Origin: a virus
Length of the DNA stretch: 60,520 bases
Direction: 5' to 3' (one strand)
IMG/VR virus record: IMGVR_UViG_3300044621_001247
Coordinates: 1 to 60,520 of that record
Position 1 is the stretch's first letter. Every line of letters begins with the position of its first letter. Below are positions 1-60,520 of the stretch, in pieces. The notes below the pieces were generated by a model that saw only the letters and a program-made list of their open reading frames with translations, did not search any database and was not told where the DNA came from. Made by a program: the position numbers and the translations under genes.

Positions 1-2009
1 GGTGCTGTCGGAATGACGAGTATGGTGTCCTTCCTGGGTTCGATGACCGTGTCGAAGACCTGGCTCTCAAGCACCGTCTGCGACTGAGAGAGGTCGTTGG
101 AGACGGACGATTCCGGGATGAAGATGATGTCTGCCGCATTGTCGTCCTGGGCGAACAGGCTGTATGCTGCCATGAGTTCTGAAAGGGTAGCCGCGCTGTT
201 TCCAGCCGAGTCTCCGAACTTCAACTGAGTGTCGTATGACCCTACCCGCGTGTAGGTGATGCCGTCAGCACCGACCTTCTGCGAGGTGATGTCTCCGAAG
301 ACCGTGCTTGCAAGCGATGTGCTGTTGCCCAATCCGCCCTGATACGGAAGAACCTTCGTCATGTAGACGAACTGCGAGTTGGTGTTGATGTAGTCCTTGT
401 AGAAGATGGACTCTCCGTCCAGGTTCTTGGCATCGGATGCCTTGGAGAGGAGTTCAAACCGCTCAAGGATGGAACCCTTAGTACCGAACTTTCCACCCGC
501 ATCGACAACTGCGATGCTGATCTCGTCGTTCGATCCTCCCTGCGACAGGGCATAGGACGAAGTGGCAGGGATGCTTCCGAACAACTTGGACGAGGAGAAC
601 GGCTCTCCGCTGGATGTAGTCGTGGAAGATGAGTCGCTGCGAACGCCAAACTGCACGATTCCGAACTTGAGGTTGTTCCTGACCCCCGTGATGCCACCCG
701 TGACATCGAAGGTGATTCCGACCGTCTCGATGTTGGACGAGTCCTGGTCAATCCTGCGCTTGTAGGATCTGCCTCCGGTGATACCGATCAACTGCGCCCA
801 ACCCTTGACGGTTCCCGATGGAGCAGAACCGATGAGTTCCTCTCCCGCCCGCGACCAGTTGATCACATAGTTCTCGAAGTTGCTTGTCTGGACCGACTGA
901 GGACTAGATGGCTCCACGAACAGCGGCTGGAAGTTGGAGGGAAGACCGCTTTCCGACACGACCTCTACGCGGCTGATGGTGAATGCCGTGTTGCCTGGAT
1001 CGGGAGATCCCGTGCGGAACCTGGTTCCCATGTTGGAGTAGTCTCCGTTCAGGAACAGGATGTCTACGAAGTTGCTGTTAGTGGTATTCAAGCGGCAGAA
1101 GATGTTGCCAGGAATACCGTAGTGGTAGAATGGATTGAACCTGTGGTCTCCGTCGCCAGGAGCGAACCTTTCGGCTGCGTAGTAGTTGGCTGCGTTGCCA
1201 TCGGGATTCGACCCAGTTCCCGTCAAGGTGAAGTTTTGAGCCGTGGTTCCACGGGCATACAAGATGTTGAACTTGTTGATGTCCTGATTGACGGTCGAGA
1301 TGAACTCGGTCGCTGCGACCTTGGGCTGAACCGTGACTGTGAACCAAGGAATGCTCTCGAACGAGACACCAGCCGAGGACTGCTGCGCACCGCTTCCGCG
1401 ATCCGAGAAGCCCGTGTATGTCACTCCGTAGTTTCCGCTAGATACTCCCGTGATGGCTCCTGCATAACCACCAAGTAGGGTGAAATCGCTGTATGCGGGG
1501 GTGGAAACGCTGTCGGATGTTCCTCCGTCGAAGAGGACGACTCTGAGCGAGTTTCCGAATGTGCCAGGATACCTTGCCTTGAAGTATGCCTTCGTCTCGA
1601 TCCCGTCTCCTGCCGAGAATCCACCAAGAGTCCTGAACTGGTCGATGTTGCGGATGGTCCGCTGATCAACGCTGCCGATCCATGTCACGCCCGCATCGTC
1701 CGATGTGGCATTGACCTCTCCAGCCTTGATGGCACGGATGACCTTCAGAGGCGAGGAGTAGCGGAGGAAGTTTGCCGCAGCGTTGAAGTCCTGGTTTCCA
1801 TCGACGGCGGATGCATCGCTTGTCGGCTTTCCGAAGATGGTCGCAAGGTTGCTTTCCGTGCTGATGTTGGTGGCAACCAGACCTGGTCCCCAGTTGAAGA
1901 TTCCGACCATGCCGCCAACATTGAGTCCCTCGGGGACGATGAACTGCGAGAGGTCGATCTCTGAAACATTTACTCCAGGACTGAGTTGCGTTGGAATGGG
2001 ATTAGCCAT
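1..2009 (-). CDS. Tail sheath protein paralogue (partial)
   Basis: Open minus-strand frame that starts at 2009 and runs off the left edge without a stop, giving at least 669 residues. The N-terminus (QLSPGVNVSEIDL, then GGMVGIFNWGPG) matches that of the adjacent sheath gene (QLSPGVNFSEIDL, then GGFAGVFQWGPAE), so the two are paralogues. T4 gp18-type sheath proteins form the contractile tube around the tail tube; the N-terminal strand normally contributes to inter-subunit mesh contacts. It follows the first sheath gene after nine bases and has an AAGGAGA ribosome site. The C-terminal contraction domain is outside the window. Whether it is a second functional sheath or a specialised variant cannot be told. 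Confidence 0.85.
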   Translation of the reverse strand, partial: MANPIPTQLSPGVNVSEIDLSQFIVPEGLNVGGMVGIFNWGPGLVATNISTESNLATIFGKPTSDASAVDGNQDFNAAANFLRYSSPLKVIRAIKAGEVNATSDDAGVTWIGSVDQRTIRNIDQFRTLGGFSAGDGIETKAYFKARYPGTFGNSLRVVLFDGGTSDSVSTPAYSDFTLLGGYAGAITGVSSGNYGVTYTGFSDRGSGAQQSSAGVSFESIPWFTVTVQPKVAATEFISTVNQDINKFNILYARGTTAQNFTLTGTGSNPDGNAANYYAAERFAPGDGDHRFNPFYHYGIPGNIFCRLNTTNSNFVDILFLNGDYSNMGTRFRTGSPDPGNTAFTISRVEVVSESGLPSNFQPLFVEPSSPQSVQTSNFENYVINWSRAGEELIGSAPSGTVKGWAQLIGITGGRSYKRRIDQDSSNIETVGITFDVTGGITGVRNNLKFGIVQFGVRSDSSSTTTSSGEPFSSSKLFGSIPATSSYALSQGGSNDEISIAVVDAGGKFGTKGSILERFELLSKASDAKNLDGESIFYKDYINTNSQFVYMTKVLPYQGGLGNSTSLASTVFGDITSQKVGADGITYTRVGSYDTQLKFGDSAGNSAATLSELMAAYSLFAQDDNAADIIFIPESSVSNDLSQSQTVLESQVFDTVIEPRKDTILVIPTA

Positions 2010-2018
2010 TTTCTCTCC

Positions 2019-3929
2019 TTAGATGATCTCGGTGAAGGTGCTGTCTGTCCTGGTCGCGATGAAGTTCAACTGGATGAAGTTGATGCTTCGGTTGGGCTTG
2101 ATGAAGATGTCTGCGACGAACTGGTTGTTGTCGATGACCTGACCTGTGTTGTTGGTCTCGTCGCACACGACCTTGAAGTCGGTGATGCCGCGCTGCGCCT
2201 GTATGCTCCTGAGGTAGGGGATGACCAGGTTGCGGAACTGAGACCTAGTGAACTCGTCGTTGAACTCGAAGAGGCTGAACTTCGCTGCGGTGGAGATAGC
2301 CCTCTCCACCGTGATGAAGAGCCTACGGACATTGATTCGGTCGAACGCGGACGGCTTCTTGAGAAGGGTCTTGTCTCCGTAGAGAAGGGTTCCCTCTCCG
2401 CTGAATGTAGCCACGGGATTGACACCCGCCGAGTAGAGGATGTCACGCGCAGCCTGATCGGGGTTGAACGCCAGTTTCACGACATTCTTCAGCGATCCAC
2501 GGTTCGGTCCCGCTGGGGAGAACCAAGGCTGAGACGTGAACTCGCTCCTTGCGGCAAGACCAGCCGTGTCGGAGTTCAGAGGGATGTATCGGAACAAGTC
2601 GTTGTACTTGTCGTAGACATACTTCCATCCGCTGTCCATGAAGACATAGGACGAGTTGATGTTGTAGGCATTGCGGGTCGCCACGACATTGTTCGTGGCT
2701 GTGATCTGAGACTTGTTGAGGACATCGCTGAGTTTTGGCGAGATGAAGACAACGCAGTCCTTGCGGGCATCAGCCATGTCCCTGAGCAACTTGACGATGG
2801 TCTCAGCCTGTGAGTCGCCGCCAGCGCGTCCTGCCACGATGAGCGACACATCGATGTTCTCGCGGTCAGCCAACTTGGAGTAGCCGTTGGTGTAGATCCT
2901 GCTGCTGGCATTTGTTCCTGCGGTAGCACCACCGAGGCTGTAGCGGATGACCTTGGCGAATCCACCTGAGACATCGCTGAACGAAGTGCCTAGAGGCTGC
3001 TCTGAGGCTGCTCCCCAGATGCTCTTGATGTTTCCACCCCAGATGTATGTCGAGTCGTTGTTGATCGTGCTCGTCACATAGTTTGGCTGGTTGTTGTTGT
3101 CCTTGCTGTCGAAAGCCTTGGACACCGACTGATATGTCTCGAGAACGGAGTTCTTGGTTCCCGTGAAAAGACCGTCCTCGTCGATGACCGCGATATTCAG
3201 TTCGTCGTTCGCTCCACCGGCATTGGTTGCCTGTGTGCTGGTGTCTGCGGCAAGCGAGAAGAGATCCGCATACTTGCTGCGGTATGTGATGACGGTTCCG
3301 TTGGGAATGGTGCTTGCCACCGTGCTCTTGAGGGTGGCAGTCAGACCAGTGGCAGCGTCGATGAGGAAGACCTGCGAGAAGTTCTGCGTCTGGAATATGA
3401 GTTTGTCGTTCTCCTCGACCGTTCCGCCGATTGCCGTGGTGAAGGTGATGGTGTTCGTTCCAGACGAGGCGGTGGCTCCGAGAGTCAGGCTAGCCTGTCC
3501 GTCTCCGTCCAGAACCACGACCTTGAGGGAGTTTCCGATGACACCTGGGCAGCGGGCATAGAAGGGAAGGGTCAAGCCCGATCCAGCAGCGAAGAAATCA
3601 TCGTCGTTGAGGTAGATCTGACCAGTCGCTCCGCTGGAGTTTGCCGTTGTCTCGTCGCTTCCGACGACGCGGACGATCTTGAGGTTTCTCCCATATTGGA
3701 GGAAGTTAGCCGCAGAATGGAAGTCGATGCCGTCATCCGTGCGAGTAGGCTTTCCGAAAACCCTTACGAGATCGTCTTCGGAAGTGACGGTGACGACCTT
3801 TTCGGCTGGTCCCCACTGAAACACGCCAGCAAAGCCACCTGTGGTGGTCGAGAGGTTTGGAACCACCGTGGTGAGGTCGATTTCCGAAAAGTTCACACCA
3901 GGACTAAGTTGTACGGGCAGTCTGCTCAT
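2019..3929 (-). CDS. gp18: Contractile tail sheath protein
   Basis: This 636-residue protein has the usual length and features of T4-type sheath proteins: a conserved N-terminal arm (QLSPGVNFSEIDLT), early FGKPTRTDDG and FHSAANFLQYGRNLKIVR segments typical of the family, and a conserved C-terminal domain (about residues 490-636: VKLAFNPDQAARDILYSAG, then RRLFITVERAIS and a final IQLNFIAT strand). Many copies polymerise on the tail tube and contract on infection. It lies downstream of the terminase genes, the T4 order 16-17-18, and is followed by a paralogous sheath gene. The start has GGGAGAAAC as ribosome site. Identification is firm. Confidence 0.96.
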   Translation of the reverse strand: MSRLPVQLSPGVNFSEIDLTTVVPNLSTTTGGFAGVFQWGPAEKVVTVTSEDDLVRVFGKPTRTDDGIDFHSAANFLQYGRNLKIVRVVGSDETTANSSGATGQIYLNDDDFFAAGSGLTLPFYARCPGVIGNSLKVVVLDGDGQASLTLGATASSGTNTITFTTAIGGTVEENDKLIFQTQNFSQVFLIDAATGLTATLKSTVASTIPNGTVITYRSKYADLFSLAADTSTQATNAGGANDELNIAVIDEDGLFTGTKNSVLETYQSVSKAFDSKDNNNQPNYVTSTINNDSTYIWGGNIKSIWGAASEQPLGTSFSDVSGGFAKVIRYSLGGATAGTNASSRIYTNGYSKLADRENIDVSLIVAGRAGGDSQAETIVKLLRDMADARKDCVVFISPKLSDVLNKSQITATNNVVATRNAYNINSSYVFMDSGWKYVYDKYNDLFRYIPLNSDTAGLAARSEFTSQPWFSPAGPNRGSLKNVVKLAFNPDQAARDILYSAGVNPVATFSGEGTLLYGDKTLLKKPSAFDRINVRRLFITVERAISTAAKFSLFEFNDEFTRSQFRNLVIPYLRSIQAQRGITDFKVVCDETNNTGQVIDNNQFVADIFIKPNRSINFIQLNFIATRTDSTFTEII

Positions 3930-3979
3930 TTGTTTCTCCCAATGAATCTACTCTCGTATGTATCATTTTGAGTATTTGC

Positions 3980-5674
3980 TCAGTACCACCCACCCGCGCC
4001 ATGATTCATGCGGTCTTCCCAGAACTTCTCCGCGTTTTCCTTGTGCCAGACCGCACCGTCCTCGAATGCCGTGGTGGAAATCTCGTCATCCACCCCGTCC
4101 TCGACGAACCCAAACGGAAGCATCTCCTCCTCTATCTTCTCTATCTGCTCCTTGTAGATGTCCTTCTTGATGTCCATGTTGGTGACATCCTTGAAGTAGG
4201 GCTGAGTGGACATCCACCCGAAGAGAACCAGTGTCATCACAAGGTCGTCGTTGTAGCCAGCCTCAGCCTCGAACGAGTTTCTCTTGGACACATAAGAGTA
4301 GAGTTCCTTGATTGTGTCGAAGTCCTCCACGATCAGGCTGTTTCCCTCCAGCAGGGTCTTGAGGACGGAGCATCCAAGACGCTTGACCACCTCGGATGTA
4401 CGGACTCCGAACTGCTTGGTTCCTACTCCGAACCCGCCGTCCATGACCTGACCCTTCCTTCCCCTGTGGGTGCATTTCAGGAGGTTCTCGTATTCCAGTT
4501 CCGAGTGGATGGCATCAGCCACCTGTCCTCCCATGTCGTTTATCTCGACCAGCACATGCGCATTGTTGTACTGCCTTGCTGCCATGTGGATGACATTCGG
4601 GAAGATCAGGGGGGATATCTTGTTGTTGCGGAAGGTGGCAACCACCTTGTAGGGTGTGCTGGTGATGTCGAACACGCTGAAGGCAGAGTAGTCCTGCTCC
4701 GTTCCATGCGAGACATCCACCGCCATGGCATAGATGTGCTTTGGTTCAGCCTTCTCGTACACCTTGAACCCCTCTCCGTTCTCGAATACGGGGTTCTTGT
4801 ACGCCAGCGTCTTCAACTTGGCTGGCGATATGAGGGTGTGGATGGAGCCTAGGAACTCGCAGTTGTGCTCGGTGTTGAACTGCTCAAGAGAGGTGTTGGC
4901 AATCGTCTCTTCCATCCACTTCTCGTCGCGACCAGGAACATCAGACCAGTGGACTTCTATCGGGATGTATGTGTTCCTCTTGTTCGTGGCATCCGTCCAC
5001 ATCTTGTAGAACATGTTCATGCCGTGGGGAGTGGACACCACGATCATCTTGGTGTCCTTGCCGGACGAAATGGTCGGATAGACCGAGGAGAAGAACTCTT
5101 CAGCCACATTGTCGGGGACATAGGCAAACTCGTCCAGTAGGATGGCATTCAGGGACATACCACGGACAGCCGATGACGAGGTCGCTGAAGCGATGACGCG
5201 AGACCCGTTCTCAAGTTGGATCGACCCCTTGTTCCACTCCGTGATTCCCTGCTGAAGCCACCTTGGAAGATACTCGTATGCCAGTTTCAGCCTGGCAAGA
5301 AGTTCCCTTGCCGTGCTCATCTTGTTGGCAAGGATAGCCACATTCATGCTCTGGTTGAACAGGATGTAGTGCAGGAGATAGGCAGTCACCGTGGTTGACT
5401 TGCCAGCCTGTCGCGGCAACTTGGCAATGACGAACCTGTTCTCGTGGATCGTCCGCACTATCTCTTCCTGGTAGTCGTAGAGGTCGAAGGGAACGAGACC
5501 CTTGTCTAGCGACACAATCTTGATGTATTTCTGCACGAAGTAGATGGGATCCCTGGCACATCGTGCGTATTCCGCCACCTGCTCCTGAGTCCAGTTTATC
5601 TTGACCCCAGGAGCCTTGAGGTTCTGGTTTCCCATGTACCAGCCTTCTGTCTTTGCTTCAGGCATCTTCGCCAT
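3980..5674 (-). CDS. gp17: Terminase large subunit (packaging ATPase/nuclease)
   Basis: A 564-residue TerL of the gp17 family, the motor that pumps DNA into the prohead and cuts the concatemer. Visible motifs: Walker A RQAGKST at residues 88-94, Walker B AILLDEFA at 177-184, coupling motif VVSTPHG at 212-218, and the RNase H-like nuclease with Asp320 (AMAVDVSHG), an acidic VEIND patch near 377-380 and a C-terminal YNDDLVM segment. All expected catalytic residues are present, so it should be active. It overlaps the small terminase gene by 17 bases, suggesting translational coupling, and precedes the sheath genes as in T4. A 50-base gap separates it from the sheath gene. Confidence 0.97.
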   Translation of the reverse strand: MAKMPEAKTEGWYMGNQNLKAPGVKINWTQEQVAEYARCARDPIYFVQKYIKIVSLDKGLVPFDLYDYQEEIVRTIHENRFVIAKLPRQAGKSTTVTAYLLHYILFNQSMNVAILANKMSTARELLARLKLAYEYLPRWLQQGITEWNKGSIQLENGSRVIASATSSSAVRGMSLNAILLDEFAYVPDNVAEEFFSSVYPTISSGKDTKMIVVSTPHGMNMFYKMWTDATNKRNTYIPIEVHWSDVPGRDEKWMEETIANTSLEQFNTEHNCEFLGSIHTLISPAKLKTLAYKNPVFENGEGFKVYEKAEPKHIYAMAVDVSHGTEQDYSAFSVFDITSTPYKVVATFRNNKISPLIFPNVIHMAARQYNNAHVLVEINDMGGQVADAIHSELEYENLLKCTHRGRKGQVMDGGFGVGTKQFGVRTSEVVKRLGCSVLKTLLEGNSLIVEDFDTIKELYSYVSKRNSFEAEAGYNDDLVMTLVLFGWMSTQPYFKDVTNMDIKKDIYKEQIEKIEEEMLPFGFVEDGVDDEISTTAFEDGAVWHKENAEKFWEDRMNHGAGGWY

Positions 5675-6146
5675 CCTTCACTTCCGATTGGTCTATGATC
5701 TGCCGCGCTTCGTCCATGGCTTTGGAGAAACTGCGCTTTGGGTTTATGAGTTCCTGAAGATCCTTCGTGGAACCAAGGAACAAGGCATTGTTTATGTTCG
5801 TCTCGCCCTTGCTTTGGTACTTTTCCTGCTTGATGGTCTTCATGCGCTGATGCAGTTCGACCAAGTCCTTGTTGGTCTCCGCTACTGCCTTTATCATCTG
5901 CGCGACCACTTCGTAAGCCCGTGGTTCCTCGACCTCGGTTGCCACCTTCAAGGCTCCGTCCACAGCCATGAACCCAAGGCTGATGAGTTCCCGAAGGTTC
6001 TCCCTTGCCTTCTGGAAGTCCTTGTCTGCCTCGTCCATGTCCGTCTTGACGGCAAGCGGCTGACCATCCTTCCTTGCCAAAGGGGCTTCATCTGGCTGTA
6101 TGTTGAGTATCTCCGAGAGGCTGTCGTCCATCTTTCCCATGCTCAT
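5658..6146 (-). CDS. gp16: Terminase small subunit
   Basis: A 162-residue protein directly upstream of TerL and overlapping its start, the position of T4 gene 16. It is charged and helical, with a central coiled-coil-like stretch (residues about 60-115, including MIKAVAETNKDLVELHQRMK), as in gp16-type subunits that form rings, recognise DNA and stimulate the large subunit. An AAAGG ribosome site precedes the ATG at 6146; a second in-frame Met follows two codons later. The call rests on position, size and helical composition, since small terminases diverge strongly in sequence. Confidence 0.85.
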   Translation of the reverse strand: MSMGKMDDSLSEILNIQPDEAPLARKDGQPLAVKTDMDEADKDFQKARENLRELISLGFMAVDGALKVATEVEEPRAYEVVAQMIKAVAETNKDLVELHQRMKTIKQEKYQSKGETNINNALFLGSTKDLQELINPKRSFSKAMDEARQIIDQSEVKDGEDA

Positions 6147-6155
6147 CGCCTTTCA

Positions 6156-6323
6156 TCATGTGTTGCCCACCAGGTACACCCTGATTATCTCCTTGTAAGA
6201 GAAACCCGTAGCCCCGTCGAATGTAGCCCCATCGGAGAATGTCACCCCGAGGAAGTTAGTCTGCGTTATCCCCACCGTGTAGTTGGTCAGGAAGCCGTCA
6301 AGAGTCTTTTCGTTGATCGTCAT
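6156..6323 (-). CDS. Small protein between gp15 and gp16
   Basis: A 55-residue frame with its ATG inside an ATGA overlap with the stop of the gp15 gene. Its stop lies nine bases before the gp16 start, so it fills the gap exactly. The product has a polar N-terminus, a short NYTVGITQTNFLGVTFSDG segment of strand-like character and ends KEIIRVYLVGNT. No family was recognised. Tight packing supports it as a real gene, probably a minor head-tail or tail protein expressed with gp15, but no function can be assigned. Confidence 0.6.
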   Translation of the reverse strand: MTINEKTLDGFLTNYTVGITQTNFLGVTFSDGATFDGATGFSYKEIIRVYLVGNT

Positions 6324-6979
6324 GGTTCGCTCATCAGTTCTTGGAATGTGAGGCGAACCTCGCGGATGATTCCCGAAGTCCTGATTCTGCCGAAGACGAA
6401 TGACTTGGCTGTGAAACTGAGGGTGTGGGTGACCATCCTGCGGGTCATCAGGTCTCCCTCATATTCCTCCGTGGCATTCACCGAGTTCAATATGATCGGC
6501 ACATCGATCTTCTTGTCCAGTTCCGTGAAGTTCATCGTGATGGTGAAGTCGGGGGTGAAGTTGGGCAGTATCTGCTCGACTATCTGATGACCGTCCTCGA
6601 TGTTCCTAGTCATGATGTTCAGGGTGAACTGGATGTTGTAGGGAACCTGATGGTAGGTGTTGGACAGCGTCTGATCCAGTTCGTCCTTCGGGGAAGTGGT
6701 CTTGTTGAGGGTGTTCAGTTTCCTTCCGCCGTCATACTGCATTCCCGTTATCTCGAAGCCGATCCTAGGAAGGATGTTCTCTACCGTGTCCCTGTCGCCA
6801 GCCTCGTCAAGTTCGATGACCCTTCTGTAGAACTTCTCCTTGGGACCATACGAGATGGGAACCTTGATCCTCTTCTTGCTGCTGTCGGGATACTCATGCT
6901 CCACGAACACCTCGTCGAAGAGGGATCCGAATGCGACCACCAGTTTCCGTATGCTACCGTTGTAGAAGTAGTCGAACAC
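6320..6979 (-). CDS. gp15: Tail sheath terminator / neck protein
   Basis: 219 residues beginning MFDYFYNGSIRKLVVAFGSL, closely patterned on the T4 gp15 start, followed by the family's RIKVPISYGPKEKFYRR segment, ETILPRI-like ENILPRIGFE, and IVEQILPNFTPDF near residue 140. In T4, a gp15 hexamer caps the tail tube and sheath and joins the finished tail to the head. Order gp13-gp14-gp15-gp16-gp17 is preserved, which reinforces the call. The gene starts three bases after the gp14 gene and couples to the next small gene through ATGA. Confidence 0.95.
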   Translation of the reverse strand: MFDYFYNGSIRKLVVAFGSLFDEVFVEHEYPDSSKKRIKVPISYGPKEKFYRRVIELDEAGDRDTVENILPRIGFEITGMQYDGGRKLNTLNKTTSPKDELDQTLSNTYHQVPYNIQFTLNIMTRNIEDGHQIVEQILPNFTPDFTITMNFTELDKKIDVPIILNSVNATEEYEGDLMTRRMVTHTLSFTAKSFVFGRIRTSGIIREVRLTFQELMSEP

Positions 6980-6982
6980 GGA

Positions 6983-7834
6983 TCACCACCTTCCCTCTCC
7001 GAACGGGTCTTTGTCCGTGAAGTCGATTATGTCCTTCGCGGCTCTCTCCCTTTCTATGGCATGGCTGTCGTCTGCGTTGGTGTCCAGGTACTTTTCGTCC
7101 GTGGACGCAAGGGCTGTGTATGTGGTCTGCACTCCCGACTTCCCCCCCTTCAGCGGAAGAAGGATGTCGGGTGTCCCCACCTCGTCGCTGACCTTGAGCG
7201 TCTTCTCCTGCTGCTTGTAGTCGATGACGGTCGCCTTGTATGTGCTGCTGGAGAATGCAGCACCCTGATAGATGGTCTCGCCTTCCTGGAAGGTGACTCC
7301 TGCTGACAGCGTGAACGACCTGATCGGCTTCACCAGGTTGGTCTCTATGGCATCCACTTCCACGATCTCCGTGTCCAGTTTCTCCGCGTTGTAGCGGAAC
7401 CTCTCGCAGTAGAGTTCATATGCAAAGAACGAGTTCCTGTTGTTGACATACTTGATCTCAAACAGACCCCCGTAGTCGGGAAAGTAGACCAGGTCTCCTT
7501 CCTGAGGGATGGTGTCCGTCCCGTACTTCGCGCTTTCCTCGGTGAACCTGCTCTTTGCCACCATGAGGTTCAATGAGTCCTGCAAGTTGATTCCGAACTT
7601 GTCTATCACCCTGCCTAGAGACTCGTAGAACTCGTAGTTGCTGACGAACATCTCTATCTGAAAACTCTTCTCGAACTTGGATATGGTGTCCTCTCCGAAG
7701 AGAGCGTCCAAGTTCTGAAACTTCCTGAAGATGTAGTGGACATCGAAGCCGAAGATCTGTATCTGCTCCTTGACCAGTTGCTCCAGAAGGTTTGAGTCCC
7801 TGAACGAGACCTTGAAGTAGGGGTTTCTTGCCAT
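6983..7834 (-). CDS. gp14: Neck protein gp14
   Basis: 283 residues, similar in length to T4 gp14. Family-like features include an early IQIFGFDVHYIFRKFQNLD stretch followed by LFGEDTISKFEKSFQIEMF, then a YFPDYGGLFEIKYVNN segment near residue 130. gp14 forms part of the neck ring between portal/gp13 and the tail. The gene abuts the end of gp13 with no spacer and lies three bases before gp15. Its C-terminus is charged and acidic. Context and internal motifs agree, so this is a confident call. Confidence 0.93.
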   Translation of the reverse strand: MARNPYFKVSFRDSNLLEQLVKEQIQIFGFDVHYIFRKFQNLDALFGEDTISKFEKSFQIEMFVSNYEFYESLGRVIDKFGINLQDSLNLMVAKSRFTEESAKYGTDTIPQEGDLVYFPDYGGLFEIKYVNNRNSFFAYELYCERFRYNAEKLDTEIVEVDAIETNLVKPIRSFTLSAGVTFQEGETIYQGAAFSSSTYKATVIDYKQQEKTLKVSDEVGTPDILLPLKGGKSGVQTTYTALASTDEKYLDTNADDSHAIERERAAKDIIDFTDKDPFGEGRW

Positions 7835-8605
7835 TTAGCCCACCATGAAATCCACGGGCAGTTCGTACTTGGATTGAACCGTGTCCTCTATCTTGTTGAT
7901 CTCGTCCACGGCTTCGCTGTAGATGAGAGCGGCATCGAACTTCATCCCGCCAGGCAAGGGGATGTCCTTGAACTTGATGAGGTTCGATGCCCACTGCCGC
8001 TTGATGAGTGCGGTAACATACTTCTTGAGGAGGCGGTCGTTGTATATCTCTGGGAATGTGTCGGCATTCAGGGCAACATACGACTCTACGAGTATCTTGT
8101 CTCCCACATCGAATGTCTTCGTCCAGTCGGTTCCCAACTTGATGCGGTTGGTCACTCGGCTGAACTCTACCTGCTTCTCGGGATTGAGGAACAACTGAAG
8201 CATGTTGAGATACTGCTTCGTGCTGTCGTAGTAGTTCAGGTTGGACGATCCAGTGAGGAAGCCGTTGAAGTAGTCGTTGAGCATCAACTGATACTGAACG
8301 CTGAACATCCCGCTCTGCACAGCCTGATCGACCACGAAGACCTTCTGTATGCTCACTATCTCCGCTCCAGTCGAACCCGTGGGGATGCTGGCTGTGGAGA
8401 TGTACTTGTTGTCGATGTCCTGCTGAGTTATGGTGTAGGGAAGGTATGCCTTCTCTATTCCGTCGAAGTGGTACTGAGAGAAGAACTGCAAGGCATCGTC
8501 TATGCGATCCTCGACCTGAGCGTCATCCACGTTGATTTCGATGACGGGAAACCCTAGCCTTCTGAGGGCATAGTCCTTGAGTTGTTCCCTTGATCCGATG
8601 GACAT
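7835..8605 (-). CDS. gp13: Neck protein gp13
   Basis: 256 residues beginning MSIGSREQLKDYALRRLG, then VIEINVDDAQVEDRIDDALQ, the hallmark N-terminus of T4-type gp13 neck (head-tail connector) proteins. gp13 docks on the portal and, with gp14, creates the tail-binding site. The start is fixed by a strong AAAGGAGG ribosome site eight bases upstream. The preceding small gene overlaps its first 52 bases in another frame. It sits just upstream of gp14, as in T4. Confidence 0.95.
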   Translation of the reverse strand: MSIGSREQLKDYALRRLGFPVIEINVDDAQVEDRIDDALQFFSQYHFDGIEKAYLPYTITQQDIDNKYISTASIPTGSTGAEIVSIQKVFVVDQAVQSGMFSVQYQLMLNDYFNGFLTGSSNLNYYDSTKQYLNMLQLFLNPEKQVEFSRVTNRIKLGTDWTKTFDVGDKILVESYVALNADTFPEIYNDRLLKKYVTALIKRQWASNLIKFKDIPLPGGMKFDAALIYSEAVDEINKIEDTVQSKYELPVDFMVG

Positions 8606-8898
8606 GGTTGCCTCCTTTCATTCCGAAGATTCTCAAAGTATCTAGCGTCGTTCTCTCTTTGGCTCCTGCACATCCTCAGTTCAGCGAGGCGATGCGCCAA
8701 ATCATCGATGCCAGAGCAAGGAACTGGTAGACCCCTCTGCACATGTCCATCGGAGATGTAGTGGCGGCTGGTGTCGTAATAGTGAACCAGTTCTCCGGCA
8801 TGGGGATAGTGAGGATTCACCATCAGTATGTCTGTAATGTGAAACTGCTCTCCTTGGAAGAAAACAACATCGCCGGATCTGTTGAACACCACGCTCAT
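8554..8898 (-). CDS. Small protein between fibre cluster and neck
   Basis: 114 residues starting within an ATGA overlap with the end of the 642-residue fibre-like gene, which supports it as a genuine coupled gene. The first 75 residues look structured (VVFNRSGDVVFFQGEQFHI, with several His and aromatic residues), whereas the last 30, which overlap gp13 in another frame, are polar and low in complexity. Function unknown; a minor virion or chaperone role is suggested only by its position between receptor-binding genes and the neck. Confidence 0.65.
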   Translation of the reverse strand: MSVVFNRSGDVVFFQGEQFHITDILMVNPHYPHAGELVHYYDTSRHYISDGHVQRGLPVPCSGIDDLAHRLAELRMCRSQRENDARYFENLRNERRQPCPSDQGNNSRTMPSEG

Positions 8899-10823
8899 GC
8901 CACTTCGTTCGAGCCTCCATCGTTGGTTCCAAGGTATTCTCCCGTCTTCTTTGCGTATGTCAGGAATCTGGAGATCTTCGCTGAGGACTTGCTTCCTGCT
9001 GTTTTCAGGCTCGCCGTGAGAGAGTCGAACGCCTCCTTGTTCTTGGACTGATATTCCAGCAGGTCCAACCTGAGATTGCTCATTTCGGTCGGGCTGATGT
9101 TTCTTGTTATGCCCATTCCATCAACGAAGGAATACGATGCCTGAGATATTCCCTGCGTGATCAGATAGCCGTTCTCCATGATGTAGGACATCATAAGTCT
9201 GTTCGTTGGGTCTATGAACAGAGCGGTATAGGCATTTGCTCCTCCGTAGCAGTTGCCCGCTCCACCCGAAAACAGTCTTCGGTATGGATTCTGACCAAAC
9301 TGGCTGGCTAGAGGGCTGCCGCTGGAACCACGGTTCCCCGAAGCCCCCTCGATCATTACGAACTGCAAGAACCCATATTCATAGATCGAATCATTGGTGT
9401 AGTTCTTCACTATCGTGTCAAGAGACGGGTTGTTGTCGTACACACCATGCAAGGCAAAGCAATGGTCGTATCCCCACGGTCCAGTGTATCCCGTTCCTCC
9501 CACGGGGTAAAACTGACGAACTATTGCACCGTAGTTGGTCGAGAATCCAGTGGCATCCGAAAGCCCAGTTGCTCCGTCTATCCCCAAGGCATATCTCACC
9601 ACATCGGATACGCCAAGTTCAGTGGAATCCAGAAACGTAGATCCTGGAACGCTCTGACTCGTTATGCGCCTCGCGTATGAACGGATGTAATCCGTGCTCT
9701 CCGCAAAGAAGTTGGAACTGCCAGATACGCCGTCAAAGTGCATGATCACAGCCGTCTCGGAACTTATGGTGAACCCGCTGACCGTGGAACCAGCCAGAGT
9801 TCCGCCTCCGAACGGAAGGAATCCATATCCACCTGTCCCGAAAACTCCAGCGGTTCCGGTTGATTCCAGCAACCTGAAGTTGTCGATGTAGCCATCGAAC
9901 GATTCCGTTCCTGCTGGATTGTTTCCGAGGAACAATCCGCCATTTCCACGGGTTTCGGGGAAAGACCCCGCCGTGACGCTGACGAGGAACTTGTTTGCGT
10001 GATTGAAGTATCCCGACATCGCATAGCACACGCCAGCCCCGTTCCTCACTAGAGCCACGGCTATATGATGCCATTGGTTGACGGTCAAGCCAGCGGTGTT
10101 GACGATGTTTTCGGTTTTGTCGTATCCGGCAGTGGTTCCATAGGTCTGCCAGGCAAACTGAAGTTGACCAGCAGAACTGTCGAACGAAATCTTCCAGTTT
10201 GCCGATGCTCCAGTCGGTCCCTTCTGAACAAGGGTGAAGTTGTTGGCGGTGGATGTCGGATAGAAGTACATCTCCACGGCGTAGGAGAATGTTCCTCCCT
10301 TGGCAATGTCGTTGTGCGGAGCGGTAGCACCGCCGGTTTGATTCCTCTTGCTGAGGTTTGTTATGTGGATGAAGCCGCCCGTGTATCCCGTCAGGCTACG
10401 GGTGAACTTGCAGGATCCACTTCCGCAGATGAAAACCGAATTGTCGTGCTTCGGTCTGGTCGTTGGATCCTGCTGATTGAACACGGGAACAGCCTTGGTG
10501 ATGTCCTGAATCACCCTGGTGTTTCGGTTTATCGTTTGCTGTGGATTCTCCATGAACAGCGTTACCTCAACCCGTGGATCATATGTCGATGAGTCGGAAA
10601 ACTTGAACGATTCCTCTCCTGTGGTCAAAGGAGTGAATGAACCATCGAGGGTTTCGGTGAGGACTGTGTCGGGTGGAAGAAGGCTTTCTTCCACCAGCCC
10701 GAATGCTCCGGGCATGGAATAAAGAGCGGGAGAACCCAGAAAGGTTGACTCGGAAGGGTACGTTTCTGGCGAAACAGACAGGATTTTCCCGTCCGAATCG
10801 AATGTGCATATCTTGTATCCCAT
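8895..10823 (-). CDS. LamG/ConA-like lectin-domain virion protein
   Basis: 642 residues. Residues about 150-315 have the jelly-roll pattern of LamG/concanavalin A-like domains: FSYAVEMYFYPTS, WKISFDSSAGQLQFAW, VNQWHHIAVALVRNG and YIDNFRLLES occur in the expected order. Such domains bind carbohydrates, so a receptor-binding or adhesin role is likely. A serine/glycine-rich middle and a helical C-terminus (about 575-640, with NLRLDLLEYQSKNKEAFDSL) follow. It ends the run of fibre genes and precedes the neck genes; 11 bases separate it from the previous gene. Assignment as a fibre or adhesin is inference from domain and context. Confidence 0.75.
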   Translation of the reverse strand: MGYKICTFDSDGKILSVSPETYPSESTFLGSPALYSMPGAFGLVEESLLPPDTVLTETLDGSFTPLTTGEESFKFSDSSTYDPRVEVTLFMENPQQTINRNTRVIQDITKAVPVFNQQDPTTRPKHDNSVFICGSGSCKFTRSLTGYTGGFIHITNLSKRNQTGGATAPHNDIAKGGTFSYAVEMYFYPTSTANNFTLVQKGPTGASANWKISFDSSAGQLQFAWQTYGTTAGYDKTENIVNTAGLTVNQWHHIAVALVRNGAGVCYAMSGYFNHANKFLVSVTAGSFPETRGNGGLFLGNNPAGTESFDGYIDNFRLLESTGTAGVFGTGGYGFLPFGGGTLAGSTVSGFTISSETAVIMHFDGVSGSSNFFAESTDYIRSYARRITSQSVPGSTFLDSTELGVSDVVRYALGIDGATGLSDATGFSTNYGAIVRQFYPVGGTGYTGPWGYDHCFALHGVYDNNPSLDTIVKNYTNDSIYEYGFLQFVMIEGASGNRGSSGSPLASQFGQNPYRRLFSGGAGNCYGGANAYTALFIDPTNRLMMSYIMENGYLITQGISQASYSFVDGMGITRNISPTEMSNLRLDLLEYQSKNKEAFDSLTASLKTAGSKSSAKISRFLTYAKKTGEYLGTNDGGSNEVA

Positions 10824-10833
10824 TGATGGTTCC

Positions 10834-11883
10834 TCAGATCAGCGAATTCAGTACGTTGGACAGATTGAAGTTCAAGTATGCAGAGAATGACCCGGTGAAT
10901 GTCCTAGCACCGCTGAAATCCTCGGGTGGGTATAGCCATGTTGGTGGCTTTACCGAGGTATAGCAATCCCTGTTCTGCGTGAGCAGGAGTGTCAGTGTAG
11001 ATGTATCCGGAGCGGTATTTGGAAATGCCGATGCTGGACCGCCACCACCTGAAATGAGAGCGTTCCAATCGGTCGAATGGCTTCTTGGAACAAACCTGTA
11101 ACTGGCTGGTGCGTCCTCGAAGAGATTGAATGCTCCGTTCACTGGATTGAGTGGACTGTATACCGCCAACCCACCCCCGCCTCCGCTTATCTGAGACCAC
11201 ATGAACGATATTGGATTATTGTTGAGCAATGATCCGCTCAGACCAGAAATCGCAGATCTGCTCGACAGTGATGTGCTGTTGTTGGAGCAGAAGGAGTTTT
11301 TCTCGCTATGGAAATGAGTCGGTACTCTCTGTGCGGCTGGATCGAAGTTAGCCCATACGACAGTCATGCTGTCGAAGTTGGTCGGATCGAATGTCGAGCA
11401 TCTGGAAACCAGCACACCTGTCAAGACGGGGAATACTGAAGCGCATCTAGTCACCAGCAAGGAAGAGGACGCTGCTGCGGAGAAGTTCTGATCGGACACC
11501 GAAGCCACGGATGAATCCAGACGCATCCGCGAACTTCCTAGACAGACGAAACCACGGAGAGCAGCATACGAGCAACAGTTGCTGGACACCATGGTCGATG
11601 TGTTTCTTGACGCAAACGAGGTCAATCTCGTAAAGACCGCCACCGACGAGTTGCAGATAATGGTGGATGATTCGGATGCCACATATGCGCTTCCTGTGGC
11701 TAGATGCAAATCCTCTATGCTGTATTCATAGGTGGTTGGACCGTCACCGTTTCCGATTACTGGTCCATCGCCGTCTCCACCCGGATCTACAGTGACGGGG
11801 TCGTTGCCGACATCATCTCCGGTTCCTTGATTCGGATTACCGCCCCCTCCTTCAAAAACCGTTATGGGAGGAATTGATGACAT
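10834..11883 (-). CDS. Probable fibre/adhesin protein
   Basis: 349 residues. After a Gly/Asp-rich linker (residues 10-50, many GDGDG-type turns) comes a serine-, cysteine- and valine-rich stretch (about 65-230) with short repeating strand-like segments such as SSTIICNSSVAVFTRLTSF and SSLLVTRCASVFPVL, suggestive of a parallel beta-helix. The C-terminal part contains glycine loops (SGGGGG) and ends in SAYLNFNLSNVLNSLI. It sits between two fibre-like genes. The beta-helix reading is inference; no named family was recognised. Unusually many cysteines for a virion protein. Confidence 0.65.
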   Translation of the reverse strand: MSSIPPITVFEGGGGNPNQGTGDDVGNDPVTVDPGGDGDGPVIGNGDGPTTYEYSIEDLHLATGSAYVASESSTIICNSSVAVFTRLTSFASRNTSTMVSSNCCSYAALRGFVCLGSSRMRLDSSVASVSDQNFSAAASSSLLVTRCASVFPVLTGVLVSRCSTFDPTNFDSMTVVWANFDPAAQRVPTHFHSEKNSFCSNNSTSLSSRSAISGLSGSLLNNNPISFMWSQISGGGGGLAVYSPLNPVNGAFNLFEDAPASYRFVPRSHSTDWNALISGGGGPASAFPNTAPDTSTLTLLLTQNRDCYTSVKPPTWLYPPEDFSGARTFTGSFSAYLNFNLSNVLNSLI

Positions 11884-11904
11884 TCGTGTTCTCCTTCGGT
11901 GGCG

Positions 11905-13713
11905 TTACTGTTGCAGAGCATTTGATCCCTCTAGAGTTCCGGCTTTGACCGCAATTGTGAGATTCTTGTCTCTCGGATCCCAATCCCACACCGTTCCCTT
12001 GATCCTACCATCGGGAGTGTCGAATGTCTGTCCTGGAACAAAAGAGTTGAAGGACAAGGTGGAACCTGCTTCTATCAACCTTATCCTGACCAAGGATTGT
12101 CCGACAAACGAGGTGAAGCATCTTTCGGCTACCATTGTCGAAGTGTTGATGGATGCAAAACCCGATTCAGCCATTCCCGTACAGACACTTCCGATGGTCT
12201 TCACCACTGAACCCTTGTTAGCCACCACTCCATAGGAACAGTTGGATGCCACAAGAGTACCGAGCAAAACATTAGCCCCAGAGTCCGCGTAGAAACCAAC
12301 GTGGAAGTCCTTGACACCGACACTGTACAAAAGACCATCGACGAAACCATCTGGCTCATTTGCCACCGAAAATCCCAAGTCTCCACCAGAGCAGTATATC
12401 GCGCACTTGTTGCTGTAGCCTTCGTGGGCTGTGCCTATCAACTTCCAGTGAGACGGCATTCCCCTTCCGTCGAAGAAGATGTTGCTGATGTTCCGCAATC
12501 CACCAGATCCGATTCGTAGTATGTTTCCGAAACGCCTGAAGACGGTAGGTATCAGGGTCACGGTGATCATATTGGTATTCACCGTTCCCCAAGAAGCGGA
12601 AGCACCTGCCCCACAGACTCCGTTTACCATGACATGTTCATGGTAGTGAGGTCCGTACTTGTGGGGATCGTTCAAGAAGGTGTTTGCAGCGCCGGTGGCA
12701 GAATACCAACCGGTGTACTCGTTGTTGTCCGTGTAGAATATCCACTTGAACTCTGCCGTCTTCCCGCTTAGGGACGAGTTCGGAAACGAAGCACCCGAGA
12801 AGTTGCTGGTCGCTCCAGATGGAATCCCGCTCTTCAGTGGAGTTCCATAGTATCCCACGGGTACACTGCTCATGTAGTGACCCTTGATCCATGAACCGTT
12901 GTATGTGGCAACCTGCTGCAACCAAGCATTGTTCTGTAGTTCATTCAAGTCCGATGGTCCAGTGTACGAACCAGAGATGAAAGATACCCCCGTCTGAGCA
13001 TTTCCGTAAAATCTGCCCCACTTGTCGGACGATCCGTTGGGTATGCTGAACCAGTCATCGCGTATGGTTGACGATACCGACAGAAGTCCAAATGAAACGC
13101 CGGACAGAGAGTGCGCTCCCAAGATCGATCCTTGGCGGGCAATGTTGTTTCTTGGGGTTGTGGGATACGCCGCGTAGTGGTTCGTCGGGTTGTATTCGTC
13201 GGTGAACTTTAGGTCGTAGTCTTGGACGATCACGCCAGTGCCGACCTGGCTGTTGTTTATGCCGTTGGAGGCGGTTATGGTTTCGTACTGGGTACTGGTG
13301 CTGTACCTGACGCACGACATCGTGATTCCGTGCTTTACGCCAGAATAGTACTTGGCATATCCGGGTGCGGTAAATCCGGTGGTGATGTAGTCCTGAACGT
13401 ACTGAAGAATGAGTACTTCCGGTCTTGCCCCAACGAAAGCAACGCGATTTCCCTGATCGTGGTTCATCTCAATCGGCTCTTCCAGATCGTAGATGCCGCC
13501 AGCAAAGTTCACCGTCACGAATCCACTGTCGGTTATCTGCTTGTCGGACAACCACTGCATTGCCCGCTTTGGGGTTCGGAAGGGAGAACCTTCTTCGGTT
13601 CCCGTGTTGAGAACATCATCGCCGGTTGGACTGACATACAGCGAAACCTTGGTGGTTATCGCCACCCTGATTCCGGTTTCTGCCGATACCCTATGTGCCG
13701 AAAACTGAGACAT
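11905..13713 (-). CDS. Beta-helix-like tail fibre/tailspike protein
   Basis: 602 residues. The start (MSQFSAHRVSAETGIRVAITTKVSLYVSPTGDD) and the segment GSPFRTPKRAMQWL correspond to the entry of pectate-lyase-like right-handed beta-helix tailspikes, where a 'tandem ... sIq.Av' motif initiates the helix. Short strand-turn repeats follow (VNFAGGIYDLEEPI, VLLGTLVASNCSYGVVANKGSVV). The C-terminus ends in a smaller domain with GTVWDWDPRDKNLTI. Such proteins bind or cleave surface glycans; no catalytic residues could be identified by eye. It lies in the fibre cluster, 11 bases after the collar-domain gene. Confidence 0.75.
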   Translation of the reverse strand: MSQFSAHRVSAETGIRVAITTKVSLYVSPTGDDVLNTGTEEGSPFRTPKRAMQWLSDKQITDSGFVTVNFAGGIYDLEEPIEMNHDQGNRVAFVGARPEVLILQYVQDYITTGFTAPGYAKYYSGVKHGITMSCVRYSTSTQYETITASNGINNSQVGTGVIVQDYDLKFTDEYNPTNHYAAYPTTPRNNIARQGSILGAHSLSGVSFGLLSVSSTIRDDWFSIPNGSSDKWGRFYGNAQTGVSFISGSYTGPSDLNELQNNAWLQQVATYNGSWIKGHYMSSVPVGYYGTPLKSGIPSGATSNFSGASFPNSSLSGKTAEFKWIFYTDNNEYTGWYSATGAANTFLNDPHKYGPHYHEHVMVNGVCGAGASASWGTVNTNMITVTLIPTVFRRFGNILRIGSGGLRNISNIFFDGRGMPSHWKLIGTAHEGYSNKCAIYCSGGDLGFSVANEPDGFVDGLLYSVGVKDFHVGFYADSGANVLLGTLVASNCSYGVVANKGSVVKTIGSVCTGMAESGFASINTSTMVAERCFTSFVGQSLVRIRLIEAGSTLSFNSFVPGQTFDTPDGRIKGTVWDWDPRDKNLTIAVKAGTLEGSNALQQ

Positions 13714-13724
13714 TTACTCTCCCT

Positions 13725-15545
13725 TTAGACTGCGGTTCCGCCGCCATACACGACTATGTTCAGATACTGGAAGTTGTCGCTGTGGGTAGCACCGATTATG
13801 TCGTAGACCTGAACTCCGAAGGTAAGTCCTCCGTAGTTGTAGGAGTTTGCGACAAACATCTGCGTTAGTCCGGACCCAGACTTGGCGACAGTAGCCTCGA
13901 CTATGTATTTCGTCTGATCGGCTGTGCCAAGATCGAACAGTAGGTCATGACTGAAGATGTAGTTGCCTTTCGACGCATAGGAAACACCCCACGCACCGTA
14001 TCCTGCGTCGATTGTGCATCCCGCTCCCGGTGTGGATCTCGCCCATCTCTTGGCTGTGTTCTTGGCTACTACCACCCCGCCGCCAGAAGGACCGAGTTTG
14101 TACAACTTGGCATACGAATCCTTCCTCGTCTTGATGATCCAGTAGACCACGACATGCTGAGGAACATTGTTGTGCGGCGAGTTGCCTCCGGCGTTTCCAA
14201 TCGACGCTGTCACATTGGGGGTAAGGTTGTTCGTGCTTACCGAAATGGTTCCAGTCACCGAATGCGAATGCGAACCAGCATTTGGCAACGCGCTAGAACT
14301 GCCTCCAACGGTTCTAACAACGCTGTCTGGTCCACCTAGGTCAAGGTCTATGTTTGTTTCATTGAACAAAGAGTGGTTGTGTGCTCCAGCGACACTTGTC
14401 GTTAGGTTGTGGCTTACGGAAACATTGCCAGTAAGCGATGCGCTCACGGAAATCGGATGACCGTGTATCGGCAGTTCGTTTACTTGCAGTGAATGACGTT
14501 CCTCACCACCAAGAAGTCCTATGGTGTACGATCCAAAAGCCGAGTTTTCTTGACCGGTCAATCCTCTGGAAGACCCGATGAGGAATCTTGCCCGCATGTC
14601 TGGCTTCTTGAGCCTAACTTTTGGATTGACCGCGCTGCTAACGCTGTAGAACGTACTTGTCTGAGACCCGTTCTCCAGGTAGATTCTTCCCTGGTCGCCA
14701 AGAACGAGTTGACTGTTGTGATAGGTTCCGTTGACCAGCAATGGGTCCACCAAGACTTCCGCCGTCAGGTTGTTTCCGGTCACGGCGACCGACAAAAAGG
14801 TACACCTGAACTCGCTGTTCAGTCCTGCCTTTGATACGAAGAAATACGATCCAATGAGTTGGTTGTCCGGTATGATCGTTCCATTTGTTTTGGTCATGGT
14901 GATCTGCTGGGTAAACCCGTAGATCGATCCACTGTTCAGCGATGCATGAAGATCGGAATAACTTGAGATCGGCAGCAAACCACCATCGCAGATGTCCCAT
15001 CCAGCAGGAACATCTCCTGTGTTTCCAGCAAAGGCTATCACCGAACCAACGGGCTGTATGTCGCTGAGATCAACCGTGGAGTCTCCGCTGATCCTGGTCG
15101 ATTGACCGTTCACGACGATACCATCTACAGTTCCAAGTGTGGGAGATGTGTCGTCCGTGGTTCCTGTCGTGATGATGACGGGCTTGATGACGCTAGCGGG
15201 ATTGCTTGGCGCAGTAGTGGTCAACTTGCCCTTCTGTGTGTCGGACAGGTAGAATATCTGCGCTCCCGTGGATCCCGCGATAGTTGACATCAGGCTATCG
15301 GGAAGAGAGATCTCACCCGAATAGACCACGGTCACATCGTTGGATGTTATGGACTCGATGACACCAACGAATGCAGCGTTTGCCTCGCTGTTAGCCTGTG
15401 CAAGCAGATACTTGTCGTCCTGTGGATCATAGCGGATGACATCGCCAACGGCAAAGACATCAGCCGTGACTCCTGCCATGTCTATCTTATTGCGCACGGA
15501 GCGGACATCCGCTAGTGCTACTGGATCGAATGCGCTAGTTCCCAT
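13725..15545 (-). CDS. Tail fibre with phage tail-collar domain (gp12-like)
   Basis: 606 residues. An N-terminal module (about 25-125) with GDVIRYDPQDDKYLLAQA and GKLTTTAPSNPASVIKPV is shared with the upstream fibre. A collar domain follows (PVGSVIAFAGNTGDVPAGWDICDGG, about 175-200), then a histidine-rich receptor region with ELPIHGHPI, GAHNHSL, SHSHS and PQHVVVYWIIK near 365-500. This is the T4 gp12 short-tail-fibre organisation, where histidines bind metal in the trimer. A further 100-residue C-terminal domain is appended after the usual collar end. Likely a baseplate-attached receptor-binding fibre; the exact T4 counterpart is inferred. Confidence 0.85.
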   Translation of the reverse strand: MGTSAFDPVALADVRSVRNKIDMAGVTADVFAVGDVIRYDPQDDKYLLAQANSEANAAFVGVIESITSNDVTVVYSGEISLPDSLMSTIAGSTGAQIFYLSDTQKGKLTTTAPSNPASVIKPVIITTGTTDDTSPTLGTVDGIVVNGQSTRISGDSTVDLSDIQPVGSVIAFAGNTGDVPAGWDICDGGLLPISSYSDLHASLNSGSIYGFTQQITMTKTNGTIIPDNQLIGSYFFVSKAGLNSEFRCTFLSVAVTGNNLTAEVLVDPLLVNGTYHNSQLVLGDQGRIYLENGSQTSTFYSVSSAVNPKVRLKKPDMRARFLIGSSRGLTGQENSAFGSYTIGLLGGEERHSLQVNELPIHGHPISVSASLTGNVSVSHNLTTSVAGAHNHSLFNETNIDLDLGGPDSVVRTVGGSSSALPNAGSHSHSVTGTISVSTNNLTPNVTASIGNAGGNSPHNNVPQHVVVYWIIKTRKDSYAKLYKLGPSGGGVVVAKNTAKRWARSTPGAGCTIDAGYGAWGVSYASKGNYIFSHDLLFDLGTADQTKYIVEATVAKSGSGLTQMFVANSYNYGGLTFGVQVYDIIGATHSDNFQYLNIVVYGGGTAV

Positions 15546-15554
15546 TTATGCTCC

Positions 15555-18113
15555 TCAGAGTTCCGATTCCACTTCGTAGTTGACTTCCATGCTTCCTGCG
15601 CTCTTGGTTGCCTTGAATCCCTTGCTGGATTGAGTTATGGCTCCGCTCCATGAAGGAAGACCCTTGATCGTAACCTGAGATGTGGATGCATCCCGTATCT
15701 CAACCGGATATCTGACTACAATGGTTCCTCCATCGACAGGAATGGAGTCGGCATTGCTTGCATTCGCGCCTCCGTTGACGATGTTCCTGAACGGAGATGC
15801 TGCGTTAGTCGTCTGATAGTAGCGAAGGCAACGCTCGTAGTCCGTCTGAGGGTCGTTGAGTTCAAACGGAGAAGCAGCCTGTCCCTGCTCAAGTTGCACC
15901 TGAGAGATGTATATGCTGTAGGACGGGGCGTTCGCTATGTTCGGGTTGATTTCCTCAGCCACATCCGTTCCTACCCTAGTGGATCCACCACGGAGGAAGA
16001 ACCTGATTTCGGGACCATCCGTCCCCGAAGCACCGACAAGACCGAACTTGCTGTCGGGAAGGGCAAAGGTGTGCGTGAACTTAGCCCATTGGGTTGGTAG
16101 GCTGACCACGAAACCCTTTTCCTTCTGTGAGTTTGGCTCTATTCCCGTCACCGCGTAGTCTGGTGCGGTTCCTCCACCGAAGTCCCTTCGGAAGGACACG
16201 CCTAGTTTGGCATTTGCCACGGTAGCCTTTGCATAGAAGGAGATCGTGGCATATCCGCTTGGAAGGTTCTCTATTCCCTCTACCCGCTGATAGAGATATG
16301 TCTCCGATCCAGATGTGTGTCCACCCGTTCCGATTGCAAACTCTAGGGCATGACGGGAATAGACATTGGAATCCGAAAACTCCCCAAGCATGAGGGGATA
16401 CCTGTTCACGGAGACATTCAGCCTGTCGGCGGTTGTTCCACCCGTGTTCACCATCTTCCACCTGTCGGCGGTGTAACGGTCTGGCTCGCTCACGGGGTTT
16501 CTGAACGGGAATGTGGTTCCCCTCTGCCAGAAGTCGAAGTTTCCGTTTATCAACTTGTTCTTGAAGCCTGAGTCGAACTCCGGAATCTCTATGCTGGAGC
16601 CGCTTCCGACATTGCTCGTCATGACGAGACCGACATAGTTCTGCACGATTCCGCTCGTAGGAGTGACCGCGACGAGCATCGGCTTCCTGACGGTGTTGAC
16701 CGTGGAGGGCGGCGTGGTTACGAGCGTTCCTTCCTCCGTGCCGAGGAAGTAGACCGATCCTGGAGTCATCGGGGCATACGGTGCTGCCCCCAGTTCGATG
16801 TATCCTGAGATGGTCATCAACGAGGCAGCGGAGTTTCCTCCGTAGTTGGTCTTGGAGATGATTCCAAGAGCCTCTGCCAACTCGCTTGTGCTGGCTGATG
16901 CCTTGACGTAGGAACCAAAAGGTCTGTCCGATGCCGTGAGACCTTCCTCGAATCTGACTGCATCACCCACCGAAAAGAAGTTGGGTGGGTGCTTGACCAC
17001 TACCGTGGATGCGTTCAGTCTTGAGAACAGGGAGTCTATGTCCACTATCTTGTTGCCGACATAGTTCATCACCATCGCCTGTGTTGCGCCGAGCGCATAG
17101 AGGATGGGCTTCCTGACGAATCCGGTGGTGGTCGGTGCGTTCTTGGTGATCTTGCCCGCCTCTGACTCGGAGAGGAAGTAGAACTCTCCCGTCCCTAGGG
17201 ACGATGCTCCGTCCGAAGAAGCGATGGCGTTTGCAAAGTTTCCGCTGACATAGCCAAGCATGTTGACATCCACGAAGTTCTGCGTGGTGTTCAGGTTGAC
17301 GGCAATGCCCATGGATTCGGCATTGAAGACCGTGTTAGCCTGAGCCTTGGTGATTCCTCCGGTGGTCGCATCGTGCCTGATGACCATTCCGAATGTAAGA
17401 CCGATGCCAGTGATACCACCTGCGGGAACCGAGAAACGCCTGACCAGTGATCCGTTGATGAGTCTGGTGGAACCATCGCTTCCGATGGAGATGTTTTCGT
17501 ATGTGGTTCCTGCAAAGTTGCTTTCGACCGAGATGGTAGAGCCGGAATGCGTCGATGTCAGGCTACTCGCAGACGCGCTTCCGTCTCCACCGAAGAAGAA
17601 CTTGTTGTCCTTGGAGTAGAACTTTGCTGCTCCCGTGAACGCTATGGGATCGCTGATTCTCCATGCTGGGAATGTCTTGCCGTCATCGAATGCCTTCCAC
17701 AGGAAGTATTTGTCTCCGCAAGCGCCAGCGATTATGATGCCACCGCCACCTGCGTTGCTGATTACGGTGTCCGATGTTCCACCGGTGGCTCCGCTGGAAC
17801 CGACAGCACCCAGAACCAGGTTGTAGTCGTCGATTGTGACCAGATTGCTGTTGACCGTGGTCACGGTTCCGTTGAATGTGATGTTTCCGGTGAATGTATG
17901 GTTTCCTGGAACGATCTCCTCCAGGAATGCCACTGCCACTCCGTCCGTCTGCTGAATGATTCCGACTCCAGTCGCTCCCTGCAACTGGTACACCTTGATG
18001 CGGTTCAACTTGTCGATGATCTCGGTGTTGGTCAGCGTATACCACTCGTACATCGTGTCCGACAATGTCAGTTGAGGTATGATGTATGTGCTGTCTGCTG
18101 GACCTGTCGGCAT
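15555..18113 (-). CDS. Large modular tail fibre/baseplate-fibre protein
   Basis: 852 residues. The N-terminus (about 1-110) with LSDTMYEWYTLTNTEIIDKLNRIKVY and TFTGNITFNGTVTTVNS resembles structural proteins of cyanophage-type myoviruses. Two copies of a beta-rich module follow (about 220-360 and 375-500), each ending in a RKP(I/M)L...VG pattern, the module also seen in the next fibre gene. The C-terminal third (from KLINGNFDFWQRG) looks like a carbohydrate-binding jelly roll with conserved Trp, FYAKATV and SIYISQVQLEQG. Predicted to form a fibre stalk with a glycan-binding tip; the role is inferred from modules and position. Confidence 0.8.
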   Translation of the reverse strand: MPTGPADSTYIIPQLTLSDTMYEWYTLTNTEIIDKLNRIKVYQLQGATGVGIIQQTDGVAVAFLEEIVPGNHTFTGNITFNGTVTTVNSNLVTIDDYNLVLGAVGSSGATGGTSDTVISNAGGGGIIIAGACGDKYFLWKAFDDGKTFPAWRISDPIAFTGAAKFYSKDNKFFFGGDGSASASSLTSTHSGSTISVESNFAGTTYENISIGSDGSTRLINGSLVRRFSVPAGGITGIGLTFGMVIRHDATTGGITKAQANTVFNAESMGIAVNLNTTQNFVDVNMLGYVSGNFANAIASSDGASSLGTGEFYFLSESEAGKITKNAPTTTGFVRKPILYALGATQAMVMNYVGNKIVDIDSLFSRLNASTVVVKHPPNFFSVGDAVRFEEGLTASDRPFGSYVKASASTSELAEALGIISKTNYGGNSAASLMTISGYIELGAAPYAPMTPGSVYFLGTEEGTLVTTPPSTVNTVRKPMLVAVTPTSGIVQNYVGLVMTSNVGSGSSIEIPEFDSGFKNKLINGNFDFWQRGTTFPFRNPVSEPDRYTADRWKMVNTGGTTADRLNVSVNRYPLMLGEFSDSNVYSRHALEFAIGTGGHTSGSETYLYQRVEGIENLPSGYATISFYAKATVANAKLGVSFRRDFGGGTAPDYAVTGIEPNSQKEKGFVVSLPTQWAKFTHTFALPDSKFGLVGASGTDGPEIRFFLRGGSTRVGTDVAEEINPNIANAPSYSIYISQVQLEQGQAASPFELNDPQTDYERCLRYYQTTNAASPFRNIVNGGANASNADSIPVDGGTIVVRYPVEIRDASTSQVTIKGLPSWSGAITQSSKGFKATKSAGSMEVNYEVESEL

Positions 18114-18114
18114 C

Positions 18115-18294
18115 TCAGTTTCCCTCTTCCAGATCGCGGATTCTGCTCTTCAGACTATCTATCTCGTCCCTCATAGCCCGCAACTCGTCCTGAACCGTCC
18201 TGCGGAACATCAGTTCCCTCTCCTTTTCGGGATTGCTGATGATGAGTGCGCCTGATACCCTGTCGCGGGAGAACTGATGCTGTGAGTTTTTCAT
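18115..18294 (-). CDS. 59-residue coiled-coil protein
   Basis: Start chosen at the ATG inside an ATGA overlap with the stop of the giant DUF4815 gene, rather than at an upstream Met inside that gene. The C-terminal half, RRTVQDELRAMRDEIDSLKS and following residues, is a heptad-patterned coiled coil. It is followed after one base by the large fibre gene. A short oligomerisation or fibre-attachment adaptor is plausible but unproven. Confidence 0.7.
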   Translation of the reverse strand: MKNSQHQFSRDRVSGALIISNPEKERELMFRRTVQDELRAMRDEIDSLKSRIRDLEEGN

Positions 18295-21200
18295 TGGACT
18301 GCCACCACCCTGAGATTCTTGACGACGGGAACCCGTGTCTTGTCGTTGCTGTACATGCACACCTTGACTAGGAAAACATTGAACGGATTCGAGGGAACAA
18401 GCGTATACGATGCCTCCCTGAAGTCGTATGGATTGGTCGAGTTCTTGAACTGACCGCCAGCAAAGAACTCTCCCGTAGAGTCGAGAGTCATGAGTTGATA
18501 TCCCGTGTCTCCCAGTTCCCTGTTCACCTTGCTGGAATCGATGGTCTTGGCAAACACGCGAATGAATGAGTTCGGAGGGATGTTCGCGCTGAGGAACACC
18601 TTGAGTTCCGTTCCCTTGAGGTCACCGGGAATCGTGCTGTACTTGGTGATGTATCTCGCGGTGTCGTCTCCCTCCACGGAAGAGACATCCTGCTGTGCCA
18701 CAGCCGTGCTGTGGGACACGCCCCGCCTTGGGCGGTTCTTGGGGTTCCTGCTGGGCTGTCCCGACACCGCAGCCTGTTCGACCGTGGTCTCGCTGCCGAC
18801 GCTGTTCACGATGTATTCCACCGCGATCAGGTTCGACCTGTCCATGTCGATCATGAATGTGCCGATGGATTCGTCGGTCTTTCCGATGGTGAACTCCACG
18901 AACGCCGTGGCTGTGGTGTCGAAGTCGAAGGAATTCTTCAGGGGAATGCTGCGACCGTTGACCATCCTGTATGTCGATGACCCAAGCGTGATTTCATTGC
19001 TGATCGATATGTCCGATGGAGCGAACATGAAGATGTTCGGCTGAACTATGCTGACCTCGTTGATGCCGTCTCCCGTGATTCCGACCTGTAGGTTGAAAGG
19101 ATCAGCCCTCTGGAAGTTGCAGCGATAGAGGCTGAACATGAGGTCTGTGTTGGAGTCGCCAGAGACCTCGGAGTCGTTCTGTGAACGGAACAACGCGCCC
19201 TTCTGGAAGGTCGAGGATATCCTCTCGTCCGTCTCTATGTCGGTCTCTCCGATGTTAGCCACGAACACGGTGTAGTTCTGGCTGTTGGTCGAGATCAGTA
19301 TCGCATACTCGCCTGGTGCAAGGAACACTGGAGTGCTGAACTTGAAGTTCGTAGCCGCTGGCGATGCCTCGTCCACGGTCAGTTCGGATGGCTTCTTGGT
19401 GACGGTGCTGAACGGCAGTATGACCGATGTGTGCGGAAGCCCGTTGATGACTGGGCATAGTTCGACCGTGATGGGAAGTTCCGCATCTGCCGTGGCAATG
19501 TGGATGTCAACGCTCTCGGCAAAGAACCCGTTGGGGTACAGGTCTTCGTTGACCTCGAATGTCTGAGCCAGCGGATCGATCCACTGGTTGTATCTGACCG
19601 TGTTGAGGTTCTTCTTTCTGTAGAGGGGAGTTGACACTACCTTGTTGCTGTTCGGTGTCTGCTTCCTTATCTCGGGATCGCGGATGGCGACGACGCTGAG
19701 GTTCTTGCTTTCCCTGATGCCTGAGCATTGGAAGGAAGCCTCGGCAATAGTTGTGGCATTCTCGATGTCGTTCGAGGCATCATCGACGACTCGGATTATC
19801 TTCTCGCCAACCGTGAACAGACCCGCTGGAATGTTCATGTTGACGGACATCAGCGACCCATCGACCGCATTGGTCATGAACGGACCACTTGCCCCATTCA
19901 TGGTGCAGTAGGCATTCATGTTCACATTGTCCATGAAGACATGAACCTGTGTGCCGGGCTTTAGGTTCACGACATCGAACTTTACCGTGTTGTCTCGGAC
20001 GAATGGAACCACGCTCTTGTTGACAAGCGTGTCGGTTGCCACTTCGTTGTAGTAACCCTTCCTGCGGAAGTCGGTGCGGTAGATTCCACGCGAGGATGCC
20101 GTGTCGTCAACCTTCCTGGACACGGCATCGTTGTCGAACCACTTGTTCTCGGCAGAGTTGGACTGCTTTGCCATGCGGCTTCTTGAGAAGAAGTATGCGT
20201 TTCTCTCGCTCTCCGCGTCCGTAAGTTCGACCGACAGCCCCGTCCACAGGCTCTCCCAATCGTTCCACTGCGAACCGTGACCGCTGTACGAGTTCATCGT
20301 TCCGACGAGCCAGGCATCGTTCACGCCTCCGTCGTTGACCCTCACCACCGGTCGCCTCGACTTGTCGTACCAGAAGTCTGCGTGGGGATAGACCTTCATG
20401 CTGCCCACCCAGTTGGGAAGACCGAAGGGATTCACCCGAACAGCCTTGCTAGCCTTGGACTGAGTGACCACGGGATCGGTGTTCCGCGTGAAGACCTCGC
20501 AGAGAATGTTGTCCTTCGTCAGGGTTATGCCCTGAGCGGACGGAGCGATGAAGTCGTAGGCATGGGAATCGAACGATGGTCTGAGTTCCCCGCGCTCCAC
20601 ATCGATTGAGCATCGGTGGTCATCGCTCACCACATCGGCTACTGAGTGACCGACGAATGTATCGACCAGCACTGCCCTCTTGATGGCATCCTGACCGTTC
20701 GTCTTGACGATGTCCTTGGAGACCACGCTGAGTTCCACATCGGTCAGCACGGCATGCTGCTCAAGTTCGTCGATGCGGCGAGACATCGTCCCGATGTCCT
20801 TCATCGTGAACCTGTCGTTTCCGATGCTTTCAGCCTTGATGTCGGTGGGATTGAATGTATATGCCGGTACGCTCAACACGAAGAGGGTCATCGAGTCCGA
20901 TGTGTCCTCGGGAACAACTGGCGAATCGCTGGCGATTCCGCCCACCCTCTGCAATGTTGTGACTTCTCCGTCAGCCGCTATGTTGCGGGAAACGACGATC
21001 TTGTCGATCCGTGGAAGATACGCATCGTGGTCGCTTGCAATGCTGGACTGAATGGGAGCGAACCCGTTTGAGTAGTTGATGAGCGGTCGGTTGTACTGGT
21101 TTGGAACCGACGATCCGGATGAACCAAGCGTGTTTCCAGAGTAGAAGCCGATTATCTTGGCGATTGGACGGTAGTCAACCGCATTCGCAAGATGCACCGA

Positions 21201-23624
21201 GTTCCCCGTATGCGGATCCGTGTAGACGGGGATCTGGTCGTATGAGAGTCCGAGGTAGGAGTCTCGGACGAAAGGACCATATCCGCTGTGATCGAAGTTG
21301 GTGTATGTGACCGTGAACTGGAAGGTCTTCGTCTCCTCGTAGGTGGAGAAGAAGTTCGGCTTCACAAACAGCCTGGCGAGAAGATATGCCGAATCGCGCT
21401 GACCATTGTCGAACTGAAACCTATGCGAGATGTCGTTTCCGCTGCCGTCCTGGATGGAAACTATGCGGTGGACATCAGCCTTGTTCAGGGTGAAGTACAT
21501 CTCGTAGATGCCGTTCGCGCTGTTCCTTCTGATGATGCGCTTGCTCACATTGGACTGACTGGTGGTGTTCGTGATGGTCTCGGAGGTCTGCACAAGTGTC
21601 TTTGTGCGGATCTTCGATGTGTCAACGGACACCCCCTGCAAGTTGGTAGAGACTGCCTTGACCTTTCCGACAAGCCGATAGCCGCCAGGAGGCAGTTGGC
21701 TTGTGAAGACCACGAAGTCTCCGCTACCTGATATCTTCGCCCGCGCAACGCTCTGTCCCGATGGAATCTGTGCGCTTTGACCTACGATCTTGAGGATCGT
21801 GCCTGGAGCGAGGTAGTTCGCGTTCGTCGGAGGAAGAGACGGTGATTCGGAAACGACATAGTATCCGTCCTCGGAGTCCAGAACGACATCGTTTCCATCT
21901 GGCACGAAGCCCTGTCCTATGTTCGCTGCCTCGAAGCACCAGTTGTATTCGTTGCCAAGCCCCAGTTCCACCTCTGGAAACGGGTTTGCAGCGGACACCA
22001 CGAATGTCCTGGACACATCGTGGACATACGAAACGCTGTCCACATTCGCAATCATGGTGGTCGGGGTGTTTCCGTTGAGCGGATAGACAAGGCTCTGGCT
22101 GGCGAAGTCATGGAACTTGGGAACTGCCGAGTTGGCGGCATCCCTAGTGATGTCCGAGAGCAACTTGGTCGATATCCGCGTGACTGGATCGATCATGTAG
22201 AGGTTGATCGGCAGACCCACCGTGGTTCCGAACTTGATGTTCTCCACCGAAGACAGGTATGCGCGGAACTGCATCGTCGCGCCTTGGGTGCTGTTCACGG
22301 TGGGATCGTCGGTGTCGAGCCTGTGGAGTATTCCGCTGAACAGGGTGTTGGCATACCCGTTCGCAAGGAACTCCTGTGCGGTGAGAGGTTGGGTTGCCCC
22401 GTAGACCTCGACCGACAGGCTTCTCTCGCCCCTCAACTGGCTTGGAAGGGAGAAGAGCGGAGCGATGTTCGTTCCCGATGCAACGGGGTTGTACTTGCCA
22501 AGGATGTAGTTGCCGAAGTAGTTCGACACGCCCATGTACTGATACTCGGTGATCGTCCTTGCCTTTGGAACCTCTATCTGCTCCTTGAAGCGGGACTCGT
22601 ATTCGTGTCCGAAGACATATGCCTTGCCCGAACCGATCTCAGCAACCACTGAAGAGGCATCCGTGGAGTCCTTGAAGGTTATGTCGAACGGCTTTACGAC
22701 ATAGTTTCCCTTCTCGTCGTATGTCCTCTGAGCGAACAGGTTCATCAAGTCGGAATACTGCGTCTGGTCGAACTTCCGCACGACGGTTCCGTTCTGATAC
22801 CTGACCAGTTCGACGAAGTCCTTCTCGGAGTCGGTCTCGACGAAAGACAAGACCATGTCCACCTTATATCGGTGAGCGCCGGGTGCGTTGTAGTTGTATG
22901 ATCCGCTGGCGGGATCCTTGAGGGTGTAGTCGTCCTTCTCGGTGACTATCATGGATACGACCCTGAATCCCATCGATCCCGATGGAGCGGTGAATGTCCT
23001 CACCCCATCGACCACCGTGTAGGCTGGTTCGATCTGATCGCTTGTCCTTACGAAGAACCCGTTAGCATAGTAGATGCCTTCGCCCGTAGCCACGACACGG
23101 CATCTGCCCTTGTATGGAAGCGTCTGCGAGTCTGGGGCTGTGGTGACATTGAAGAACTTGTCTGGATTGTCCGACTCAAGCGAGGTCGATGCGGAGAACT
23201 CGGTTCCCGACATGTAACTGATGACTGCAACTACGAAGTTGTCGTCGTCTCCCGCCGGAGGCAGGAAGTCGAGAACCTTGGCTTTCGACACGACATTGCC
23301 CGAACCATCGCGCTGTATGAGGTTGAAGCCGACGATGTCCTGCTCCGCTAGGTTGAACAGAGGGACAGACGAAGACTGAGGAAGAAGCCTGACGAAGTTG
23401 AGGGTCTGCGTTGAGATGTTTCCGCCGATGATGCGGCTTCCGTCCCTGAAGATGTTGTTGCCGAACCGCTCGATCTGGTTCTGAAGGATGGTCTGCAACT
23501 GCGTCAGTTCGCGGGTCTGAACCGCGTAGCCTGGACGGAACAGCATCCTGAGGAACTTCTTGTCCTCCTCGTAGTCATCGTAGTAGGGGCGAACATTGAA
23601 CAGGCTCGGATCGTAAGAGGGCAT
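18291..23624 (-). CDS. Giant DUF4815-type baseplate/virion structural protein
   Basis: 1777 residues, the largest gene in the window. The N-terminus (YDPSLFNVRPYYDDYEEDKK, then FLRMLFRPGYAVQTRELTQL) is the hallmark of the DUF4815 family found in cyanophage-type T4 relatives, in which it is a virion structural protein. Most of the rest is beta-rich with many short polar repeats, consistent with a rod or fibre-like baseplate appendage. It lies between gp8 and the fibre genes, where T4 has gp9-gp12, so it may replace T4 gp9/gp10 functions in linking fibres to the baseplate; that is inference. No internal stop or frame break is seen. Confidence 0.82.
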   Translation of the reverse strand: MPSYDPSLFNVRPYYDDYEEDKKFLRMLFRPGYAVQTRELTQLQTILQNQIERFGNNIFRDGSRIIGGNISTQTLNFVRLLPQSSSVPLFNLAEQDIVGFNLIQRDGSGNVVSKAKVLDFLPPAGDDDNFVVAVISYMSGTEFSASTSLESDNPDKFFNVTTAPDSQTLPYKGRCRVVATGEGIYYANGFFVRTSDQIEPAYTVVDGVRTFTAPSGSMGFRVVSMIVTEKDDYTLKDPASGSYNYNAPGAHRYKVDMVLSFVETDSEKDFVELVRYQNGTVVRKFDQTQYSDLMNLFAQRTYDEKGNYVVKPFDITFKDSTDASSVVAEIGSGKAYVFGHEYESRFKEQIEVPKARTITEYQYMGVSNYFGNYILGKYNPVASGTNIAPLFSLPSQLRGERSLSVEVYGATQPLTAQEFLANGYANTLFSGILHRLDTDDPTVNSTQGATMQFRAYLSSVENIKFGTTVGLPINLYMIDPVTRISTKLLSDITRDAANSAVPKFHDFASQSLVYPLNGNTPTTMIANVDSVSYVHDVSRTFVVSAANPFPEVELGLGNEYNWCFEAANIGQGFVPDGNDVVLDSEDGYYVVSESPSLPPTNANYLAPGTILKIVGQSAQIPSGQSVARAKISGSGDFVVFTSQLPPGGYRLVGKVKAVSTNLQGVSVDTSKIRTKTLVQTSETITNTTSQSNVSKRIIRRNSANGIYEMYFTLNKADVHRIVSIQDGSGNDISHRFQFDNGQRDSAYLLARLFVKPNFFSTYEETKTFQFTVTYTNFDHSGYGPFVRDSYLGLSYDQIPVYTDPHTGNSVHLANAVDYRPIAKIIGFYSGNTLGSSGSSVPNQYNRPLINYSNGFAPIQSSIASDHDAYLPRIDKIVVSRNIAADGEVTTLQRVGGIASDSPVVPEDTSDSMTLFVLSVPAYTFNPTDIKAESIGNDRFTMKDIGTMSRRIDELEQHAVLTDVELSVVSKDIVKTNGQDAIKRAVLVDTFVGHSVADVVSDDHRCSIDVERGELRPSFDSHAYDFIAPSAQGITLTKDNILCEVFTRNTDPVVTQSKASKAVRVNPFGLPNWVGSMKVYPHADFWYDKSRRPVVRVNDGGVNDAWLVGTMNSYSGHGSQWNDWESLWTGLSVELTDAESERNAYFFSRSRMAKQSNSAENKWFDNDAVSRKVDDTASSRGIYRTDFRRKGYYNEVATDTLVNKSVVPFVRDNTVKFDVVNLKPGTQVHVFMDNVNMNAYCTMNGASGPFMTNAVDGSLMSVNMNIPAGLFTVGEKIIRVVDDASNDIENATTIAEASFQCSGIRESKNLSVVAIRDPEIRKQTPNSNKVVSTPLYRKKNLNTVRYNQWIDPLAQTFEVNEDLYPNGFFAESVDIHIATADAELPITVELCPVINGLPHTSVILPFSTVTKKPSELTVDEASPAATNFKFSTPVFLAPGEYAILISTNSQNYTVFVANIGETDIETDERISSTFQKGALFRSQNDSEVSGDSNTDLMFSLYRCNFQRADPFNLQVGITGDGINEVSIVQPNIFMFAPSDISISNEITLGSSTYRMVNGRSIPLKNSFDFDTTATAFVEFTIGKTDESIGTFMIDMDRSNLIAVEYIVNSVGSETTVEQAAVSGQPSRNPKNRPRRGVSHSTAVAQQDVSSVEGDDTARYITKYSTIPGDLKGTELKVFLSANIPPNSFIRVFAKTIDSSKVNRELGDTGYQLMTLDSTGEFFAGGQFKNSTNPYDFREASYTLVPSNPFNVFLVKVCMYSNDKTRVPVVKNLRVVAVQ

Positions 23625-23635
23625 CTACATTGCTC

Positions 23636-25936
23636 CTAGAAACCTATGACAATCTTGAACTCTTCCGATTGTTCCTGATTTCTCTGTATTGGTCGGATAT
23701 TCTCTATGTATAGCAACTCACCCGAACCCACTGAGATGTCCGGAAGCGTTATTCCCGCGATGGTGACGGTCATCTGCTGTGCGGCAGTCAGTCCGTATTC
23801 GGTGAAGGACAGCGAATCTGTGGTGTTGAACTTGCCCCTGACATTGTTCACACGGAGTATTCCGGTGAGACCGCTTCCCCCTTGGACGGTGAAGTCAAGT
23901 ATGTCAGCGTCCGTGCGGACGAGCGTCTTGGGATCGGTCTGCGAGAGGGTTCCATCCACGGCGGGAACTCCGAAGAGGACACCATCCGTGAACGGCGTTC
24001 CAGAAACTACTGTTATCTTGGTGGTCAGGTCGTATCGACCGATGTCCTCGGCTATTGAAGGTCTGAACGAAGTGGAAGCGATGCGACCGAACACCTCGTC
24101 CCCGCCGAAAGTCATGAAGGAACTTCCTCCAGTGCTTCCGATTGTGAGTTGACCGATGGACTCTCCATACTCTTGATCGACATCCAGTATGGCTGCTGAC
24201 TCCATGGTGTAGCCAGCGGTCCCGAAAGAGATTAGCCTGTCCTTGGTGAATGCTCCCTGTAGGGTGTCTATGACCACGCTTCGGTCGTAGAGGTCGTATG
24301 AGAATATCGTTCCATACGCGGAAAGGGTCTGTCCTACCACGGATGAATACTGCCTTGCGATGTCGCCAGTGGCAAATGGAGCGGAATAAGTGGCTCCGTA
24401 GTAGACCCTCACCTTGCTGGACGAGTCATCGGAGAACCTGAAGTCTCCCTCGATGTCCTTGAGATATAGACGAAGCATGCTGCTTCTGCTTGGAACGAAC
24501 CTGTCGCTGTCCACTATCCGTGCCGTGGCACGGCTTTCCTTGCCGAATATGAACATTCCGGGAACGAATGTGTTCAGCGAATACTTGTCGGTCTTGGTCG
24601 GCTGCTTCTTGACCAGAACCTCCAGTATCCTCTGCTCTTCCTGACCCGCAAGGGTCTCGCCTCCCCGAAGAAGGGGACTCTTGAGGATTCCGAACTGCCT
24701 GTAGTCGTTCCTGTGGCTTATCTTGCCGTCTTCTGTTCCATCGACCTCAACTACCATCATCAGGCTGGCGGGCTTGAGTTCGCGGATTGCGTTGTATCCA
24801 TGACCCTTCGGCGTGGACAGGCTTGCCGAAATGGTGTTGTTCAGGGTTGCAACTGCCGTTCCAATGCTCGGTCCAGAGGCTCCCGTGACCACCCTTGGTC
24901 TGGCATATGTGTAGTTCCTGCCTGGGTTCAGGATGGTCAGGTTGTCGATCTTCCTGTCGGAGTCGGTGACGGGTGCTACGACTGCACCAGTTCCATCTCC
25001 ATCGACGACCATGTATGGGACTATCCTGTATTGGCTCAGGGTGGAGACTGGTCTGTCGAGCGGTGGGTGGATCTCCGCATAGTGGTAGGAGACTCCGCTT
25101 CCCGTCTTGGCAAAGTTCACTATCCTGAGATACTGACCGATGCCAGGACCATCGGTGACGCGGATGGCATAGTCGTTCCAGTATCCGTTTGCGGGATTGA
25201 TCGCCTCGTCGCCTATGTTTATGGTGACTATCGTCGAACCAGCCTGATTGGCGGTCACACCAAGGTCGGGAACCGTGTTGAAGGAGGTGAAGAATCGGCT
25301 GTAGCGGAAAGACTTGTCGAATGTCGGTCCCGCCGTCTTGGTGAAGGAAACGGTGTCTATGCTTCCAGGAACCGCGCTGTCCTGCACCGCCCTCTGCTCA
25401 AGGTTCTCGTCTCCCGCAAGGAAGACCGGAATGTAATCGAGCGTGATGTGTCCAAGATAGTCCTCAGGAACGGTGTAGATGTATTTCCAAGAGTAGCCAT
25501 CGGACAGGCTGAATACCTGAGTGGATCTGCCTGTAGGCATGATGGTCGATGCGTTTCCGGTGGACTTCATGCACTTGTAGACATCGTTTTCGGAAGTGAA
25601 GACATACCATTCCTTGTCCGCAAGGTCTGTGGTCTCCGAATAAGCCGCGTAGGTGGTTCCTGGCGTCCAGTCTATGCGCGGAACGATCAGTTTCGTGTTC
25701 TCGGGGAAAATCCTCTTGATGAAGATGCCGTTGCGAATGGAGTCGTATGTGTTCCTGCCGACCTCTCCGAACGACGGTGGTCTCGTGTCGCTTTCGACAG
25801 CCGTGGTCGATGGGTTGTCCTCGTAGGGGAGAGAACGACCCACGAACAGGTAGTAGTTGCTGCTTCCCGAGAGAAAATCGCGGATGATCTCCACGATGTC
25901 GGTTTTGAAGAGTGACTTGAGGGCGGTGTTTGCCAT
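23636..25936 (-). CDS. gp8: Baseplate wedge protein gp8-like
   Basis: 766 residues, considerably longer than T4 gp8. The N-terminal part has the gp8-family pattern seen in marine T4 relatives: NYYLFVGRSLPYEDNPS, WYVFTSENDVYKCMKSTGN, and FSLSDGYSWKYIYTVPEDYL near residues 130-160. In T4, gp8 dimers are part of each baseplate wedge. The rest consists of beta-rich repeats such as GRNYTYARPRVV and ends LYIENIRPIQRNQEQSEEFK. It follows gp6 and gp7 directly, matching T4 gene order 6-7-8. Confidence 0.85.
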   Translation of the reverse strand: MANTALKSLFKTDIVEIIRDFLSGSSNYYLFVGRSLPYEDNPSTTAVESDTRPPSFGEVGRNTYDSIRNGIFIKRIFPENTKLIVPRIDWTPGTTYAAYSETTDLADKEWYVFTSENDVYKCMKSTGNASTIMPTGRSTQVFSLSDGYSWKYIYTVPEDYLGHITLDYIPVFLAGDENLEQRAVQDSAVPGSIDTVSFTKTAGPTFDKSFRYSRFFTSFNTVPDLGVTANQAGSTIVTINIGDEAINPANGYWNDYAIRVTDGPGIGQYLRIVNFAKTGSGVSYHYAEIHPPLDRPVSTLSQYRIVPYMVVDGDGTGAVVAPVTDSDRKIDNLTILNPGRNYTYARPRVVTGASGPSIGTAVATLNNTISASLSTPKGHGYNAIRELKPASLMMVVEVDGTEDGKISHRNDYRQFGILKSPLLRGGETLAGQEEQRILEVLVKKQPTKTDKYSLNTFVPGMFIFGKESRATARIVDSDRFVPSRSSMLRLYLKDIEGDFRFSDDSSSKVRVYYGATYSAPFATGDIARQYSSVVGQTLSAYGTIFSYDLYDRSVVIDTLQGAFTKDRLISFGTAGYTMESAAILDVDQEYGESIGQLTIGSTGGSSFMTFGGDEVFGRIASTSFRPSIAEDIGRYDLTTKITVVSGTPFTDGVLFGVPAVDGTLSQTDPKTLVRTDADILDFTVQGGSGLTGILRVNNVRGKFNTTDSLSFTEYGLTAAQQMTVTIAGITLPDISVGSGELLYIENIRPIQRNQEQSEEFKIVIGF

Positions 25937-25937
25937 G

Positions 25938-27944
25938 TTAGAAGTTCGGTGATGTCAGTCGAGGGCTTTCTATCAGTCCGTATTCGTTGCCGTCCCCCGT
26001 GGTTCCGACATACGATGTGTTCTGCGGGCTTGAATGGAAGTGATAGCCAAGAGGCATTCTGAAGAATGGGTTGAGTGCCATAGCCCCGAAGGATGCTCCA
26101 GCACCAGTTGATCCGTTCCAGACTCCCGTCAGACCACGGATTCCCCAGATGTTGGGGTGATGGTGTATCCGCCAGTAGTCGTAACTGAACCCCTGTGCTT
26201 CTATGTAGCCCTCGACACCGAGGCTGCTTCCAAGTGGTCTGCCCTGCGTGTCGTGGGTGAACCCACCTGTCTCGGGGACGATTCCTACTCCTGCTCTGAC
26301 AAGGCTCACCGTTGCTGTAAAGCCTGAAGTTGCTGTGAACATCCTGATCGTCTTTCCCTCAACGAAGGAGGATGTGGCTCCAAACAATGCGGTCAATCCC
26401 GCTCCATTCAGGCTGATCCCCCTGAGAAGGAGGATTCCATAGGTTCCTCCATCGTTTAGACTTCTGAACTCAAAGACACCTGCGGTTATGCCGTTTCCGG
26501 AAGCACCGGTAGCAAATACGCTTGTGAAAGTCAGTCCCCCAAAGGTAAACCCGATTGGCTGCACAAAGAGTTTTCCACCCGTGCTTCCGTAGTTCTGCAC
26601 ATTGTTGTATACCGTGGCTCGTGGATTGAAGCCGTTTGGATAGACTCCGTATAGGTCGGCGGTGGTTCCCATCCTGTAAGGTGTGTAGTGACCGATGTAC
26701 GGGAGTTCGTACCTCTGCATCTCGGAATGGAACGGAAGGCTGTCGATCACGCCGCGATCAACCAGTATGTCTCCGAACATCTTGAACCCGGCGGGATGGA
26801 CAAGCCGCTTGTACATCTCCTTGTACATGTCGAACGATATCTCGCTCTTCAGCACATACGAGAAGTCCTGATAGAAGTCTCCGTCGAAAAGACGCTTGGT
26901 GGAACTGAGTTTCCCATCGTTGTTTGAGTAGTATCCCCTGTACTGGCTCAAGGCTGAGACCACGACTGCAAACCTCGCGTTTCCGTCGCCGGTGTTGGAA
27001 ACCACGAATGCGTCCACATCGTCGGAGTATCCTATTCCGGAGTCTATCACGGAAACCGATAGTATCCGTCCGTCCTTGTCGGTTAGTTCTATGGCAACGG
27101 AAGCACCGAATCCCTCAATCGCTCCAGTGAGACCCAACCTGTCGGCTTGTTCGTATCCCGATCCTCCGTTCAGCACATCCACGCGGCTGATGACAGGAAC
27201 GACTCGCTCTTCCAGCGAACCAGAGGGAAGATCGCACCTGATGGGAAGATTGGCTACGAAATCACCGAAAGGCTGTCCGATGAATATCTCCGTGACCTTC
27301 CAGTGCCGCATGTCGTACTGAAACACGCGGGTGACCTGAGCGGATGCCACCACCTGTCCCGTGGCAGGATCGTACTGATATACCCGATTGCCCTCCATCA
27401 GGTAGTTCGCGGTTCCACCCGAACTGGTGGTCTTGAGAGACAGACGCTCTATCCACTTCCCGTCCGATCCCCTGAGTATGTCCTTTCCAGGATAGGCTAC
27501 CTGGGACGAGACATTGTAGATGAGCCTGAACAGGAACCTGAACGACTTCTCCGTTCCCTTGGATCCATAGAAGTTCCTTGCGTTCTTGAGGAAGTTGGCT
27601 TCGCTGACCACCCGTCCGTTCTCGTCGGTTGCCAGTTGATATGGGAATCCGCGCAGATACATTTCGCGGAAGTCGGCAAAAAACAGACCGATGGTACGGT
27701 CGATGTCCGTGCTCTCCGTAAACGAGTCGATGATTCCGAACGCATTCTGATACTGCTCAAGCCACTCGTAGTAAGCCTCGAGGAACAGCCTGAATGTGAC
27801 ATGGTCTCTGTTGACGAAGTCGGGAACCTGATCCACGACCAGGTTGCTGGGACCAAACCTCTTGATGGTAAGTGCTGGCGGCTCCCTCAGCAGAACCTGA
27901 GGTGCTGGAGCGGGACCAGTGGAGCCGAACAGGATCGGAAGCAT
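25938..27944 (-). CDS. gp7: Baseplate wedge protein gp7-like
   Basis: 668 residues. The N-terminal 200 residues carry the signature of gp7-like wedge proteins of cyanophage-type myoviruses: FLEAYYEWLEQYQNAFGI, DIDRTIGLFFADFREMYLRG, NARNFYGSKGTEKSFRFLFR and a GKDILRGSDGKW segment. The C-terminal half is beta- and glycine-rich (for example PIGFTFGGLTFTSVFATG), unlike T4 gp7, and could present a surface domain. It overlaps the end of gp6 by one base and is followed one base later by gp8. Position 6-7-8 supports the assignment. Confidence 0.85.
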   Translation of the reverse strand: MLPILFGSTGPAPAPQVLLREPPALTIKRFGPSNLVVDQVPDFVNRDHVTFRLFLEAYYEWLEQYQNAFGIIDSFTESTDIDRTIGLFFADFREMYLRGFPYQLATDENGRVVSEANFLKNARNFYGSKGTEKSFRFLFRLIYNVSSQVAYPGKDILRGSDGKWIERLSLKTTSSGGTANYLMEGNRVYQYDPATGQVVASAQVTRVFQYDMRHWKVTEIFIGQPFGDFVANLPIRCDLPSGSLEERVVPVISRVDVLNGGSGYEQADRLGLTGAIEGFGASVAIELTDKDGRILSVSVIDSGIGYSDDVDAFVVSNTGDGNARFAVVVSALSQYRGYYSNNDGKLSSTKRLFDGDFYQDFSYVLKSEISFDMYKEMYKRLVHPAGFKMFGDILVDRGVIDSLPFHSEMQRYELPYIGHYTPYRMGTTADLYGVYPNGFNPRATVYNNVQNYGSTGGKLFVQPIGFTFGGLTFTSVFATGASGNGITAGVFEFRSLNDGGTYGILLLRGISLNGAGLTALFGATSSFVEGKTIRMFTATSGFTATVSLVRAGVGIVPETGGFTHDTQGRPLGSSLGVEGYIEAQGFSYDYWRIHHHPNIWGIRGLTGVWNGSTGAGASFGAMALNPFFRMPLGYHFHSSPQNTSYVGTTGDGNEYGLIESPRLTSPNF

Positions 27945-29758
27945 CAGGCTCTCCTGGAGGACGAGTCGGTGAGTCTGACAACCAGACCGCCGTCAAGGCT
28001 TGGGTCGATGAAGAGAACCTGGTTTCGCTTGGGGACTATGTCCTTGGTCTGGTCGGGAACGGCATTGATTTGGATGAACGGCTTCGTTCCTGTTCCAGTG
28101 GGGGCAAATCCAGTCAGGGACATCTTTCCCGTGGCGTAGTCGATCTTGCCGATCCTGTCGTTGATCACCTTGACGGTGGAACCCTTCACGGAGTTCAGGA
28201 CTATGTTTCCAGAACCATTGTCGCTGAGATAGCAGTCCACCACGACATTCTGCGAGTTCCTGTGCTTGAACAGCGAGGACGAGATGACAGAGACGCATGT
28301 TCCCTGGCTTCTCTGCAACTCCGCTCCGAAGTCAAGGTCATAGTTGGACAGACCGAATGTGGGAATGAATCTCTTGGCTAGGCGAGTGCTGATTCGGTTG
28401 CTGACCATGGCGTTGTTGGATAGGTCGATCAGCCTCGATATGGTCGAGTATCGGAAAGATCCGCCGAAGGAGTAGAGGTTTTGCGCGGAGTAGAGGACCG
28501 CAGCGAGTTCTATGGAACGCTTGACTTCGGATTCGCTGGTGAGTGTTCGGGAAGAATCGTATGTCGCGGAGCAGTCGAAGAGGATGTATGTGTAGTCAAC
28601 ATCGACCACCTCAGCCGTCACTGCCACAATCTTCCGTTGGTCGAGTATGGTGTTCAGTATCGTCTTCTTGTCCAGTTCTCCGATGAACTGCGAGTTCTTG
28701 GGTATGACCGAGATGAAGACCTTTCCATATTGAGGTGGGTCGCTCTCCTCCCCGCCCCATACCTTCACCTGAAGGGCGTTGTTGTATTCCTTCAGCACTA
28801 TGGACTCGTAGTCCATTGCCGTGACCGCACGATCCTGCGACTGATAGTATCTCGGGGCTGTATACCTGATTCGCTCGGTGTCGTCCTTCACGCCTCCGAG
28901 GGTGGACGCAGACACCGTGGTGACGGTCGCTCCGAACTGGTTTCCGCCAAGCCCGCCGAAAAGGAACTCCGAGATGTTGTTGCCCTGCGGACCCTGCGTC
29001 TTCATGAAGATGGCTACGATGTACGAACCCTTCTCTGGTTCAGCCCCAAGTATTCCGTCTCCGAACGAGATTTCCGTGTTGCCCTTGTAGTTCTCGTTGA
29101 CGAAGAACACCTTTGATGTTGGGTCTAGGGAGACGAAGTCCCCGTCTCGCTTCCACGAAAGGTCTGCGTTAGACAGATCGGTCGGAGAACGCATGACATA
29201 CAGCCGGATCGTTGATCGGTCGATGTTGTCGAAGGGAAGTTCCATCTTCCTCGAGTTGCTGTCGGGATCGTAGACGATGGAGACGGAGTCGAATGCCCCC
29301 TGGTGTATCTCGACATTCTCGCACTTGTGGGGAGTGCTCGTCTTGTCTATGTCGTATGACTTCAGGGTCACGAAGGAATACTGGATCCCGTCCTTGGTGG
29401 AAGTGAACCTAGTTCCCACCGGAATGGTGTTGTAGCCCACCACATTCTCGCTGAACGACAAGTTGACCACGGCACGGGCTGCGGTGTCGGATGTAGGGAC
29501 ATACCCCAGGTTCTTGGCAAGAGAGACTACCGATCTTCGCAGAACAGCCGAATCGATGAACGACTCTGCGGCAAGCATGTTCGCATACATTGCCATGTAG
29601 TGGGTGTTGTATGCCAGAACATCCAGAAGGATGTTCATTCCCGATCCCTCGAAGTCGTAGTCGGTGAACTCTGGGGTTCCGCTCAGATAGTTCCTGAGGT
29701 TGGTCTTGATTCCCTCGAAGTCTATGTCGGTGATGGGTGAAAGTGCCCGGTTAGGCAT
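27944..29758 (-). CDS. gp6: Baseplate wedge protein gp6 (baseplate J-like)
   Basis: 604 residues, close to T4 gp6. The family-defining N-terminus is clear: DFEGIKTNLRNYLSGTPEFT, then DYDFEGSGMNILLDVLAYNT, then MYANMLAAESFIDSAVLRRS, followed by the KNLGYVPTSDTAARA segment of baseplate J-like proteins. gp6 forms the inner ring that ties wedges together. A YQSQDRAVTAMDYESIVLKE segment near residue 310 is also typical. It overlaps gp25 upstream and gp7 downstream by one base each, a fused translation unit. Confidence 0.96.
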   Translation of the reverse strand: MPNRALSPITDIDFEGIKTNLRNYLSGTPEFTDYDFEGSGMNILLDVLAYNTHYMAMYANMLAAESFIDSAVLRRSVVSLAKNLGYVPTSDTAARAVVNLSFSENVVGYNTIPVGTRFTSTKDGIQYSFVTLKSYDIDKTSTPHKCENVEIHQGAFDSVSIVYDPDSNSRKMELPFDNIDRSTIRLYVMRSPTDLSNADLSWKRDGDFVSLDPTSKVFFVNENYKGNTEISFGDGILGAEPEKGSYIVAIFMKTQGPQGNNISEFLFGGLGGNQFGATVTTVSASTLGGVKDDTERIRYTAPRYYQSQDRAVTAMDYESIVLKEYNNALQVKVWGGEESDPPQYGKVFISVIPKNSQFIGELDKKTILNTILDQRKIVAVTAEVVDVDYTYILFDCSATYDSSRTLTSESEVKRSIELAAVLYSAQNLYSFGGSFRYSTISRLIDLSNNAMVSNRISTRLAKRFIPTFGLSNYDLDFGAELQRSQGTCVSVISSSLFKHRNSQNVVVDCYLSDNGSGNIVLNSVKGSTVKVINDRIGKIDYATGKMSLTGFAPTGTGTKPFIQINAVPDQTKDIVPKRNQVLFIDPSLDGGLVVRLTDSSSRRA

Positions 29759-30156
29759 CAGATGTTCCTCTCTATGGCGATGGTGAGGGTGGATACCTCG
29801 CGGCTGTTCATGAGCATGAACGAGATGGTCACATCAAACAGGTTGTATTCCTCGTTGAAGATGACCCGCACATCGTTTACCTTTGCCCTTGGCTCGTACC
29901 TGTTCAGTATGTCCATGATGTTGGATCGGATAGCCATGGCAGTCAGCGGTGTCGCTGGCTCGAAAAGCATTCGACTAACCCTGGAGTCGATCTGCGGGTT
30001 GAACGGCTTGTCGTATCTGTTCATCAGTACAAGGTTCCTGACGGATCGCTTGACTGCCTCCGCATCCTTCTTCAACGAGACATCCTTCGTCACGGGATTA
30101 GCCGCGAAGTCCAGATCCAGGTCAACGAAGAGGTTCTTCCTAACAATGCTTTTCAT
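29758..30156 (-). CDS. gp25: Baseplate wedge protein gp25
   Basis: 132 residues, the usual length of gp25-like proteins. Segments KRSVRNLVLMNRYDKPFNPQ, SRMLFEPATPLTAMAIRSNI and RYEPRAKVNDVRV include the conserved EPR-type triad seen throughout gp25 and type VI secretion TssE proteins, which nucleate sheath assembly on the baseplate. It overlaps the preceding membrane-protein gene by four bases (ATGA) and gp6 by one base. Confidence 0.95.
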   Translation of the reverse strand: MKSIVRKNLFVDLDLDFAANPVTKDVSLKKDAEAVKRSVRNLVLMNRYDKPFNPQIDSRVSRMLFEPATPLTAMAIRSNIMDILNRYEPRAKVNDVRVIFNEEYNLFDVTISFMLMNSREVSTLTIAIERNI

Positions 30157-30776
30157 CTGTAGTCTTCTGCCGTGCTCAACAAGAACGCTATCTGATCCCG
30201 CGCATCGTCGATTTCATCCTGAAACTTGGACTCGTCCAGATTGTCCAATCTACCCAAATCGCACCATTCGATCATTATGTATCCGTGAATCGCGAGGCTG
30301 TGCTTGCATTGCACGGGCAGGATAGAATACGCCAGCGTGTCGTGAACCTCGAGGAACCGCTTGCTGTTCGACTCATCGTCCTCAGACACCATCCTGATGT
30401 CAGAATCGTTCTCCTGTAGCAATTCTATGAGTTCCACGAACCTGCTTACAAGAGAGTCCTGCCTGAACTGCATGGTGGACGATGCCTTCTGGTCGCAGGA
30501 CTGATGTGTGATGGACATCCTGCGCATGGAGGATCCATCGACATACTTTCCTCCGTTGTGGAACTGAGCAAGGGTTGCCCTGCAAGCGTTGGAGCGGATG
30601 CGCAACTCGGTGAGGACTTCCCAGATCCGCATGTTCACTTGGGTGAAAGCCTTCTCCGATTTCTTGGCTTTCTTACCTTTGATGAATCTAAGAACTTCCT
30701 TGAGACCGAAGTAGCCGCCAGCGATCATCGCGGCGACTCCTGCTCCTATCTTGAACCATAGATCGATGTCTTCCAT
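30153..30776 (-). CDS. Membrane-anchored protein with possible GAF-like domain
   Basis: 207 residues. Residues 7-24 (WFKIGAGVAAMIAGGYFG) form a transmembrane segment followed by a basic cluster (KGKKAKKSEK). The soluble remainder has a possible GAF-like fold: RATLAQFHNGGKYVDGSSM, then a strand pattern ending HSLAIHGYIMIEWCDLG. Similar FHNGG proteins occur in other marine T4-like phages as unknowns, to my recollection. It opens the gp25-gp6-gp7-gp8 unit and overlaps gp25 by ATGA, so it is made late with baseplate proteins. A lysis, superinfection or membrane-sensing role is conceivable; none is shown. Confidence 0.65.
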   Translation of the reverse strand: MEDIDLWFKIGAGVAAMIAGGYFGLKEVLRFIKGKKAKKSEKAFTQVNMRIWEVLTELRIRSNACRATLAQFHNGGKYVDGSSMRRMSITHQSCDQKASSTMQFRQDSLVSRFVELIELLQENDSDIRMVSEDDESNSKRFLEVHDTLAYSILPVQCKHSLAIHGYIMIEWCDLGRLDNLDESKFQDEIDDARDQIAFLLSTAEDYR

Positions 30777-30810
30777 GTCTTTGCCTTTCCTTTCTCGTCT
30801 GAAAGCATAA

Positions 30811-30817
30811 TACTTAG
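30811..30817 (-). promoter_or_regulatory. Possible T4-type late promoter
   Basis: On the minus strand CTAAGTA (context CCTAAGTATTAT) lies about 35 bases before the 30776 start, in the only sizeable gap of this gene run. T4-type late promoters centre on TATAAATA. The match is partial, so this is a tentative call. Confidence 0.3.
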
Positions 30818-30848
30818 GTTTTCAGCAAGATCTTGATAATGACAAAGG

Positions 30849-31742
30849 TCAGTCGTTCAGACTGGGAATGTAGTCCAAGAGGTTCACGGGAGCATTTTCC
30901 ACCTTCACGCCGCTTTCGTTTGCTATGTCCTTGAGTGCCTTGCTGGCATCCTCGGTGGTTATGAGGTTCGTGACCAACTGCGCACCGAAGCACGGGTCGG
31001 AAAGAACGGAGGAGATGATGGTGTTGCCAAGGGCATACCTCTCCACGAATGCGAGAGCGGCATTGTAGGCATTGATGTCGCCGTTTATGAGGCTCTGCAT
31101 GGTGCTTTCCAACTGAACTAGGTTGTCCGTAAGTTGGCGGATCTTGCCGACATCCTCAGCGAGGTCAGTGAGACCGCCAGCCGCAAGTTGAGCCTCGATG
31201 TTGGAGAGAACGCTGGAGATCTGGCTCATGTTCTGCCCGAAGTTCTCGAAGAATGGTCCCGTGATCTGCGGGTTTAGCGAGGAGAAGGCATTGGAGAAGT
31301 TGTCCTCGAGTTTCTGTCCAGGATCCTTCAGCAAGTCCTTGATGGAGTTGTAGGTGGACATGACACCTATGATTTGATCCAGCCTCGGGAGGACGCTGTT
31401 GGGGTCGCCAAGATCGACTCCGCTGAGTCTGTTGGTGTGCGCGATGAATGCCTGTAGTTCGGTGTTCGTTCGTCCCAGCACATCGGACAGGTCTCCCGCA
31501 GCGTCGGCAAGACCGCCGAAACCGCTGGACAGAGCCTGTATGCTTTCAAGTTGACCCAAGGACTTCCCGATGTCCCCCTGAAGGAGTTCCGCCACCTGCT
31601 GCACGGGATTGCGGAGAAGGTTCCCGTCCATGAACTCCTGTAGGAACTTCTTCGGTCCTGGCGGGATGAGTTGGGATATCAGGCTGCAATTCGATGCGTC
31701 GAAGATGCTGGGATATCCTGGCTGGTTCTGCGCCCATGTCAT
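30849..31742 (-). CDS. Baseplate/tail-associated helical protein
   Basis: 297 residues from the ATG at 31742, which lies in an ATGA overlap with the PAAR gene; the longer frame upstream would read back through that gene. The sequence is strongly helical with amphipathic stretches (NLLRNPVQQVAELLQGDIGK, LADAAGDLSDVLGRTNTELQ, TDLAEDVGKIRQLTDNLVQL), hydrophobic patches and almost no basic residues at the end. Placed between PAAR tip and gp25, it is probably a hub, tip or assembly component, possibly ejected. No family was recognised. Confidence 0.7.
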   Translation of the reverse strand: MTWAQNQPGYPSIFDASNCSLISQLIPPGPKKFLQEFMDGNLLRNPVQQVAELLQGDIGKSLGQLESIQALSSGFGGLADAAGDLSDVLGRTNTELQAFIAHTNRLSGVDLGDPNSVLPRLDQIIGVMSTYNSIKDLLKDPGQKLEDNFSNAFSSLNPQITGPFFENFGQNMSQISSVLSNIEAQLAAGGLTDLAEDVGKIRQLTDNLVQLESTMQSLINGDINAYNAALAFVERYALGNTIISSVLSDPCFGAQLVTNLITTEDASKALKDIANESGVKVENAPVNLLDYIPSLND

Positions 31743-32002
31743 AGTCCTACCTCCACATTGCTGTTGCATGTCATCGCGTGTCCGCAAGAAGCGTGGTTCC
31801 CGTAGACGCACACCCCTATGTCGCCAGCCGTAACCGACTGCGATCCCGTGACCATTACGGGACCAGAATGCTCGTCCCTGCCGTGTCCTGCCACATTGCT
31901 TCCGATTATCACCACGGGAAGGTCGTTGACGGTCACAGACTGCGATCCAGTCACAACCCTTCCTCCCGCGATTGCGTTTCCCACTCCTCCTAGGGACGGC
32001 AT
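31739..32002 (-). CDS. PAAR-domain tail-tip protein
   Basis: 87 residues composed of two PAAR-type repeats: GGRVVTGSQSVTVNDLPVV followed by IIGSNVAGHG, and VMVTGSQSVTAGDIGVCVYG followed by NHASCGH. PAAR proteins cap the spike of contractile injection systems with a sharp cone that usually binds a metal ion through three histidines and one cysteine; His and Cys residues here are suitably placed. It lies next to the hub gene, as expected for the tip of a gp5-like spike that itself lacks lysozyme. It overlaps both neighbours by one to four bases. Confidence 0.88.
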   Translation of the reverse strand: MPSLGGVGNAIAGGRVVTGSQSVTVNDLPVVIIGSNVAGHGRDEHSGPVMVTGSQSVTAGDIGVCVYGNHASCGHAMTCNSNVEVGL

Positions 32003-32199
32003 CAGAATCTTCCTCCGTCCACTATGTCTATGTCGAATCCTGCCATCAGTTCAAACCCCGATCCTTCCACGAAAGGCGGAATGCCCTTCGTCTCGTCCAC
32101 GCAGAGGTATGTGAACCCGTTGTCGGGGAAGTAGACCGCATCTCCAGGCTGATATGCCGTGTTCAGGTCGAAGGTTCCTTTCCAGTGTATTGAAGCCAT
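32002..32199 (-). CDS. Small carbohydrate-binding-module-like protein
   Basis: 65 residues: WKGTFDLNTAYQPGDAVYFP followed by DNGFTYLCVDETKG. The pattern W..G..Y..GD.V...G..Y.C is that of small CBM5/12 (chitin-binding-like) domains and of short beta-sheet modules on phage hubs and fibres. Lying between the hub spike and PAAR tip genes, it is likely a small tip or hub decoration. Glycan binding is inference from the pattern only. Confidence 0.7.
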   Translation of the reverse strand: MASIHWKGTFDLNTAYQPGDAVYFPDNGFTYLCVDETKGIPPFVEGSGFELMAGFDIDIVDGGRF

Positions 32200-32208
32200 G
32201 GGTGATTC

Positions 32209-33351
32209 TCAGAACGGGGATGGGTATTTGCCTGGAACGAACTTGGGGTCGCTCTGAGACGATCCTTGGCGGGAAAGGGAGTTTAGTTTGACCATCCTGC
32301 CCTCTCCCTCCAGGAACACATCGCTTCCGCCATGCGTCTTGATAGCCGTGCTGTCAGCCGAGTTGGTCACTATCTTTCCCTCTTCCGTTTCGATGACGCA
32401 GTTCCCCACGACCTTCGTGTACTTGTTTCCGCGTATCGTCTCCCTGTAGTCTCCCTGAACATCCATCTCGACATTCCCACACACGACTCCCCGTAGATCC
32501 TTCCTGGCAAGGAGGTTGACATTGCCCTCAACCTGTAGGTTCAGGTCGCCGCCGTCCTTTCCGTTCCCCACCAGAAGCCTTCCGTCCCCGTCTATGGTGA
32601 TGGTTGCCGATCCCTTGATGTGGATGAAGTCGCTTCCCGCTATGAGTTCATAGTTGTTCCCCACGACCTTGTGGACGCGGGTTCCGTTGGGGTCGTTCTT
32701 CCACCCGTTGGCAACCTCCTCGAAACTTCCCGATGGGTGGTATGTGTGATGGCGTTCCTTCTCTTGGGTGTCGTCCCATTCCTCGACCATTCCCGACTTG
32801 GTCGCAAAGACCTTGTTGTTGGGATACTTGGCTGCATATGGCGAAGTCGGTTCCGACCACTTAGCCTTCTCCTCGACATCCCATGCCACCATGACATCCT
32901 CGACAAGGCTATCCTCCTTGTCCTTCAGGATGGTCTTGTCCTTCTCGTCTCCCGTGGCAAGTCGGTTCGTGTCGGGAACATCCTTCTCGGTGGGATAGGT
33001 TCCAGTGGGATCGTTGAACCCGCTCCTGGGATCAGGCAGTTCCGATGGAATGCCTCCGACCGTGAACATGACCACAGGATGCTGCGCGTTCAGCCCGTCC
33101 CTGAAGAATCCGAAGACATGGGATCCTGGCAGCATGCCTGTCGGAGATCTTCCGATTCCGCTGATCGACGCGCTTCCGCATTCCTGTAGGACATGCGCCC
33201 ACGGAAGGCTCTTGGTGGGTATCTTCGACTTGTCGTCCGTGTGATAGCCGAAGGCGCGGACTCTGACCCGTCCTATCTTGAGTGGATCGTCTATGTCTTC
33301 CACGACACCGAACCACCAGACGAATCTGTCCCTACCCATGAAGTCAGGCAT
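32209..33351 (-). CDS. gp5: Baseplate hub spike protein gp5-like, without lysozyme
   Basis: 380 residues. The N-terminal OB-fold (about 8-110) has WWFGVVEDIDDPLKIGRVRV, LPWAHVLQECGSASISGIG and SHVFGFFRDGLNAQHPVVM, the standard gp5/VgrG pattern. The C-terminal region from about residue 225 shows beta-helix repeats (YELIAGSDFIHIKGSATI, LNLQVEGNVNLLARKDL, NVEMDVQGDYRETIRGN) forming the membrane-piercing needle. The lysozyme domain present between these in coliphage T4 gp5 is absent, as in many marine relatives. With the PAAR gene downstream it would make the complete spike. Confidence 0.93.
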   Translation of the reverse strand: MPDFMGRDRFVWWFGVVEDIDDPLKIGRVRVRAFGYHTDDKSKIPTKSLPWAHVLQECGSASISGIGRSPTGMLPGSHVFGFFRDGLNAQHPVVMFTVGGIPSELPDPRSGFNDPTGTYPTEKDVPDTNRLATGDEKDKTILKDKEDSLVEDVMVAWDVEEKAKWSEPTSPYAAKYPNNKVFATKSGMVEEWDDTQEKERHHTYHPSGSFEEVANGWKNDPNGTRVHKVVGNNYELIAGSDFIHIKGSATITIDGDGRLLVGNGKDGGDLNLQVEGNVNLLARKDLRGVVCGNVEMDVQGDYRETIRGNKYTKVVGNCVIETEEGKIVTNSADSTAIKTHGGSDVFLEGEGRMVKLNSLSRQGSSQSDPKFVPGKYPSPF

Positions 33352-33356
33352 TCATC

Positions 33357-33518
33357 TCATCGCTTTCTGTCTCGGACTCGGTAGTTCTGGTCGGGGAAGT
33401 TCTCTCTTGCCCAAGACTCCCATTCCCGCAACTCCTCGTTGCTCATGGAGAGTTTGCGGACCTTGCTTTCGGTCTCGTCGGGCGTGATCACATGGACATC
33501 GGTTCGTTCATTCTGCAT
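33357..33518 (-). CDS. Small protein between hub genes
   Basis: 53 residues, highly charged, with the segment NEELREWESWARENFPDQNY. A GGAGAA ribosome site sits five to eight bases before the ATG at 33518, and the gene fits precisely between the gp27-like and gp5-like genes (11 and 5 base gaps). No family recognised. The tight fit and ribosome site support expression; it may be an assembly helper for the hub. Confidence 0.6.
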   Translation of the reverse strand: MQNERTDVHVITPDETESKVRKLSMSNEELREWESWARENFPDQNYRVRDRKR

Positions 33519-33529
33519 GGGTTCTCCGT

Positions 33530-34843
33530 TCACCTTATCTGTGTCTTCTCTATCCTGTCGGGCATACGCTTGATCAAGGACTCCTTGGACATCTCCACGG
33601 TGGTCTTGTACCCGCTCTTCCTATTTAGGACATGCTTCAGGGTCACGACGATGTACTTGCCCGTGATGAAATGATCCAGATAGTCCGTCTCCATGTCCCC
33701 CATGTATCCGATCTTGGGAACCTGTAGACCGACCGTGTCCAGCAACCTCAGCGATGAGTTTCCAGGAACAAGCATAGTCACGCGCATCGTGGTGAACTGC
33801 TTCTGTAGGCTTCTGTTGGTCAGCGCGTATTCGCCATAGTTGTCGTTGTCCTGTATCCCGTCCATCTTCTTAGTCTGCGATGGGAGGTATATCCTGTTGG
33901 CAGACTTTCCCTTCTCAAGGTAGAGATCGAAGAACTTGTTGGTTGGTATCATTGGATATCTGTTCAGCGACTTCCATCCGGGATTGTTGGTGTAGTCAAT
34001 GTAGTCGAAGTCCTGCTGCGTGTACTGCTTGGTCGTTATGTCGTGGGTGTTCAGCACTCCCGAGTACATTCCCCCCTGAAACTCGTCCAGTTTGTCGAAG
34101 TACGAGGTTATGGAGTAGTCTAGAACCCTGGTGAGGTATAGTTCGACATCGGCAAGGTTTCCTGGATTTCTAGGCTCCACGCGAAAGACATACTTCTCCT
34201 TCTTCTGAGTCTCATGCAGGATGTCCTTGAAGTGGAATCCGTCCACATCCTCGTAGAACCTGTAGAAGGATGTGTGCTCGTCGTTGAAGGCTCTCTCCGC
34301 AAGCCATGATATGGTGAACAGGGGTGTCCATCGGGGTATCACGAAACTGCGCTTCTTGCTTGTCCGAACATTGACATCTAGGGTCTTGTCGAATGTATCC
34401 CGCAGTATAGCGGTAGCCATGTCCGTAATGCTTCCGGAGATGGATGACTCCGTGACAAGGAACCTGTTGAGGAAGTTAGTCTCGGTCACGAACTGAACGA
34501 CATAGACTTCGGTCTTCTCTCCATCGGCTCTTGCCTTTCCCATGGGAGCGGTGATGAATCCCTTTATGGTCACAGGCTCGAACTGAGTGCCCGGAGTCCT
34601 GTATGTTACCTCCACCCTCTCGTTTCCGACTATCGGAAGCGTCTCGGACAGGTTCAAGGTGTCGCGGAGAAGTATCTCCCCGTAGAGTTTGTCGTCAAAG
34701 ATGGATTCGGATATGACCAGTTCGATGAACACATCCATCGATGCTATCTCTATTCCGTCGCCTCCTGAGTTGCTGAATATCAGCAGACGGTCGATCTGAA
34801 ACCCGCTCTCGCTGTATGTCGAGGGAGACGATGCCTCAGCCAT
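33530..34843 (-). CDS. Baseplate hub protein, gp27-like
   Basis: 437 residues. Early beta strands (MDVFIELVISESIFDDKLYG, then LPIVGNERVEVTYRTPG) match the hub fold that starts VgrG/gp27-like proteins, and a later VELYLTRVLDYSITSYFDKL region and TMLVPGNSSLRLLDTVGLQV fit the gp27 pattern of tube-like domains. gp27 trimers join the tail tube to the gp5 needle; the gp5-like gene lies immediately downstream, matching that job. Sequence identity to T4 gp27 cannot be judged by eye, so the assignment is by pattern and context. It overlaps the end of gp53 by eight bases. Confidence 0.82.
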   Translation of the reverse strand: MAEASSPSTYSESGFQIDRLLIFSNSGGDGIEIASMDVFIELVISESIFDDKLYGEILLRDTLNLSETLPIVGNERVEVTYRTPGTQFEPVTIKGFITAPMGKARADGEKTEVYVVQFVTETNFLNRFLVTESSISGSITDMATAILRDTFDKTLDVNVRTSKKRSFVIPRWTPLFTISWLAERAFNDEHTSFYRFYEDVDGFHFKDILHETQKKEKYVFRVEPRNPGNLADVELYLTRVLDYSITSYFDKLDEFQGGMYSGVLNTHDITTKQYTQQDFDYIDYTNNPGWKSLNRYPMIPTNKFFDLYLEKGKSANRIYLPSQTKKMDGIQDNDNYGEYALTNRSLQKQFTTMRVTMLVPGNSSLRLLDTVGLQVPKIGYMGDMETDYLDHFITGKYIVVTLKHVLNRKSGYKTTVEMSKESLIKRMPDRIEKTQIR

Positions 34844-35705
34844 TGCTCAACGACTCCTCGACCTGCTTGGCGACCTTCTCGACATACTGGCGGGGAAGAG
34901 CCACCACGCCCCGCCTGTCGTCGTTCTCGGCTACCTCGTTCTCTAGGTTCGTCACCACGAAGTCTGTGAAGTCCTCGTTGATGTATCTTCCAAGCAGGGT
35001 CTGTCCGAATGTGAATCCCGATAGGTCGGTCGGTTCCACGAAAGACTCCTGCAACGACAAGGGGAGAAGGGGATTTAGCATCGACCCATCCCGCTCGAAG
35101 TGGTGCATCGCGAAAGGACTCTGAATGGACTTTCCGACCCTCGCGACATAGTAGGTCTCGTTGCCTAGCACATCGGTGTTCTTTCCAGCGATGTACGAGT
35201 TCTCTGCTGGTATCCACAGGGTCTTCTCCGCGAACTCAAGCACCAGCCTCCCCGTGACGGGATCGAAGGAATGCACCCTGGCTCCGAAGTTGGCATTCTG
35301 ATAGGATGGCTGCAAGCCTGGATTCGTCTGCGTGGTCGCATAGACGATGTCGTTCTTCCTGAAGGAACCCTCGAAAGGCTTGTCGCCCGCCACATTGGTC
35401 AGGAACAGAGTGTAGCCAGGATGCTTCTCATCGACATAGTTGTCGAACGAGGACGGAGCCAGAACCCAATCGTAGTAGGGATTGACCGCCTCGTTCATCT
35501 GTAGGAGCAGCCAGTGGTATCTGGAGTCCCCGTACAACTTGTCCGAGAAGATGTCGGGTCTGTCCTTGTCTCCCGCTAGGATGTCCACAGGAAACTGACC
35601 TTCCTTCATGAGGGCATCAGCCACCCTGAGATTGACGGTGATGTCCGTCATGTAGCCAAAGCCAAGCGGAGAGATGTATCTGGTGATCGGTATTCTGTCG
35701 TACAT
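34836..35705 (-). CDS. gp53: Baseplate wedge protein gp53
   Basis: 289 residues. Conserved gp53 segments are evident: YMTDITVNLRVADALM, DRPDIFSDKLYGDSRYHWLL, and LQMNEAVNPYYDWVLAPSSF followed by DNYVDEKHPGYTLF. In T4, gp53 links adjacent wedges around the hub. A LysM-like portion in T4 corresponds to the later half. The gene lies directly after gp48 and before the gp27-like hub gene and overlaps the latter. Confidence 0.93.
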   Translation of the reverse strand: MYDRIPITRYISPLGFGYMTDITVNLRVADALMKEGQFPVDILAGDKDRPDIFSDKLYGDSRYHWLLLQMNEAVNPYYDWVLAPSSFDNYVDEKHPGYTLFLTNVAGDKPFEGSFRKNDIVYATTQTNPGLQPSYQNANFGARVHSFDPVTGRLVLEFAEKTLWIPAENSYIAGKNTDVLGNETYYVARVGKSIQSPFAMHHFERDGSMLNPLLPLSLQESFVEPTDLSGFTFGQTLLGRYINEDFTDFVVTNLENEVAENDDRRGVVALPRQYVEKVAKQVEESLSNG

Positions 35706-35708
35706 GTG

Positions 35709-37187
35709 TCAGTATCCGTGGACTATATGCTCGTTGTTCAACTGCTCCATCTCCTGGAACTCAAGGGTCATGGTGATGAACGCTGGCTTGGAGTCGTGGA
35801 ATGTCTTGAAGTCTCCCGCAGCGGAGTAGTCAACATTGACACCAGCCAGCGCAAGCCGTGGAAGTTTCGGAAGATGGTCGTTCACCACAGCCGCTCCTGC
35901 ATCGGTTATGGTGAAGAAGGTAGCCTCGAACTCTGCGGGGAACTTGAAGAAGTGACCGCCGCCGCCACGGAGGGCAGGGTATGCATGGTATCGGAACATC
36001 CGTATGATGTCGAGAACGGTCTGCGCCTCGCGTGGGTTCTTCGGGGCAAACTCGAATGTGAAGGAGTGGTTTCTGATGCCGACATCCTTGAACATCATTT
36101 CCCTTCTTGGATTGGTGACGCTTCTCGTCGAGGCATTCCTAGCAGCCTGAATGTTGGCAGCCTCTATTCCAAGCATTCCCGTTGCCTGATTTATGAGATT
36201 GGCGATTGCCTGTGTTCCTGCCTTCTCGACCACCGACGAGACACCTCCTCGCTGTAGCGTCACCGCGCTGATGAGGCTCCTCATCATCCCCATGTCCTCA
36301 TCGGAGTATATCAACTGGTCGTTGGCTGTGATCTTGAGCGGCATATAGAGGCATATCGTGTCCTTGGACTTGACATTGGCATAGCCGAACCTCCGGTTGG
36401 CAAGAAGGATGTTCTGCTCCCACTTCGGGCGGTTCACCTTCCGACCGCTGATTCCCCTGCGCTCGTAGTCTATCTTGTTGAGTTCTCCGCTTTTGTCCAC
36501 AAGCACATCCCCACCAATAGACTTGGCATAGTTGATGAGGTCCGTCACGGGAAGGAATGTCTCTCCGACCTCCAATCCTAACTCACCGGCTATGGACGCT
36601 ATTCCTCCAGTCCCGCTCAAGATGTTCCCAAGACCACCGAGAGCAGACTTCTCCAACTGAAGTATCTGCTCGTTGGCTGTAACGCCGCTTCGACTCTCCG
36701 AACCGTACTCGCTCTGCTCCCTGACAAAGTCTATCTGTTCCTGAGAGAAACCCGCCTGAGTCAAGTATCCTGGGTAGTCTCCTTCCCACGAAGACCTGGA
36801 ACCATTTCCACCCGCTATCTCTCCCTTAGCCGCCAATGCGCTTGTTGACTGATTGACTATCCTGTTCTGCACCCTTGTCGAGTCCGACTCTCCCTGATAG
36901 ATATTGAAGCACATGAAGTGATGGTATCTTCGGTTCTTGCCCAGATCCTGCGGATACTGAAGGAAACTGGGAATGCCCAGTATCTGATTTCGGTTGGCAT
37001 CGGGTATGTTGAACTGGGAAAGGATCTGCCCGATGTTGTCGTCAGCCCCGCCCAGTTGGCTTCCAAGGTTGACATTCTGCACGTCAGCACCCCTGTTGCG
37101 GCTTCCGCCGAACGACGCTGCATAAGGGAACTCGTCCATGGACAAGTCCGTCTCCCTCTCGTAGTACTTTCCGTTCTCAGAGTTCAT
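35709..37187 (-). CDS. gp48: Baseplate tail-tube cap protein gp48-like
   Basis: 492 residues. The C-terminal half carries the gp48/gp54 pattern: DTICLYMPLKITANDQLIYS, SFTFEFAPKNPREAQTVLDI, IRMFRYHAYPALRGGGGHFF, LPRLALAGVNVDYSAAGDFK and ITMTLEFQEMEQLN. gp48 caps the baseplate and starts tail-tube polymerisation. The N-terminal half is polar and less conserved. It is the first gene of the long minus-strand block; its start codon at 37187 lies two bases from the start of the divergent gp4 gene, so its ribosome site (GGTGGA) lies inside gp4 coding sequence. Confidence 0.88.
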   Translation of the reverse strand: MNSENGKYYERETDLSMDEFPYAASFGGSRNRGADVQNVNLGSQLGGADDNIGQILSQFNIPDANRNQILGIPSFLQYPQDLGKNRRYHHFMCFNIYQGESDSTRVQNRIVNQSTSALAAKGEIAGGNGSRSSWEGDYPGYLTQAGFSQEQIDFVREQSEYGSESRSGVTANEQILQLEKSALGGLGNILSGTGGIASIAGELGLEVGETFLPVTDLINYAKSIGGDVLVDKSGELNKIDYERRGISGRKVNRPKWEQNILLANRRFGYANVKSKDTICLYMPLKITANDQLIYSDEDMGMMRSLISAVTLQRGGVSSVVEKAGTQAIANLINQATGMLGIEAANIQAARNASTRSVTNPRREMMFKDVGIRNHSFTFEFAPKNPREAQTVLDIIRMFRYHAYPALRGGGGHFFKFPAEFEATFFTITDAGAAVVNDHLPKLPRLALAGVNVDYSAAGDFKTFHDSKPAFITMTLEFQEMEQLNNEHIVHGY

Positions 37188-37189
37188 CT

Positions 37190-37645
37190 ATGTCCACCCA
37201 AAAGAAGTTTCTGCAAGGATCTTTCATCCCGAAGAACCCCAAGAAGTACAAGGGGGATCCCACGGAGATTATCTATCGCAGTTCTTGGGAAAGAAGATTC
37301 ATGAACTACTGCGACAACAAGACATCCATCGTGGAGTGGTCGAGCGAACGCACGATAGTCCCGTATCTCTACGAGGCTGACGGCAGGACTCACCGATACT
37401 TCGTTGACTTCCGCATAGTCGTGGAGGACAAGGAAGGCAAGAGGCAGACCTACCTAGTCGAGATAAAGCCCCACAAGAAGACGATGCCCCCGAAGAAGCC
37501 CAAGCGGCAGACCAAGAGTTACATATACGAGACGCTGGAGTTCGTCAAGAACCAGAACAAGTGGGATGCTGCCAGAAAGTACGCGGAGCAGAGGGGATGG
37601 AAGTTCCTCATACTCACAGAGAACGAACTCAAGATAGGAAAGTGA
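37190..37645 (+). CDS. gp4: Head completion protein gp4
   Basis: 151 residues of the gp4/gp50 family: SFIPKNPKKYKGDPTEIIYR, SSWERRFMNYCDNKTSIVEW, RYFVDFRIVV and KRQTYLVEIKPHKKT. The E...D...EIK arrangement is that of a restriction-endonuclease-like (TnsA-type) fold, giving the acidic and lysine residues expected for a nuclease core. In T4, gp4 acts on filled heads before tail joining. It is the first plus-strand gene, with its start two bases from the divergent gp48 start. The nearest upstream purine-rich motif (AGAG) is poor and lies inside gp48. Confidence 0.93.
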   Translation: MSTQKKFLQGSFIPKNPKKYKGDPTEIIYRSSWERRFMNYCDNKTSIVEWSSERTIVPYLYEADGRTHRYFVDFRIVVEDKEGKRQTYLVEIKPHKKTMPPKKPKRQTKSYIYETLEFVKNQNKWDAARKYAEQRGWKFLILTENELKIGK

Positions 37646-37648
37646 CCC

Positions 37649-38329
37649 ATGGACCTGAAATCGCTGCGCAAGGTGTTCGAGGAAATGGAAGCCCTCAAGG
37701 ACGAAGACCTGAAGACTCCCACGGACGACCTGGTGCAGGAGGCGGTGGATTGGTATCAGGACAATGCGACCGCTGTCTACAAGGACACCTACGGGGTCAG
37801 TCCAAAAAACGCTGGCTTCAAGCAAAGCACACTGCTGCCCCACTCGTCCATCGACTACGGAGCGATCCCCCGTGGCGGCGGAAGGCTCTATACCTTCGCC
37901 TACGAACCAGAGAAGTCCCACAAGAAGAAGACCTACTGGGACATGTTCCCTCTCGTCCTGACGATGATAGAGGACAAGCCCGCCCCAGGCACATTCATGG
38001 GCATCAACCTGCACTACCTGGATCCCGAGCGGAGGAAACTCGCCTTCCTCACTCTCGTCGAGGAGTATGCATCGGGAGACCTATCTCAGAGAAGCACCAG
38101 GATTTCCTTTCTTGAGAACGCAAAACTCCGCGCTCCACCCGCTAGATACCTGAGACCCTGCATACGGAGATACAAGTTCGAGAACATCCGTGGACGGGCT
38201 TTGCTCATACCACCCGAGCACTGGATGAAGATGATATTCCTGCCCACCCACCAGTTCACCGGTCGGTTCCTGGGGGCAGGAGAGGGAAGAGTGTGGAGAG
38301 ACACCTGGAAGCGATACAGAAAGACCTGA
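37649..38329 (+). CDS. Conserved phage protein of unknown function
   Basis: 226 residues, directly after gp4. An MFPLVLTMIEDKPAPGTFMG stretch followed by INLHYLDPERRKLAFLTL recurs in unknown proteins next to tube and hub genes of T4-like phages, to my recollection. The N-terminus is acidic and helical, the C-terminus basic (RVWRDTWKRYRKT). Located between gp4 and a tube-like gene, it may serve DNA-end protection or tail assembly, but no catalytic motif is visible and I do not assign a T4 number. Confidence 0.75.
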   Translation: MDLKSLRKVFEEMEALKDEDLKTPTDDLVQEAVDWYQDNATAVYKDTYGVSPKNAGFKQSTLLPHSSIDYGAIPRGGGRLYTFAYEPEKSHKKKTYWDMFPLVLTMIEDKPAPGTFMGINLHYLDPERRKLAFLTLVEEYASGDLSQRSTRISFLENAKLRAPPARYLRPCIRRYKFENIRGRALLIPPEHWMKMIFLPTHQFTGRFLGAGEGRVWRDTWKRYRKT

Positions 38330-38332
38330 CGA

Positions 38333-39241
38333 ATGGCATTCAACCCCCTCTTCTCATCATCAGCCCTGAATGCGCTGAACTCTCCCGATGCGCTGAACCG
38401 CGTCAACGGTAGCCGAAACAACACGGAGCAACAGTCGTTCGACGATGCCGTGAGGCAGTTTGAGAGCAGACTCTCGGGAATCCATGCCTCCAACCTAGCC
38501 ATGAACCTGGCGATAGACGGGTTGCTTGAGTCCAAGTCGGCGGCACACGACCCATCGACCAGCAGCGTCAAGCGGCAACTTGAGCACATCGTGGAGATGG
38601 GCTTCTATGCCAGACCCACCAGGTTCTCCTTCTTCATAGACGGGTTTCCCTCCAATGTGAACGAGCGTCTTGTGAGGAACTGCATGGCGACATCCATGCC
38701 TGGGCGGTCTCTCATGTCGCAGGGGTTCAAGATATATGGTCCACCCGTGGAGCAGGTATACGAGGCAATGTACGGCAACGAGATCGGGATGACCTTCCGC
38801 GTCGGTCAGGACATGATGGAGAGAGACCTGTTCGAGAGATGGATGAACATGTCCATATCCTACAGGACATCGGATGTCTCCTATCCGGACGACTACATGA
38901 CCACCATGAGGATATACCAGTTGAACCGCATGGACGGATATGTGTATGCGGTTCGCCTCAGGAATGTGTTCTGCAAGTCGATGTCCGACATGGAGTTCTC
39001 ATCGGATGCATCCGATCAGTTGCACACGGTGAATGTCTCCTTGGGATACACCGACTATGCGGTGATTGGTCGAGTGAATCCACGGGAGCAGAGGCAGACT
39101 GCCGCAGCGGATGGTCCTGTGAGCGGAAGGCGGGCGATCTATTCAGACAGCGCAAGCAGGATAGTGTCCGACCTGACCAGCGAGGAGCAGCAAGCGATGA
39201 ACAACTTGAACAACATAGTGTTTGGACGAACCAGCGGGTGA
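38333..39241 (+). CDS. Tail-tube-like / tube initiator protein (gp19/gp54-like)
   Basis: 302 residues. The central part has the tube-protein pattern: YARPTRFSFFIDGFP, RNCMATSMPGRSLMS, GFKIYGPPVEQVYEAMYGNE, MTFRVGQDMMERDLFERWMN and VSYPDDYMTTMRIYQLNR. In T4 both gp19 (tube) and gp54 (tube initiator on the baseplate) have this fold. The long N-terminal and C-terminal extensions suggest gp54 rather than the major tube protein; the latter would more likely lie beyond the left edge after the sheath genes. Neighbouring gp26 and tape-measure-like genes fit. Confidence 0.78.
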   Translation: MAFNPLFSSSALNALNSPDALNRVNGSRNNTEQQSFDDAVRQFESRLSGIHASNLAMNLAIDGLLESKSAAHDPSTSSVKRQLEHIVEMGFYARPTRFSFFIDGFPSNVNERLVRNCMATSMPGRSLMSQGFKIYGPPVEQVYEAMYGNEIGMTFRVGQDMMERDLFERWMNMSISYRTSDVSYPDDYMTTMRIYQLNRMDGYVYAVRLRNVFCKSMSDMEFSSDASDQLHTVNVSLGYTDYAVIGRVNPREQRQTAAADGPVSGRRAIYSDSASRIVSDLTSEEQQAMNNLNNIVFGRTSG

Positions 39242-39264
39242 TACCCAGAACAGGATGAATCGAC

Positions 39265-39966
39265 ATGACATTGCCTAGAATAGCGATAGCCAAGTATCCC
39301 ATAACGATCCCCTCCACGAAGAAGGAGACCTACTTCAGACCTTTCCTCGTCAAGGAGCAGAAGATACTCATGATGGCTTCGGAGAGCGGAGACGAGAAGC
39401 AGATTGCCAAGGCTATCGGGGACATAGTGGACAGATGCGTTGACGGGCTGACCAATGTGCATTCCATGCCCATGTTCGACCTGGAGTATCTCTTCCTAAA
39501 CATCCGAGCCAAGTCGGCTGGCGAAGTGGTCAGCCTGAACGCTCCATGCCCCAAGTGCAGCAAGACCCATGGGGTCGAGGTCAAACTGGACGAGATTCAG
39601 GTTGACTTCAAGGACAACAAATCCAACAAGATCATGCTCACGGACAAGATGGGGATAGTGATGAGGTATCCGTGCCTGGGCGATTCCGCCGTCAGCATGA
39701 ACGGGATGAACGCTGAGGATGTGATTGAGTTCGTAGCCGCATCGATAGAGAGCGTGTTCGACGAGGAGATGGTCTACGGCAGGAAGGACTCCACGCAGAA
39801 GGAGATGGTGGAGTTCGTGGAGTCGATGACCACTGAGCAGTTCGAGAAGGTCACGGAGTTCTACCAGAACCTCCCGCAGGTCCGCAAGGAAGTGGACTGC
39901 CGATGCCCGTCGTGCGGAAACGAATACAAGATAGACTTCAGAGGGCTACGCGATTTTTTTACCTGA
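39265..39966 (+). CDS. gp26: Baseplate hub assembly protein gp26-like
   Basis: 233 residues of the T4 gp26 family: YFRPFLVKEQKILMMASES and IVDRCVDGLTNVHSMPMFDL, then EYLFLNIRAKSAGEVV. Cysteines at 95, 98 (CPKC) and 212, 214, 217 (CRCPSC) form a likely split zinc site. The final codons GAT TTT TTT ACC TGA contain T TTT TTT (39954-39960) in the correct phase for a -1 ribosomal slip, which would join this frame to the next short gene and yield a product of about 294 residues. An AGGATG ribosome site precedes the start. It lies immediately before the tape-measure-like gene. Confidence 0.9.
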   Translation: MTLPRIAIAKYPITIPSTKKETYFRPFLVKEQKILMMASESGDEKQIAKAIGDIVDRCVDGLTNVHSMPMFDLEYLFLNIRAKSAGEVVSLNAPCPKCSKTHGVEVKLDEIQVDFKDNKSNKIMLTDKMGIVMRYPCLGDSAVSMNGMNAEDVIEFVAASIESVFDEEMVYGRKDSTQKEMVEFVESMTTEQFEKVTEFYQNLPQVRKEVDCRCPSCGNEYKIDFRGLRDFFT

Positions 39967-39989
39967 TGATGTGCCACGAGAACCTGGCA
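39954..39989 (+). promoter_or_regulatory. Candidate programmed -1 frameshift site
   Basis: Heptamer T TTT TTT at 39954-39960 in the gp26 zero frame fits the X XXY YYZ rule. A Shine-Dalgarno-like AGAGGG lies at 39940-39945, eight bases upstream, and a possible TGCCA/TGGCA stem (39972-39976 with 39985-39989) lies downstream. After the slip, TAC CTG leads into the next gene's ATG ATG. Confidence 0.6.
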
Positions 39990-40148
39990 AACCTCTTCAA
40001 GACCAACTTCCTCCTCATGCATGAGCACAAGTATTCGCTCACGGAGTTGGAGGAGATGATTCCTTGGGAACGAGAAGTGTACCTCTCCCTGCTTGTCAAG
40101 CACATACAGGAGGAGAACGAAAGGCTGAAGCAGCAAAGGACAGGCTAG
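39966..40148 (+). CDS. Short helical protein downstream of gp26
   Basis: 60 residues (MMCHENLANLFKTNFLLMHE start), helical, with the conserved-looking stretch HKYSLTELEEMIPWEREVYL. Its ATG overlaps the gp26 stop (TGATG), so it can be made by reinitiation. The same frame stays open upstream through the end of gp26, and a -1 slip at the T7 run would make a gp26 fusion instead. The spacing after a hub/chaperone gene and two bases before a tape-measure-like gene resembles the tail-assembly chaperone pair (G/GT) of other tailed phages. In T4 the hub catalyst gp51 is a much larger protein, so I do not assign that name. Confidence 0.75.
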   Translation: MMCHENLANLFKTNFLLMHEHKYSLTELEEMIPWEREVYLSLLVKHIQEENERLKQQRTG

Positions 40149-40149
40149 G

Positions 40150-42141
40150 ATGAAACCAGGCGAAAGAGAAGCCATAAAGTATCAGGCTGAGTCGCTGGGC
40201 AAGATGCTCAGGTTCAACCTTGGAAGCGCGATCCTCACGGGAGGCATCGGTGCTGCCGGTGCGTTAGGTCGCCTTCCTGGCGCAAGGACGATCAGGGAAA
40301 GCCTGGAGATTCGGAAGCGAGAACGCTACTTTCAGTCCGGACGAGACGAGCAGGGCAGGAAACTCACCAAGAGGGAACTACAGGACAGGGAAGCGCAGAG
40401 ATCTGACATGGGCGCGTTGGGATACCTCCGAGAGGTGTTCGAGGATTCGTGGGGATTCAAGGGCAAGGGCGCGGAAAAAGGGGCAGTTCCCGTCAGGTTT
40501 TCCGATGCCGGTATCGACCAACTGAAGGAAGCATTCAGCGAACTCTCCCAGGTTCTGGGGGGAGTCGATGAAAAGGCAGATGCGGCACTTGCGGGGATCG
40601 GCACGATCCGGACTGCTCTGGGCGTATACGGAGGAGAGTCTTCTTCCGATCCGTCTTCCATCACAGCCCCGACACCACCTCCGGTCGCAGACACGGCAGC
40701 GAAGGAAGCGGCGGTTGAGAAGGACCGCGAGGACGACAAGGACGCGGCAACGAAGGAAGCGGCGGTTGAGAAGGAGCGCGAGGACGACAAGGACGCAGCA
40801 GAAGCCGCAGAGAAGCAGGAAGGTCTGTTCGGCAAGTTGATAAAGGCAGTCAAGGACAGCAAGGAAGAAGGAGGAGGGCTGTTTGGACTGATAGCAACGG
40901 CTATCGGCGGGTTTGCATCGATGGTGGCAGGAAAGTTCGGATTGCTGCTGGGCAAGATAGCACCGATACTGACCATACTCGGCAAGATCGCGGGATTCTT
41001 CGGATTGAAGGGAATCTCTGGCGCTCTGTCTGGTGCTGCTAAAGGAACCGCGACTAGTGCTGCTAAAGGCACGGCTGCGGGTGCTGCGGGCGCGGCTGAA
41101 GCGGCAAAGAAGCCAGGCATCATGTCGCGCATGGCATCGGGAATAGGACGGGGTGTCAAGGGAATCGGTTCGATGCTTGCCAAGACGGGAATAGGTCAGA
41201 CAGCCATACAGGCTGGTTCTGGTCTGGTCCAGGCTGGCAAGTTCGCAGGAAAAGAGATGCGCTACCTGGGAAACGACATAGCGGGAGCCGCAAAGAGCGC
41301 AGCAAAGCCAGCGGCAGGATGGCTGTCCAGCGCATGGAATGCCACAAAAGGCTTTGGATCCCGTGCCGTGGATGCGGTGGCAAGGTTGAACCCGCTCAAG
41401 TACATCAAGAACCTGGCATCGACTCAAGGACCGAAGTTGCTGAAAGGATTGACATCGGTTCCTGCAATCGGTGCTGCAATCGAAGCGATAATAGGTGCGC
41501 TCGACATAGCGAGCGTCAAGGGGGACGAGACCATGTCTCCCGACGAGAAGAAGACTAGGATAGGGCAAATCGTCGGAAAGACGATAGGAAGCGCACTGGG
41601 CACGGTCGGAGGATCGGTGCTTGGAGGCGCAGTGGGATCGTTGCTGGGTCCAGGACCAGGAACCGCAATCGGGTCCATAGCGGGAGCCATGGGTGGAAGT
41701 TGGCTTGGAGGAACTCTTGGCGAAGCCCTAGCCGATGCGCTTGGACCAAGGGAGATCTACGACATACTGGAGTCCATTCCTGGAATCGGAAGTCTGCTGC
41801 GGGTCGATGATGAGAAAGAGACTGCTCCTATGACGGAGGCATCCAATCCAGTCACAGGATCGGCTGCTTCATCCGTTGGACAAGACTCATCGCAGTCGAT
41901 TCCAAGCCGAGTGGACGCTCAAGTGGTGGATGCAAGACCGACGATGGGATCCAATGCATCTTCCATGATGCAGGAGAACTCCATGCTGAGGACGACCCCT
42001 CAGCCTCAGCCCAAGCCAGCCACGACGAACATTGCAGACAACAGGGTGTCCAACAACGCTACGATGCTTTCGGCTCCGTCAGCCCGCATCGGAGGAGCAA
42101 ACCAGACTGCCACCTTCAACGGACTGATGGCACTCGCATGA
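40150..42141 (+). CDS. Tape-measure-like tail protein
   Basis: 663 residues. Residues 1-100 are basic and helical; about 185-220 hold a 17-residue tandem repeat (KEAAVEKDREDDKDAAT and KEAAVEKEREDDKDAAE), coded by a 51-base duplication at 40701-40802. The middle is alanine/glycine-rich with hydrophobic helices (LFGLIATAIGGFASMVAGKF, LLLGKIAPILTILGKIAGFF). Near 470-540 there is a glycine-zipper stretch (GSALGTVGGSVLGGAVGSLL) capable of membrane insertion. The position after gp26 and the short helical gene, its size (T4 gp29 is similar) and composition suggest the tape measure that sets tail length and is ejected into the host envelope. The call is by context and composition. Confidence 0.7.
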   Translation: MKPGEREAIKYQAESLGKMLRFNLGSAILTGGIGAAGALGRLPGARTIRESLEIRKRERYFQSGRDEQGRKLTKRELQDREAQRSDMGALGYLREVFEDSWGFKGKGAEKGAVPVRFSDAGIDQLKEAFSELSQVLGGVDEKADAALAGIGTIRTALGVYGGESSSDPSSITAPTPPPVADTAAKEAAVEKDREDDKDAATKEAAVEKEREDDKDAAEAAEKQEGLFGKLIKAVKDSKEEGGGLFGLIATAIGGFASMVAGKFGLLLGKIAPILTILGKIAGFFGLKGISGALSGAAKGTATSAAKGTAAGAAGAAEAAKKPGIMSRMASGIGRGVKGIGSMLAKTGIGQTAIQAGSGLVQAGKFAGKEMRYLGNDIAGAAKSAAKPAAGWLSSAWNATKGFGSRAVDAVARLNPLKYIKNLASTQGPKLLKGLTSVPAIGAAIEAIIGALDIASVKGDETMSPDEKKTRIGQIVGKTIGSALGTVGGSVLGGAVGSLLGPGPGTAIGSIAGAMGGSWLGGTLGEALADALGPREIYDILESIPGIGSLLRVDDEKETAPMTEASNPVTGSAASSVGQDSSQSIPSRVDAQVVDARPTMGSNASSMMQENSMLRTTPQPQPKPATTNIADNRVSNNATMLSAPSARIGGANQTATFNGLMALA

Positions 42142-42529
42142 TGCCTTCCTCCGTAGTGTAGTGGATCTGGTCGAAGACCTTCATGCACCACGGGAGGCAC
42201 TTGGGGCATGGTCTGGACATGCGCATCTCCCCCTTGCGGTTGAACCTGAAGTTCCACAGTTCGATGTCCTCGCGGAGATCGCACCTCAGGAAGGCATCGA
42301 GTTCCGAATGGACTTCGTCGAAGAGGTAGCCGTGCTCGACTGCCATGGGATGTGTCTTGAACCTGTTCGTCCCCCATGCCACGATCCTGTTCTTGTGCAG
42401 GATCAGGCTGCAATGCTTCTTCTTGCGGGGAACATCCATGCACTTCTCGAAGGCAAACCTGAGAAGACGCTGATGTCTTTTGGGAAGTTTGTGACTTCCC
42501 TGTGATACTGAGATACTCAATGGTTCCAT
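42116..42529 (-). CDS. Zinc-dependent cytidine/nucleotide deaminase-like protein
   Basis: 137 residues with the two zinc-binding motifs of the cytidine deaminase superfamily: HSE at 74-76 (His ligand, Glu proton shuttle) and PCPKC at 107-111 (Cys ligands). The N-terminus is basic. This could be a dCMP-type deaminase or an RNA/DNA-base deaminase; the short length and HSE (instead of HAE) do not decide. It is the only minus-strand gene in this part, convergent with and overlapping the tape-measure gene by 26 bases, and lies at the edge of the accessory module. No promoter was found for it; the nearest gap is 42530-42814. Confidence 0.82.
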   Translation of the reverse strand: MEPLSISVSQGSHKLPKRHQRLLRFAFEKCMDVPRKKKHCSLILHKNRIVAWGTNRFKTHPMAVEHGYLFDEVHSELDAFLRCDLREDIELWNFRFNRKGEMRMSRPCPKCLPWCMKVFDQIHYTTEEGIMRVPSVR

Positions 42530-42697
42530 GATCTAAGTACTGGTATCTCGAGAAGGGGTCTTCTCAATCAGGACACAGTTAGATATGTCGGGCAGAAGAC
42601 GCATCGGGAAATGATTCTGATCGAATCGAAAAGAAAGATTGGATCCCCATCCACCAAAATGATTCTCGTCAAAGTAAGGTTCATTTGACCGAACGGC

Positions 42698-42725
42698 TTG
42701 ACAACCTTTGGGAACACCGTATCTT
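42698..42725 (+). promoter_or_regulatory. Sigma70-like promoter
   Basis: TTGACA at 42698-42703, 16 bases, TATCTT at 42720-42725, lying 90 bases before the 42815 gene. The surrounding gap 42530-42814 is otherwise noncoding and holds a small inverted repeat (GATTC TGATC GAATC near 42614-42628). Confidence 0.6.
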
Positions 42726-42814
42726 TACTTCAGTTGCGGAACGACACCGACCTAGATACGGAGCCGTCGTTGCCGCGAGGCAGATCATCGAAATCGTGAT
42801 AGAAAGGCATCATC

Positions 42815-43237
42815 ATGCTCAGGATGAATATCGACAGGAAGTTCTGCGCGAGCCTGAAGGTCTTTGAGGAAGGGCTTGGAAAGATCGTCGCGGAAGCCAC
42901 CGATGGCGGATCAGAGGTCATCCACGAAGAGGGATACAAGTACGTCCGCATCGTCCTTGTCAGCAAGGAAGCGGACGGCAGCAGGAAGAAGCAGATCTGG
43001 GGCTTCATCGACAAGCGCACGGGTGACATCTACCGCCCCGCAAGCATGAAGGCTCCAAGCCTCAACTACTCGCGTGGAAACATCCATGACGAGTCGAACG
43101 GGCTTGCCACCGCCCATTGGTCGGGACCGTCCTACATCTGGGAGATCAACGAGCGCAGGAAGGAAGAGAGCGCGGGGCGGCAGGAGGAAGCGGGAGAAGG
43201 AGAGACCGCACAGCCTACGATGGAGTTCCCCCTCTGA
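42815..43237 (+). CDS. Conserved phage protein of unknown function
   Basis: 140 residues. A central stretch (KQIWGFIDKRTGDIYRPASM, then SRGNIHDESNGLATAHWSGP with SYIW) looks like a small fold common in T4-like phages (proteins with a FIDK.TGD..KP..WK.P pattern), function unknown. The C-terminus is low-complexity and acidic (KEESAGRQEEAGEGE). It is the first gene after a good promoter and overlaps the next gene through TGATG, so the two form an operon. Confidence 0.75.
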   Translation: MLRMNIDRKFCASLKVFEEGLGKIVAEATDGGSEVIHEEGYKYVRIVLVSKEADGSRKKQIWGFIDKRTGDIYRPASMKAPSLNYSRGNIHDESNGLATAHWSGPSYIWEINERRKEESAGRQEEAGEGETAQPTMEFPL

Positions 43238-43521
43238 TGCCGCACTACAGGTTCCACATCGACATTCCGTTCGATCCATCGGATTCGGAGGAGGAGTGCG
43301 TCCGAAAGTCGGAGAAGGTCGTGTCCTTCCTAGAGACGATGACGATGATCGAGAACCTGGGGATAGAGAAGGTCAACTACAGGCTAGGTCACGACGAGGA
43401 CAGGCAGAAGTCCAACTACCTCGACAAGAACGAGAACGGGCATGTGAGCAACAAAAAGTTCACCATCGTCTTCAGCGACGATAACAGGCAGTCGAAAAGA
43501 ATCGTTTCGGACAACCCTTGA
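43237..43521 (+). CDS. Small protein of unknown function
   Basis: 94 residues from the ATG at 43237, which overlaps the previous stop (TGATG); a longer upstream frame would run through the previous gene and is not favoured. Beta-strand-like YRFHIDIPFDPSDSEEECVR start, a helical SEKVVSFLETMTMIENLGIE middle and a second strand pair (FTIVFSDDNRQ). Small alpha/beta fold, family not recognised. A promoter begins inside its last codons. Confidence 0.65.
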   Translation: MPHYRFHIDIPFDPSDSEEECVRKSEKVVSFLETMTMIENLGIEKVNYRLGHDEDRQKSNYLDKNENGHVSNKKFTIVFSDDNRQSKRIVSDNP

Positions 43522-43545
43522 CACAGCCGTGGAACTGGCTAGACT
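43518..43545 (+). promoter_or_regulatory. Sigma70-like promoter before tRNA cluster
   Basis: TTGACA at 43518-43523, 16 bases, TAGACT at 43540-43545. Transcription would start near 43552, just before the tRNA-like gene at 43562, and could serve the whole tRNA array. Confidence 0.7.
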
Positions 43546-43561
43546 GATGCAGACAGTCAAT

Positions 43562-43636
43562 GTGCCGTGGGAGGTCTTGGCATCCTCAGCCTGATTTATA
43601 AACAGGTAAGAACAGGTTCGATTCCTGTACGGCATA
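43562..43636 (+). tRNA. tRNA-like gene, possibly tRNA-Ile(UAU), unusual anticodon arm
   Basis: Acceptor GTGCCGT pairs with ACGGCAT (43629-43635), D-arm GAGG/CCTC, T-arm ACAGG TTCGATT CCTGT, discriminator A. The anticodon stem GCCTG/CAGGT encloses nine bases (ATTTATAAA) instead of seven; alternatively an A-A mismatch closes a seven-base loop with UAU in the centre, reading AUA. The rest of the cloverleaf is sound, so it may be functional or recently degenerated. Confidence 0.6.
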
Positions 43637-43648
43637 CATCAACAACCG

Positions 43649-43677
43649 ACCGTGCGCCATGTGGATCCACGCACGGT
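43649..43677 (+). other. Strong hairpin after tRNA-like gene
   Basis: ACCGTGCG (43649-43656) pairs perfectly with CGCACGGT (43670-43677) around a 13-base loop. No T-run follows, so it is more likely a processing or stability element than a terminator. Confidence 0.5.
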
Positions 43678-43717
43678 TCGGAGACTACAAGGATCCACTG
43701 ACTATGGAGACATCGAC

Positions 43718-44086
43718 ATGATTAGGTTTGTTACTGACAGCGAAAGAAGCGGCAAGAGCGTGACTGGTCTGCTTGCCCTCCTTTTCGGCATCGGCTTCTT
43801 CTGGTTCACCTTCCTCTCACCTGAGACGGTGAACTCTGCCACGAAGGCAAACTACTGCCTCGTCGCGGCTGCTTTGTCGTTCGCGGGATACCTGTGGTTC
43901 CGCCTTCAGGAGACGAAGGCATGGCTCGAAAGCGAGGAGAAGGGTCGCAACGATGACCGCAAGGAAAACTACAGCAACGAGTCCATCCGTGGTCTGCACG
44001 ACCGCATCGACCGCCTTGAGGAGCGTTCCAAGTGCAAGAACGGCGGCGGGTGCATGGCAGACAACGAAGACACATTCGGATTGTGA
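43718..44086 (+). CDS. Two-helix membrane protein
   Basis: 122 residues starting at 43718, preceded by GGAGAC as ribosome site; the frame extends upstream but through the hairpin after the tRNA. Two transmembrane segments are visible: TGLLALLFGIGFFWFTFL (about 16-33) and YCLVAAALSFAGYLWFRL (about 45-62). The rest is a charged helical tail (NDDRKENYSNESIRGLHDRI) with two cysteines near the end (CKNGGGC). Function unknown; size and topology are compatible with a holin or a superinfection protein, but no family is recognised. Confidence 0.7.
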   Translation: MIRFVTDSERSGKSVTGLLALLFGIGFFWFTFLSPETVNSATKANYCLVAAALSFAGYLWFRLQETKAWLESEEKGRNDDRKENYSNESIRGLHDRIDRLEERSKCKNGGGCMADNEDTFGL

Positions 44087-44098
44087 GTCAAGTCCTGA

Positions 44099-44105
44099 CT
44101 AAATA
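44099..44105 (+). promoter_or_regulatory. Possible T4-type late promoter
   Basis: CTAAATA followed by GG, 74 bases before the first tRNA of the array and just after the membrane-protein stop. It resembles the core of T4-type late promoters (TATAAATA). Confidence 0.3.
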
Positions 44106-44178
44106 GGTTCCGTCCACCTACCTGGGGAAACGACAAGGACGGCAGAGGGGAGCGCATTCTGCGATAACGCTCTTTCGT

Positions 44179-44250
44179 GCGGATGTAACTCAGAGGTAGA
44201 GTCTCGGTTTTCCAAACCGATGGTCGTGGGTTCAAATCCCATCGTCCGCT
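44179..44250 (+). tRNA. tRNA-Gly(UCC)
   Basis: Acceptor GCGGATG/CGTCCGC, anticodon stem TCGGT/ACCGA with loop TTTCCAA (anticodon TCC), T-arm GTGGG TTCAAAT CCCAT, discriminator T as usual for glycine. First of ten closely packed tRNAs; no CCA is encoded, so host CCA addition is needed. Confidence 0.93.
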
Positions 44251-44251
44251 T

Positions 44252-44322
44252 TGCGAGTGAGTGAGACGGCAACACACTAGGCTCATAATCTAGGGAAATG
44301 GGTTCGACTCCCATACTCGCTA
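44252..44322 (+). tRNA. tRNA-Met(CAU)
   Basis: Anticodon stem CTAGG/TCTAG, loop CTCATAA (anticodon CAT); T-arm ATGGG TTCGACT CCCAT. Acceptor TGCGAGT/ACTCGCT leaves a T1-T72 mismatch. With a C34 modification it could instead read AUA as isoleucine. Confidence 0.88.
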
Positions 44323-44324
44323 TT

Positions 44325-44398
44325 GTGACTGTAGAACAAATGGATAGTTCAGGAGATTGTGATTCTCCCCGTTGCGGGTTCAAGTCCCGCCAGTCACC
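44325..44398 (+). tRNA. tRNA-His(GUG)
   Basis: Acceptor GTGACTG/CAGTCAC, anticodon stem GGAGA/TCTCC with loop TTGTGAT (GTG), T-arm GCGGG TTCAAGT CCCGC, discriminator C, the histidine identity base. Confidence 0.92.
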
Positions 44399-44410
44399 CT
44401 CTGTGATAAC

Positions 44411-44481
44411 TGCCCGATTGTGTAATGGTAGCACCCGAGACTCTGATTCTCGTTGTCCTGGTTCGAGTCCAGGTTGGGCAA
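44411..44481 (+). tRNA. tRNA-Gln(CUG)
   Basis: Acceptor TGCCCGA/TTGGGCA, anticodon stem CGAGA/TCTCG with loop CTCTGAT (CTG), T-arm CCTGG TTCGAGT CCAGG, discriminator A. Confidence 0.92.
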
Positions 44482-44488
44482 CTTTTCC

Positions 44489-44560
44489 GTGGGGATAACT
44501 CAGTAGGTAGAGTAGCGGACTGAAAATCCGTCAGCGAAGGTTCGATTCCTTCTCCTCACA
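44489..44560 (+). tRNA. tRNA-Phe(GAA)
   Basis: Acceptor GTGGGGA/TCCTCAC, anticodon stem GCGGA/TCCGT with loop CTGAAAA (GAA), T-arm GAAGG TTCGATT CCTTC, discriminator A. Confidence 0.93.
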
Positions 44561-44561
44561 T

Positions 44562-44632
44562 TGGTCTGTAGCACAACGGTAGTGCGCCGTCCTGTTAGGA
44601 CGGGGTTACAGGTTCAAATCCTGTCGGACCAG
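44562..44632 (+). tRNA. tRNA-Asn(GUU)
   Basis: Acceptor TGGTCTG/CGGACCA, anticodon stem CCGTC/GACGG with loop CTGTTAG (GTT), T-arm ACAGG TTCAAAT CCTGT, discriminator G as usual for asparagine. Confidence 0.93.
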
Positions 44633-44633
44633 T

Positions 44634-44706
44634 TGGACTGTGGCTCAGTAGGCAGAGCATTCCCTTGATAAGGGAGAGGTCGTTGGTTCGATTCCAACCA
44701 GTCCTA
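44634..44706 (+). tRNA. tRNA-Ile(GAU)
   Basis: Anticodon stem TTCCC/GGGAG with loop TTGATAA (GAT), D-arm GCTC/GAGC, T-arm GTTGG TTCGATT CCAAC, discriminator A. Acceptor TGGACTG/CAGTCCT again has a T1-T72 mismatch, like the tRNA-Met here. Confidence 0.9.
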
Positions 44707-44713
44707 TTCGACT

Positions 44714-44795
44714 GATCGTTTCCCGAGCAGCAAAGGGGAGAGTCTGTAAAACTCTTGGTCTTCGACCTTCGTAGGTGCAAGTCCTACACGATCAA
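44714..44795 (+). tRNA. tRNA-Tyr(GUA)
   Basis: Class II tRNA: acceptor TGATCGT/ACGATCA, anticodon stem AGAGT/ACTCT with loop CTGTAAA (GTA), long variable arm, T-arm GTAGG TGCAAGT CCTAC, discriminator A. Confidence 0.9.
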
Positions 44796-44804
44796 CTTCA
44801 GAGA

Positions 44805-44878
44805 CGGGACATGGCTCAGTTTGGTAGAGCGTTCGCTTTGGGAGCGAGATGTCGCAGGTTCAAATCCTGCTGTCCCGA
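44805..44878 (+). tRNA. tRNA-Pro(UGG)
   Basis: Acceptor CGGGACA/TGTCCCG with the C1-G72 pair typical of proline, anticodon stem TTCGC/GCGAG with loop TTTGGGA (TGG), T-arm GCAGG TTCAAAT CCTGC, discriminator A. Confidence 0.93.
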
Positions 44879-44888
44879 TTGTGTGTCT

Positions 44889-44960
44889 GCCCTCATAGTA
44901 TAGCGGCTATTACCGTTGATTTGTAATCATCAGACCTCAGTTCGATTCTGAGTGGGGGCT
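44889..44960 (+). tRNA. tRNA-Thr(UGU)
   Basis: Acceptor GCCCTCA/TGGGGGC, anticodon stem GTTGA/TCATC (one T-T mismatch) with loop TTTGTAA (TGT), T-arm CTCAG TTCGATT CTGAG, discriminator T. Confidence 0.88.
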
Positions 44961-45105
44961 TTCAAAAACCTTCCTCTTGCCTGTAATGCGCAAAGGCTCA
45001 AGTAGAGGAGAAAATGGAGAACACCACTCCATTGTGGGTTTCGCGGAAAACGGATTGGGTACTTGCAAAGCCCTACCGAATGTTCCAAGGTTGTCCCACC
45101 AGTTC
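44961..45105 (+). ncRNA. Structured noncoding spacer in tRNA array
   Basis: 145 bases between tRNA-Thr and tRNA-Glu with no coding frame, where other spacers are mostly under 15 bases. Helices seen: TCCTCT (44972-44977) with AGAGGA (45004-45009), enclosing GCC/GGC; and AATGGAG (45013-45019) with CTCCATT (45027-45033). It may be a small RNA or the relic of a tRNA. Confidence 0.4.
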
Positions 45106-45179
45106 GGTCTAGTAGATTAGTTGGCTAAATCGTTGGACTTTCACTCCAAAGACCGTGGGTTCGACTCCCACCTAGATCA
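45106..45179 (+). tRNA. tRNA-Glu(UUC)
   Basis: Acceptor GGTCTAG/CTAGATC, anticodon stem TTGGA/TCCAA with loop CTTTCAC (TTC), T-arm GTGGG TTCGACT CCCAC, discriminator A. Confidence 0.93.
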
Positions 45180-45186
45180 TTCTTCC

Positions 45187-45549
45187 ATGCCATGCTATGC
45201 AATCTCCATCCGTGAAGACACGCAGCACCTCCTCAAGGACGGCGGGGGATACCTCTTCTACAGGAAGAAGTCCCTTGCCGTCGAGGTCTGCGATGAGATG
45301 AATGCCCTGCGGAAGGGAATGAAACTGGAGCAGGTCTATTCGGTCTGCAAGGTGGACGAGAAGGATTGGAAGGGATACCCCTTCACATACGACAAGGAGT
45401 TCGATGATGACGGTTCCAGAGGAGATGTTCAACGCTATACGAAACGCACGGCACTTCATGCTGGCACTGATGGATCCAAAGCAGACTCCAAAGGTTCCAA
45501 GAGAAGTCCGAAAGAGGGCAAGGGACAGACTCAGGCACTTCCCTTCTGA
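45187..45549 (+). CDS. Small protein of unknown function
   Basis: 120 residues from the ATG at 45187, seven bases after tRNA-Glu; the frame runs further upstream only through the tRNA. The first 75 residues look folded (CYAISIREDTQHLL, GGYLFYRKKSLAVEVCDEMN, then a charged MKLEQVYSVCKVDEKD stretch). The last 45 are low-complexity and overlap the next gene by 146 bases, and could be an artefact of a frame shift near the end of a once shorter gene. No clear ribosome site. Confidence 0.55.
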   Translation: MPCYAISIREDTQHLLKDGGGYLFYRKKSLAVEVCDEMNALRKGMKLEQVYSVCKVDEKDWKGYPFTYDKEFDDDGSRGDVQRYTKRTALHAGTDGSKADSKGSKRSPKEGKGQTQALPF

Positions 45550-45751
45550 GTTCGACATCAGCGAGATGGAAAAGTTCCATGCCCTCAGGGATCAGGATCC
45601 AAACATCCTTTTCGGAGAGTGCATGAAGAGGCTTGACTCCATCCGTGGGGAGATTACCATAGCGGAGCGAAAGTTGAGCGATGTCGGCAACGACATCGTG
45701 ACCGCGATCAGGAACACCAGAGGAGGCAACGATGCCCAACAGCAAGGCTAG
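45404..45751 (+). CDS. Conserved small phage protein
   Basis: 115 residues; an AAGGAG ribosome site five bases before the ATG fixes the start. NAIRNARHFMLALMDPKQTP then KVPREVRKRARDRLRHFPSE resembles short proteins common in T4-like phages, function unknown. Helical throughout, with a C-terminal coiled-coil-like stretch (SIRGEITIAERKLSDVGNDI). It overlaps the previous frame by 146 bases and the next gene by 20. Confidence 0.7.
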   Translation: MMTVPEEMFNAIRNARHFMLALMDPKQTPKVPREVRKRARDRLRHFPSEFDISEMEKFHALRDQDPNILFGECMKRLDSIRGEITIAERKLSDVGNDIVTAIRNTRGGNDAQQQG

Positions 45752-45998
45752 GAATGTCGCGAGGAAGCACCGCAAGTCCAGGATTCGGTGGAAGAACAAG
45801 AACAAGGCAAGCCTGGCTCTAGCCAAGGACAAGGCATCGAAGCCCAAGAAGAAGGTCTCGGTGTTCGACAGGGCAAGGGCGGCACAGCAGAATGTTCCCC
45901 TGTCGGGGGCAACCCCGTCTGCCGTATCTAACCCGACAGGGGAACGCCGCACCGCTTCGATGATGACTTTCGACGAACTCAAGGCAACTGGAGGCTGA
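45732..45998 (+). CDS. Small basic protein
   Basis: 88 residues with a very basic N-terminus (NSKARNVARKHRKSRIRWKN) and lysine-rich KDKASKPKKK segment, then a polar tail. Similar short MPNSKA-type proteins recur in phages. Nucleic-acid or ribosome binding is plausible from charge alone. It overlaps the end of the previous gene. Confidence 0.65.
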   Translation: MPNSKARNVARKHRKSRIRWKNKNKASLALAKDKASKPKKKVSVFDRARAAQQNVPLSGATPSAVSNPTGERRTASMMTFDELKATGG

Positions 45999-45999
45999 G

Positions 46000-46269
46000 A
46001 TGGAAAAGACACAGATGGTCGAGTCCCTTCACCGTGGAATCTGCGAGGTGGTGTTCACCAAGGCAGACGGCACGGAGCGCACCATGAAATGCACACGGTC
46101 GCAGAGCCATGCTCCCATTTCCGTTCCCGCATCCAACCTCCTGACTGAGGACGGGTCGGTCGGACCCGATGTCATTCCCGTGTGGGATGTCGAGGCAGGG
46201 CAATGGAGGTCGTTCAACGCGAAGTCGGTGAAGTCCTTCCGCTCCGTTGGTTCGTTGCTGAACGGATGA
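46000..46269 (+). CDS. Small SH3-like beta-barrel protein (DUF2693-type)
   Basis: 89 residues. LHRGICEVVFTKADGTERTM near the start and VIPVWDVEAGQWRSFNAKSV near the end match the DUF2693-type small beta barrel common in T4-like phages, function unknown. It starts one base after the previous stop and ends seven bases before the intron-containing tRNA-Lys. Confidence 0.75.
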   Translation: MEKTQMVESLHRGICEVVFTKADGTERTMKCTRSQSHAPISVPASNLLTEDGSVGPDVIPVWDVEAGQWRSFNAKSVKSFRSVGSLLNG

Positions 46270-46276
46270 GCGAGTC

Positions 46277-46540
46277 GCCCCTCTAACTCAATGGTAGAGT
46301 AACGGACTTTCAAATGGAACTGCCGTGCAGGAATGCACGGATCGAATCTTGTCAAAGTCGGTGAACTCCCTGTCGAAAGACGAGACAACGCCGAGCCAAG
46401 CGCAGCGATGCGAAGGTGTAGAGACTTGACGGCAAGCACCCAGAACGGGTGAAGGCAAAGTCCAGACCACGAACGGAAGGCGGCGAAAGCCGAAGTGGTA
46501 GGTAATCCGTCAGTTGTGGGTTCGAGTCCCACGGGGGGTA
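46277..46540 (+). tRNA. tRNA-Lys(UUU) interrupted by a group I intron
   Basis: Exon 1 is 46277-46310 and exon 2 is 46503-46540. Joined, they give acceptor GCCCCTC/GGGGGGT, D-arm ACTC/GAGT, anticodon stem ACGGA/TCCGT, loop CTTTTAA (anticodon TTT), T-arm GTGGG TTCGAGT CCCAC and discriminator A. The splice point lies inside the anticodon. Other splice positions would give an eight-base loop or a different anticodon, so the lysine identity depends on the predicted sites. Confidence 0.87.
46311..46502 (+). ncRNA. Group I intron (IC3-like) in tRNA-Lys
   Basis: 192-nt intron without an ORF. P1: exon TTT plus intron C pairs with GGAA, giving a U-G wobble at the 5' splice site. P2: CCGTGCA (46323-46329)/TGCACGG around GGAA. 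Core blocks resemble the Azoarcus tRNA-Ile intron as I recall it: AACGCCGAGCCAAGC at 46387-46401, GAAGGTGTAGAGACT at 46412-46426, GAAGGCAAAGTCCAG at 46451-46465. GNRA-capped helices occur (CGCA GCGA TGCG; GGC GGCGAAA GCC). The last base, G, serves as omega-G. Self-splicing is predicted. Confidence 0.9.
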
Positions 46541-46544
46541 TTGC

Positions 46545-46626
46545 GCCAGCGTGGCGGAATGGCATACGCAGGATGCTCAAAACATCCGGATCCTAGATCG
46601 TGCAGGTTCGACTCCTGTCGCTGGTA
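46545..46626 (+). tRNA. tRNA-Leu(CAA)
   Basis: Class II tRNA: acceptor GCCAGCG/CGCTGGT, anticodon stem GGATG/CATCC with loop CTCAAAA (CAA), long variable arm, T-arm GCAGG TTCGACT CCTGT, discriminator A. Four bases after tRNA-Lys. Confidence 0.92.
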
Positions 46627-46638
46627 TTGGAGGAACAC

Positions 46639-47010
46639 ATGCAGACACAGAACATGACCAAGACAGAACTCATCGAAAACATCGAAATCCTCGCGGAAAA
46701 GTGCGAGAAGTTGATCGCCGAACTCGCGCAGCGCACCGCCGCTCTTGATCAAATGACGGTTCACCGCAATGCGACGATAGAACATCGAGACATCACGCAG
46801 CAGGTGCTAAACGGTATCACCGTTGCGTTATCTCAGCGCACCGCCGACCTCGCCCGCGTGACCGCCGAGCGCGACGAGGCGCGGCGGTGGGTGTGCAGAA
46901 AGACGGTCTACGCAGAAAGGAAACCCCACGATTTGGTTGATTCCACCGAAGCAAAGGTTCTCCTCGAAGCACAGATGCGCGGCTGGGACTGCTTCGCAAA
47001 GGAGGGGTGA
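46639..47010 (+). CDS. Coiled-coil protein, member of a local paralogue family
   Basis: 123 residues from the ATG at 46639 with GGAGGA ribosome site. Mostly coiled coil (LIENIEILAEKCEKLIAELA and LSQRTADLARVTAERDEARR) and ending MRGWDCFAKEG. The heptad segment and the GWDCF tail recur in the next gene, with long identical DNA stretches, so the two arose by duplication. Function unknown. Confidence 0.7.
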   Translation: MQTQNMTKTELIENIEILAEKCEKLIAELAQRTAALDQMTVHRNATIEHRDITQQVLNGITVALSQRTADLARVTAERDEARRWVCRKTVYAERKPHDLVDSTEAKVLLEAQMRGWDCFAKEG

Positions 47011-47303
47011 TGAGCGACTTCCCCGAGATCACCACCGAGCAGATCGTGGCTCGTCTCCGCATGATCGTCGCAGAGCCAGATTCGCTCTGCAAGACCGACA
47101 TTCACTACATAGAGGACGCTGCTGACGAACTGGAGAGCAAGGGCGACGAGATCGCCCGCCTCACCGCCGAGCGCGACGAGGCGCGGCGGGAACTCTGCCA
47201 GTTGAAGTCACGATTGGGAGCGGACTACTACGTTCCATCATTGAATCCCGAGGGTTACGCCAAAGTGCGCGGCTGGGACTGCTTCGAGGAGGAAGGCAAG
47301 TGA
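47010..47303 (+). CDS. Coiled-coil protein, paralogue of the preceding gene
   Basis: 97 residues from ATG at 47010 (AAGGAGG ribosome site; a GTG one codon upstream is less likely). The start overlaps the previous stop (TGATG). ARLTAERDEARRELCQLK and the terminal VRGWDCFEEEGK match the previous gene. An N-terminal helix pair (PEITTEQIVARLRMIV) is unique to it. Function unknown. Confidence 0.7.
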   Translation: MSDFPEITTEQIVARLRMIVAEPDSLCKTDIHYIEDAADELESKGDEIARLTAERDEARRELCQLKSRLGADYYVPSLNPEGYAKVRGWDCFEEEGK

Positions 47304-47548
47304 GCAACAAACCAGACATCGTGCATAGACTAGAGCGACAACCGCTATTCGTCACCCACGAAACATTCGGCAATCCTGTTTGCTGCGTGATGACGAGCGA
47401 GACTTGCAAAATGAATCAAGAGGAGCGCATGGAGGCTGCATCGGAGATCAAACGCCTCCGCGCCGACCTCGAGAAAGTTCGCACAGAGCGCGACCAAGCG
47501 TTGTGGGAATCAACACAGGACTTCTGGGGAAAGACAAGTGACTACTGA
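47300..47548 (+). CDS. Small coiled-coil protein
   Basis: 82 residues, GTG start overlapping the previous stop (GTGA). The C-terminal part (ASEIKRLRADLEKVRTERDQ) is similar in style to the two genes before it, while the N-terminus (IVHRLERQPLFVTHETFGNP) is distinct, with three cysteines. Third member of the tandem family; function unknown. Confidence 0.65.
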   Translation: MSNKPDIVHRLERQPLFVTHETFGNPVCCVMTSETCKMNQEERMEAASEIKRLRADLEKVRTERDQALWESTQDFWGKTSDY

Positions 47549-47939
47549 AACATGGATCTTCATCGGCATCGGCATCTCACTGGTCTTGAACACCTACATG
47601 ATCCTTTCGTACTACTGGGTTCATCAGATGACATCGAGGGTGAACGACCTTGAACGGAATCTGCTCACTCACGGCAAGGGACTTGACGACCTCTCCAGAA
47701 GGATTTACAACCTTGAGCGGCAATCCGAATATCTCACATACCAATTGAGCCTCCACGGCAACAGCATTGCAACCCTGAAGCCACTGACCGACTACTTCGA
47801 GCACAAGAACAGGATGCAAGCAAAAACCAAACTTGCCGAACAGGATGAGTCTAAGATTGCAAAAGCAAAGAAACAGAAGGAAGAGGATGAGGCAAGACTC
47901 GCGGAACTGAAGAAGGAATTGGAAGGACTATTCAAGTGA
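47538..47939 (+). CDS. Membrane-anchored coiled-coil protein
   Basis: 133 residues, GTG start overlapping the previous gene. Residues 6-26 (WIFIGIGISLVLNTYMILSY) form a transmembrane anchor, followed by a long coiled coil with heptads (VNDLERNLLTHGKGLDDLSR, RRIYNLERQSEYLTYQL) and a lysine/glutamate-rich tail. Topology resembles an inner-membrane spanin (Rz-like) or a membrane tether; no lipoprotein partner is embedded in it, so this remains open. Confidence 0.65.
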   Translation: MTTETWIFIGIGISLVLNTYMILSYYWVHQMTSRVNDLERNLLTHGKGLDDLSRRIYNLERQSEYLTYQLSLHGNSIATLKPLTDYFEHKNRMQAKTKLAEQDESKIAKAKKQKEEDEARLAELKKELEGLFK

Positions 47940-48217
47940 AGCAGAACGAAGACCTCAAGTTCATCATCCACTTTGACCATGACTTCAGCAAGGAAATGTC
48001 GGAACAGATCGGCAACCACATCAAACAGCAATGGGAGAGTGGGATCATGGTCTTTCCGAATACTGTGTGCAGAGTGGTGATCATCGACAAGCATGGAGAT
48101 GCGAAGTACGAGTGGACTCGCCCCAAGGAGGTGATCATCGGTTCTCCCCCCAAGGAGGAAGAAAAGTCCTGGTTCAAGGAGGAAGAAAAGTCCTGGTTCT
48201 CTCGCTTGTTCTCGTAG
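47936..48217 (+). CDS. Small protein with C-terminal tandem repeat
   Basis: 93 residues, GTG start overlapping the previous stop. An alpha/beta-like front part (DLKFIIHFDHDFSKEMSEQI, then CRVVIIDKHGDAKYEW) ends in two exact copies of KEEEKSWF, coded by two identical 24-base units at 48152-48175 and 48176-48199. The repeated amphipathic tail may be a docking motif. Function unknown. Confidence 0.65.
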   Translation: MKQNEDLKFIIHFDHDFSKEMSEQIGNHIKQQWESGIMVFPNTVCRVVIIDKHGDAKYEWTRPKEVIIGSPPKEEEKSWFKEEEKSWFSRLFS

Positions 48218-48230
48218 GGGTTGAACTTTG

Positions 48231-48237
48231 CTAAATA
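48231..48237 (+). promoter_or_regulatory. Possible T4-type late promoter
   Basis: CTAAATA lies 21 bases before the 48258 start, so transcription would begin just ahead of its AGAGGAG ribosome site. The placement fits a late, capsid-associated product. Confidence 0.4.
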
Positions 48238-48257
48238 TCTCCACAGAGGAGATTTCC

Positions 48258-48791
48258 ATGAAGACATACAGAGAGTTCGTAGCAGAGGCAGCATCCCGTT
48301 CCCTTTCCCGCCTACACGGTCACCTACAGGCAGGGCATATGGTGGGGTTCATCTCCGCAAGCCGTGGGAATCTTTCTCCTGCCGAGAACAACAAGAGGAC
48401 GAAGGAACTGCACAAGAGCCTCAAGGGGCATGGCTTTACCCCCGTCCCCGTCAAGGGCGAGTACATCGAAGACCACAATGGAGAGAAGAAGAAGGTAAAG
48501 GAGAAGACCTTCATGATCCATTCGGGTCAACTTTACGGTCATGCAGAGAATCCCACGAATGCGCATCGCGAGACGCTTCGCACCTTGAAGACGCTAGGAG
48601 CGCAGCATGATCAAGACACCGTCCTCACCGTCTCCAAGAAGCACGGCAGCGTGTTCCACGGCACGGGCAAGTCGGACTGGGTTCCGAAGGGCAAGAGGGC
48701 GCGTATCGGCGGTGCTGGAATCAGCACGAATGTTGGCGACTTCAACACTCGGTTGAAGGGCAAGAAGTTCATAGTAGGTGGAGGAGACTGA
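48258..48791 (+). CDS. DUF3293-like protein with T4-type capsid-targeting N-terminus
   Basis: 177 residues; start fixed by AGAGGAG six bases upstream. The first residues MKTYREFVAEA closely match the capsid-targeting sequence of T4 internal proteins (MKTYQEFIAEA in IPIII, as I recall), which directs proteins into the prohead. The body matches DUF3293: VGFISASRGNLSPAENNKRT, then KELHKSLKGHGFTPVPVKGE and EKTFMIHSG. DUF3293 function is unknown. A late-promoter-like CTAAATA precedes it. I infer a packaged, possibly injected internal protein. Confidence 0.75.
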   Translation: MKTYREFVAEAASRSLSRLHGHLQAGHMVGFISASRGNLSPAENNKRTKELHKSLKGHGFTPVPVKGEYIEDHNGEKKKVKEKTFMIHSGQLYGHAENPTNAHRETLRTLKTLGAQHDQDTVLTVSKKHGSVFHGTGKSDWVPKGKRARIGGAGISTNVGDFNTRLKGKKFIVGGGD

Positions 48792-48792
48792 G

Positions 48793-49017
48793 ATGAGTGG
48801 ATTCTATTCGACATGGCTAAACCATCACTTTCGGGGAAAGCGCACATTCGATGTGCGACTTTTCAGGATGACACCCGCAGAGCGCATTGCCCGATACGGG
48901 ACGGACATGGTCGCTGAACTGCGACAGATGTCTCCCGAGGAGAGGAAGACCATCTACGGGTCGGACTTCTCCGAGTACCTGAATGTTTCTGCGTCGAACC
49001 CCATCCGCAGCGTTTGA
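48793..49017 (+). CDS. Small protein of unknown function
   Basis: 74 residues starting one base after the DUF3293-like gene, with GGAGGAG shortly upstream. Two similar helical segments, TPAERIARYGTDMVAELRQM and SPEERKTIYGSDFSEYL, form an internal repeat ([TS]P.ER...YG.D). Function unknown; likely co-expressed with the preceding gene. Confidence 0.65.
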   Translation: MSGFYSTWLNHHFRGKRTFDVRLFRMTPAERIARYGTDMVAELRQMSPEERKTIYGSDFSEYLNVSASNPIRSV

Positions 49018-49071
49018 TTCCAAATCAATAAGAAGATCCAAAGAGTCTTTTCGATTCTTGGTCGTGTGGTA

Positions 49072-49099
49072 TTGACTCCACCCCAGGATCGGTTAGACT
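49072..49099 (+). promoter_or_regulatory. Sigma70-like promoter
   Basis: TTGACT at 49072-49077, 16 bases, TAGACT at 49094-49099. Transcription would start near 49106, leaving an 80-base leader before the 49188 gene. Confidence 0.7.
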
Positions 49100-49187
49100 T
49101 GTGAAGCAACAGTTGAGGAGCGCACGGGGGCAGCCGATGCGCCAACCTCACCATCAAAGTGATGCTGCCCTTCAGGAGATTCAGACA

Positions 49188-49469
49188 ATGGCTACCGCAA
49201 CCAAGCCCACCCTCAGCAAGACCCGTCAGGTCATCAACCACCTCCGTTCGGGCAAGACCCTGACGCAGGATCAGGCGTTTAGCAAGTTCGGCGTGAGGAA
49301 CCTCCGCGCCATGGTCTCGTCCATCCGTGAGCAGTTCGAGCGTTACGGCAACTGGATGCTCCAGACGGACACCAACAAGCGTGGCGAGACGGTCTACCGC
49401 CTCACCGACATCCACCCTGGTCAGCGCGTCTGGGGCTTCGACGCTCAGGGCAATCGTTACCGTCTTTGA
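49188..49469 (+). CDS. Small winged-helix-like DNA-binding protein
   Basis: 93 residues from the ATG with AGGAG ribosome site; the longer frame would begin upstream of the predicted transcription start. TRQVINHLRSGKTLTQDQAF then SKFGVRNLRAMVSSIREQF is a helix-turn-helix pattern common in small phage regulators, followed by a wing-like ETVYRLTDIHPG. Probably a DNA-binding regulator; target unknown. It has its own promoter and a terminator about 90 bases downstream, so it is expressed as a single gene. Confidence 0.72.
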   Translation: MATATKPTLSKTRQVINHLRSGKTLTQDQAFSKFGVRNLRAMVSSIREQFERYGNWMLQTDTNKRGETVYRLTDIHPGQRVWGFDAQGNRYRL

Positions 49470-49559
49470 ATGACGGGAATAGTTGAAACGGTCGCGTGGG
49501 AACGGCAGTCGGATACCGCGATCTATCCGATGATCATCGTCTAGCATGAGCCAGACGGC

Positions 49560-49604
49560 GGCAGGGCAAGGGGAGGACGCTCCCCTCCCTGCCGTTCCTG
49601 TTTT
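49560..49604 (+). terminator. Rho-independent terminator
   Basis: GGCAGGG (49560-49566) pairs with CCCTGCC (49587-49593), and GGGGAG with CTCCCC inside around GACG, followed by TTCCTG and TTTT. It closes the 49188 transcription unit. Confidence 0.8.
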
Positions 49605-49617
49605 ACGGAGGCATGTC

Positions 49618-49761
49618 ATGGACAACCGCAGACACAGCGCGGGGAAGGGAGACTCTCCCCGTCCCGTTGACCGCAAGAAGTGGTCGGAGAACTGGGACAG
49701 GATCTTCGGGAAGAAGCCGAAGAAGCAGTCCGTGCAGAAGAAGACCAAGAAGTCACGATAG
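49618..49761 (+). CDS. Small basic protein
   Basis: 47 residues from the ATG at 49618 with GGAGG ribosome site; the longer frame overlaps the terminator. Very basic at the C-terminus (GKKPKKQSVQKKTKKSR) with KKWSENWDRIFG in the middle. Begins right behind a terminator, so it depends on read-through or an unseen promoter. Function unknown. Confidence 0.5.
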   Translation: MDNRRHSAGKGDSPRPVDRKKWSENWDRIFGKKPKKQSVQKKTKKSR

Positions 49762-49775
49762 TCAAACTTCCACAT

Positions 49776-49849
49776 ACACCTGTAACTCAGTAGGATAGAG
49801 TAACGGTTTTCTAAACCGTCAGTCACAGGTTCGAGTCCTGTCGGGTGTG
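49776..49849 (+). tRNA. tRNA-Arg(UCU)
   Basis: Acceptor ACACCTG/CGGGTGT, D-arm ACTC/GAGT, anticodon stem ACGGT/ACCGT with loop TTTCTAA (TCT), T-arm ACAGG TTCGAGT CCTGT, discriminator G. It stands apart from the main array. Confidence 0.92.
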
Positions 49850-49853
49850 CTTT

Positions 49854-50159
49854 ATGAAACACACAATGCCAAGCAAAACCAAGAAAGTCTATTGTCGCTA
49901 CGGGGAAGAACGCCTGATCGTTGACCACGGTCACGGCGTGTACACCATGAGCGGAAAGTGCGGCTACTACCGCGCTGGAAACGACCCATCGGGGAAGGGG
50001 ATCGCATTCTTCGATCCTTCGGGTGGTCCGTTCATCGGGAAGGGAGAGATGGGCGTTCCGCTTGATGAGTTCGGTGGTCGCGTGGTCACGGACATCATCA
50101 TCGAATCCGCTGCCGAGGGTCACTTCAAGATCACGGTGGAGACGGAGGAACCCGCTTAG
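49854..50159 (+). CDS. Small protein of unknown function
   Basis: 101 residues from the ATG four bases after tRNA-Arg (an ATG at 49866 is an alternative; neither has a clear ribosome site). Beta-rich with many glycines: VYCRYGEERLIVDHGHGVYT, CGYYRAGNDPSGKGIAFFDP and GRVVTDIIIESAAEGHFKIT. No family recognised. Confidence 0.6.
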   Translation: MKHTMPSKTKKVYCRYGEERLIVDHGHGVYTMSGKCGYYRAGNDPSGKGIAFFDPSGGPFIGKGEMGVPLDEFGGRVVTDIIIESAAEGHFKITVETEEPA

Positions 50160-50194
50160 GGAGGTGGCTATACATAAAGTAGGAGAACCACCAA

Positions 50195-50554
50195 ATGTAC
50201 ATAACCAGCCTTCTCACTCTTCAGAACCAACTTCGCATATTCCATTGGCAGACCACATCGTATGCGGAGCATGAGGCATTCGGAAAGGCATACGGAGATC
50301 TAGGAGACCTGATCGACACATTCATCGAGACGATGATGGGAAAGAAGGGGAGGATCCTCTCCAGCGGTGGATTCAGCATCCACCTCACCAACTACCGCGA
50401 GACTGATCCCGTGGCATTCCTCAAGCAGTACGATACCTACCTCACATCGCTGGACGACGAGTTGTTGGAAGGAGACACGGAACTCAAGAACATCAGGGAC
50501 GAGATGAAGGGCGTGGTGAACCACACAATCTACCTGCTCACCCTCAACAAGTGA
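50195..50554 (+). CDS. Dps/ferritin-like small helical protein (DUF5856-type)
   Basis: 119 residues, four-helix character. LLTLQNQLRIFHWQTTSYAE, HEAFGKAYGDLGDLIDTFIE recalls the FHWQT...H..f...Y..l.dl.D pattern of Dps-like proteins and of phage DUF5856 members. Whether the iron-binding residues are complete cannot be judged. AGGAG lies upstream of the start. The tmRNA gene follows directly. Confidence 0.72.
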   Translation: MYITSLLTLQNQLRIFHWQTTSYAEHEAFGKAYGDLGDLIDTFIETMMGKKGRILSSGGFSIHLTNYRETDPVAFLKQYDTYLTSLDDELLEGDTELKNIRDEMKGVVNHTIYLLTLNK

Positions 50555-50569
50555 GCAAACGACATCGTT

Positions 50570-50832
50570 GATCTTTGCATACTACCTGGTCACACGGGGG
50601 TTCGATACCCCCCGACTCCATTCAAACCTACGGGGTCGAACTGGAATCGACGGCTAGATGTTCGCAACAGGGAGATGTCCGAGAGGTCGCTGACAACCCT
50701 CGTAAAATCCCAATGTCGGCAACCATAAACGCCGCGAACATGCGGATGGCTGCTTGAAGCAGTGGGGTCCGATCCACCCGCGACTGAACGGATCATCGGC
50801 ACAGGGTCTCCGAAAGGAGGCTTTGTGCTTTT
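50570..50832 (+). ncRNA. ssrA: Circularly permuted (two-piece) tmRNA
   Basis: The acceptor half comes first: T-arm GGGGG TTCGATA CCCCC (50596-50612), CGACTCC and A73 at 50620. After an 11-base spacer the usual tmRNA 5' half starts at 50632 (GGGGTCGAACTGGAATCGAC). GGGGTCG pairs with CGACTCC in seven pairs. P2 forms between CAGGGAGATGT and GCATACTACCTG (50577-50588). The tag frame starts at GCA 50719 and ends TGA 50757, giving ATINAANMRMAA. A 13-pair GNRA hairpin plus TTTT at 50799-50832 probably ends the RNA. It acts in trans-translation, releasing stalled ribosomes; SmpB would come from the host. Exact outer ends are uncertain. Confidence 0.92.
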
Positions 50833-50887
50833 CGGGAAGCCATAGATAGCCATGTACCCGTGATAGTTTCAGAATGGAGTCACCATC

Positions 50888-51346
50888 ATGGAGCAGCCCC
50901 CTATGGCATTCCTCACACCTGAGTTCATCTCCCTCATCGGAGGAAGCCTCGTCGGCTTCCTCTTCCGCCACATGGCAGAGAAGCGGGAGAACGAACGGCA
51001 GATGGTCGAGAACATCATCAACCTCAACAAGCAGTCGAACGAGAACCACGACAAGGCTGTCGAAAGGGTTCCCATCGACATGGGCAAGACCATTCGGCGG
51101 ATCATCGTCCTCGCGGTGCTGTTTGCCACGATGCTTGCCCCGTTCATCCTTCCGTTCTTCGGCATCCCGACCTTCCTCGAGGTGGATCAGTCCAATCCCG
51201 ACAGGCTCTTCGGGCTGATTCCCGCCTACACGCAGAAGTTCATAGTCGAGATCAACGGGTTCATCTATCCATCCGAGAACAGGCAGATCCTACTGAGCCT
51301 CGTAGGCTTCTACTTCGGCAATGCCGCAGGAAAAGGAAAGACCTAA
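50888..51346 (+). CDS. Membrane protein, holin-like candidate
   Basis: 152 residues; the region before the ATG has no strong ribosome site, though TGGAG lies close. An N-terminal hydrophobic segment (FISLIGGSLVGFLFRHM), a charged helix (EKRENERQMVENIINLNKQS), a strong transmembrane helix near 69-92 (RIIVLAVLFATMLAPFILPF) and a weaker one near 132-148. Similar small membrane proteins are found in marine T4-like phages. Adjacent to a spanin-like lipoprotein gene, it could be a holin, but this is inference. Confidence 0.65.
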   Translation: MEQPPMAFLTPEFISLIGGSLVGFLFRHMAEKRENERQMVENIINLNKQSNENHDKAVERVPIDMGKTIRRIIVLAVLFATMLAPFILPFFGIPTFLEVDQSNPDRLFGLIPAYTQKFIVEINGFIYPSENRQILLSLVGFYFGNAAGKGKT

Positions 51347-51618
51347 TGCGCACAATCACAGCAATCGTCCTCTCTCTCATGCTCTACGGCTGCTCCGTGA
51401 CCCCGAAGGTCATCCCCGACGAGACCAAGGGAAGCGCGATGACCCGCAAGATCGACAAGGACACGGAGATGGGCAAGCCGTTACAGACTGGATACGGGTG
51501 GATCCTCTGGTACATACCCGTTGTCGTGGTCGCGATGGCTTGGGGATACCGAGAGTTCTTCCGAAAGCCGACTCCAGAGGACGATTCGACTCCCAAGAAG
51601 ACCAAGAGACGCAAGTAG
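51346..51618 (+). CDS. Spanin-like lipoprotein with C-terminal membrane helix
   Basis: 90 residues. Lipoprotein signal: MRTITAIVLSLMLYGCS, with lipobox cysteine at 16. A single transmembrane helix follows at about 52-68 (WILWYIPVVVVAMAWGY), then a lysine-rich cytoplasmic tail. An outer-membrane lipid anchor plus inner-membrane helix is the layout of unimolecular spanins (T1 gp11 type), which fuse the membranes in lysis of Gram-negative hosts. The gene overlaps the preceding membrane-protein gene by one base and is followed by a terminator. Confidence 0.62.
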   Translation: MRTITAIVLSLMLYGCSVTPKVIPDETKGSAMTRKIDKDTEMGKPLQTGYGWILWYIPVVVVAMAWGYREFFRKPTPEDDSTPKKTKRRK

Positions 51619-51657
51619 ACGGCTCACGGAGAGGCTTCAACCATCACAAAAGCACCG

Positions 51658-51682
51658 AAACCACAATTCGTTGTGGTTTTTG
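51658..51682 (+). terminator. Rho-independent terminator
   Basis: AAACCACAA (51658-51666), TTCG loop, TTGTGGTTT (51671-51679) then a T-rich tail. A textbook terminator closing the membrane-protein/lipoprotein unit. Confidence 0.9.
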
Positions 51683-51741
51683 TGTCAAATTTGACTGATT
51701 TTCCTTGTCCAAAGGCTGTTCTAGGGTCGGTTTTGGTGGTT

Positions 51742-51771
51742 TTTCGGTCGTAAGTGCTTACCAGACCGAAA
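51742..51771 (+). promoter_or_regulatory. Inverted repeat upstream of leaderless promoter
   Basis: TTTCGGTC GTAAG, TG, CTTAC CA GACCGAAA: a 13-pair near-perfect inverted repeat, about 45 bases before the -35 box. It shares a CGTAAGT/ACTTAC element with the repeat at 58663. Possible operator or RNA hairpin. Confidence 0.6.
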
Positions 51772-51816
51772 CTTACAACGATTTTCGTCGTTTTGGGGCT
51801 GTTTCGGCTGTCCCTG

Positions 51817-51845
51817 TGGACAAAACCTTCGGAATAGACGATACT
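51817..51845 (+). promoter_or_regulatory. Sigma70-like promoter of a leaderless gene
   Basis: TGGACA at 51817-51822, 17 bases, GATACT at 51840-51845. The ATG of the next gene begins six bases after the -10 box, at the expected transcription start, and there is no room for a ribosome site. Confidence 0.65.
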
Positions 51846-51851
51846 AGTGGT

Positions 51852-52268
51852 ATGGATTCAGGTTCCGACCACGCCCTTTCCCTCTCCCGCCTCTCCGACG
51901 ATGCCATGCAGCGCGGCTATCCCGACAACTTCTCCTCGCAGGAGGAGTGGGATGCCTACAACGAGCGTCTCGACGCTGAGGAGCGCACCGCAGAGCATCG
52001 CGCCCTGCACGGCACGGACGAAGTCGCCGTCAACTACCCCGAGACGGTAGTTCTCCGTGCTGCCGATGGGTGCGAGTCGTGCGGCGGCAAGGGATTCGTG
52101 GTCGAGTCGCACGGCGAGGAGATCGACTGCGACTGCTGCTTCTATGCCGACCTCTCTCCCGACGAGACGGCGGCTGTCGAGATGGGGTCTTACATCATCC
52201 AGCCTTCCGACTCGTATGTCCGCAAGATGGCTGAACGCGCCGAAGTCGAACCCGAAGGAGGCAACTGA
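51852..52268 (+). CDS. Small acidic protein with zinc-ribbon-like cysteines
   Basis: 138 residues from the ATG at 51852. The frame is open upstream, but through a promoter, so this ATG is preferred; it would be translated from a leaderless mRNA. Acidic throughout. A CESCGGKGF motif (a CxxCxGxG half-site as in DnaJ zinc fingers) followed by CDCC suggests zinc binding near residues 76-98. Probably a protein- or nucleic-acid-interaction module. Co-transcribed with the next gene, four bases away. Confidence 0.68.
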   Translation: MDSGSDHALSLSRLSDDAMQRGYPDNFSSQEEWDAYNERLDAEERTAEHRALHGTDEVAVNYPETVVLRAADGCESCGGKGFVVESHGEEIDCDCCFYADLSPDETAAVEMGSYIIQPSDSYVRKMAERAEVEPEGGN

Positions 52269-52272
52269 GAAC

Positions 52273-53223
52273 ATGAGCAAGTACCGCACGAACACGAAGC
52301 ATCCAGTCGCGCCGCCGTACAAGAGCCACCGAACCAAGAGCAACGCCGTGACCGTCCCCGCCAACTCCATCAACCCCGACTACTTCAAGACCGCCCATGC
52401 CCATGAGGGCGTGGTTCGCAATCTCAAGAATGTGTATGGTCCCCTCACTCGCAGCAGCGGGATGAGCGCGTGGCGCGTGTGGGTTCGCATCACGACCACC
52501 GAAGGGTGGGTTCTCATGGGCTACATCGGCAATGCCGCGACCGAGGCTGAACTGCCGAAGGTGGTCAAGGGCGACAAGATCATCCTTGATCCTCTCGTCC
52601 TCTCTTCGTGGCAGCGCGTGGACGGCATGGACGAGCGTCCCGCCGACTTCTCCCGCACCCTGCGCGGCAAGATCGTGCGCGGTGCGGCTGCTGCGGCTCC
52701 CGCGACCGTGCCGCTGACGAACAAGCCTTTGGCTACGGGGGTGTCCTTCACGGCGGCAGTTCAGTCGAGTGTGGCTGCTGCTTCGGCTCCTGCCCCTCGC
52801 CGCCGATCCTCCCGCTCCCAATGGCTGAAGCAGAACGAGGCTCTCCGCGACAGCCTTGCCATCCCCGCGATCTGGTGCCTGACCAACACCACCGACGAGA
52901 GCCACCTGAAGGTCTTCCTGCCGAATGTGTGGAACGGCTCATACGAAATCCGCGAGTACCGCAGGAACGATGCGGGATTGTGGATCTTCCGTGAGGGGCG
53001 TTCGTGCGTCCGCAAGGAAGATGCCGTTGCCCAATGGAAGAGCGACGAGTCCAGCGGCAAGTGGGGCAACCGCCGCAACATCACCAAGTACATCGATGTG
53101 GATGAGATCTTCAATGGATGGGGTGCTGAACATCCCGCCGACAGGTATGCGCGTCTCATCGGCGGCACGGACTTCGTCACCCTCACCGTCACCTTCGGCA
53201 ACTCGTTCCCCCGCAAGTCCTGA
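52273..53223 (+). CDS. Protein of unknown function
   Basis: 316 residues from the ATG at 52273; the frame extends upstream only as a shadow of the preceding gene. A folded N-terminal part (SAWRVWVRITTTEGWVLMGY, GDKIILDPLVLSSWQRVDGM), an alanine/proline/arginine-rich linker (about 135-185), and a C-terminal domain with YEIREYRRNDAGLWIFREGR and FVTLTVTFGNSF. No family recognised. Second gene of the leaderless operon. Confidence 0.75.
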   Translation: MSKYRTNTKHPVAPPYKSHRTKSNAVTVPANSINPDYFKTAHAHEGVVRNLKNVYGPLTRSSGMSAWRVWVRITTTEGWVLMGYIGNAATEAELPKVVKGDKIILDPLVLSSWQRVDGMDERPADFSRTLRGKIVRGAAAAAPATVPLTNKPLATGVSFTAAVQSSVAAASAPAPRRRSSRSQWLKQNEALRDSLAIPAIWCLTNTTDESHLKVFLPNVWNGSYEIREYRRNDAGLWIFREGRSCVRKEDAVAQWKSDESSGKWGNRRNITKYIDVDEIFNGWGAEHPADRYARLIGGTDFVTLTVTFGNSFPRKS

Positions 53224-53241
53224 ACGAAAGGAACAGACACC

Positions 53242-53769
53242 ATGAATACGCTCACCTACACCAATTTCCGCGCTGCGCTGTACGATCTTCCCCGTGATGT
53301 GCGGATCAAGTTCGCGCTCTGGTGCATCGGACGCGCCAACAAGTTCGCTTATTCGGATGTCAATCCGCAACTCGCCGTCGTGCATCGTTATCTCGACGGC
53401 AAGGCAACCAAGGAAGAGGTTGCTTCCGCGAGGGATGTTCTCTATCGTTCTCCCGTCTGTTCATCCGTCCGTGCGGTGTATAGCCTTTGCTGCGACATCT
53501 GCGAGGAGAACTCGCAGGGTGAACCTTCATTGGATCAGTCGTGCTTCGGGGCTATCTCCGTCTCTGCGTATGGCGTGTCGTTGGGAGTCGCTGAGAAGAA
53601 GTGGGAGAAGTGGATACTGAAGCATGAGTTTCAGTATCCGCCTCTGAGTTGCGGACGGCAGCAAGAGGAGAGGGCGGGATTTGATGCGATGCGGAAGGAA
53701 GCCCGTAAGAAGGAGCATGCCACGCAGACGAAGGAACTCATTCGACTTCTAGAGGAGACCAAGCGATGA
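53242..53769 (+). CDS. Unknown protein, paralogue of the alanine-rich gene
   Basis: 175 residues with AAAGGAA ribosome site. Start and end match the next gene: DVRIKFALWCIGRANK versus RRREFGLWCAERIRHL, RYLDGKATKEEVASARDV versus RHLRGEATDAELAAAT, and LIRLLEETKR versus LNRLLEETKR. The middle is not alanine-rich here and contains several cysteines (SLCCDICEEN). Function unknown; the pair overlaps by ATGA. Confidence 0.72.
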   Translation: MNTLTYTNFRAALYDLPRDVRIKFALWCIGRANKFAYSDVNPQLAVVHRYLDGKATKEEVASARDVLYRSPVCSSVRAVYSLCCDICEENSQGEPSLDQSCFGAISVSAYGVSLGVAEKKWEKWILKHEFQYPPLSCGRQQEERAGFDAMRKEARKKEHATQTKELIRLLEETKR

Positions 53770-54260
53770 CTGACACCGACATCAATCGTCTGATCGACCG
53801 CCTGTCCGACCGCCAACGCCGAGAGTTCGGGCTATGGTGCGCCGAGCGCATCCGCCACCTGATGACCGACCCGCGTAGCACCGCCGCTCTCGATGTCGTG
53901 GCGCGGCATCTGCGCGGCGAGGCGACCGACGCGGAACTGGCTGCGGCAACGGCTGCGGCGTGGGCTGCGGCTGCGGCGCGGGCTGCGGCGGCGGCGTGGT
54001 CTGCGGCGGCGTGGGCGCGGGATGCGGCGTGGTCTGCGGCAGATGCGGCGTGGTCTGCGGCGTGGGATGCGGCGTGGGCTGCGGCGCGGGATGCGGCGCG
54101 GGCTGCGGCGGCTGCGGCTGCGGCGCGGGCTGCGGCGTGGTCTGCGGCAGATGCGGCTTCGGCTGCGGCGCGGGCTGCGGCGTGGTCTGCGGCATGGGAT
54201 GCAGAACGCGCCGCGCAGTTTGCAGAACTGAACCGTCTTCTGGAGGAAACCAAGCGATGA
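53766..54260 (+). CDS. Alanine/tryptophan-repeat protein
   Basis: 164 residues. After an 55-residue conserved head comes about 95 residues made almost wholly of Ala with regularly spaced Trp, Asp and Arg (AAWSAADAAWSAAWDAAWAA), coded by GC-rich degenerate repeats at 53940-54200. The tail FAELNRLLEETKR is shared with its paralogue. Similar Ala-rich repeat proteins occur in many phages. A long, possibly trimeric or amphipathic helix is predicted; function unknown. Confidence 0.72.
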   Translation: MTDTDINRLIDRLSDRQRREFGLWCAERIRHLMTDPRSTAALDVVARHLRGEATDAELAAATAAAWAAAAARAAAAAWSAAAWARDAAWSAADAAWSAAWDAAWAAARDAARAAAAAAAARAAAWSAADAASAAARAAAWSAAWDAERAAQFAELNRLLEETKR

Positions 54261-54544
54261 CTGACAACAAGAACGACATCTCGTCCCGCATCACCGACCG
54301 CCTCGAACTCGTCCGCGTCGAGACTGCCAACTGCCGTGCAGGTCGCACCTACGGCTTTCCCGACGAGATCAAGGCGATGATCTTGACCAACCTTGCCCAT
54401 GCCCGTTGGAACCGTCCTCTCCTTGACGAAGCGACCAAGCGGCTCCATGATGTCACGGAGTATGAGGTTCGTTGGCAGTTTGGCGACCTCGACCGCCTCA
54501 TTGAGGCAGAAACCGACCGTTTGTCGGAGGAAGAGGGGGATTGA
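54257..54544 (+). CDS. Small protein of unknown function
   Basis: 95 residues, ATG in an ATGA overlap with the Ala-rich gene. Helical, with TDRLELVRVETANCRAGRTY, FPDEIKAMILTNLAHARWNR and a VRWQFGDLDRLIEAETDRLS tail. Last gene of the leaderless operon; the next promoter overlaps its stop codon. No family recognised. Confidence 0.68.
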   Translation: MTDNKNDISSRITDRLELVRVETANCRAGRTYGFPDEIKAMILTNLAHARWNRPLLDEATKRLHDVTEYEVRWQFGDLDRLIEAETDRLSEEEGD

Positions 54545-54569
54545 CACCATCCCCGCCTTCGGATAGAAT
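54541..54569 (+). promoter_or_regulatory. Strong sigma70-like promoter
   Basis: TTGACA at 54541-54546, 17 bases, TAGAAT at 54564-54569: near-consensus. It overlaps the stop of the previous gene and drives the 54616 gene through a 40-base leader. Confidence 0.78.
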
Positions 54570-54615
54570 CATACCACTCGACCGATCCGTTTCCCAAACC
54601 TTTCAGGAGAACCTT

Positions 54616-55071
54616 ATGCCGACCAAGACCAAGAAGACCAAGCGCACCGCGAAGACTACCAAGAGCAAGACCAAGGTGGTCGTGACTGCCGCCGTCCGTC
54701 CTGCGGGTCGCTCGACCCGATCCGCCACCGCGTCTGCCATGAGCAGCGGGCTTGCCGCGCTGACCGAGGCAGGATCTCGCAGCACGGCACAGGTGAAGCC
54801 CACGACCGCGTCCAAGCCCAAGTCGGGCAAGGAACCTTCGCTCGTCTTCGAGGCTCCTGCGGTGCAGAAGCACACCCGTGCCGAAGCGGAGGAGGCGATC
54901 CGCGACCTCCGTGCCATCGTCGCCAAGATGTACGGGGACGGCAAGTTCAAGAACTCGGCGGCTCTCATGGTTCCGCTGACCGACATCGACAACGCGACCT
55001 ACTACAAGTCCAGCGGGTGCTACGACCGCAGCATCGACATCTGCAACAAGTGCAAGGACAAGATCAACTGA
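54616..55071 (+). CDS. Basic N-terminus protein of unknown function
   Basis: 151 residues from the ATG at 54616 with AGGAGA ribosome site; the longer frame starts inside the promoter. The first 35 residues are lysine/threonine-rich (PTKTKKTKRTAKTTKSKTK), reminiscent of nucleic-acid-binding tails. The C-terminal part (RAEAEEAIRDLRAIVAKMYG) is helical and ends with cysteines (CYDRSIDICNKCKD). Function unknown, but a near-consensus promoter suggests strong early expression. Confidence 0.7.
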   Translation: MPTKTKKTKRTAKTTKSKTKVVVTAAVRPAGRSTRSATASAMSSGLAALTEAGSRSTAQVKPTTASKPKSGKEPSLVFEAPAVQKHTRAEAEEAIRDLRAIVAKMYGDGKFKNSAALMVPLTDIDNATYYKSSGCYDRSIDICNKCKDKIN

Positions 55072-55123
55072 CACAGCCCGAGCGACAGAAAACCCCGAAT
55101 CAGACCGACAGGAGAAACCCATC

Positions 55124-55483
55124 ATGCCGAACAACAGCAACGACAACAACAACGACATCGTCCCGCCCCTCCACAACATCACCGCCGAGCACAACATCAA
55201 GACGCTCGACCTCGTTGGTGGATTGATCATGGGGAGCATCAAGTCGAACACCCCCATCACCGTGGATCGGCTCCCTCTCATCATGGAGGCAATCGCGCAG
55301 GTTCGCATCTACTGCACCTTCCGCGATCAGAAGGAACTCACGGATGCCAACAGCCTTGCCGTCATCGCATCTGCGCGGGTGCTGCTCAAGCGCGGGATCG
55401 GTTCCAAGCCTTCTGATGCGGAGCAAACCGATGCGGCAGCGCAGGAGATCCTCGCTGACCTCCGCAAGAACGGCATCGGCTGA
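55124..55483 (+). CDS. Small protein of unknown function
   Basis: 119 residues. Asn/Asp-rich start (PNNSNDNNNDIVPP), then a helical body (DLVGGLIMGSIKSNTPITVD, LPLIMEAIAQVRIYCTFRDQ). AGGAGA precedes the ATG. A GC-rich hairpin follows after the stop, so it ends the 54541 promoter unit. No family recognised. Confidence 0.7.
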   Translation: MPNNSNDNNNDIVPPLHNITAEHNIKTLDLVGGLIMGSIKSNTPITVDRLPLIMEAIAQVRIYCTFRDQKELTDANSLAVIASARVLLKRGIGSKPSDAEQTDAAAQEILADLRKNGIG

Positions 55484-55510
55484 TCGGACTGCACAACCAA
55501 CATTCGGGTC

Positions 55511-55532
55511 GGAGGGGGCGAAAGCCCCCTCC
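55511..55532 (+). terminator. GC-rich terminator hairpin
   Basis: GGAGGGGGC (55511-55519), GAAA, GCCCCCTCC (55524-55532), followed by ATCCTTTC. Very stable stem but only a weak T-run. Confidence 0.65.
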
Positions 55533-55558
55533 ATCCTTTCAAACGGGAGAAACACACA

Positions 55559-55831
55559 ATGAGCGGCAACAACGACATCGTGGAACAGATGTGGACGGAA
55601 CTCCAGTCCTACCAGCCGTTCGCTGACGCGGACGGGCATGGCGACACATGGAGAACCATGTGCGAGAAGAGGACGAAGGAAGCGGCATTTATAGCGGCAG
55701 ATGCGGCGCGCCCGCGTCGGCGTACGCGGCGGGAATGGGCTTGGCGGGCGACTTTGGCGGCGATGACGGCGGCGGATTGTGAAGCATACAAAGCCATCGT
55801 GAATATCCGCAAGGCAAAGGAGGGACGATGA
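55559..55831 (+). CDS. Small protein of unknown function
   Basis: 90 residues, start 26 bases after the terminator hairpin. QMWTELQSYQPFADADGHGD and a C-terminal Arg/Ala-rich helix (ARPRRRTRREWAWRATLAAM). The AADAA pieces recall the alanine-rich repeat gene 53766. First gene of the run that leads to RtcB, joined to the next by ATGA. No family recognised. Confidence 0.65.
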   Translation: MSGNNDIVEQMWTELQSYQPFADADGHGDTWRTMCEKRTKEAAFIAADAARPRRRTRREWAWRATLAAMTAADCEAYKAIVNIRKAKEGR

Positions 55832-56097
55832 CACAGACCGAAACCCAGACAGACCAGTACGGGCTTCCCATGACGAAGATGTACACCGTCGAGTACATCG
55901 TCCTGATCGACGGGGAGGAGATGGACGAGACCTACTATGAGATCGTGTGGGCAAGGGATCCGCACGATGCCGCCTACAAGGCTCAGGAGATCTTCTACGA
56001 CAACGAGAGCATCGACGGCACAAGCATGGCATTCAAGTGGGTCGAGGTGTATGAGAATCAGTCAGCGATGAGGAACACCAAGGAGAACGAGCGATGA
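55828..56097 (+). CDS. Small acidic protein
   Basis: 89 residues, ATGA overlaps at both ends. Beta-strand-like MYTVEYIVLIDGEEMDETYY, EIVWARDPHDAAYKAQEIFY and FKWVEVYENQ: a compact alpha/beta fold with many acidic residues. No family recognised. Part of the RtcB operon. Confidence 0.7.
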   Translation: MTQTETQTDQYGLPMTKMYTVEYIVLIDGEEMDETYYEIVWARDPHDAAYKAQEIFYDNESIDGTSMAFKWVEVYENQSAMRNTKENER

Positions 56098-56558
56098 AGA
56101 AGACCACGAAGAAGAGCAACAAGAGCAGCGTCCGTCTTGTGAACCAGCCGCTTTCCGAATGGCGGGTGGTCGCACGAAAGTACGAGAAGCCTACCCAGGA
56201 GATTTTCGATGAGAATCAACGATGGATTCCAGGTGGTGTCCGTTTCGTGATCTGCAAGGTCTGCTATGACTCGAAGGGAAAGCCCAATGGCATCGTGGAA
56301 TATCCCGACACAACGGTACGGGTGAACTATTCCGACTACGAAGGCAAGGACGAGTTTCAGCGTCCCTTGCACAAGGCAGAGCAGGAGAGCCGACAAAACC
56401 TCAGGGACATGATGAGGGCGTGGCATCTTCCGATCCTTGAGGAGATCGACCGCACGGGAGACTACCGCATCCGCGAGTGGAAGGGAACCAAGGAGTTCAA
56501 CCGACTGGAACGACTGTGCGACTGCCCCAAGAAGACCAAGAGGAAGACCAAGCGATGA
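56094..56558 (+). CDS. Basic protein of unknown function
   Basis: 154 residues with lysine-rich ends (KKTTKKSNKSS and PKKTKRKTKR). Middle: GGVRFVICKVCYDSKGKPNG and VEYPDTTVRVNYSDYEGKD, ending with RLERLCDCP. It overlaps RtcB by ATGA, so it is translationally coupled to an RNA ligase; RNA binding is plausible from charge and context, but not shown. Confidence 0.68.
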   Translation: MKKTTKKSNKSSVRLVNQPLSEWRVVARKYEKPTQEIFDENQRWIPGGVRFVICKVCYDSKGKPNGIVEYPDTTVRVNYSDYEGKDEFQRPLHKAEQESRQNLRDMMRAWHLPILEEIDRTGDYRIREWKGTKEFNRLERLCDCPKKTKRKTKR

Positions 56559-57802
56559 ATGAACTGAACCCCAACCTCCCGTTCCATACCTTCCATAAGA
56601 ACATCCTCGCGGAAGACGAGCATGAGATCCGCAACCTCGACAGCGTCATGGCTGCGATGAACAGCGTCCTCGACACGCCGACCGTGCTTGAGGCGGCGAT
56701 CATGCCCGATGCCTGTCCCGTGGGCAAGGACGAGATCCCCGTGGGAGGCGTGGTCGTCACCTGGAATGCGATCCACCCCCGAATGCACAGCGCGGATGTC
56801 TGTTGTTCCGTGATGGCTACGGATCTCGGCTATGCCGATCCCAAGATGGTTCTTGATCTCGCACAGGCGGTCACGCACTTCGGGATCGGCGGACGGTCGC
56901 CCGACTTTGAGATCGGTCTTCCCGAAAACCTGAAGGCTCGTATCGAAGCCAATCCGTTCCTCAACAACCAGAAGAGCCTCTTCTGCGCTCAGTCGCACCT
57001 CGGGACGCAGGGGGACGGCAACCACTTCCTGTTCGTCGGTCGCAGCAAGAACACGGGTCGCACGATGCTCGTCACCCACCACGGAAGCCGTGGGTTCGGA
57101 GCGAATCTCTACAAGGAAGGCGTTAGGGTGGCGGAATCTTTCCTGAAGAAGATCGATCCGAAGGTCAATCCCAAGAACGCATGGATCCCTGCGGACACGC
57201 AGGAAGGACACGACTACTGGGAAGCCCTCCAGATCGTCCGCTGTTGGACGAAGTACAACCACATCGTCATCCACGATGTGGTCGAGCAGGTGTCGTGGGC
57301 AGACCGCGTCTCGCGGTTTTGGAACGAACACAACTTCGTGTTCAGGGACGGTGACCGCTTCTATCATGCAAAGGGCGCAACCCCGATGTGCAACAAGTTC
57401 GTCCCCGACTCGATTGATGGTCTGCGCCTGATCCCCCTCAACATGGGACAGCCGATCCTGATCGCCAAGGCGGTTCCCGATGCCCGACTCACGAACGGCA
57501 TCGGCTTCGCTCCCCACGGCGCGGGTCGGAACTTCAGCCGCACGGAACACAAGCGGACGAAGTTGGTCGGCAAGACGGTCGAGGAGGTGTTCGCTGAGGA
57601 GACGGCGGGGCTTGATGTCCGCTTCTACTCGGGCAAGATCGATGTGAGCGAACTTCCTAGTGCCTACAAGGACGCGGAGAAGGTGAAGGATCAGATCCGA
57701 CACTTCAACCTCGCGACCATCGTGGACGAGATCATGCCCTACGGGTGCATCATGGCGGGAGAGATGGAGAAGCCTTGGCAGAAGAAGAAGGAGAGCAAGT
57801 GA
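56555..57802 (+). CDS. rtcB: RtcB-type RNA ligase
   Basis: 415 residues from the ATG in an ATGA overlap. RtcB motifs in order: SADVCC at 79-84 (metal ligands Asp and Cys, in place of the usual DIGCG), LGTQGDGNHF at 149-158, HHGSRG at 175-180, KGAT at 273-276, and HGAGR at 321-325 with His321 as predicted guanylylated residue. RtcB joins 2',3'-cyclic-phosphate (or 3'-phosphate) ends to 5'-OH ends with GTP and Mn. Beside a tRNA array it may reseal tRNAs cut by host nucleases. Slightly shorter than many bacterial RtcB proteins; the ligase core appears complete. Confidence 0.93.
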   Translation: MNELNPNLPFHTFHKNILAEDEHEIRNLDSVMAAMNSVLDTPTVLEAAIMPDACPVGKDEIPVGGVVVTWNAIHPRMHSADVCCSVMATDLGYADPKMVLDLAQAVTHFGIGGRSPDFEIGLPENLKARIEANPFLNNQKSLFCAQSHLGTQGDGNHFLFVGRSKNTGRTMLVTHHGSRGFGANLYKEGVRVAESFLKKIDPKVNPKNAWIPADTQEGHDYWEALQIVRCWTKYNHIVIHDVVEQVSWADRVSRFWNEHNFVFRDGDRFYHAKGATPMCNKFVPDSIDGLRLIPLNMGQPILIAKAVPDARLTNGIGFAPHGAGRNFSRTEHKRTKLVGKTVEEVFAEETAGLDVRFYSGKIDVSELPSAYKDAEKVKDQIRHFNLATIVDEIMPYGCIMAGEMEKPWQKKKESK

Positions 57803-58038
57803 AGGACAACCACAGCAATAGCGACCATGTGGAGACGGACACGGAAAAGAGGTGGGAGCAGGGCATCCCTCATCACCCAGAGTCCGAGAAGATTTTCGCC
57901 TTCCTCCGAAAGGCAGACGAGAAGTACGACTTCTTCGACTGGAAGGCGGGAGGTGACGGGGACAATGGAGAGGAACTGATGTATGCTCTTGATGTCTACT
58001 TTGACCTCAAGGATCGAAACAAGGAGAGCAAGCAATGA
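57799..58038 (+). CDS. Small acidic protein
   Basis: 79 residues from a GTG start overlapping the RtcB stop (GTGA); the frame upstream is a shadow of rtcB. Charged, with HHPESEKIFAFLRKADEKYD and MYALDVYFDLKDRNKESKQ. Coupled translation with RtcB and with the next gene (ATGA). No family recognised. Confidence 0.65.
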   Translation: MKDNHSNSDHVETDTEKRWEQGIPHHPESEKIFAFLRKADEKYDFFDWKAGGDGDNGEELMYALDVYFDLKDRNKESKQ

Positions 58039-58205
58039 GCGACACATATACTCATTTGGTTTTTCGTCTGCGTAGGACTGACAAGAACAGAGGAGTTCCA
58101 ATCTGTTCAGAAGCAGCCGACGAGATCGAACGCCTCCTTGCCGAGATTGCAAGGCTGAAGCAACTTCAGCAGAAGACCAAGAAGGGAACCCGAAAGACAC
58201 TATGA
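58035..58205 (+). CDS. Very small coiled-coil protein
   Basis: 56 residues fitted between ATGA overlaps at both ends. HLVFRLRRTDKNRG then ADEIERLLAEIARLKQLQQK, a short coiled coil similar in style to the 46639-47548 family (EIxRL/ERDE heptads). Function unknown; the tight coupling supports it as real. Confidence 0.62.
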   Translation: MSDTYTHLVFRLRRTDKNRGVPICSEAADEIERLLAEIARLKQLQQKTKKGTRKTL

Positions 58206-58642
58206 AGACCATGAAGAACATCCTCGCCGCATTCCTCCCGTTCGCAGTCGCAGCCGTGTGCGTGGCAGTCCCTCCTCCTGCGGGAACAGACATCGACCGC
58301 ATCCTCGACGCGATTCAGAAGGTCGAGACGGGAGGCGAGGCTGACCCCGCGAACGCGGTGGGCGACAACGGCAAGGCGATTGGTCCGATGCAGATCCACC
58401 GTGCCTACTGGAAGGATGCCGTGCAGTTCGATCCCTCCATCGGCGGAACCTACGAGGACTGCCGAGACGAGGACTATGCTCGTCGCATCGTGGTCGCGTA
58501 CATGACCCGATACGCTCCCGACTGGAATGTGAGAACCATTGCGAGAATCCACAATGGCGGTCCTCGCGGTCACAAGAACCCCAAAACCGTCAACTATGCC
58601 AACAAGGTTTTCAAGAACTACCAAACGATGACCGATAACTGA
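58202..58642 (+). CDS. Secreted lytic transglycosylase-like endolysin
   Basis: 146 residues. N-terminal signal (MKTMKNILAAFLPFAVAAVC), possibly a cleaved signal peptide or SAR segment. Then IDRILDAIQKVETGGEAD, GDNGKAIGPMQIHRAYW and RIHNGGPRGHKN: the pattern of lysozyme-like/SLT domains, with Glu42 of KVETGG as catalytic candidate and GPMQI as the conserved core. Probably the endolysin that degrades peptidoglycan, exported through Sec. It ends the RtcB operon and overlaps the preceding gene by ATGA. Confidence 0.82.
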   Translation: MKTMKNILAAFLPFAVAAVCVAVPPPAGTDIDRILDAIQKVETGGEADPANAVGDNGKAIGPMQIHRAYWKDAVQFDPSIGGTYEDCRDEDYARRIVVAYMTRYAPDWNVRTIARIHNGGPRGHKNPKTVNYANKVFKNYQTMTDN

Positions 58643-58662
58643 TGGATTTCACGCAGATTTGC

Positions 58663-58691
58663 CGTAAGTCCATATGGCTACAGGACTTACG
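58663..58691 (+). promoter_or_regulatory. Inverted repeat upstream of leaderless promoter
   Basis: CGTAAGTCC (58663-58671) and GGACTTACG (58683-58691): nine-base perfect inverted repeat, 36 bases before the -35 box, similar in sequence and position to the element at 51742. Likely operator or regulator site. Confidence 0.6.
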
Positions 58692-58727
58692 ATCTGAAGT
58701 ATTTCGTTTTCCCGCGTTCCATGGGGA

Positions 58728-58756
58728 TTGACACAAACATCCGTTTGTGGGATACT
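58728..58756 (+). promoter_or_regulatory. Sigma70-like promoter of a likely leaderless gene
   Basis: TTGACA at 58728-58733, 17 bases, GATACT at 58751-58756; the ATG at 58763 follows after six bases, the same geometry as the 51817 promoter. Confidence 0.7.
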
Positions 58757-58762
58757 TAGGGC

Positions 58763-60082
58763 ATGTCGAAGTCCACCAAGAACCCGTCCCGCACCGTCCG
58801 CAACTCCAACAGCAAGGACAGCATGAGCAACAGCACGACCGCGTACAACAACCTCCAGACCCGTCAGCAGCGTTTCGTCGATACCCTCGCCTCGCTCTAC
58901 GGCGAGGGTGACGGCAACTACAACTACACCCGCACCCAGGTCATCGCCGCCTCCGACAAGTGCGGCATGAGCAACCCGCCCGTGTGGGTCGTGAATGTGC
59001 AGAGCCGCCGTGCGGGTCGCGGTCTGTACAATGTGGCTGAGTGTGCTGCGGCTCACGATGGCTCGGGCAGCACCAAGACTGCCAAGACTACCAAGCCCGC
59101 CGCGAAGAGCCGCGCCAAGGCAGTTGCCGCTGCCACGACCGAAGAGCCGCTTCCTGCCACGGTCGCCGCGCTCGTCACCGAAGTGCAGCAGTTCGTCCCG
59201 AACAAGAACCCGATCTATGTGCCGTGGGGTCACTTCGATACGCTCCGCAGCATCGTCAAGTCCAAGGTGTTCTACCCCGCTTGGGTCAACGGCGAGTCGG
59301 GCAACGGCAAGACGCTGATGATCGAGCAGATCTGCGCGGCTGAGGGTCGCGAGTTCTTCCGCGTCAACATCACGGAGGAGACGGACGAGGACGATCTCCT
59401 CGGCGGCTTCCGTCTCGTCAACGGCGACACCGTGTGGCAGGACGGTCCCGTGGTGGAGGCGATCAAGCGCGACGCGGTTCTGCTGCTTGACGAACTCGAC
59501 CTCGGCTCGTTCAAGACCATGTGCCTTCAGCCCGTGCTTGAGGGCAAGGGCGTGTTCCTGAAGAAGGTCGGCAAGTTCATCAAGCCTCGCTCGGGCGGGG
59601 GCTTCACGGTCTTCGCCACCGCGAACACCAAGGGCAAGGGCAGCGACGATGGTCGCTTCGCGGGAACCCGCGTCCAGAACGAGGCTCTGCTTGAGCGGTT
59701 CAAGATCACCGTCGATCAGCCCTACCCGCCCGTTGCCACGGAGCAGAAGATCATCGACAAGGTCTTCGACGCGCTCAATGTCGATTCGGAGGTCGCCAAG
59801 CCTCTGTCCAGCACCCTTGCGCGTTGGTCGGAGTCGGTGCGCCGTGCGCGTGACGAGGGTGCGATTGAGGAGATCGTGACCACCCGCCGTCTCGTCGCAA
59901 TCGCTGAGGGCTTCGTCATCTTCGGTGACATCAAGCAAGCCCTGACCCTCGGTCTGTCCCGCTTCGACGGCGAGACCCGCGATGCCCTGCTCGACTTCTA
60001 CAGCAAGTTGGCTCCTGAGACGGAGAAGAAGGACGAGGCTCCCGCTCCTGCCGCTGCGGATACTTCCGACTGCCCGTTCTGA
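58763..60082 (+). CDS. MoxR/CobS-type AAA+ ATPase
   Basis: 439 residues from ATG 58763, six bases after the -10 box (leaderless); an ATG at 58823 with AAGGA is an alternative start. N-terminal region (30-95) with RQQRFVDTLASLYGEG and VWVVNVQSRRAG looks like a small DNA- or protein-binding domain, followed by an Ala/Lys linker. ATPase motifs: Walker A GESGNGKT at 177-184, Walker B VLLLDELD at 239-246, sensor 1 ATANT at 285-289. Closest in style to CobS, the MoxR-class ATPase carried by many T4-like cyanophages. No cobaltochelatase partner is visible here, so a remodelling role on another target is possible. Confidence 0.85.
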   Translation: MSKSTKNPSRTVRNSNSKDSMSNSTTAYNNLQTRQQRFVDTLASLYGEGDGNYNYTRTQVIAASDKCGMSNPPVWVVNVQSRRAGRGLYNVAECAAAHDGSGSTKTAKTTKPAAKSRAKAVAAATTEEPLPATVAALVTEVQQFVPNKNPIYVPWGHFDTLRSIVKSKVFYPAWVNGESGNGKTLMIEQICAAEGREFFRVNITEETDEDDLLGGFRLVNGDTVWQDGPVVEAIKRDAVLLLDELDLGSFKTMCLQPVLEGKGVFLKKVGKFIKPRSGGGFTVFATANTKGKGSDDGRFAGTRVQNEALLERFKITVDQPYPPVATEQKIIDKVFDALNVDSEVAKPLSSTLARWSESVRRARDEGAIEEIVTTRRLVAIAEGFVIFGDIKQALTLGLSRFDGETRDALLDFYSKLAPETEKKDEAPAPAAADTSDCPF

Positions 60083-60098
60083 TCGGACGGTCTGACAC

Positions 60099-60121
60099 GG
60101 GGGAGGAGAAGTATCTCCCCC
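60099..60121 (+). terminator. Terminator-like hairpin
   Basis: GGGGGAG (60099-60105) pairs with CTCCCCC (60115-60121) around a nine-base loop; the following sequence is not T-rich. It closes the ATPase gene. Confidence 0.6.
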
Positions 60122-60170
60122 ATTCCCGCATTCTGCATCCTCGCAAACTCACACAACGGAGAAACGCACA

Positions 60171-60520
60171 ATGAACACGATCTTCAACCCGATCCCCGCC
60201 GCCATCCGCACCAAGGCTCTTGCCACCAAGCCCAAGCCGAAGCCGAAGCACAATCCGTACCTGTTCGATGTCCGAGAGGACAAGGAACTGATCGACCTGC
60301 TGATTGATGCAACAGACTTCGGTCGTAAAGTTTTGCTGCCAGCGGGCGCATACCTGATCGACTGCACCAAAGCGGTGGACAACTGCCACGACGAACTGGA
60401 TGTTTCCGCCCCCATCGGGGTGATATGGGTTCTCGTCAGCCCGAAGGGGCATACGCAATACTACAACTTTGGACTGTCGGAGAAGATCCGTGAGTGGGCA
60501 TGGTGGGTGCGGGAGTTCCT
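60171..60520 (+). CDS. Unknown protein (partial, runs off right edge)
   Basis: At least 116 residues; the start ATG at 60171 follows CGGAGAAA. A basic Pro/Lys-rich segment (TKPKPKPKHNPYLFDV) precedes a folded region (DKELIDLLIDATDFGRKVLL, GVIWVLVSPKGHTQYYNFGL). The C-terminus is outside the window. No family recognised; it probably has its own expression, since a hairpin lies upstream. Confidence 0.65.
   Translation, partial: MNTIFNPIPAAIRTKALATKPKPKPKHNPYLFDVREDKELIDLLIDATDFGRKVLLPAGAYLIDCTKAVDNCHDELDVSAPIGVIWVLVSPKGHTQYYNFGLSEKIREWAWWVREF

Follow-up and report, generated by a model that had tools for sequence, protein, structure and literature searches.

Adjacent, unequal tail-sheath paralogues in T4-like phages from metagenomes

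Two adjacent tail-sheath paralogues, B (2019-3929) and A (3-2009), are found on the minus strand at the left end of IMG/VR record IMGVR_UViG_3300044621_001247, as claimed in an earlier note on this DNA. The window analysed is the entire record, an uncultured virus of 60,520 bases. The pair is real and conserved, and is more than chance. Judged from the sequences compared, it is a trait of one T4-like phage lineage known only from metagenomes. The explanation that we favour, and consider fairly probable, is a sheath of two paralogous subunits, in which a conserved B would co-assemble with an A that carries a variable outward module.

Gene order and identification of gp18

In minus-strand order, the left end of the record carries gp13-like, gp14, gp15, gp16, gp17, B and A. 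The features are as follows:

7835..8605, minus strand: gp13-like head-tail adaptor (PHROG 211, head-tail adaptor Ad2)
6983..7834, minus strand: gp14 neck / head-closure protein
6320..6979, minus strand: gp15, tail-sheath stabiliser
5658..6146, minus strand: gp16, small terminase
3980..5674, minus strand: gp17, large terminase, immediately upstream of B (Pfam/PHROG-type profile matches)
2019..3929, minus strand: gene B, complete at 636 aa, a T4-type gp18 tail sheath of the ordinary kind (ORF, Pfam, PHROG, PDB profile, fold match)
2061..2357, minus strand: B sheath C-terminal domain, PF17482 (Pfam)
2010..2018, minus strand: 9-nt gap between the B stop and the A ATG, containing a ribosome-binding-like GGAG
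3..2009, minus strand: gene A, the second tail-sheath gene, an enlarged paralogue of B, with 669 aa up to the contig end that cuts it and 906 aa in L002
1710..2009, minus strand: residues 1-100 of A, comprising the sheath N-arm and the beginning of domain III; 40% identity with B there
600..1517, minus strand: A aa ~165-470, insert, hypervariable between relatives
3..590, minus strand: A aa 474-669, homology with B 221-396 resumes (BLASTP)

B is a standard T4-type gp18 of ordinary length. It matches PHROG 23 (tail sheath) with E 6.1e-121, and exceeds the Pfam cut-offs for the sheath domain III N (40.1 bits, cut-off 27), subtilisin-like (51.4 bits, cut-off 31.4) and C-terminal (61.6 bits, cut-off 26.9) domains. 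In a PDB profile search B matches T4-like sheaths (best E 4.2e-143), and its predicted model (mean pLDDT 62.2) resembles both the sheath of Klebsiella phage KP1 (386 residues aligned with an rmsd of 4.1, Z 30.1) and gp18 of T4 (Z 29.1). For T4 gp18 we draw on the review by Leiman and others. The earlier note had contrasted both products, at more than 630 residues, with T4 gp18. Both ORFs do exceed this length (636 residues, and 669 as cut), but T4 gp18 is given as 659 residues (PMC3004832), so the contrast is wrong for B and only A is oversized.

Kinship of A and B

Both genes begin with the same sheath arm, as had been noted, with 40% identity over 159 N-terminal columns in BLASTP (107 bits, E 2e-28). 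A second block aligns A 474-666 with B 221-396 (28% identity, E 1e-12). When 500 shuffled A sequences were compared with B, the top score was 26.9 bits. In the C-terminal block (B 526-636) the mean identity of A and B is 76.2%, as high as among the gp18s of other phages (73.6%), and that with other gp18s is 64.6% for A and 70.3% for B.

Within the window, the N-arm of A matches PHROG 38392 (E 8.5e-10, aa 7-100), and a Pfam search of the 669 aa present found no family. A near-identical contig, L002, which differs from the window by one mismatch in 5,978 nt (99.98% identity), carries the whole of A at 906 aa, followed by gp19. The L002 protein matches PHROG 23 'tail sheath' over residues 5-899 (E 2.6e-90), that is, full-length, and has the Pfam sheath C-terminal domain (62.4 bits, E 4.6e-17, cut-off 26.9), which in the window lies beyond the contig end. 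Thus, A is a full-length sheath paralogue that is shortened by the contig edge alone. The left gene is indeed cut at the window edge, which the earlier note had set as an outcome that would count against the pair, but L002 supplies the complete gene. The subtilisin-like sheath domain of A scores on either side of the Pfam cut-off of 31.4, below it in L002 (23.6) and L009 (24.2), and above it in L004 (33.7), L007 (32) and L008 (34.8).

The order B - A - gp19 - gp20 is found in L004, L005, L007, L008 and L112, with a single gp19 separating A from the portal gene in the relatives examined. Ribosome-binding-like sites precede both B and A. Seven or eight long records have two gp19-family matches, the second gene lying after gp23. 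This second tube-like gene was considered as a partner of the second sheath and rejected, as it is also present in most single-sheath loci and relatives.

Distribution of the pair

IMG/VR was scanned with A, B, a conserved block of A and the cousin genes described below as queries, and identical proteins were removed; in three of the five viral scans the best 80 loci of up to 600 listed candidates were taken. The matches listed include at least 276 distinct complete sheath ORFs. B-like genes scoring at least 800 bits against B were defined as the close group, and a gene was counted as having room if at least 350 nt followed it downstream. Among the matches listed, 27 genes belong to the close group, and all 26 with room have another sheath ORF after them; the remaining one (L158) has no room by the 350-nt rule, and another listing shows the start of A there. 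The other gp18 genes among the matches listed number 221, of which 12 are without room; 208 of the remaining 209 are single and one is tandem (L200, from the cousin lineage), these counts of single and tandem genes coming from loci retrieved by similarity, and so from a non-random, biased sample. The similarity gap is clean among the matches listed, with the best single gene at 580 bits and the weakest tandem of the close group at 823.

In each of the 29 loci where the two genes are complete, B and A lie 9 or 11 nt apart; A has 892-1010 aa there and B 630-638 aa. These loci comprise 23 distinct A, with some contigs fetched twice. Exactly two PF17482 matches are present in eight of nine long records, and one in the cut window. 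Each of 12 named T4-like phages that we compared shows a single sheath gene in the stretch retrieved. In a search for the host, no relative was found in the contigs of 84,980 genomes (170 stretches matched a pattern, none of them confirmed), and psbA was found in none of nine records.

Matches to B in a phage collection amount to 2,702 sheath places in 2,609 records. One record with more than one place is Erwinia phage pEa_SNUABM_22, a jumbo phage of another type. Some other multi-place records may be known two-sheath phages.

A split A-like gene in a cousin lineage

In the cousin lineage, the counterpart of A is divided between two ORFs. L151 carries a 756-aa ORF that combines the N-arm with a long insert, then one of 425 aa that starts where A-B homology resumes and contains the C-terminal domain, then a 605-aa sheath paralogue, and then gp19. 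L200 has a gp18 of 645 aa with 50.5% identity to B, followed by a 747-aa ORF for the first half and by the beginning of the second; L148 has the end of the first ORF followed by the second and third; and L251 runs from the end of the second ORF through the third to gp19. The four cousin sheath ORFs are thus pieced together across contigs, no single contig carrying all four. A frameshift artefact was rejected, as in three contigs (L148, L151 and L200) stops close the frame of the second ORF shortly upstream of its ATG; the split is thus a gene fission. It would offer a test of how far a discontinuous sheath fold can be cut up.

Phylogeny of the sheath paralogues

In the full-core tree (47 rows), A and B each form one clade (100/100 in both cases) and are joined with each other (96/84), on stems of 1.29 for A and 0.60 for B. 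Trees built separately for the N and C regions again unite A and B, with quick supports of 96 and 95, but the tree of the middle region does not. When the cousin lineage is added and long rows are omitted, the C region groups A with the cousin split gene (97/97), B with the cousin B (95/90), and all four together (62/51); the corresponding values in the N region tree are 72/34, 85/79 and 92/96. When the cousin third paralogue is included and long rows are kept, the C-region tree places A outside B and the other gp18s (100/98), with a long-branch warning. The tree with other T4-like sheaths that the earlier note had suggested thus unites the pair on the full core, but gives a conflicting placement with the cousin paralogue. 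Our reading is that the duplication probably preceded the split of the main and cousin lineages, the exact root of A being insecure.

A variable insert in the exposed part of A

Just two segments of T4 gp18, residues 2-93 and 340-647, are covered by the A profile. In the T4 protein, domain I (98-188) and domain II (88-97 plus 189-345) are described as solution-exposed, and the N and C termini as interior (PMC3004832). As the unaligned stretch matches T4 domains I and II, A appears to retain the interior parts, with the exposed part replaced or enlarged. The insert is ~300-410 aa long across relatives. No match was found for three inserts in a PHROG profile search (E up to 0.1), nor for the insert by tblastn against 50,697 phage records (E 0.01), and Pfam found no second domain in five A proteins. 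An AlphaFold model of A (10 sequences) has a mean pLDDT of 38.2 and is unusable.

Close relatives can differ sharply in this region alone. L007 and L020 share 94-100% of their nucleotides through gp17, B and the first part of A, but 54-67% at about A 184-534, and again 97-100% from about A 734. By part, identity in this pair is 99% in B and the N part of A, 60% in the insert and 94% in the C part, and dS is 0.06 in B, 0.05 in the start of A, 1.17 in the insert and 0.18 in the end of A. The same drop is seen in L018/L019 (B 86-98%, insert 47-64%) and in L019/L134 (97% identity in B vs 56% in the insert). Some close pairs are alike in the insert (L005/L006, 97%; L019/L126, 99%). Over all pairs, mean identity is 76.3% in B, 67.9% in the start of A, 33.6% in the insert and 71.1% in the end of A.

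The abrupt jump in synonymous distance between flanks that are almost the same suggests that recombination, and not just point mutation, changed the insert, although our search found no donor of a swapped insert. The main caveat is that chimeric assembly at the conserved flanks could mimic swapping in a single pair.

A mixed sheath and alternative explanations

The earlier note had offered a mixed sheath, distinct collars or use at different stages. The mixed sheath fares best, as the tight spacing, the ribosome-binding-like sites, the one gp19 beside A and the conserved ends all argue for A and B entering one sheath; use at separate stages is disfavoured because the two genes are tightly coupled. 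In the sequence of events that we propose, an old tandem duplication would have given rise to A and B, and A would have kept the N-arm and C-terminal domain, which in T4 are the tube-facing, subunit-linking ends. A would therefore fit into the same lattice as B, around one common gp19 tube. The middle part of A, which would face outward, would have gained a long insert, swapped or fast-diversifying between close relatives, such that A may stud some or many of the sheath rings with a variable surface module. A surface role is suggested because the insert is exposed and variable, and the module would most simply be an adhesin or a surface-evasion module. From the genes we infer the occurrence of both proteins in virions, the stoichiometry and order in which they assemble, the outward display of the module in this phage, and adhesion; the adhesion role is less certain than a mixed sheath with a displayed variable module. 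A wider and more tentative generalisation, possible though we would not call it probable, is that the sheath acts as a display scaffold, in which an invariant subunit and a second with a recombination-exchanged outward module would give a changeable adhesion or immune-evasion coat over the whole tail. In the cousin lineage, the display subunit would then be split in two (N-arm plus display module, and C-terminal half) and joined by a further paralogue, giving up to four ORFs per sheath.

The strongest alternative, which we regard as unlikely, is that A forms a specialised end ring that caps a trunk of B at the baseplate or neck, like the minor paralogues of extracellular injection systems. Multi-sheath systems do exist, with Afp2, Afp3 and Afp4 (PMC12961389) and BIS Sheath1 and Sheath2 (PMC7394362) among those described, the B model also resembles Afp3 (Z 20.1) and Pvc3 (Z 19.3), and A retains the lattice ends. 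However, a hypervariable outer insert is unexpected in a part that mainly docks to conserved neighbours, and a search among tube genes found no partner gene for an extra ring.

It is quite improbable that A and B are alternative sheaths, either one usable but unmixed in one tail, with the duplication serving mainly to produce tail variants. Each protein has its own sheath ends and its own ribosome-binding-like site, but the 9-11 nt spacing in every locus with both genes complete favours joint expression, and the pair is retained without exception in the sampled lineage. That A is a decaying or dispensable duplicate outside the virion is very improbable: its stem is the longer of the two and its frame is interrupted in three relatives (L113, L144 and L145, taken as sequence error), but it is open in the 29 complete loci, and its ends have dN values clearly lower than dS (0.102 against 0.68 in the C part of L005/L009, for instance).

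Comparison with known systems

Contractile sheaths are generally regarded as uniform helices of one protein. If the mixed sheath proposed here is true, this lineage, in which rapid change is limited to the exposed part of one subunit, would allow one to ask whether sheath surfaces serve in host contact or evasion, and how a contracting lattice tolerates two unequal subunits. The principle of a two-component sheath is already known from PaBG and from Afp and BIS. The new points are the adjacent, unequal pair in T4-like phages and the variable module in one partner; the split gene is also listed as new, with no claim that split sheath genes are unreported.

The closest likeness is to T4-type gp18 (PF04984/PF17482, PHROG 23), which B matches full-length and in its place between gp17 and the tail genes, and with which A shares the N-arm and C-terminal domain. 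The 12 named T4-like phages compared, in contrast, have a single sheath gene in the stretch retrieved, whereas here there is also A, at 892-1010 aa and with a long variable insert.

The Pseudomonas jumbo phage PaBG likewise has two duplicated sheath paralogues, reported as ~38% identical and both present in the structural proteome (PMC7412058; the original paper, Virology 2018, is cited there). PaBG belongs to another group; the numbering of its products, gp76 and gp213, places the genes apart, and both proteins are ~58 kDa (PMC7412058), in contrast to the adjacent and very unequal A and B.

Afp and the Bacteroidales injection systems also have more than one sheath paralogue per contractile machine (PMC12961389, PMC7394362). 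They differ in having no headed virion and several tube proteins, and the cited passages describe no variable insert; an extra tube paralogue that tracks the extra sheath, of the Afp/BIS type, is absent in the records compared here.

Finally, Evseev et al. 2022 describe extra sheath domains that lie away from the tube, with a proposed role in adhesion or stability, and mention the occurrence of two sheath copies in some phage genomes (PMC9230969). Unlike the sheaths described there, those of the present lineage have the extra domain in just one paralogue of the pair, where it differs from one close relative to another.

Sheath and tube genes in related loci

In the cousin lineage, a related phage group, the counterpart of A, the enlarged sheath paralogue, is divided into two ORFs, and an extra sheath paralogue of 605-606 aa lies ahead of the tail-tube gene gp19. 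The sheath regions of this lineage are found in four metagenomic viral loci:

L151, 65-5443
L148, 2-4099
L200, 9302-13807
L251, 1-2414

A itself is interrupted in contigs L113, L144 and L145, where the breaks are probably sequence or assembly errors. Besides gp19, two more tail-tube-family genes were found, one in the related locus L112 (391-978 of record G001) and one after gp23, the latter being present in most of the T4-like loci examined.

Other genes in the window and its relatives

In L004, another related locus, the large terminase gene is in pieces (2935-6041), with ORFs of 138 and 588 aa separated by a 325-aa ORF, an arrangement that resembles an intein or homing-endonuclease insertion. 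Three further features were annotated in the window:

8895-10823, minus strand, protein of 642 aa that carries a Laminin_G_3 (lectin-like) domain, E 3.1e-12
43562-49850, plus strand, 14 tRNA genes
50561-50757, plus strand, permuted tmRNA in phage contig (Rfam RF04321)

The Laminin_G_3 protein adjoins the neck genes, and a PHROG search with it gave no match. The tmRNA scores 57.1 bits (gathering cut-off 47) and is also called by ARAGORN, with the tag AANMRMAA; it is missing from all five longer relatives searched. The majority of the tRNA genes are clustered at 44179-45179.
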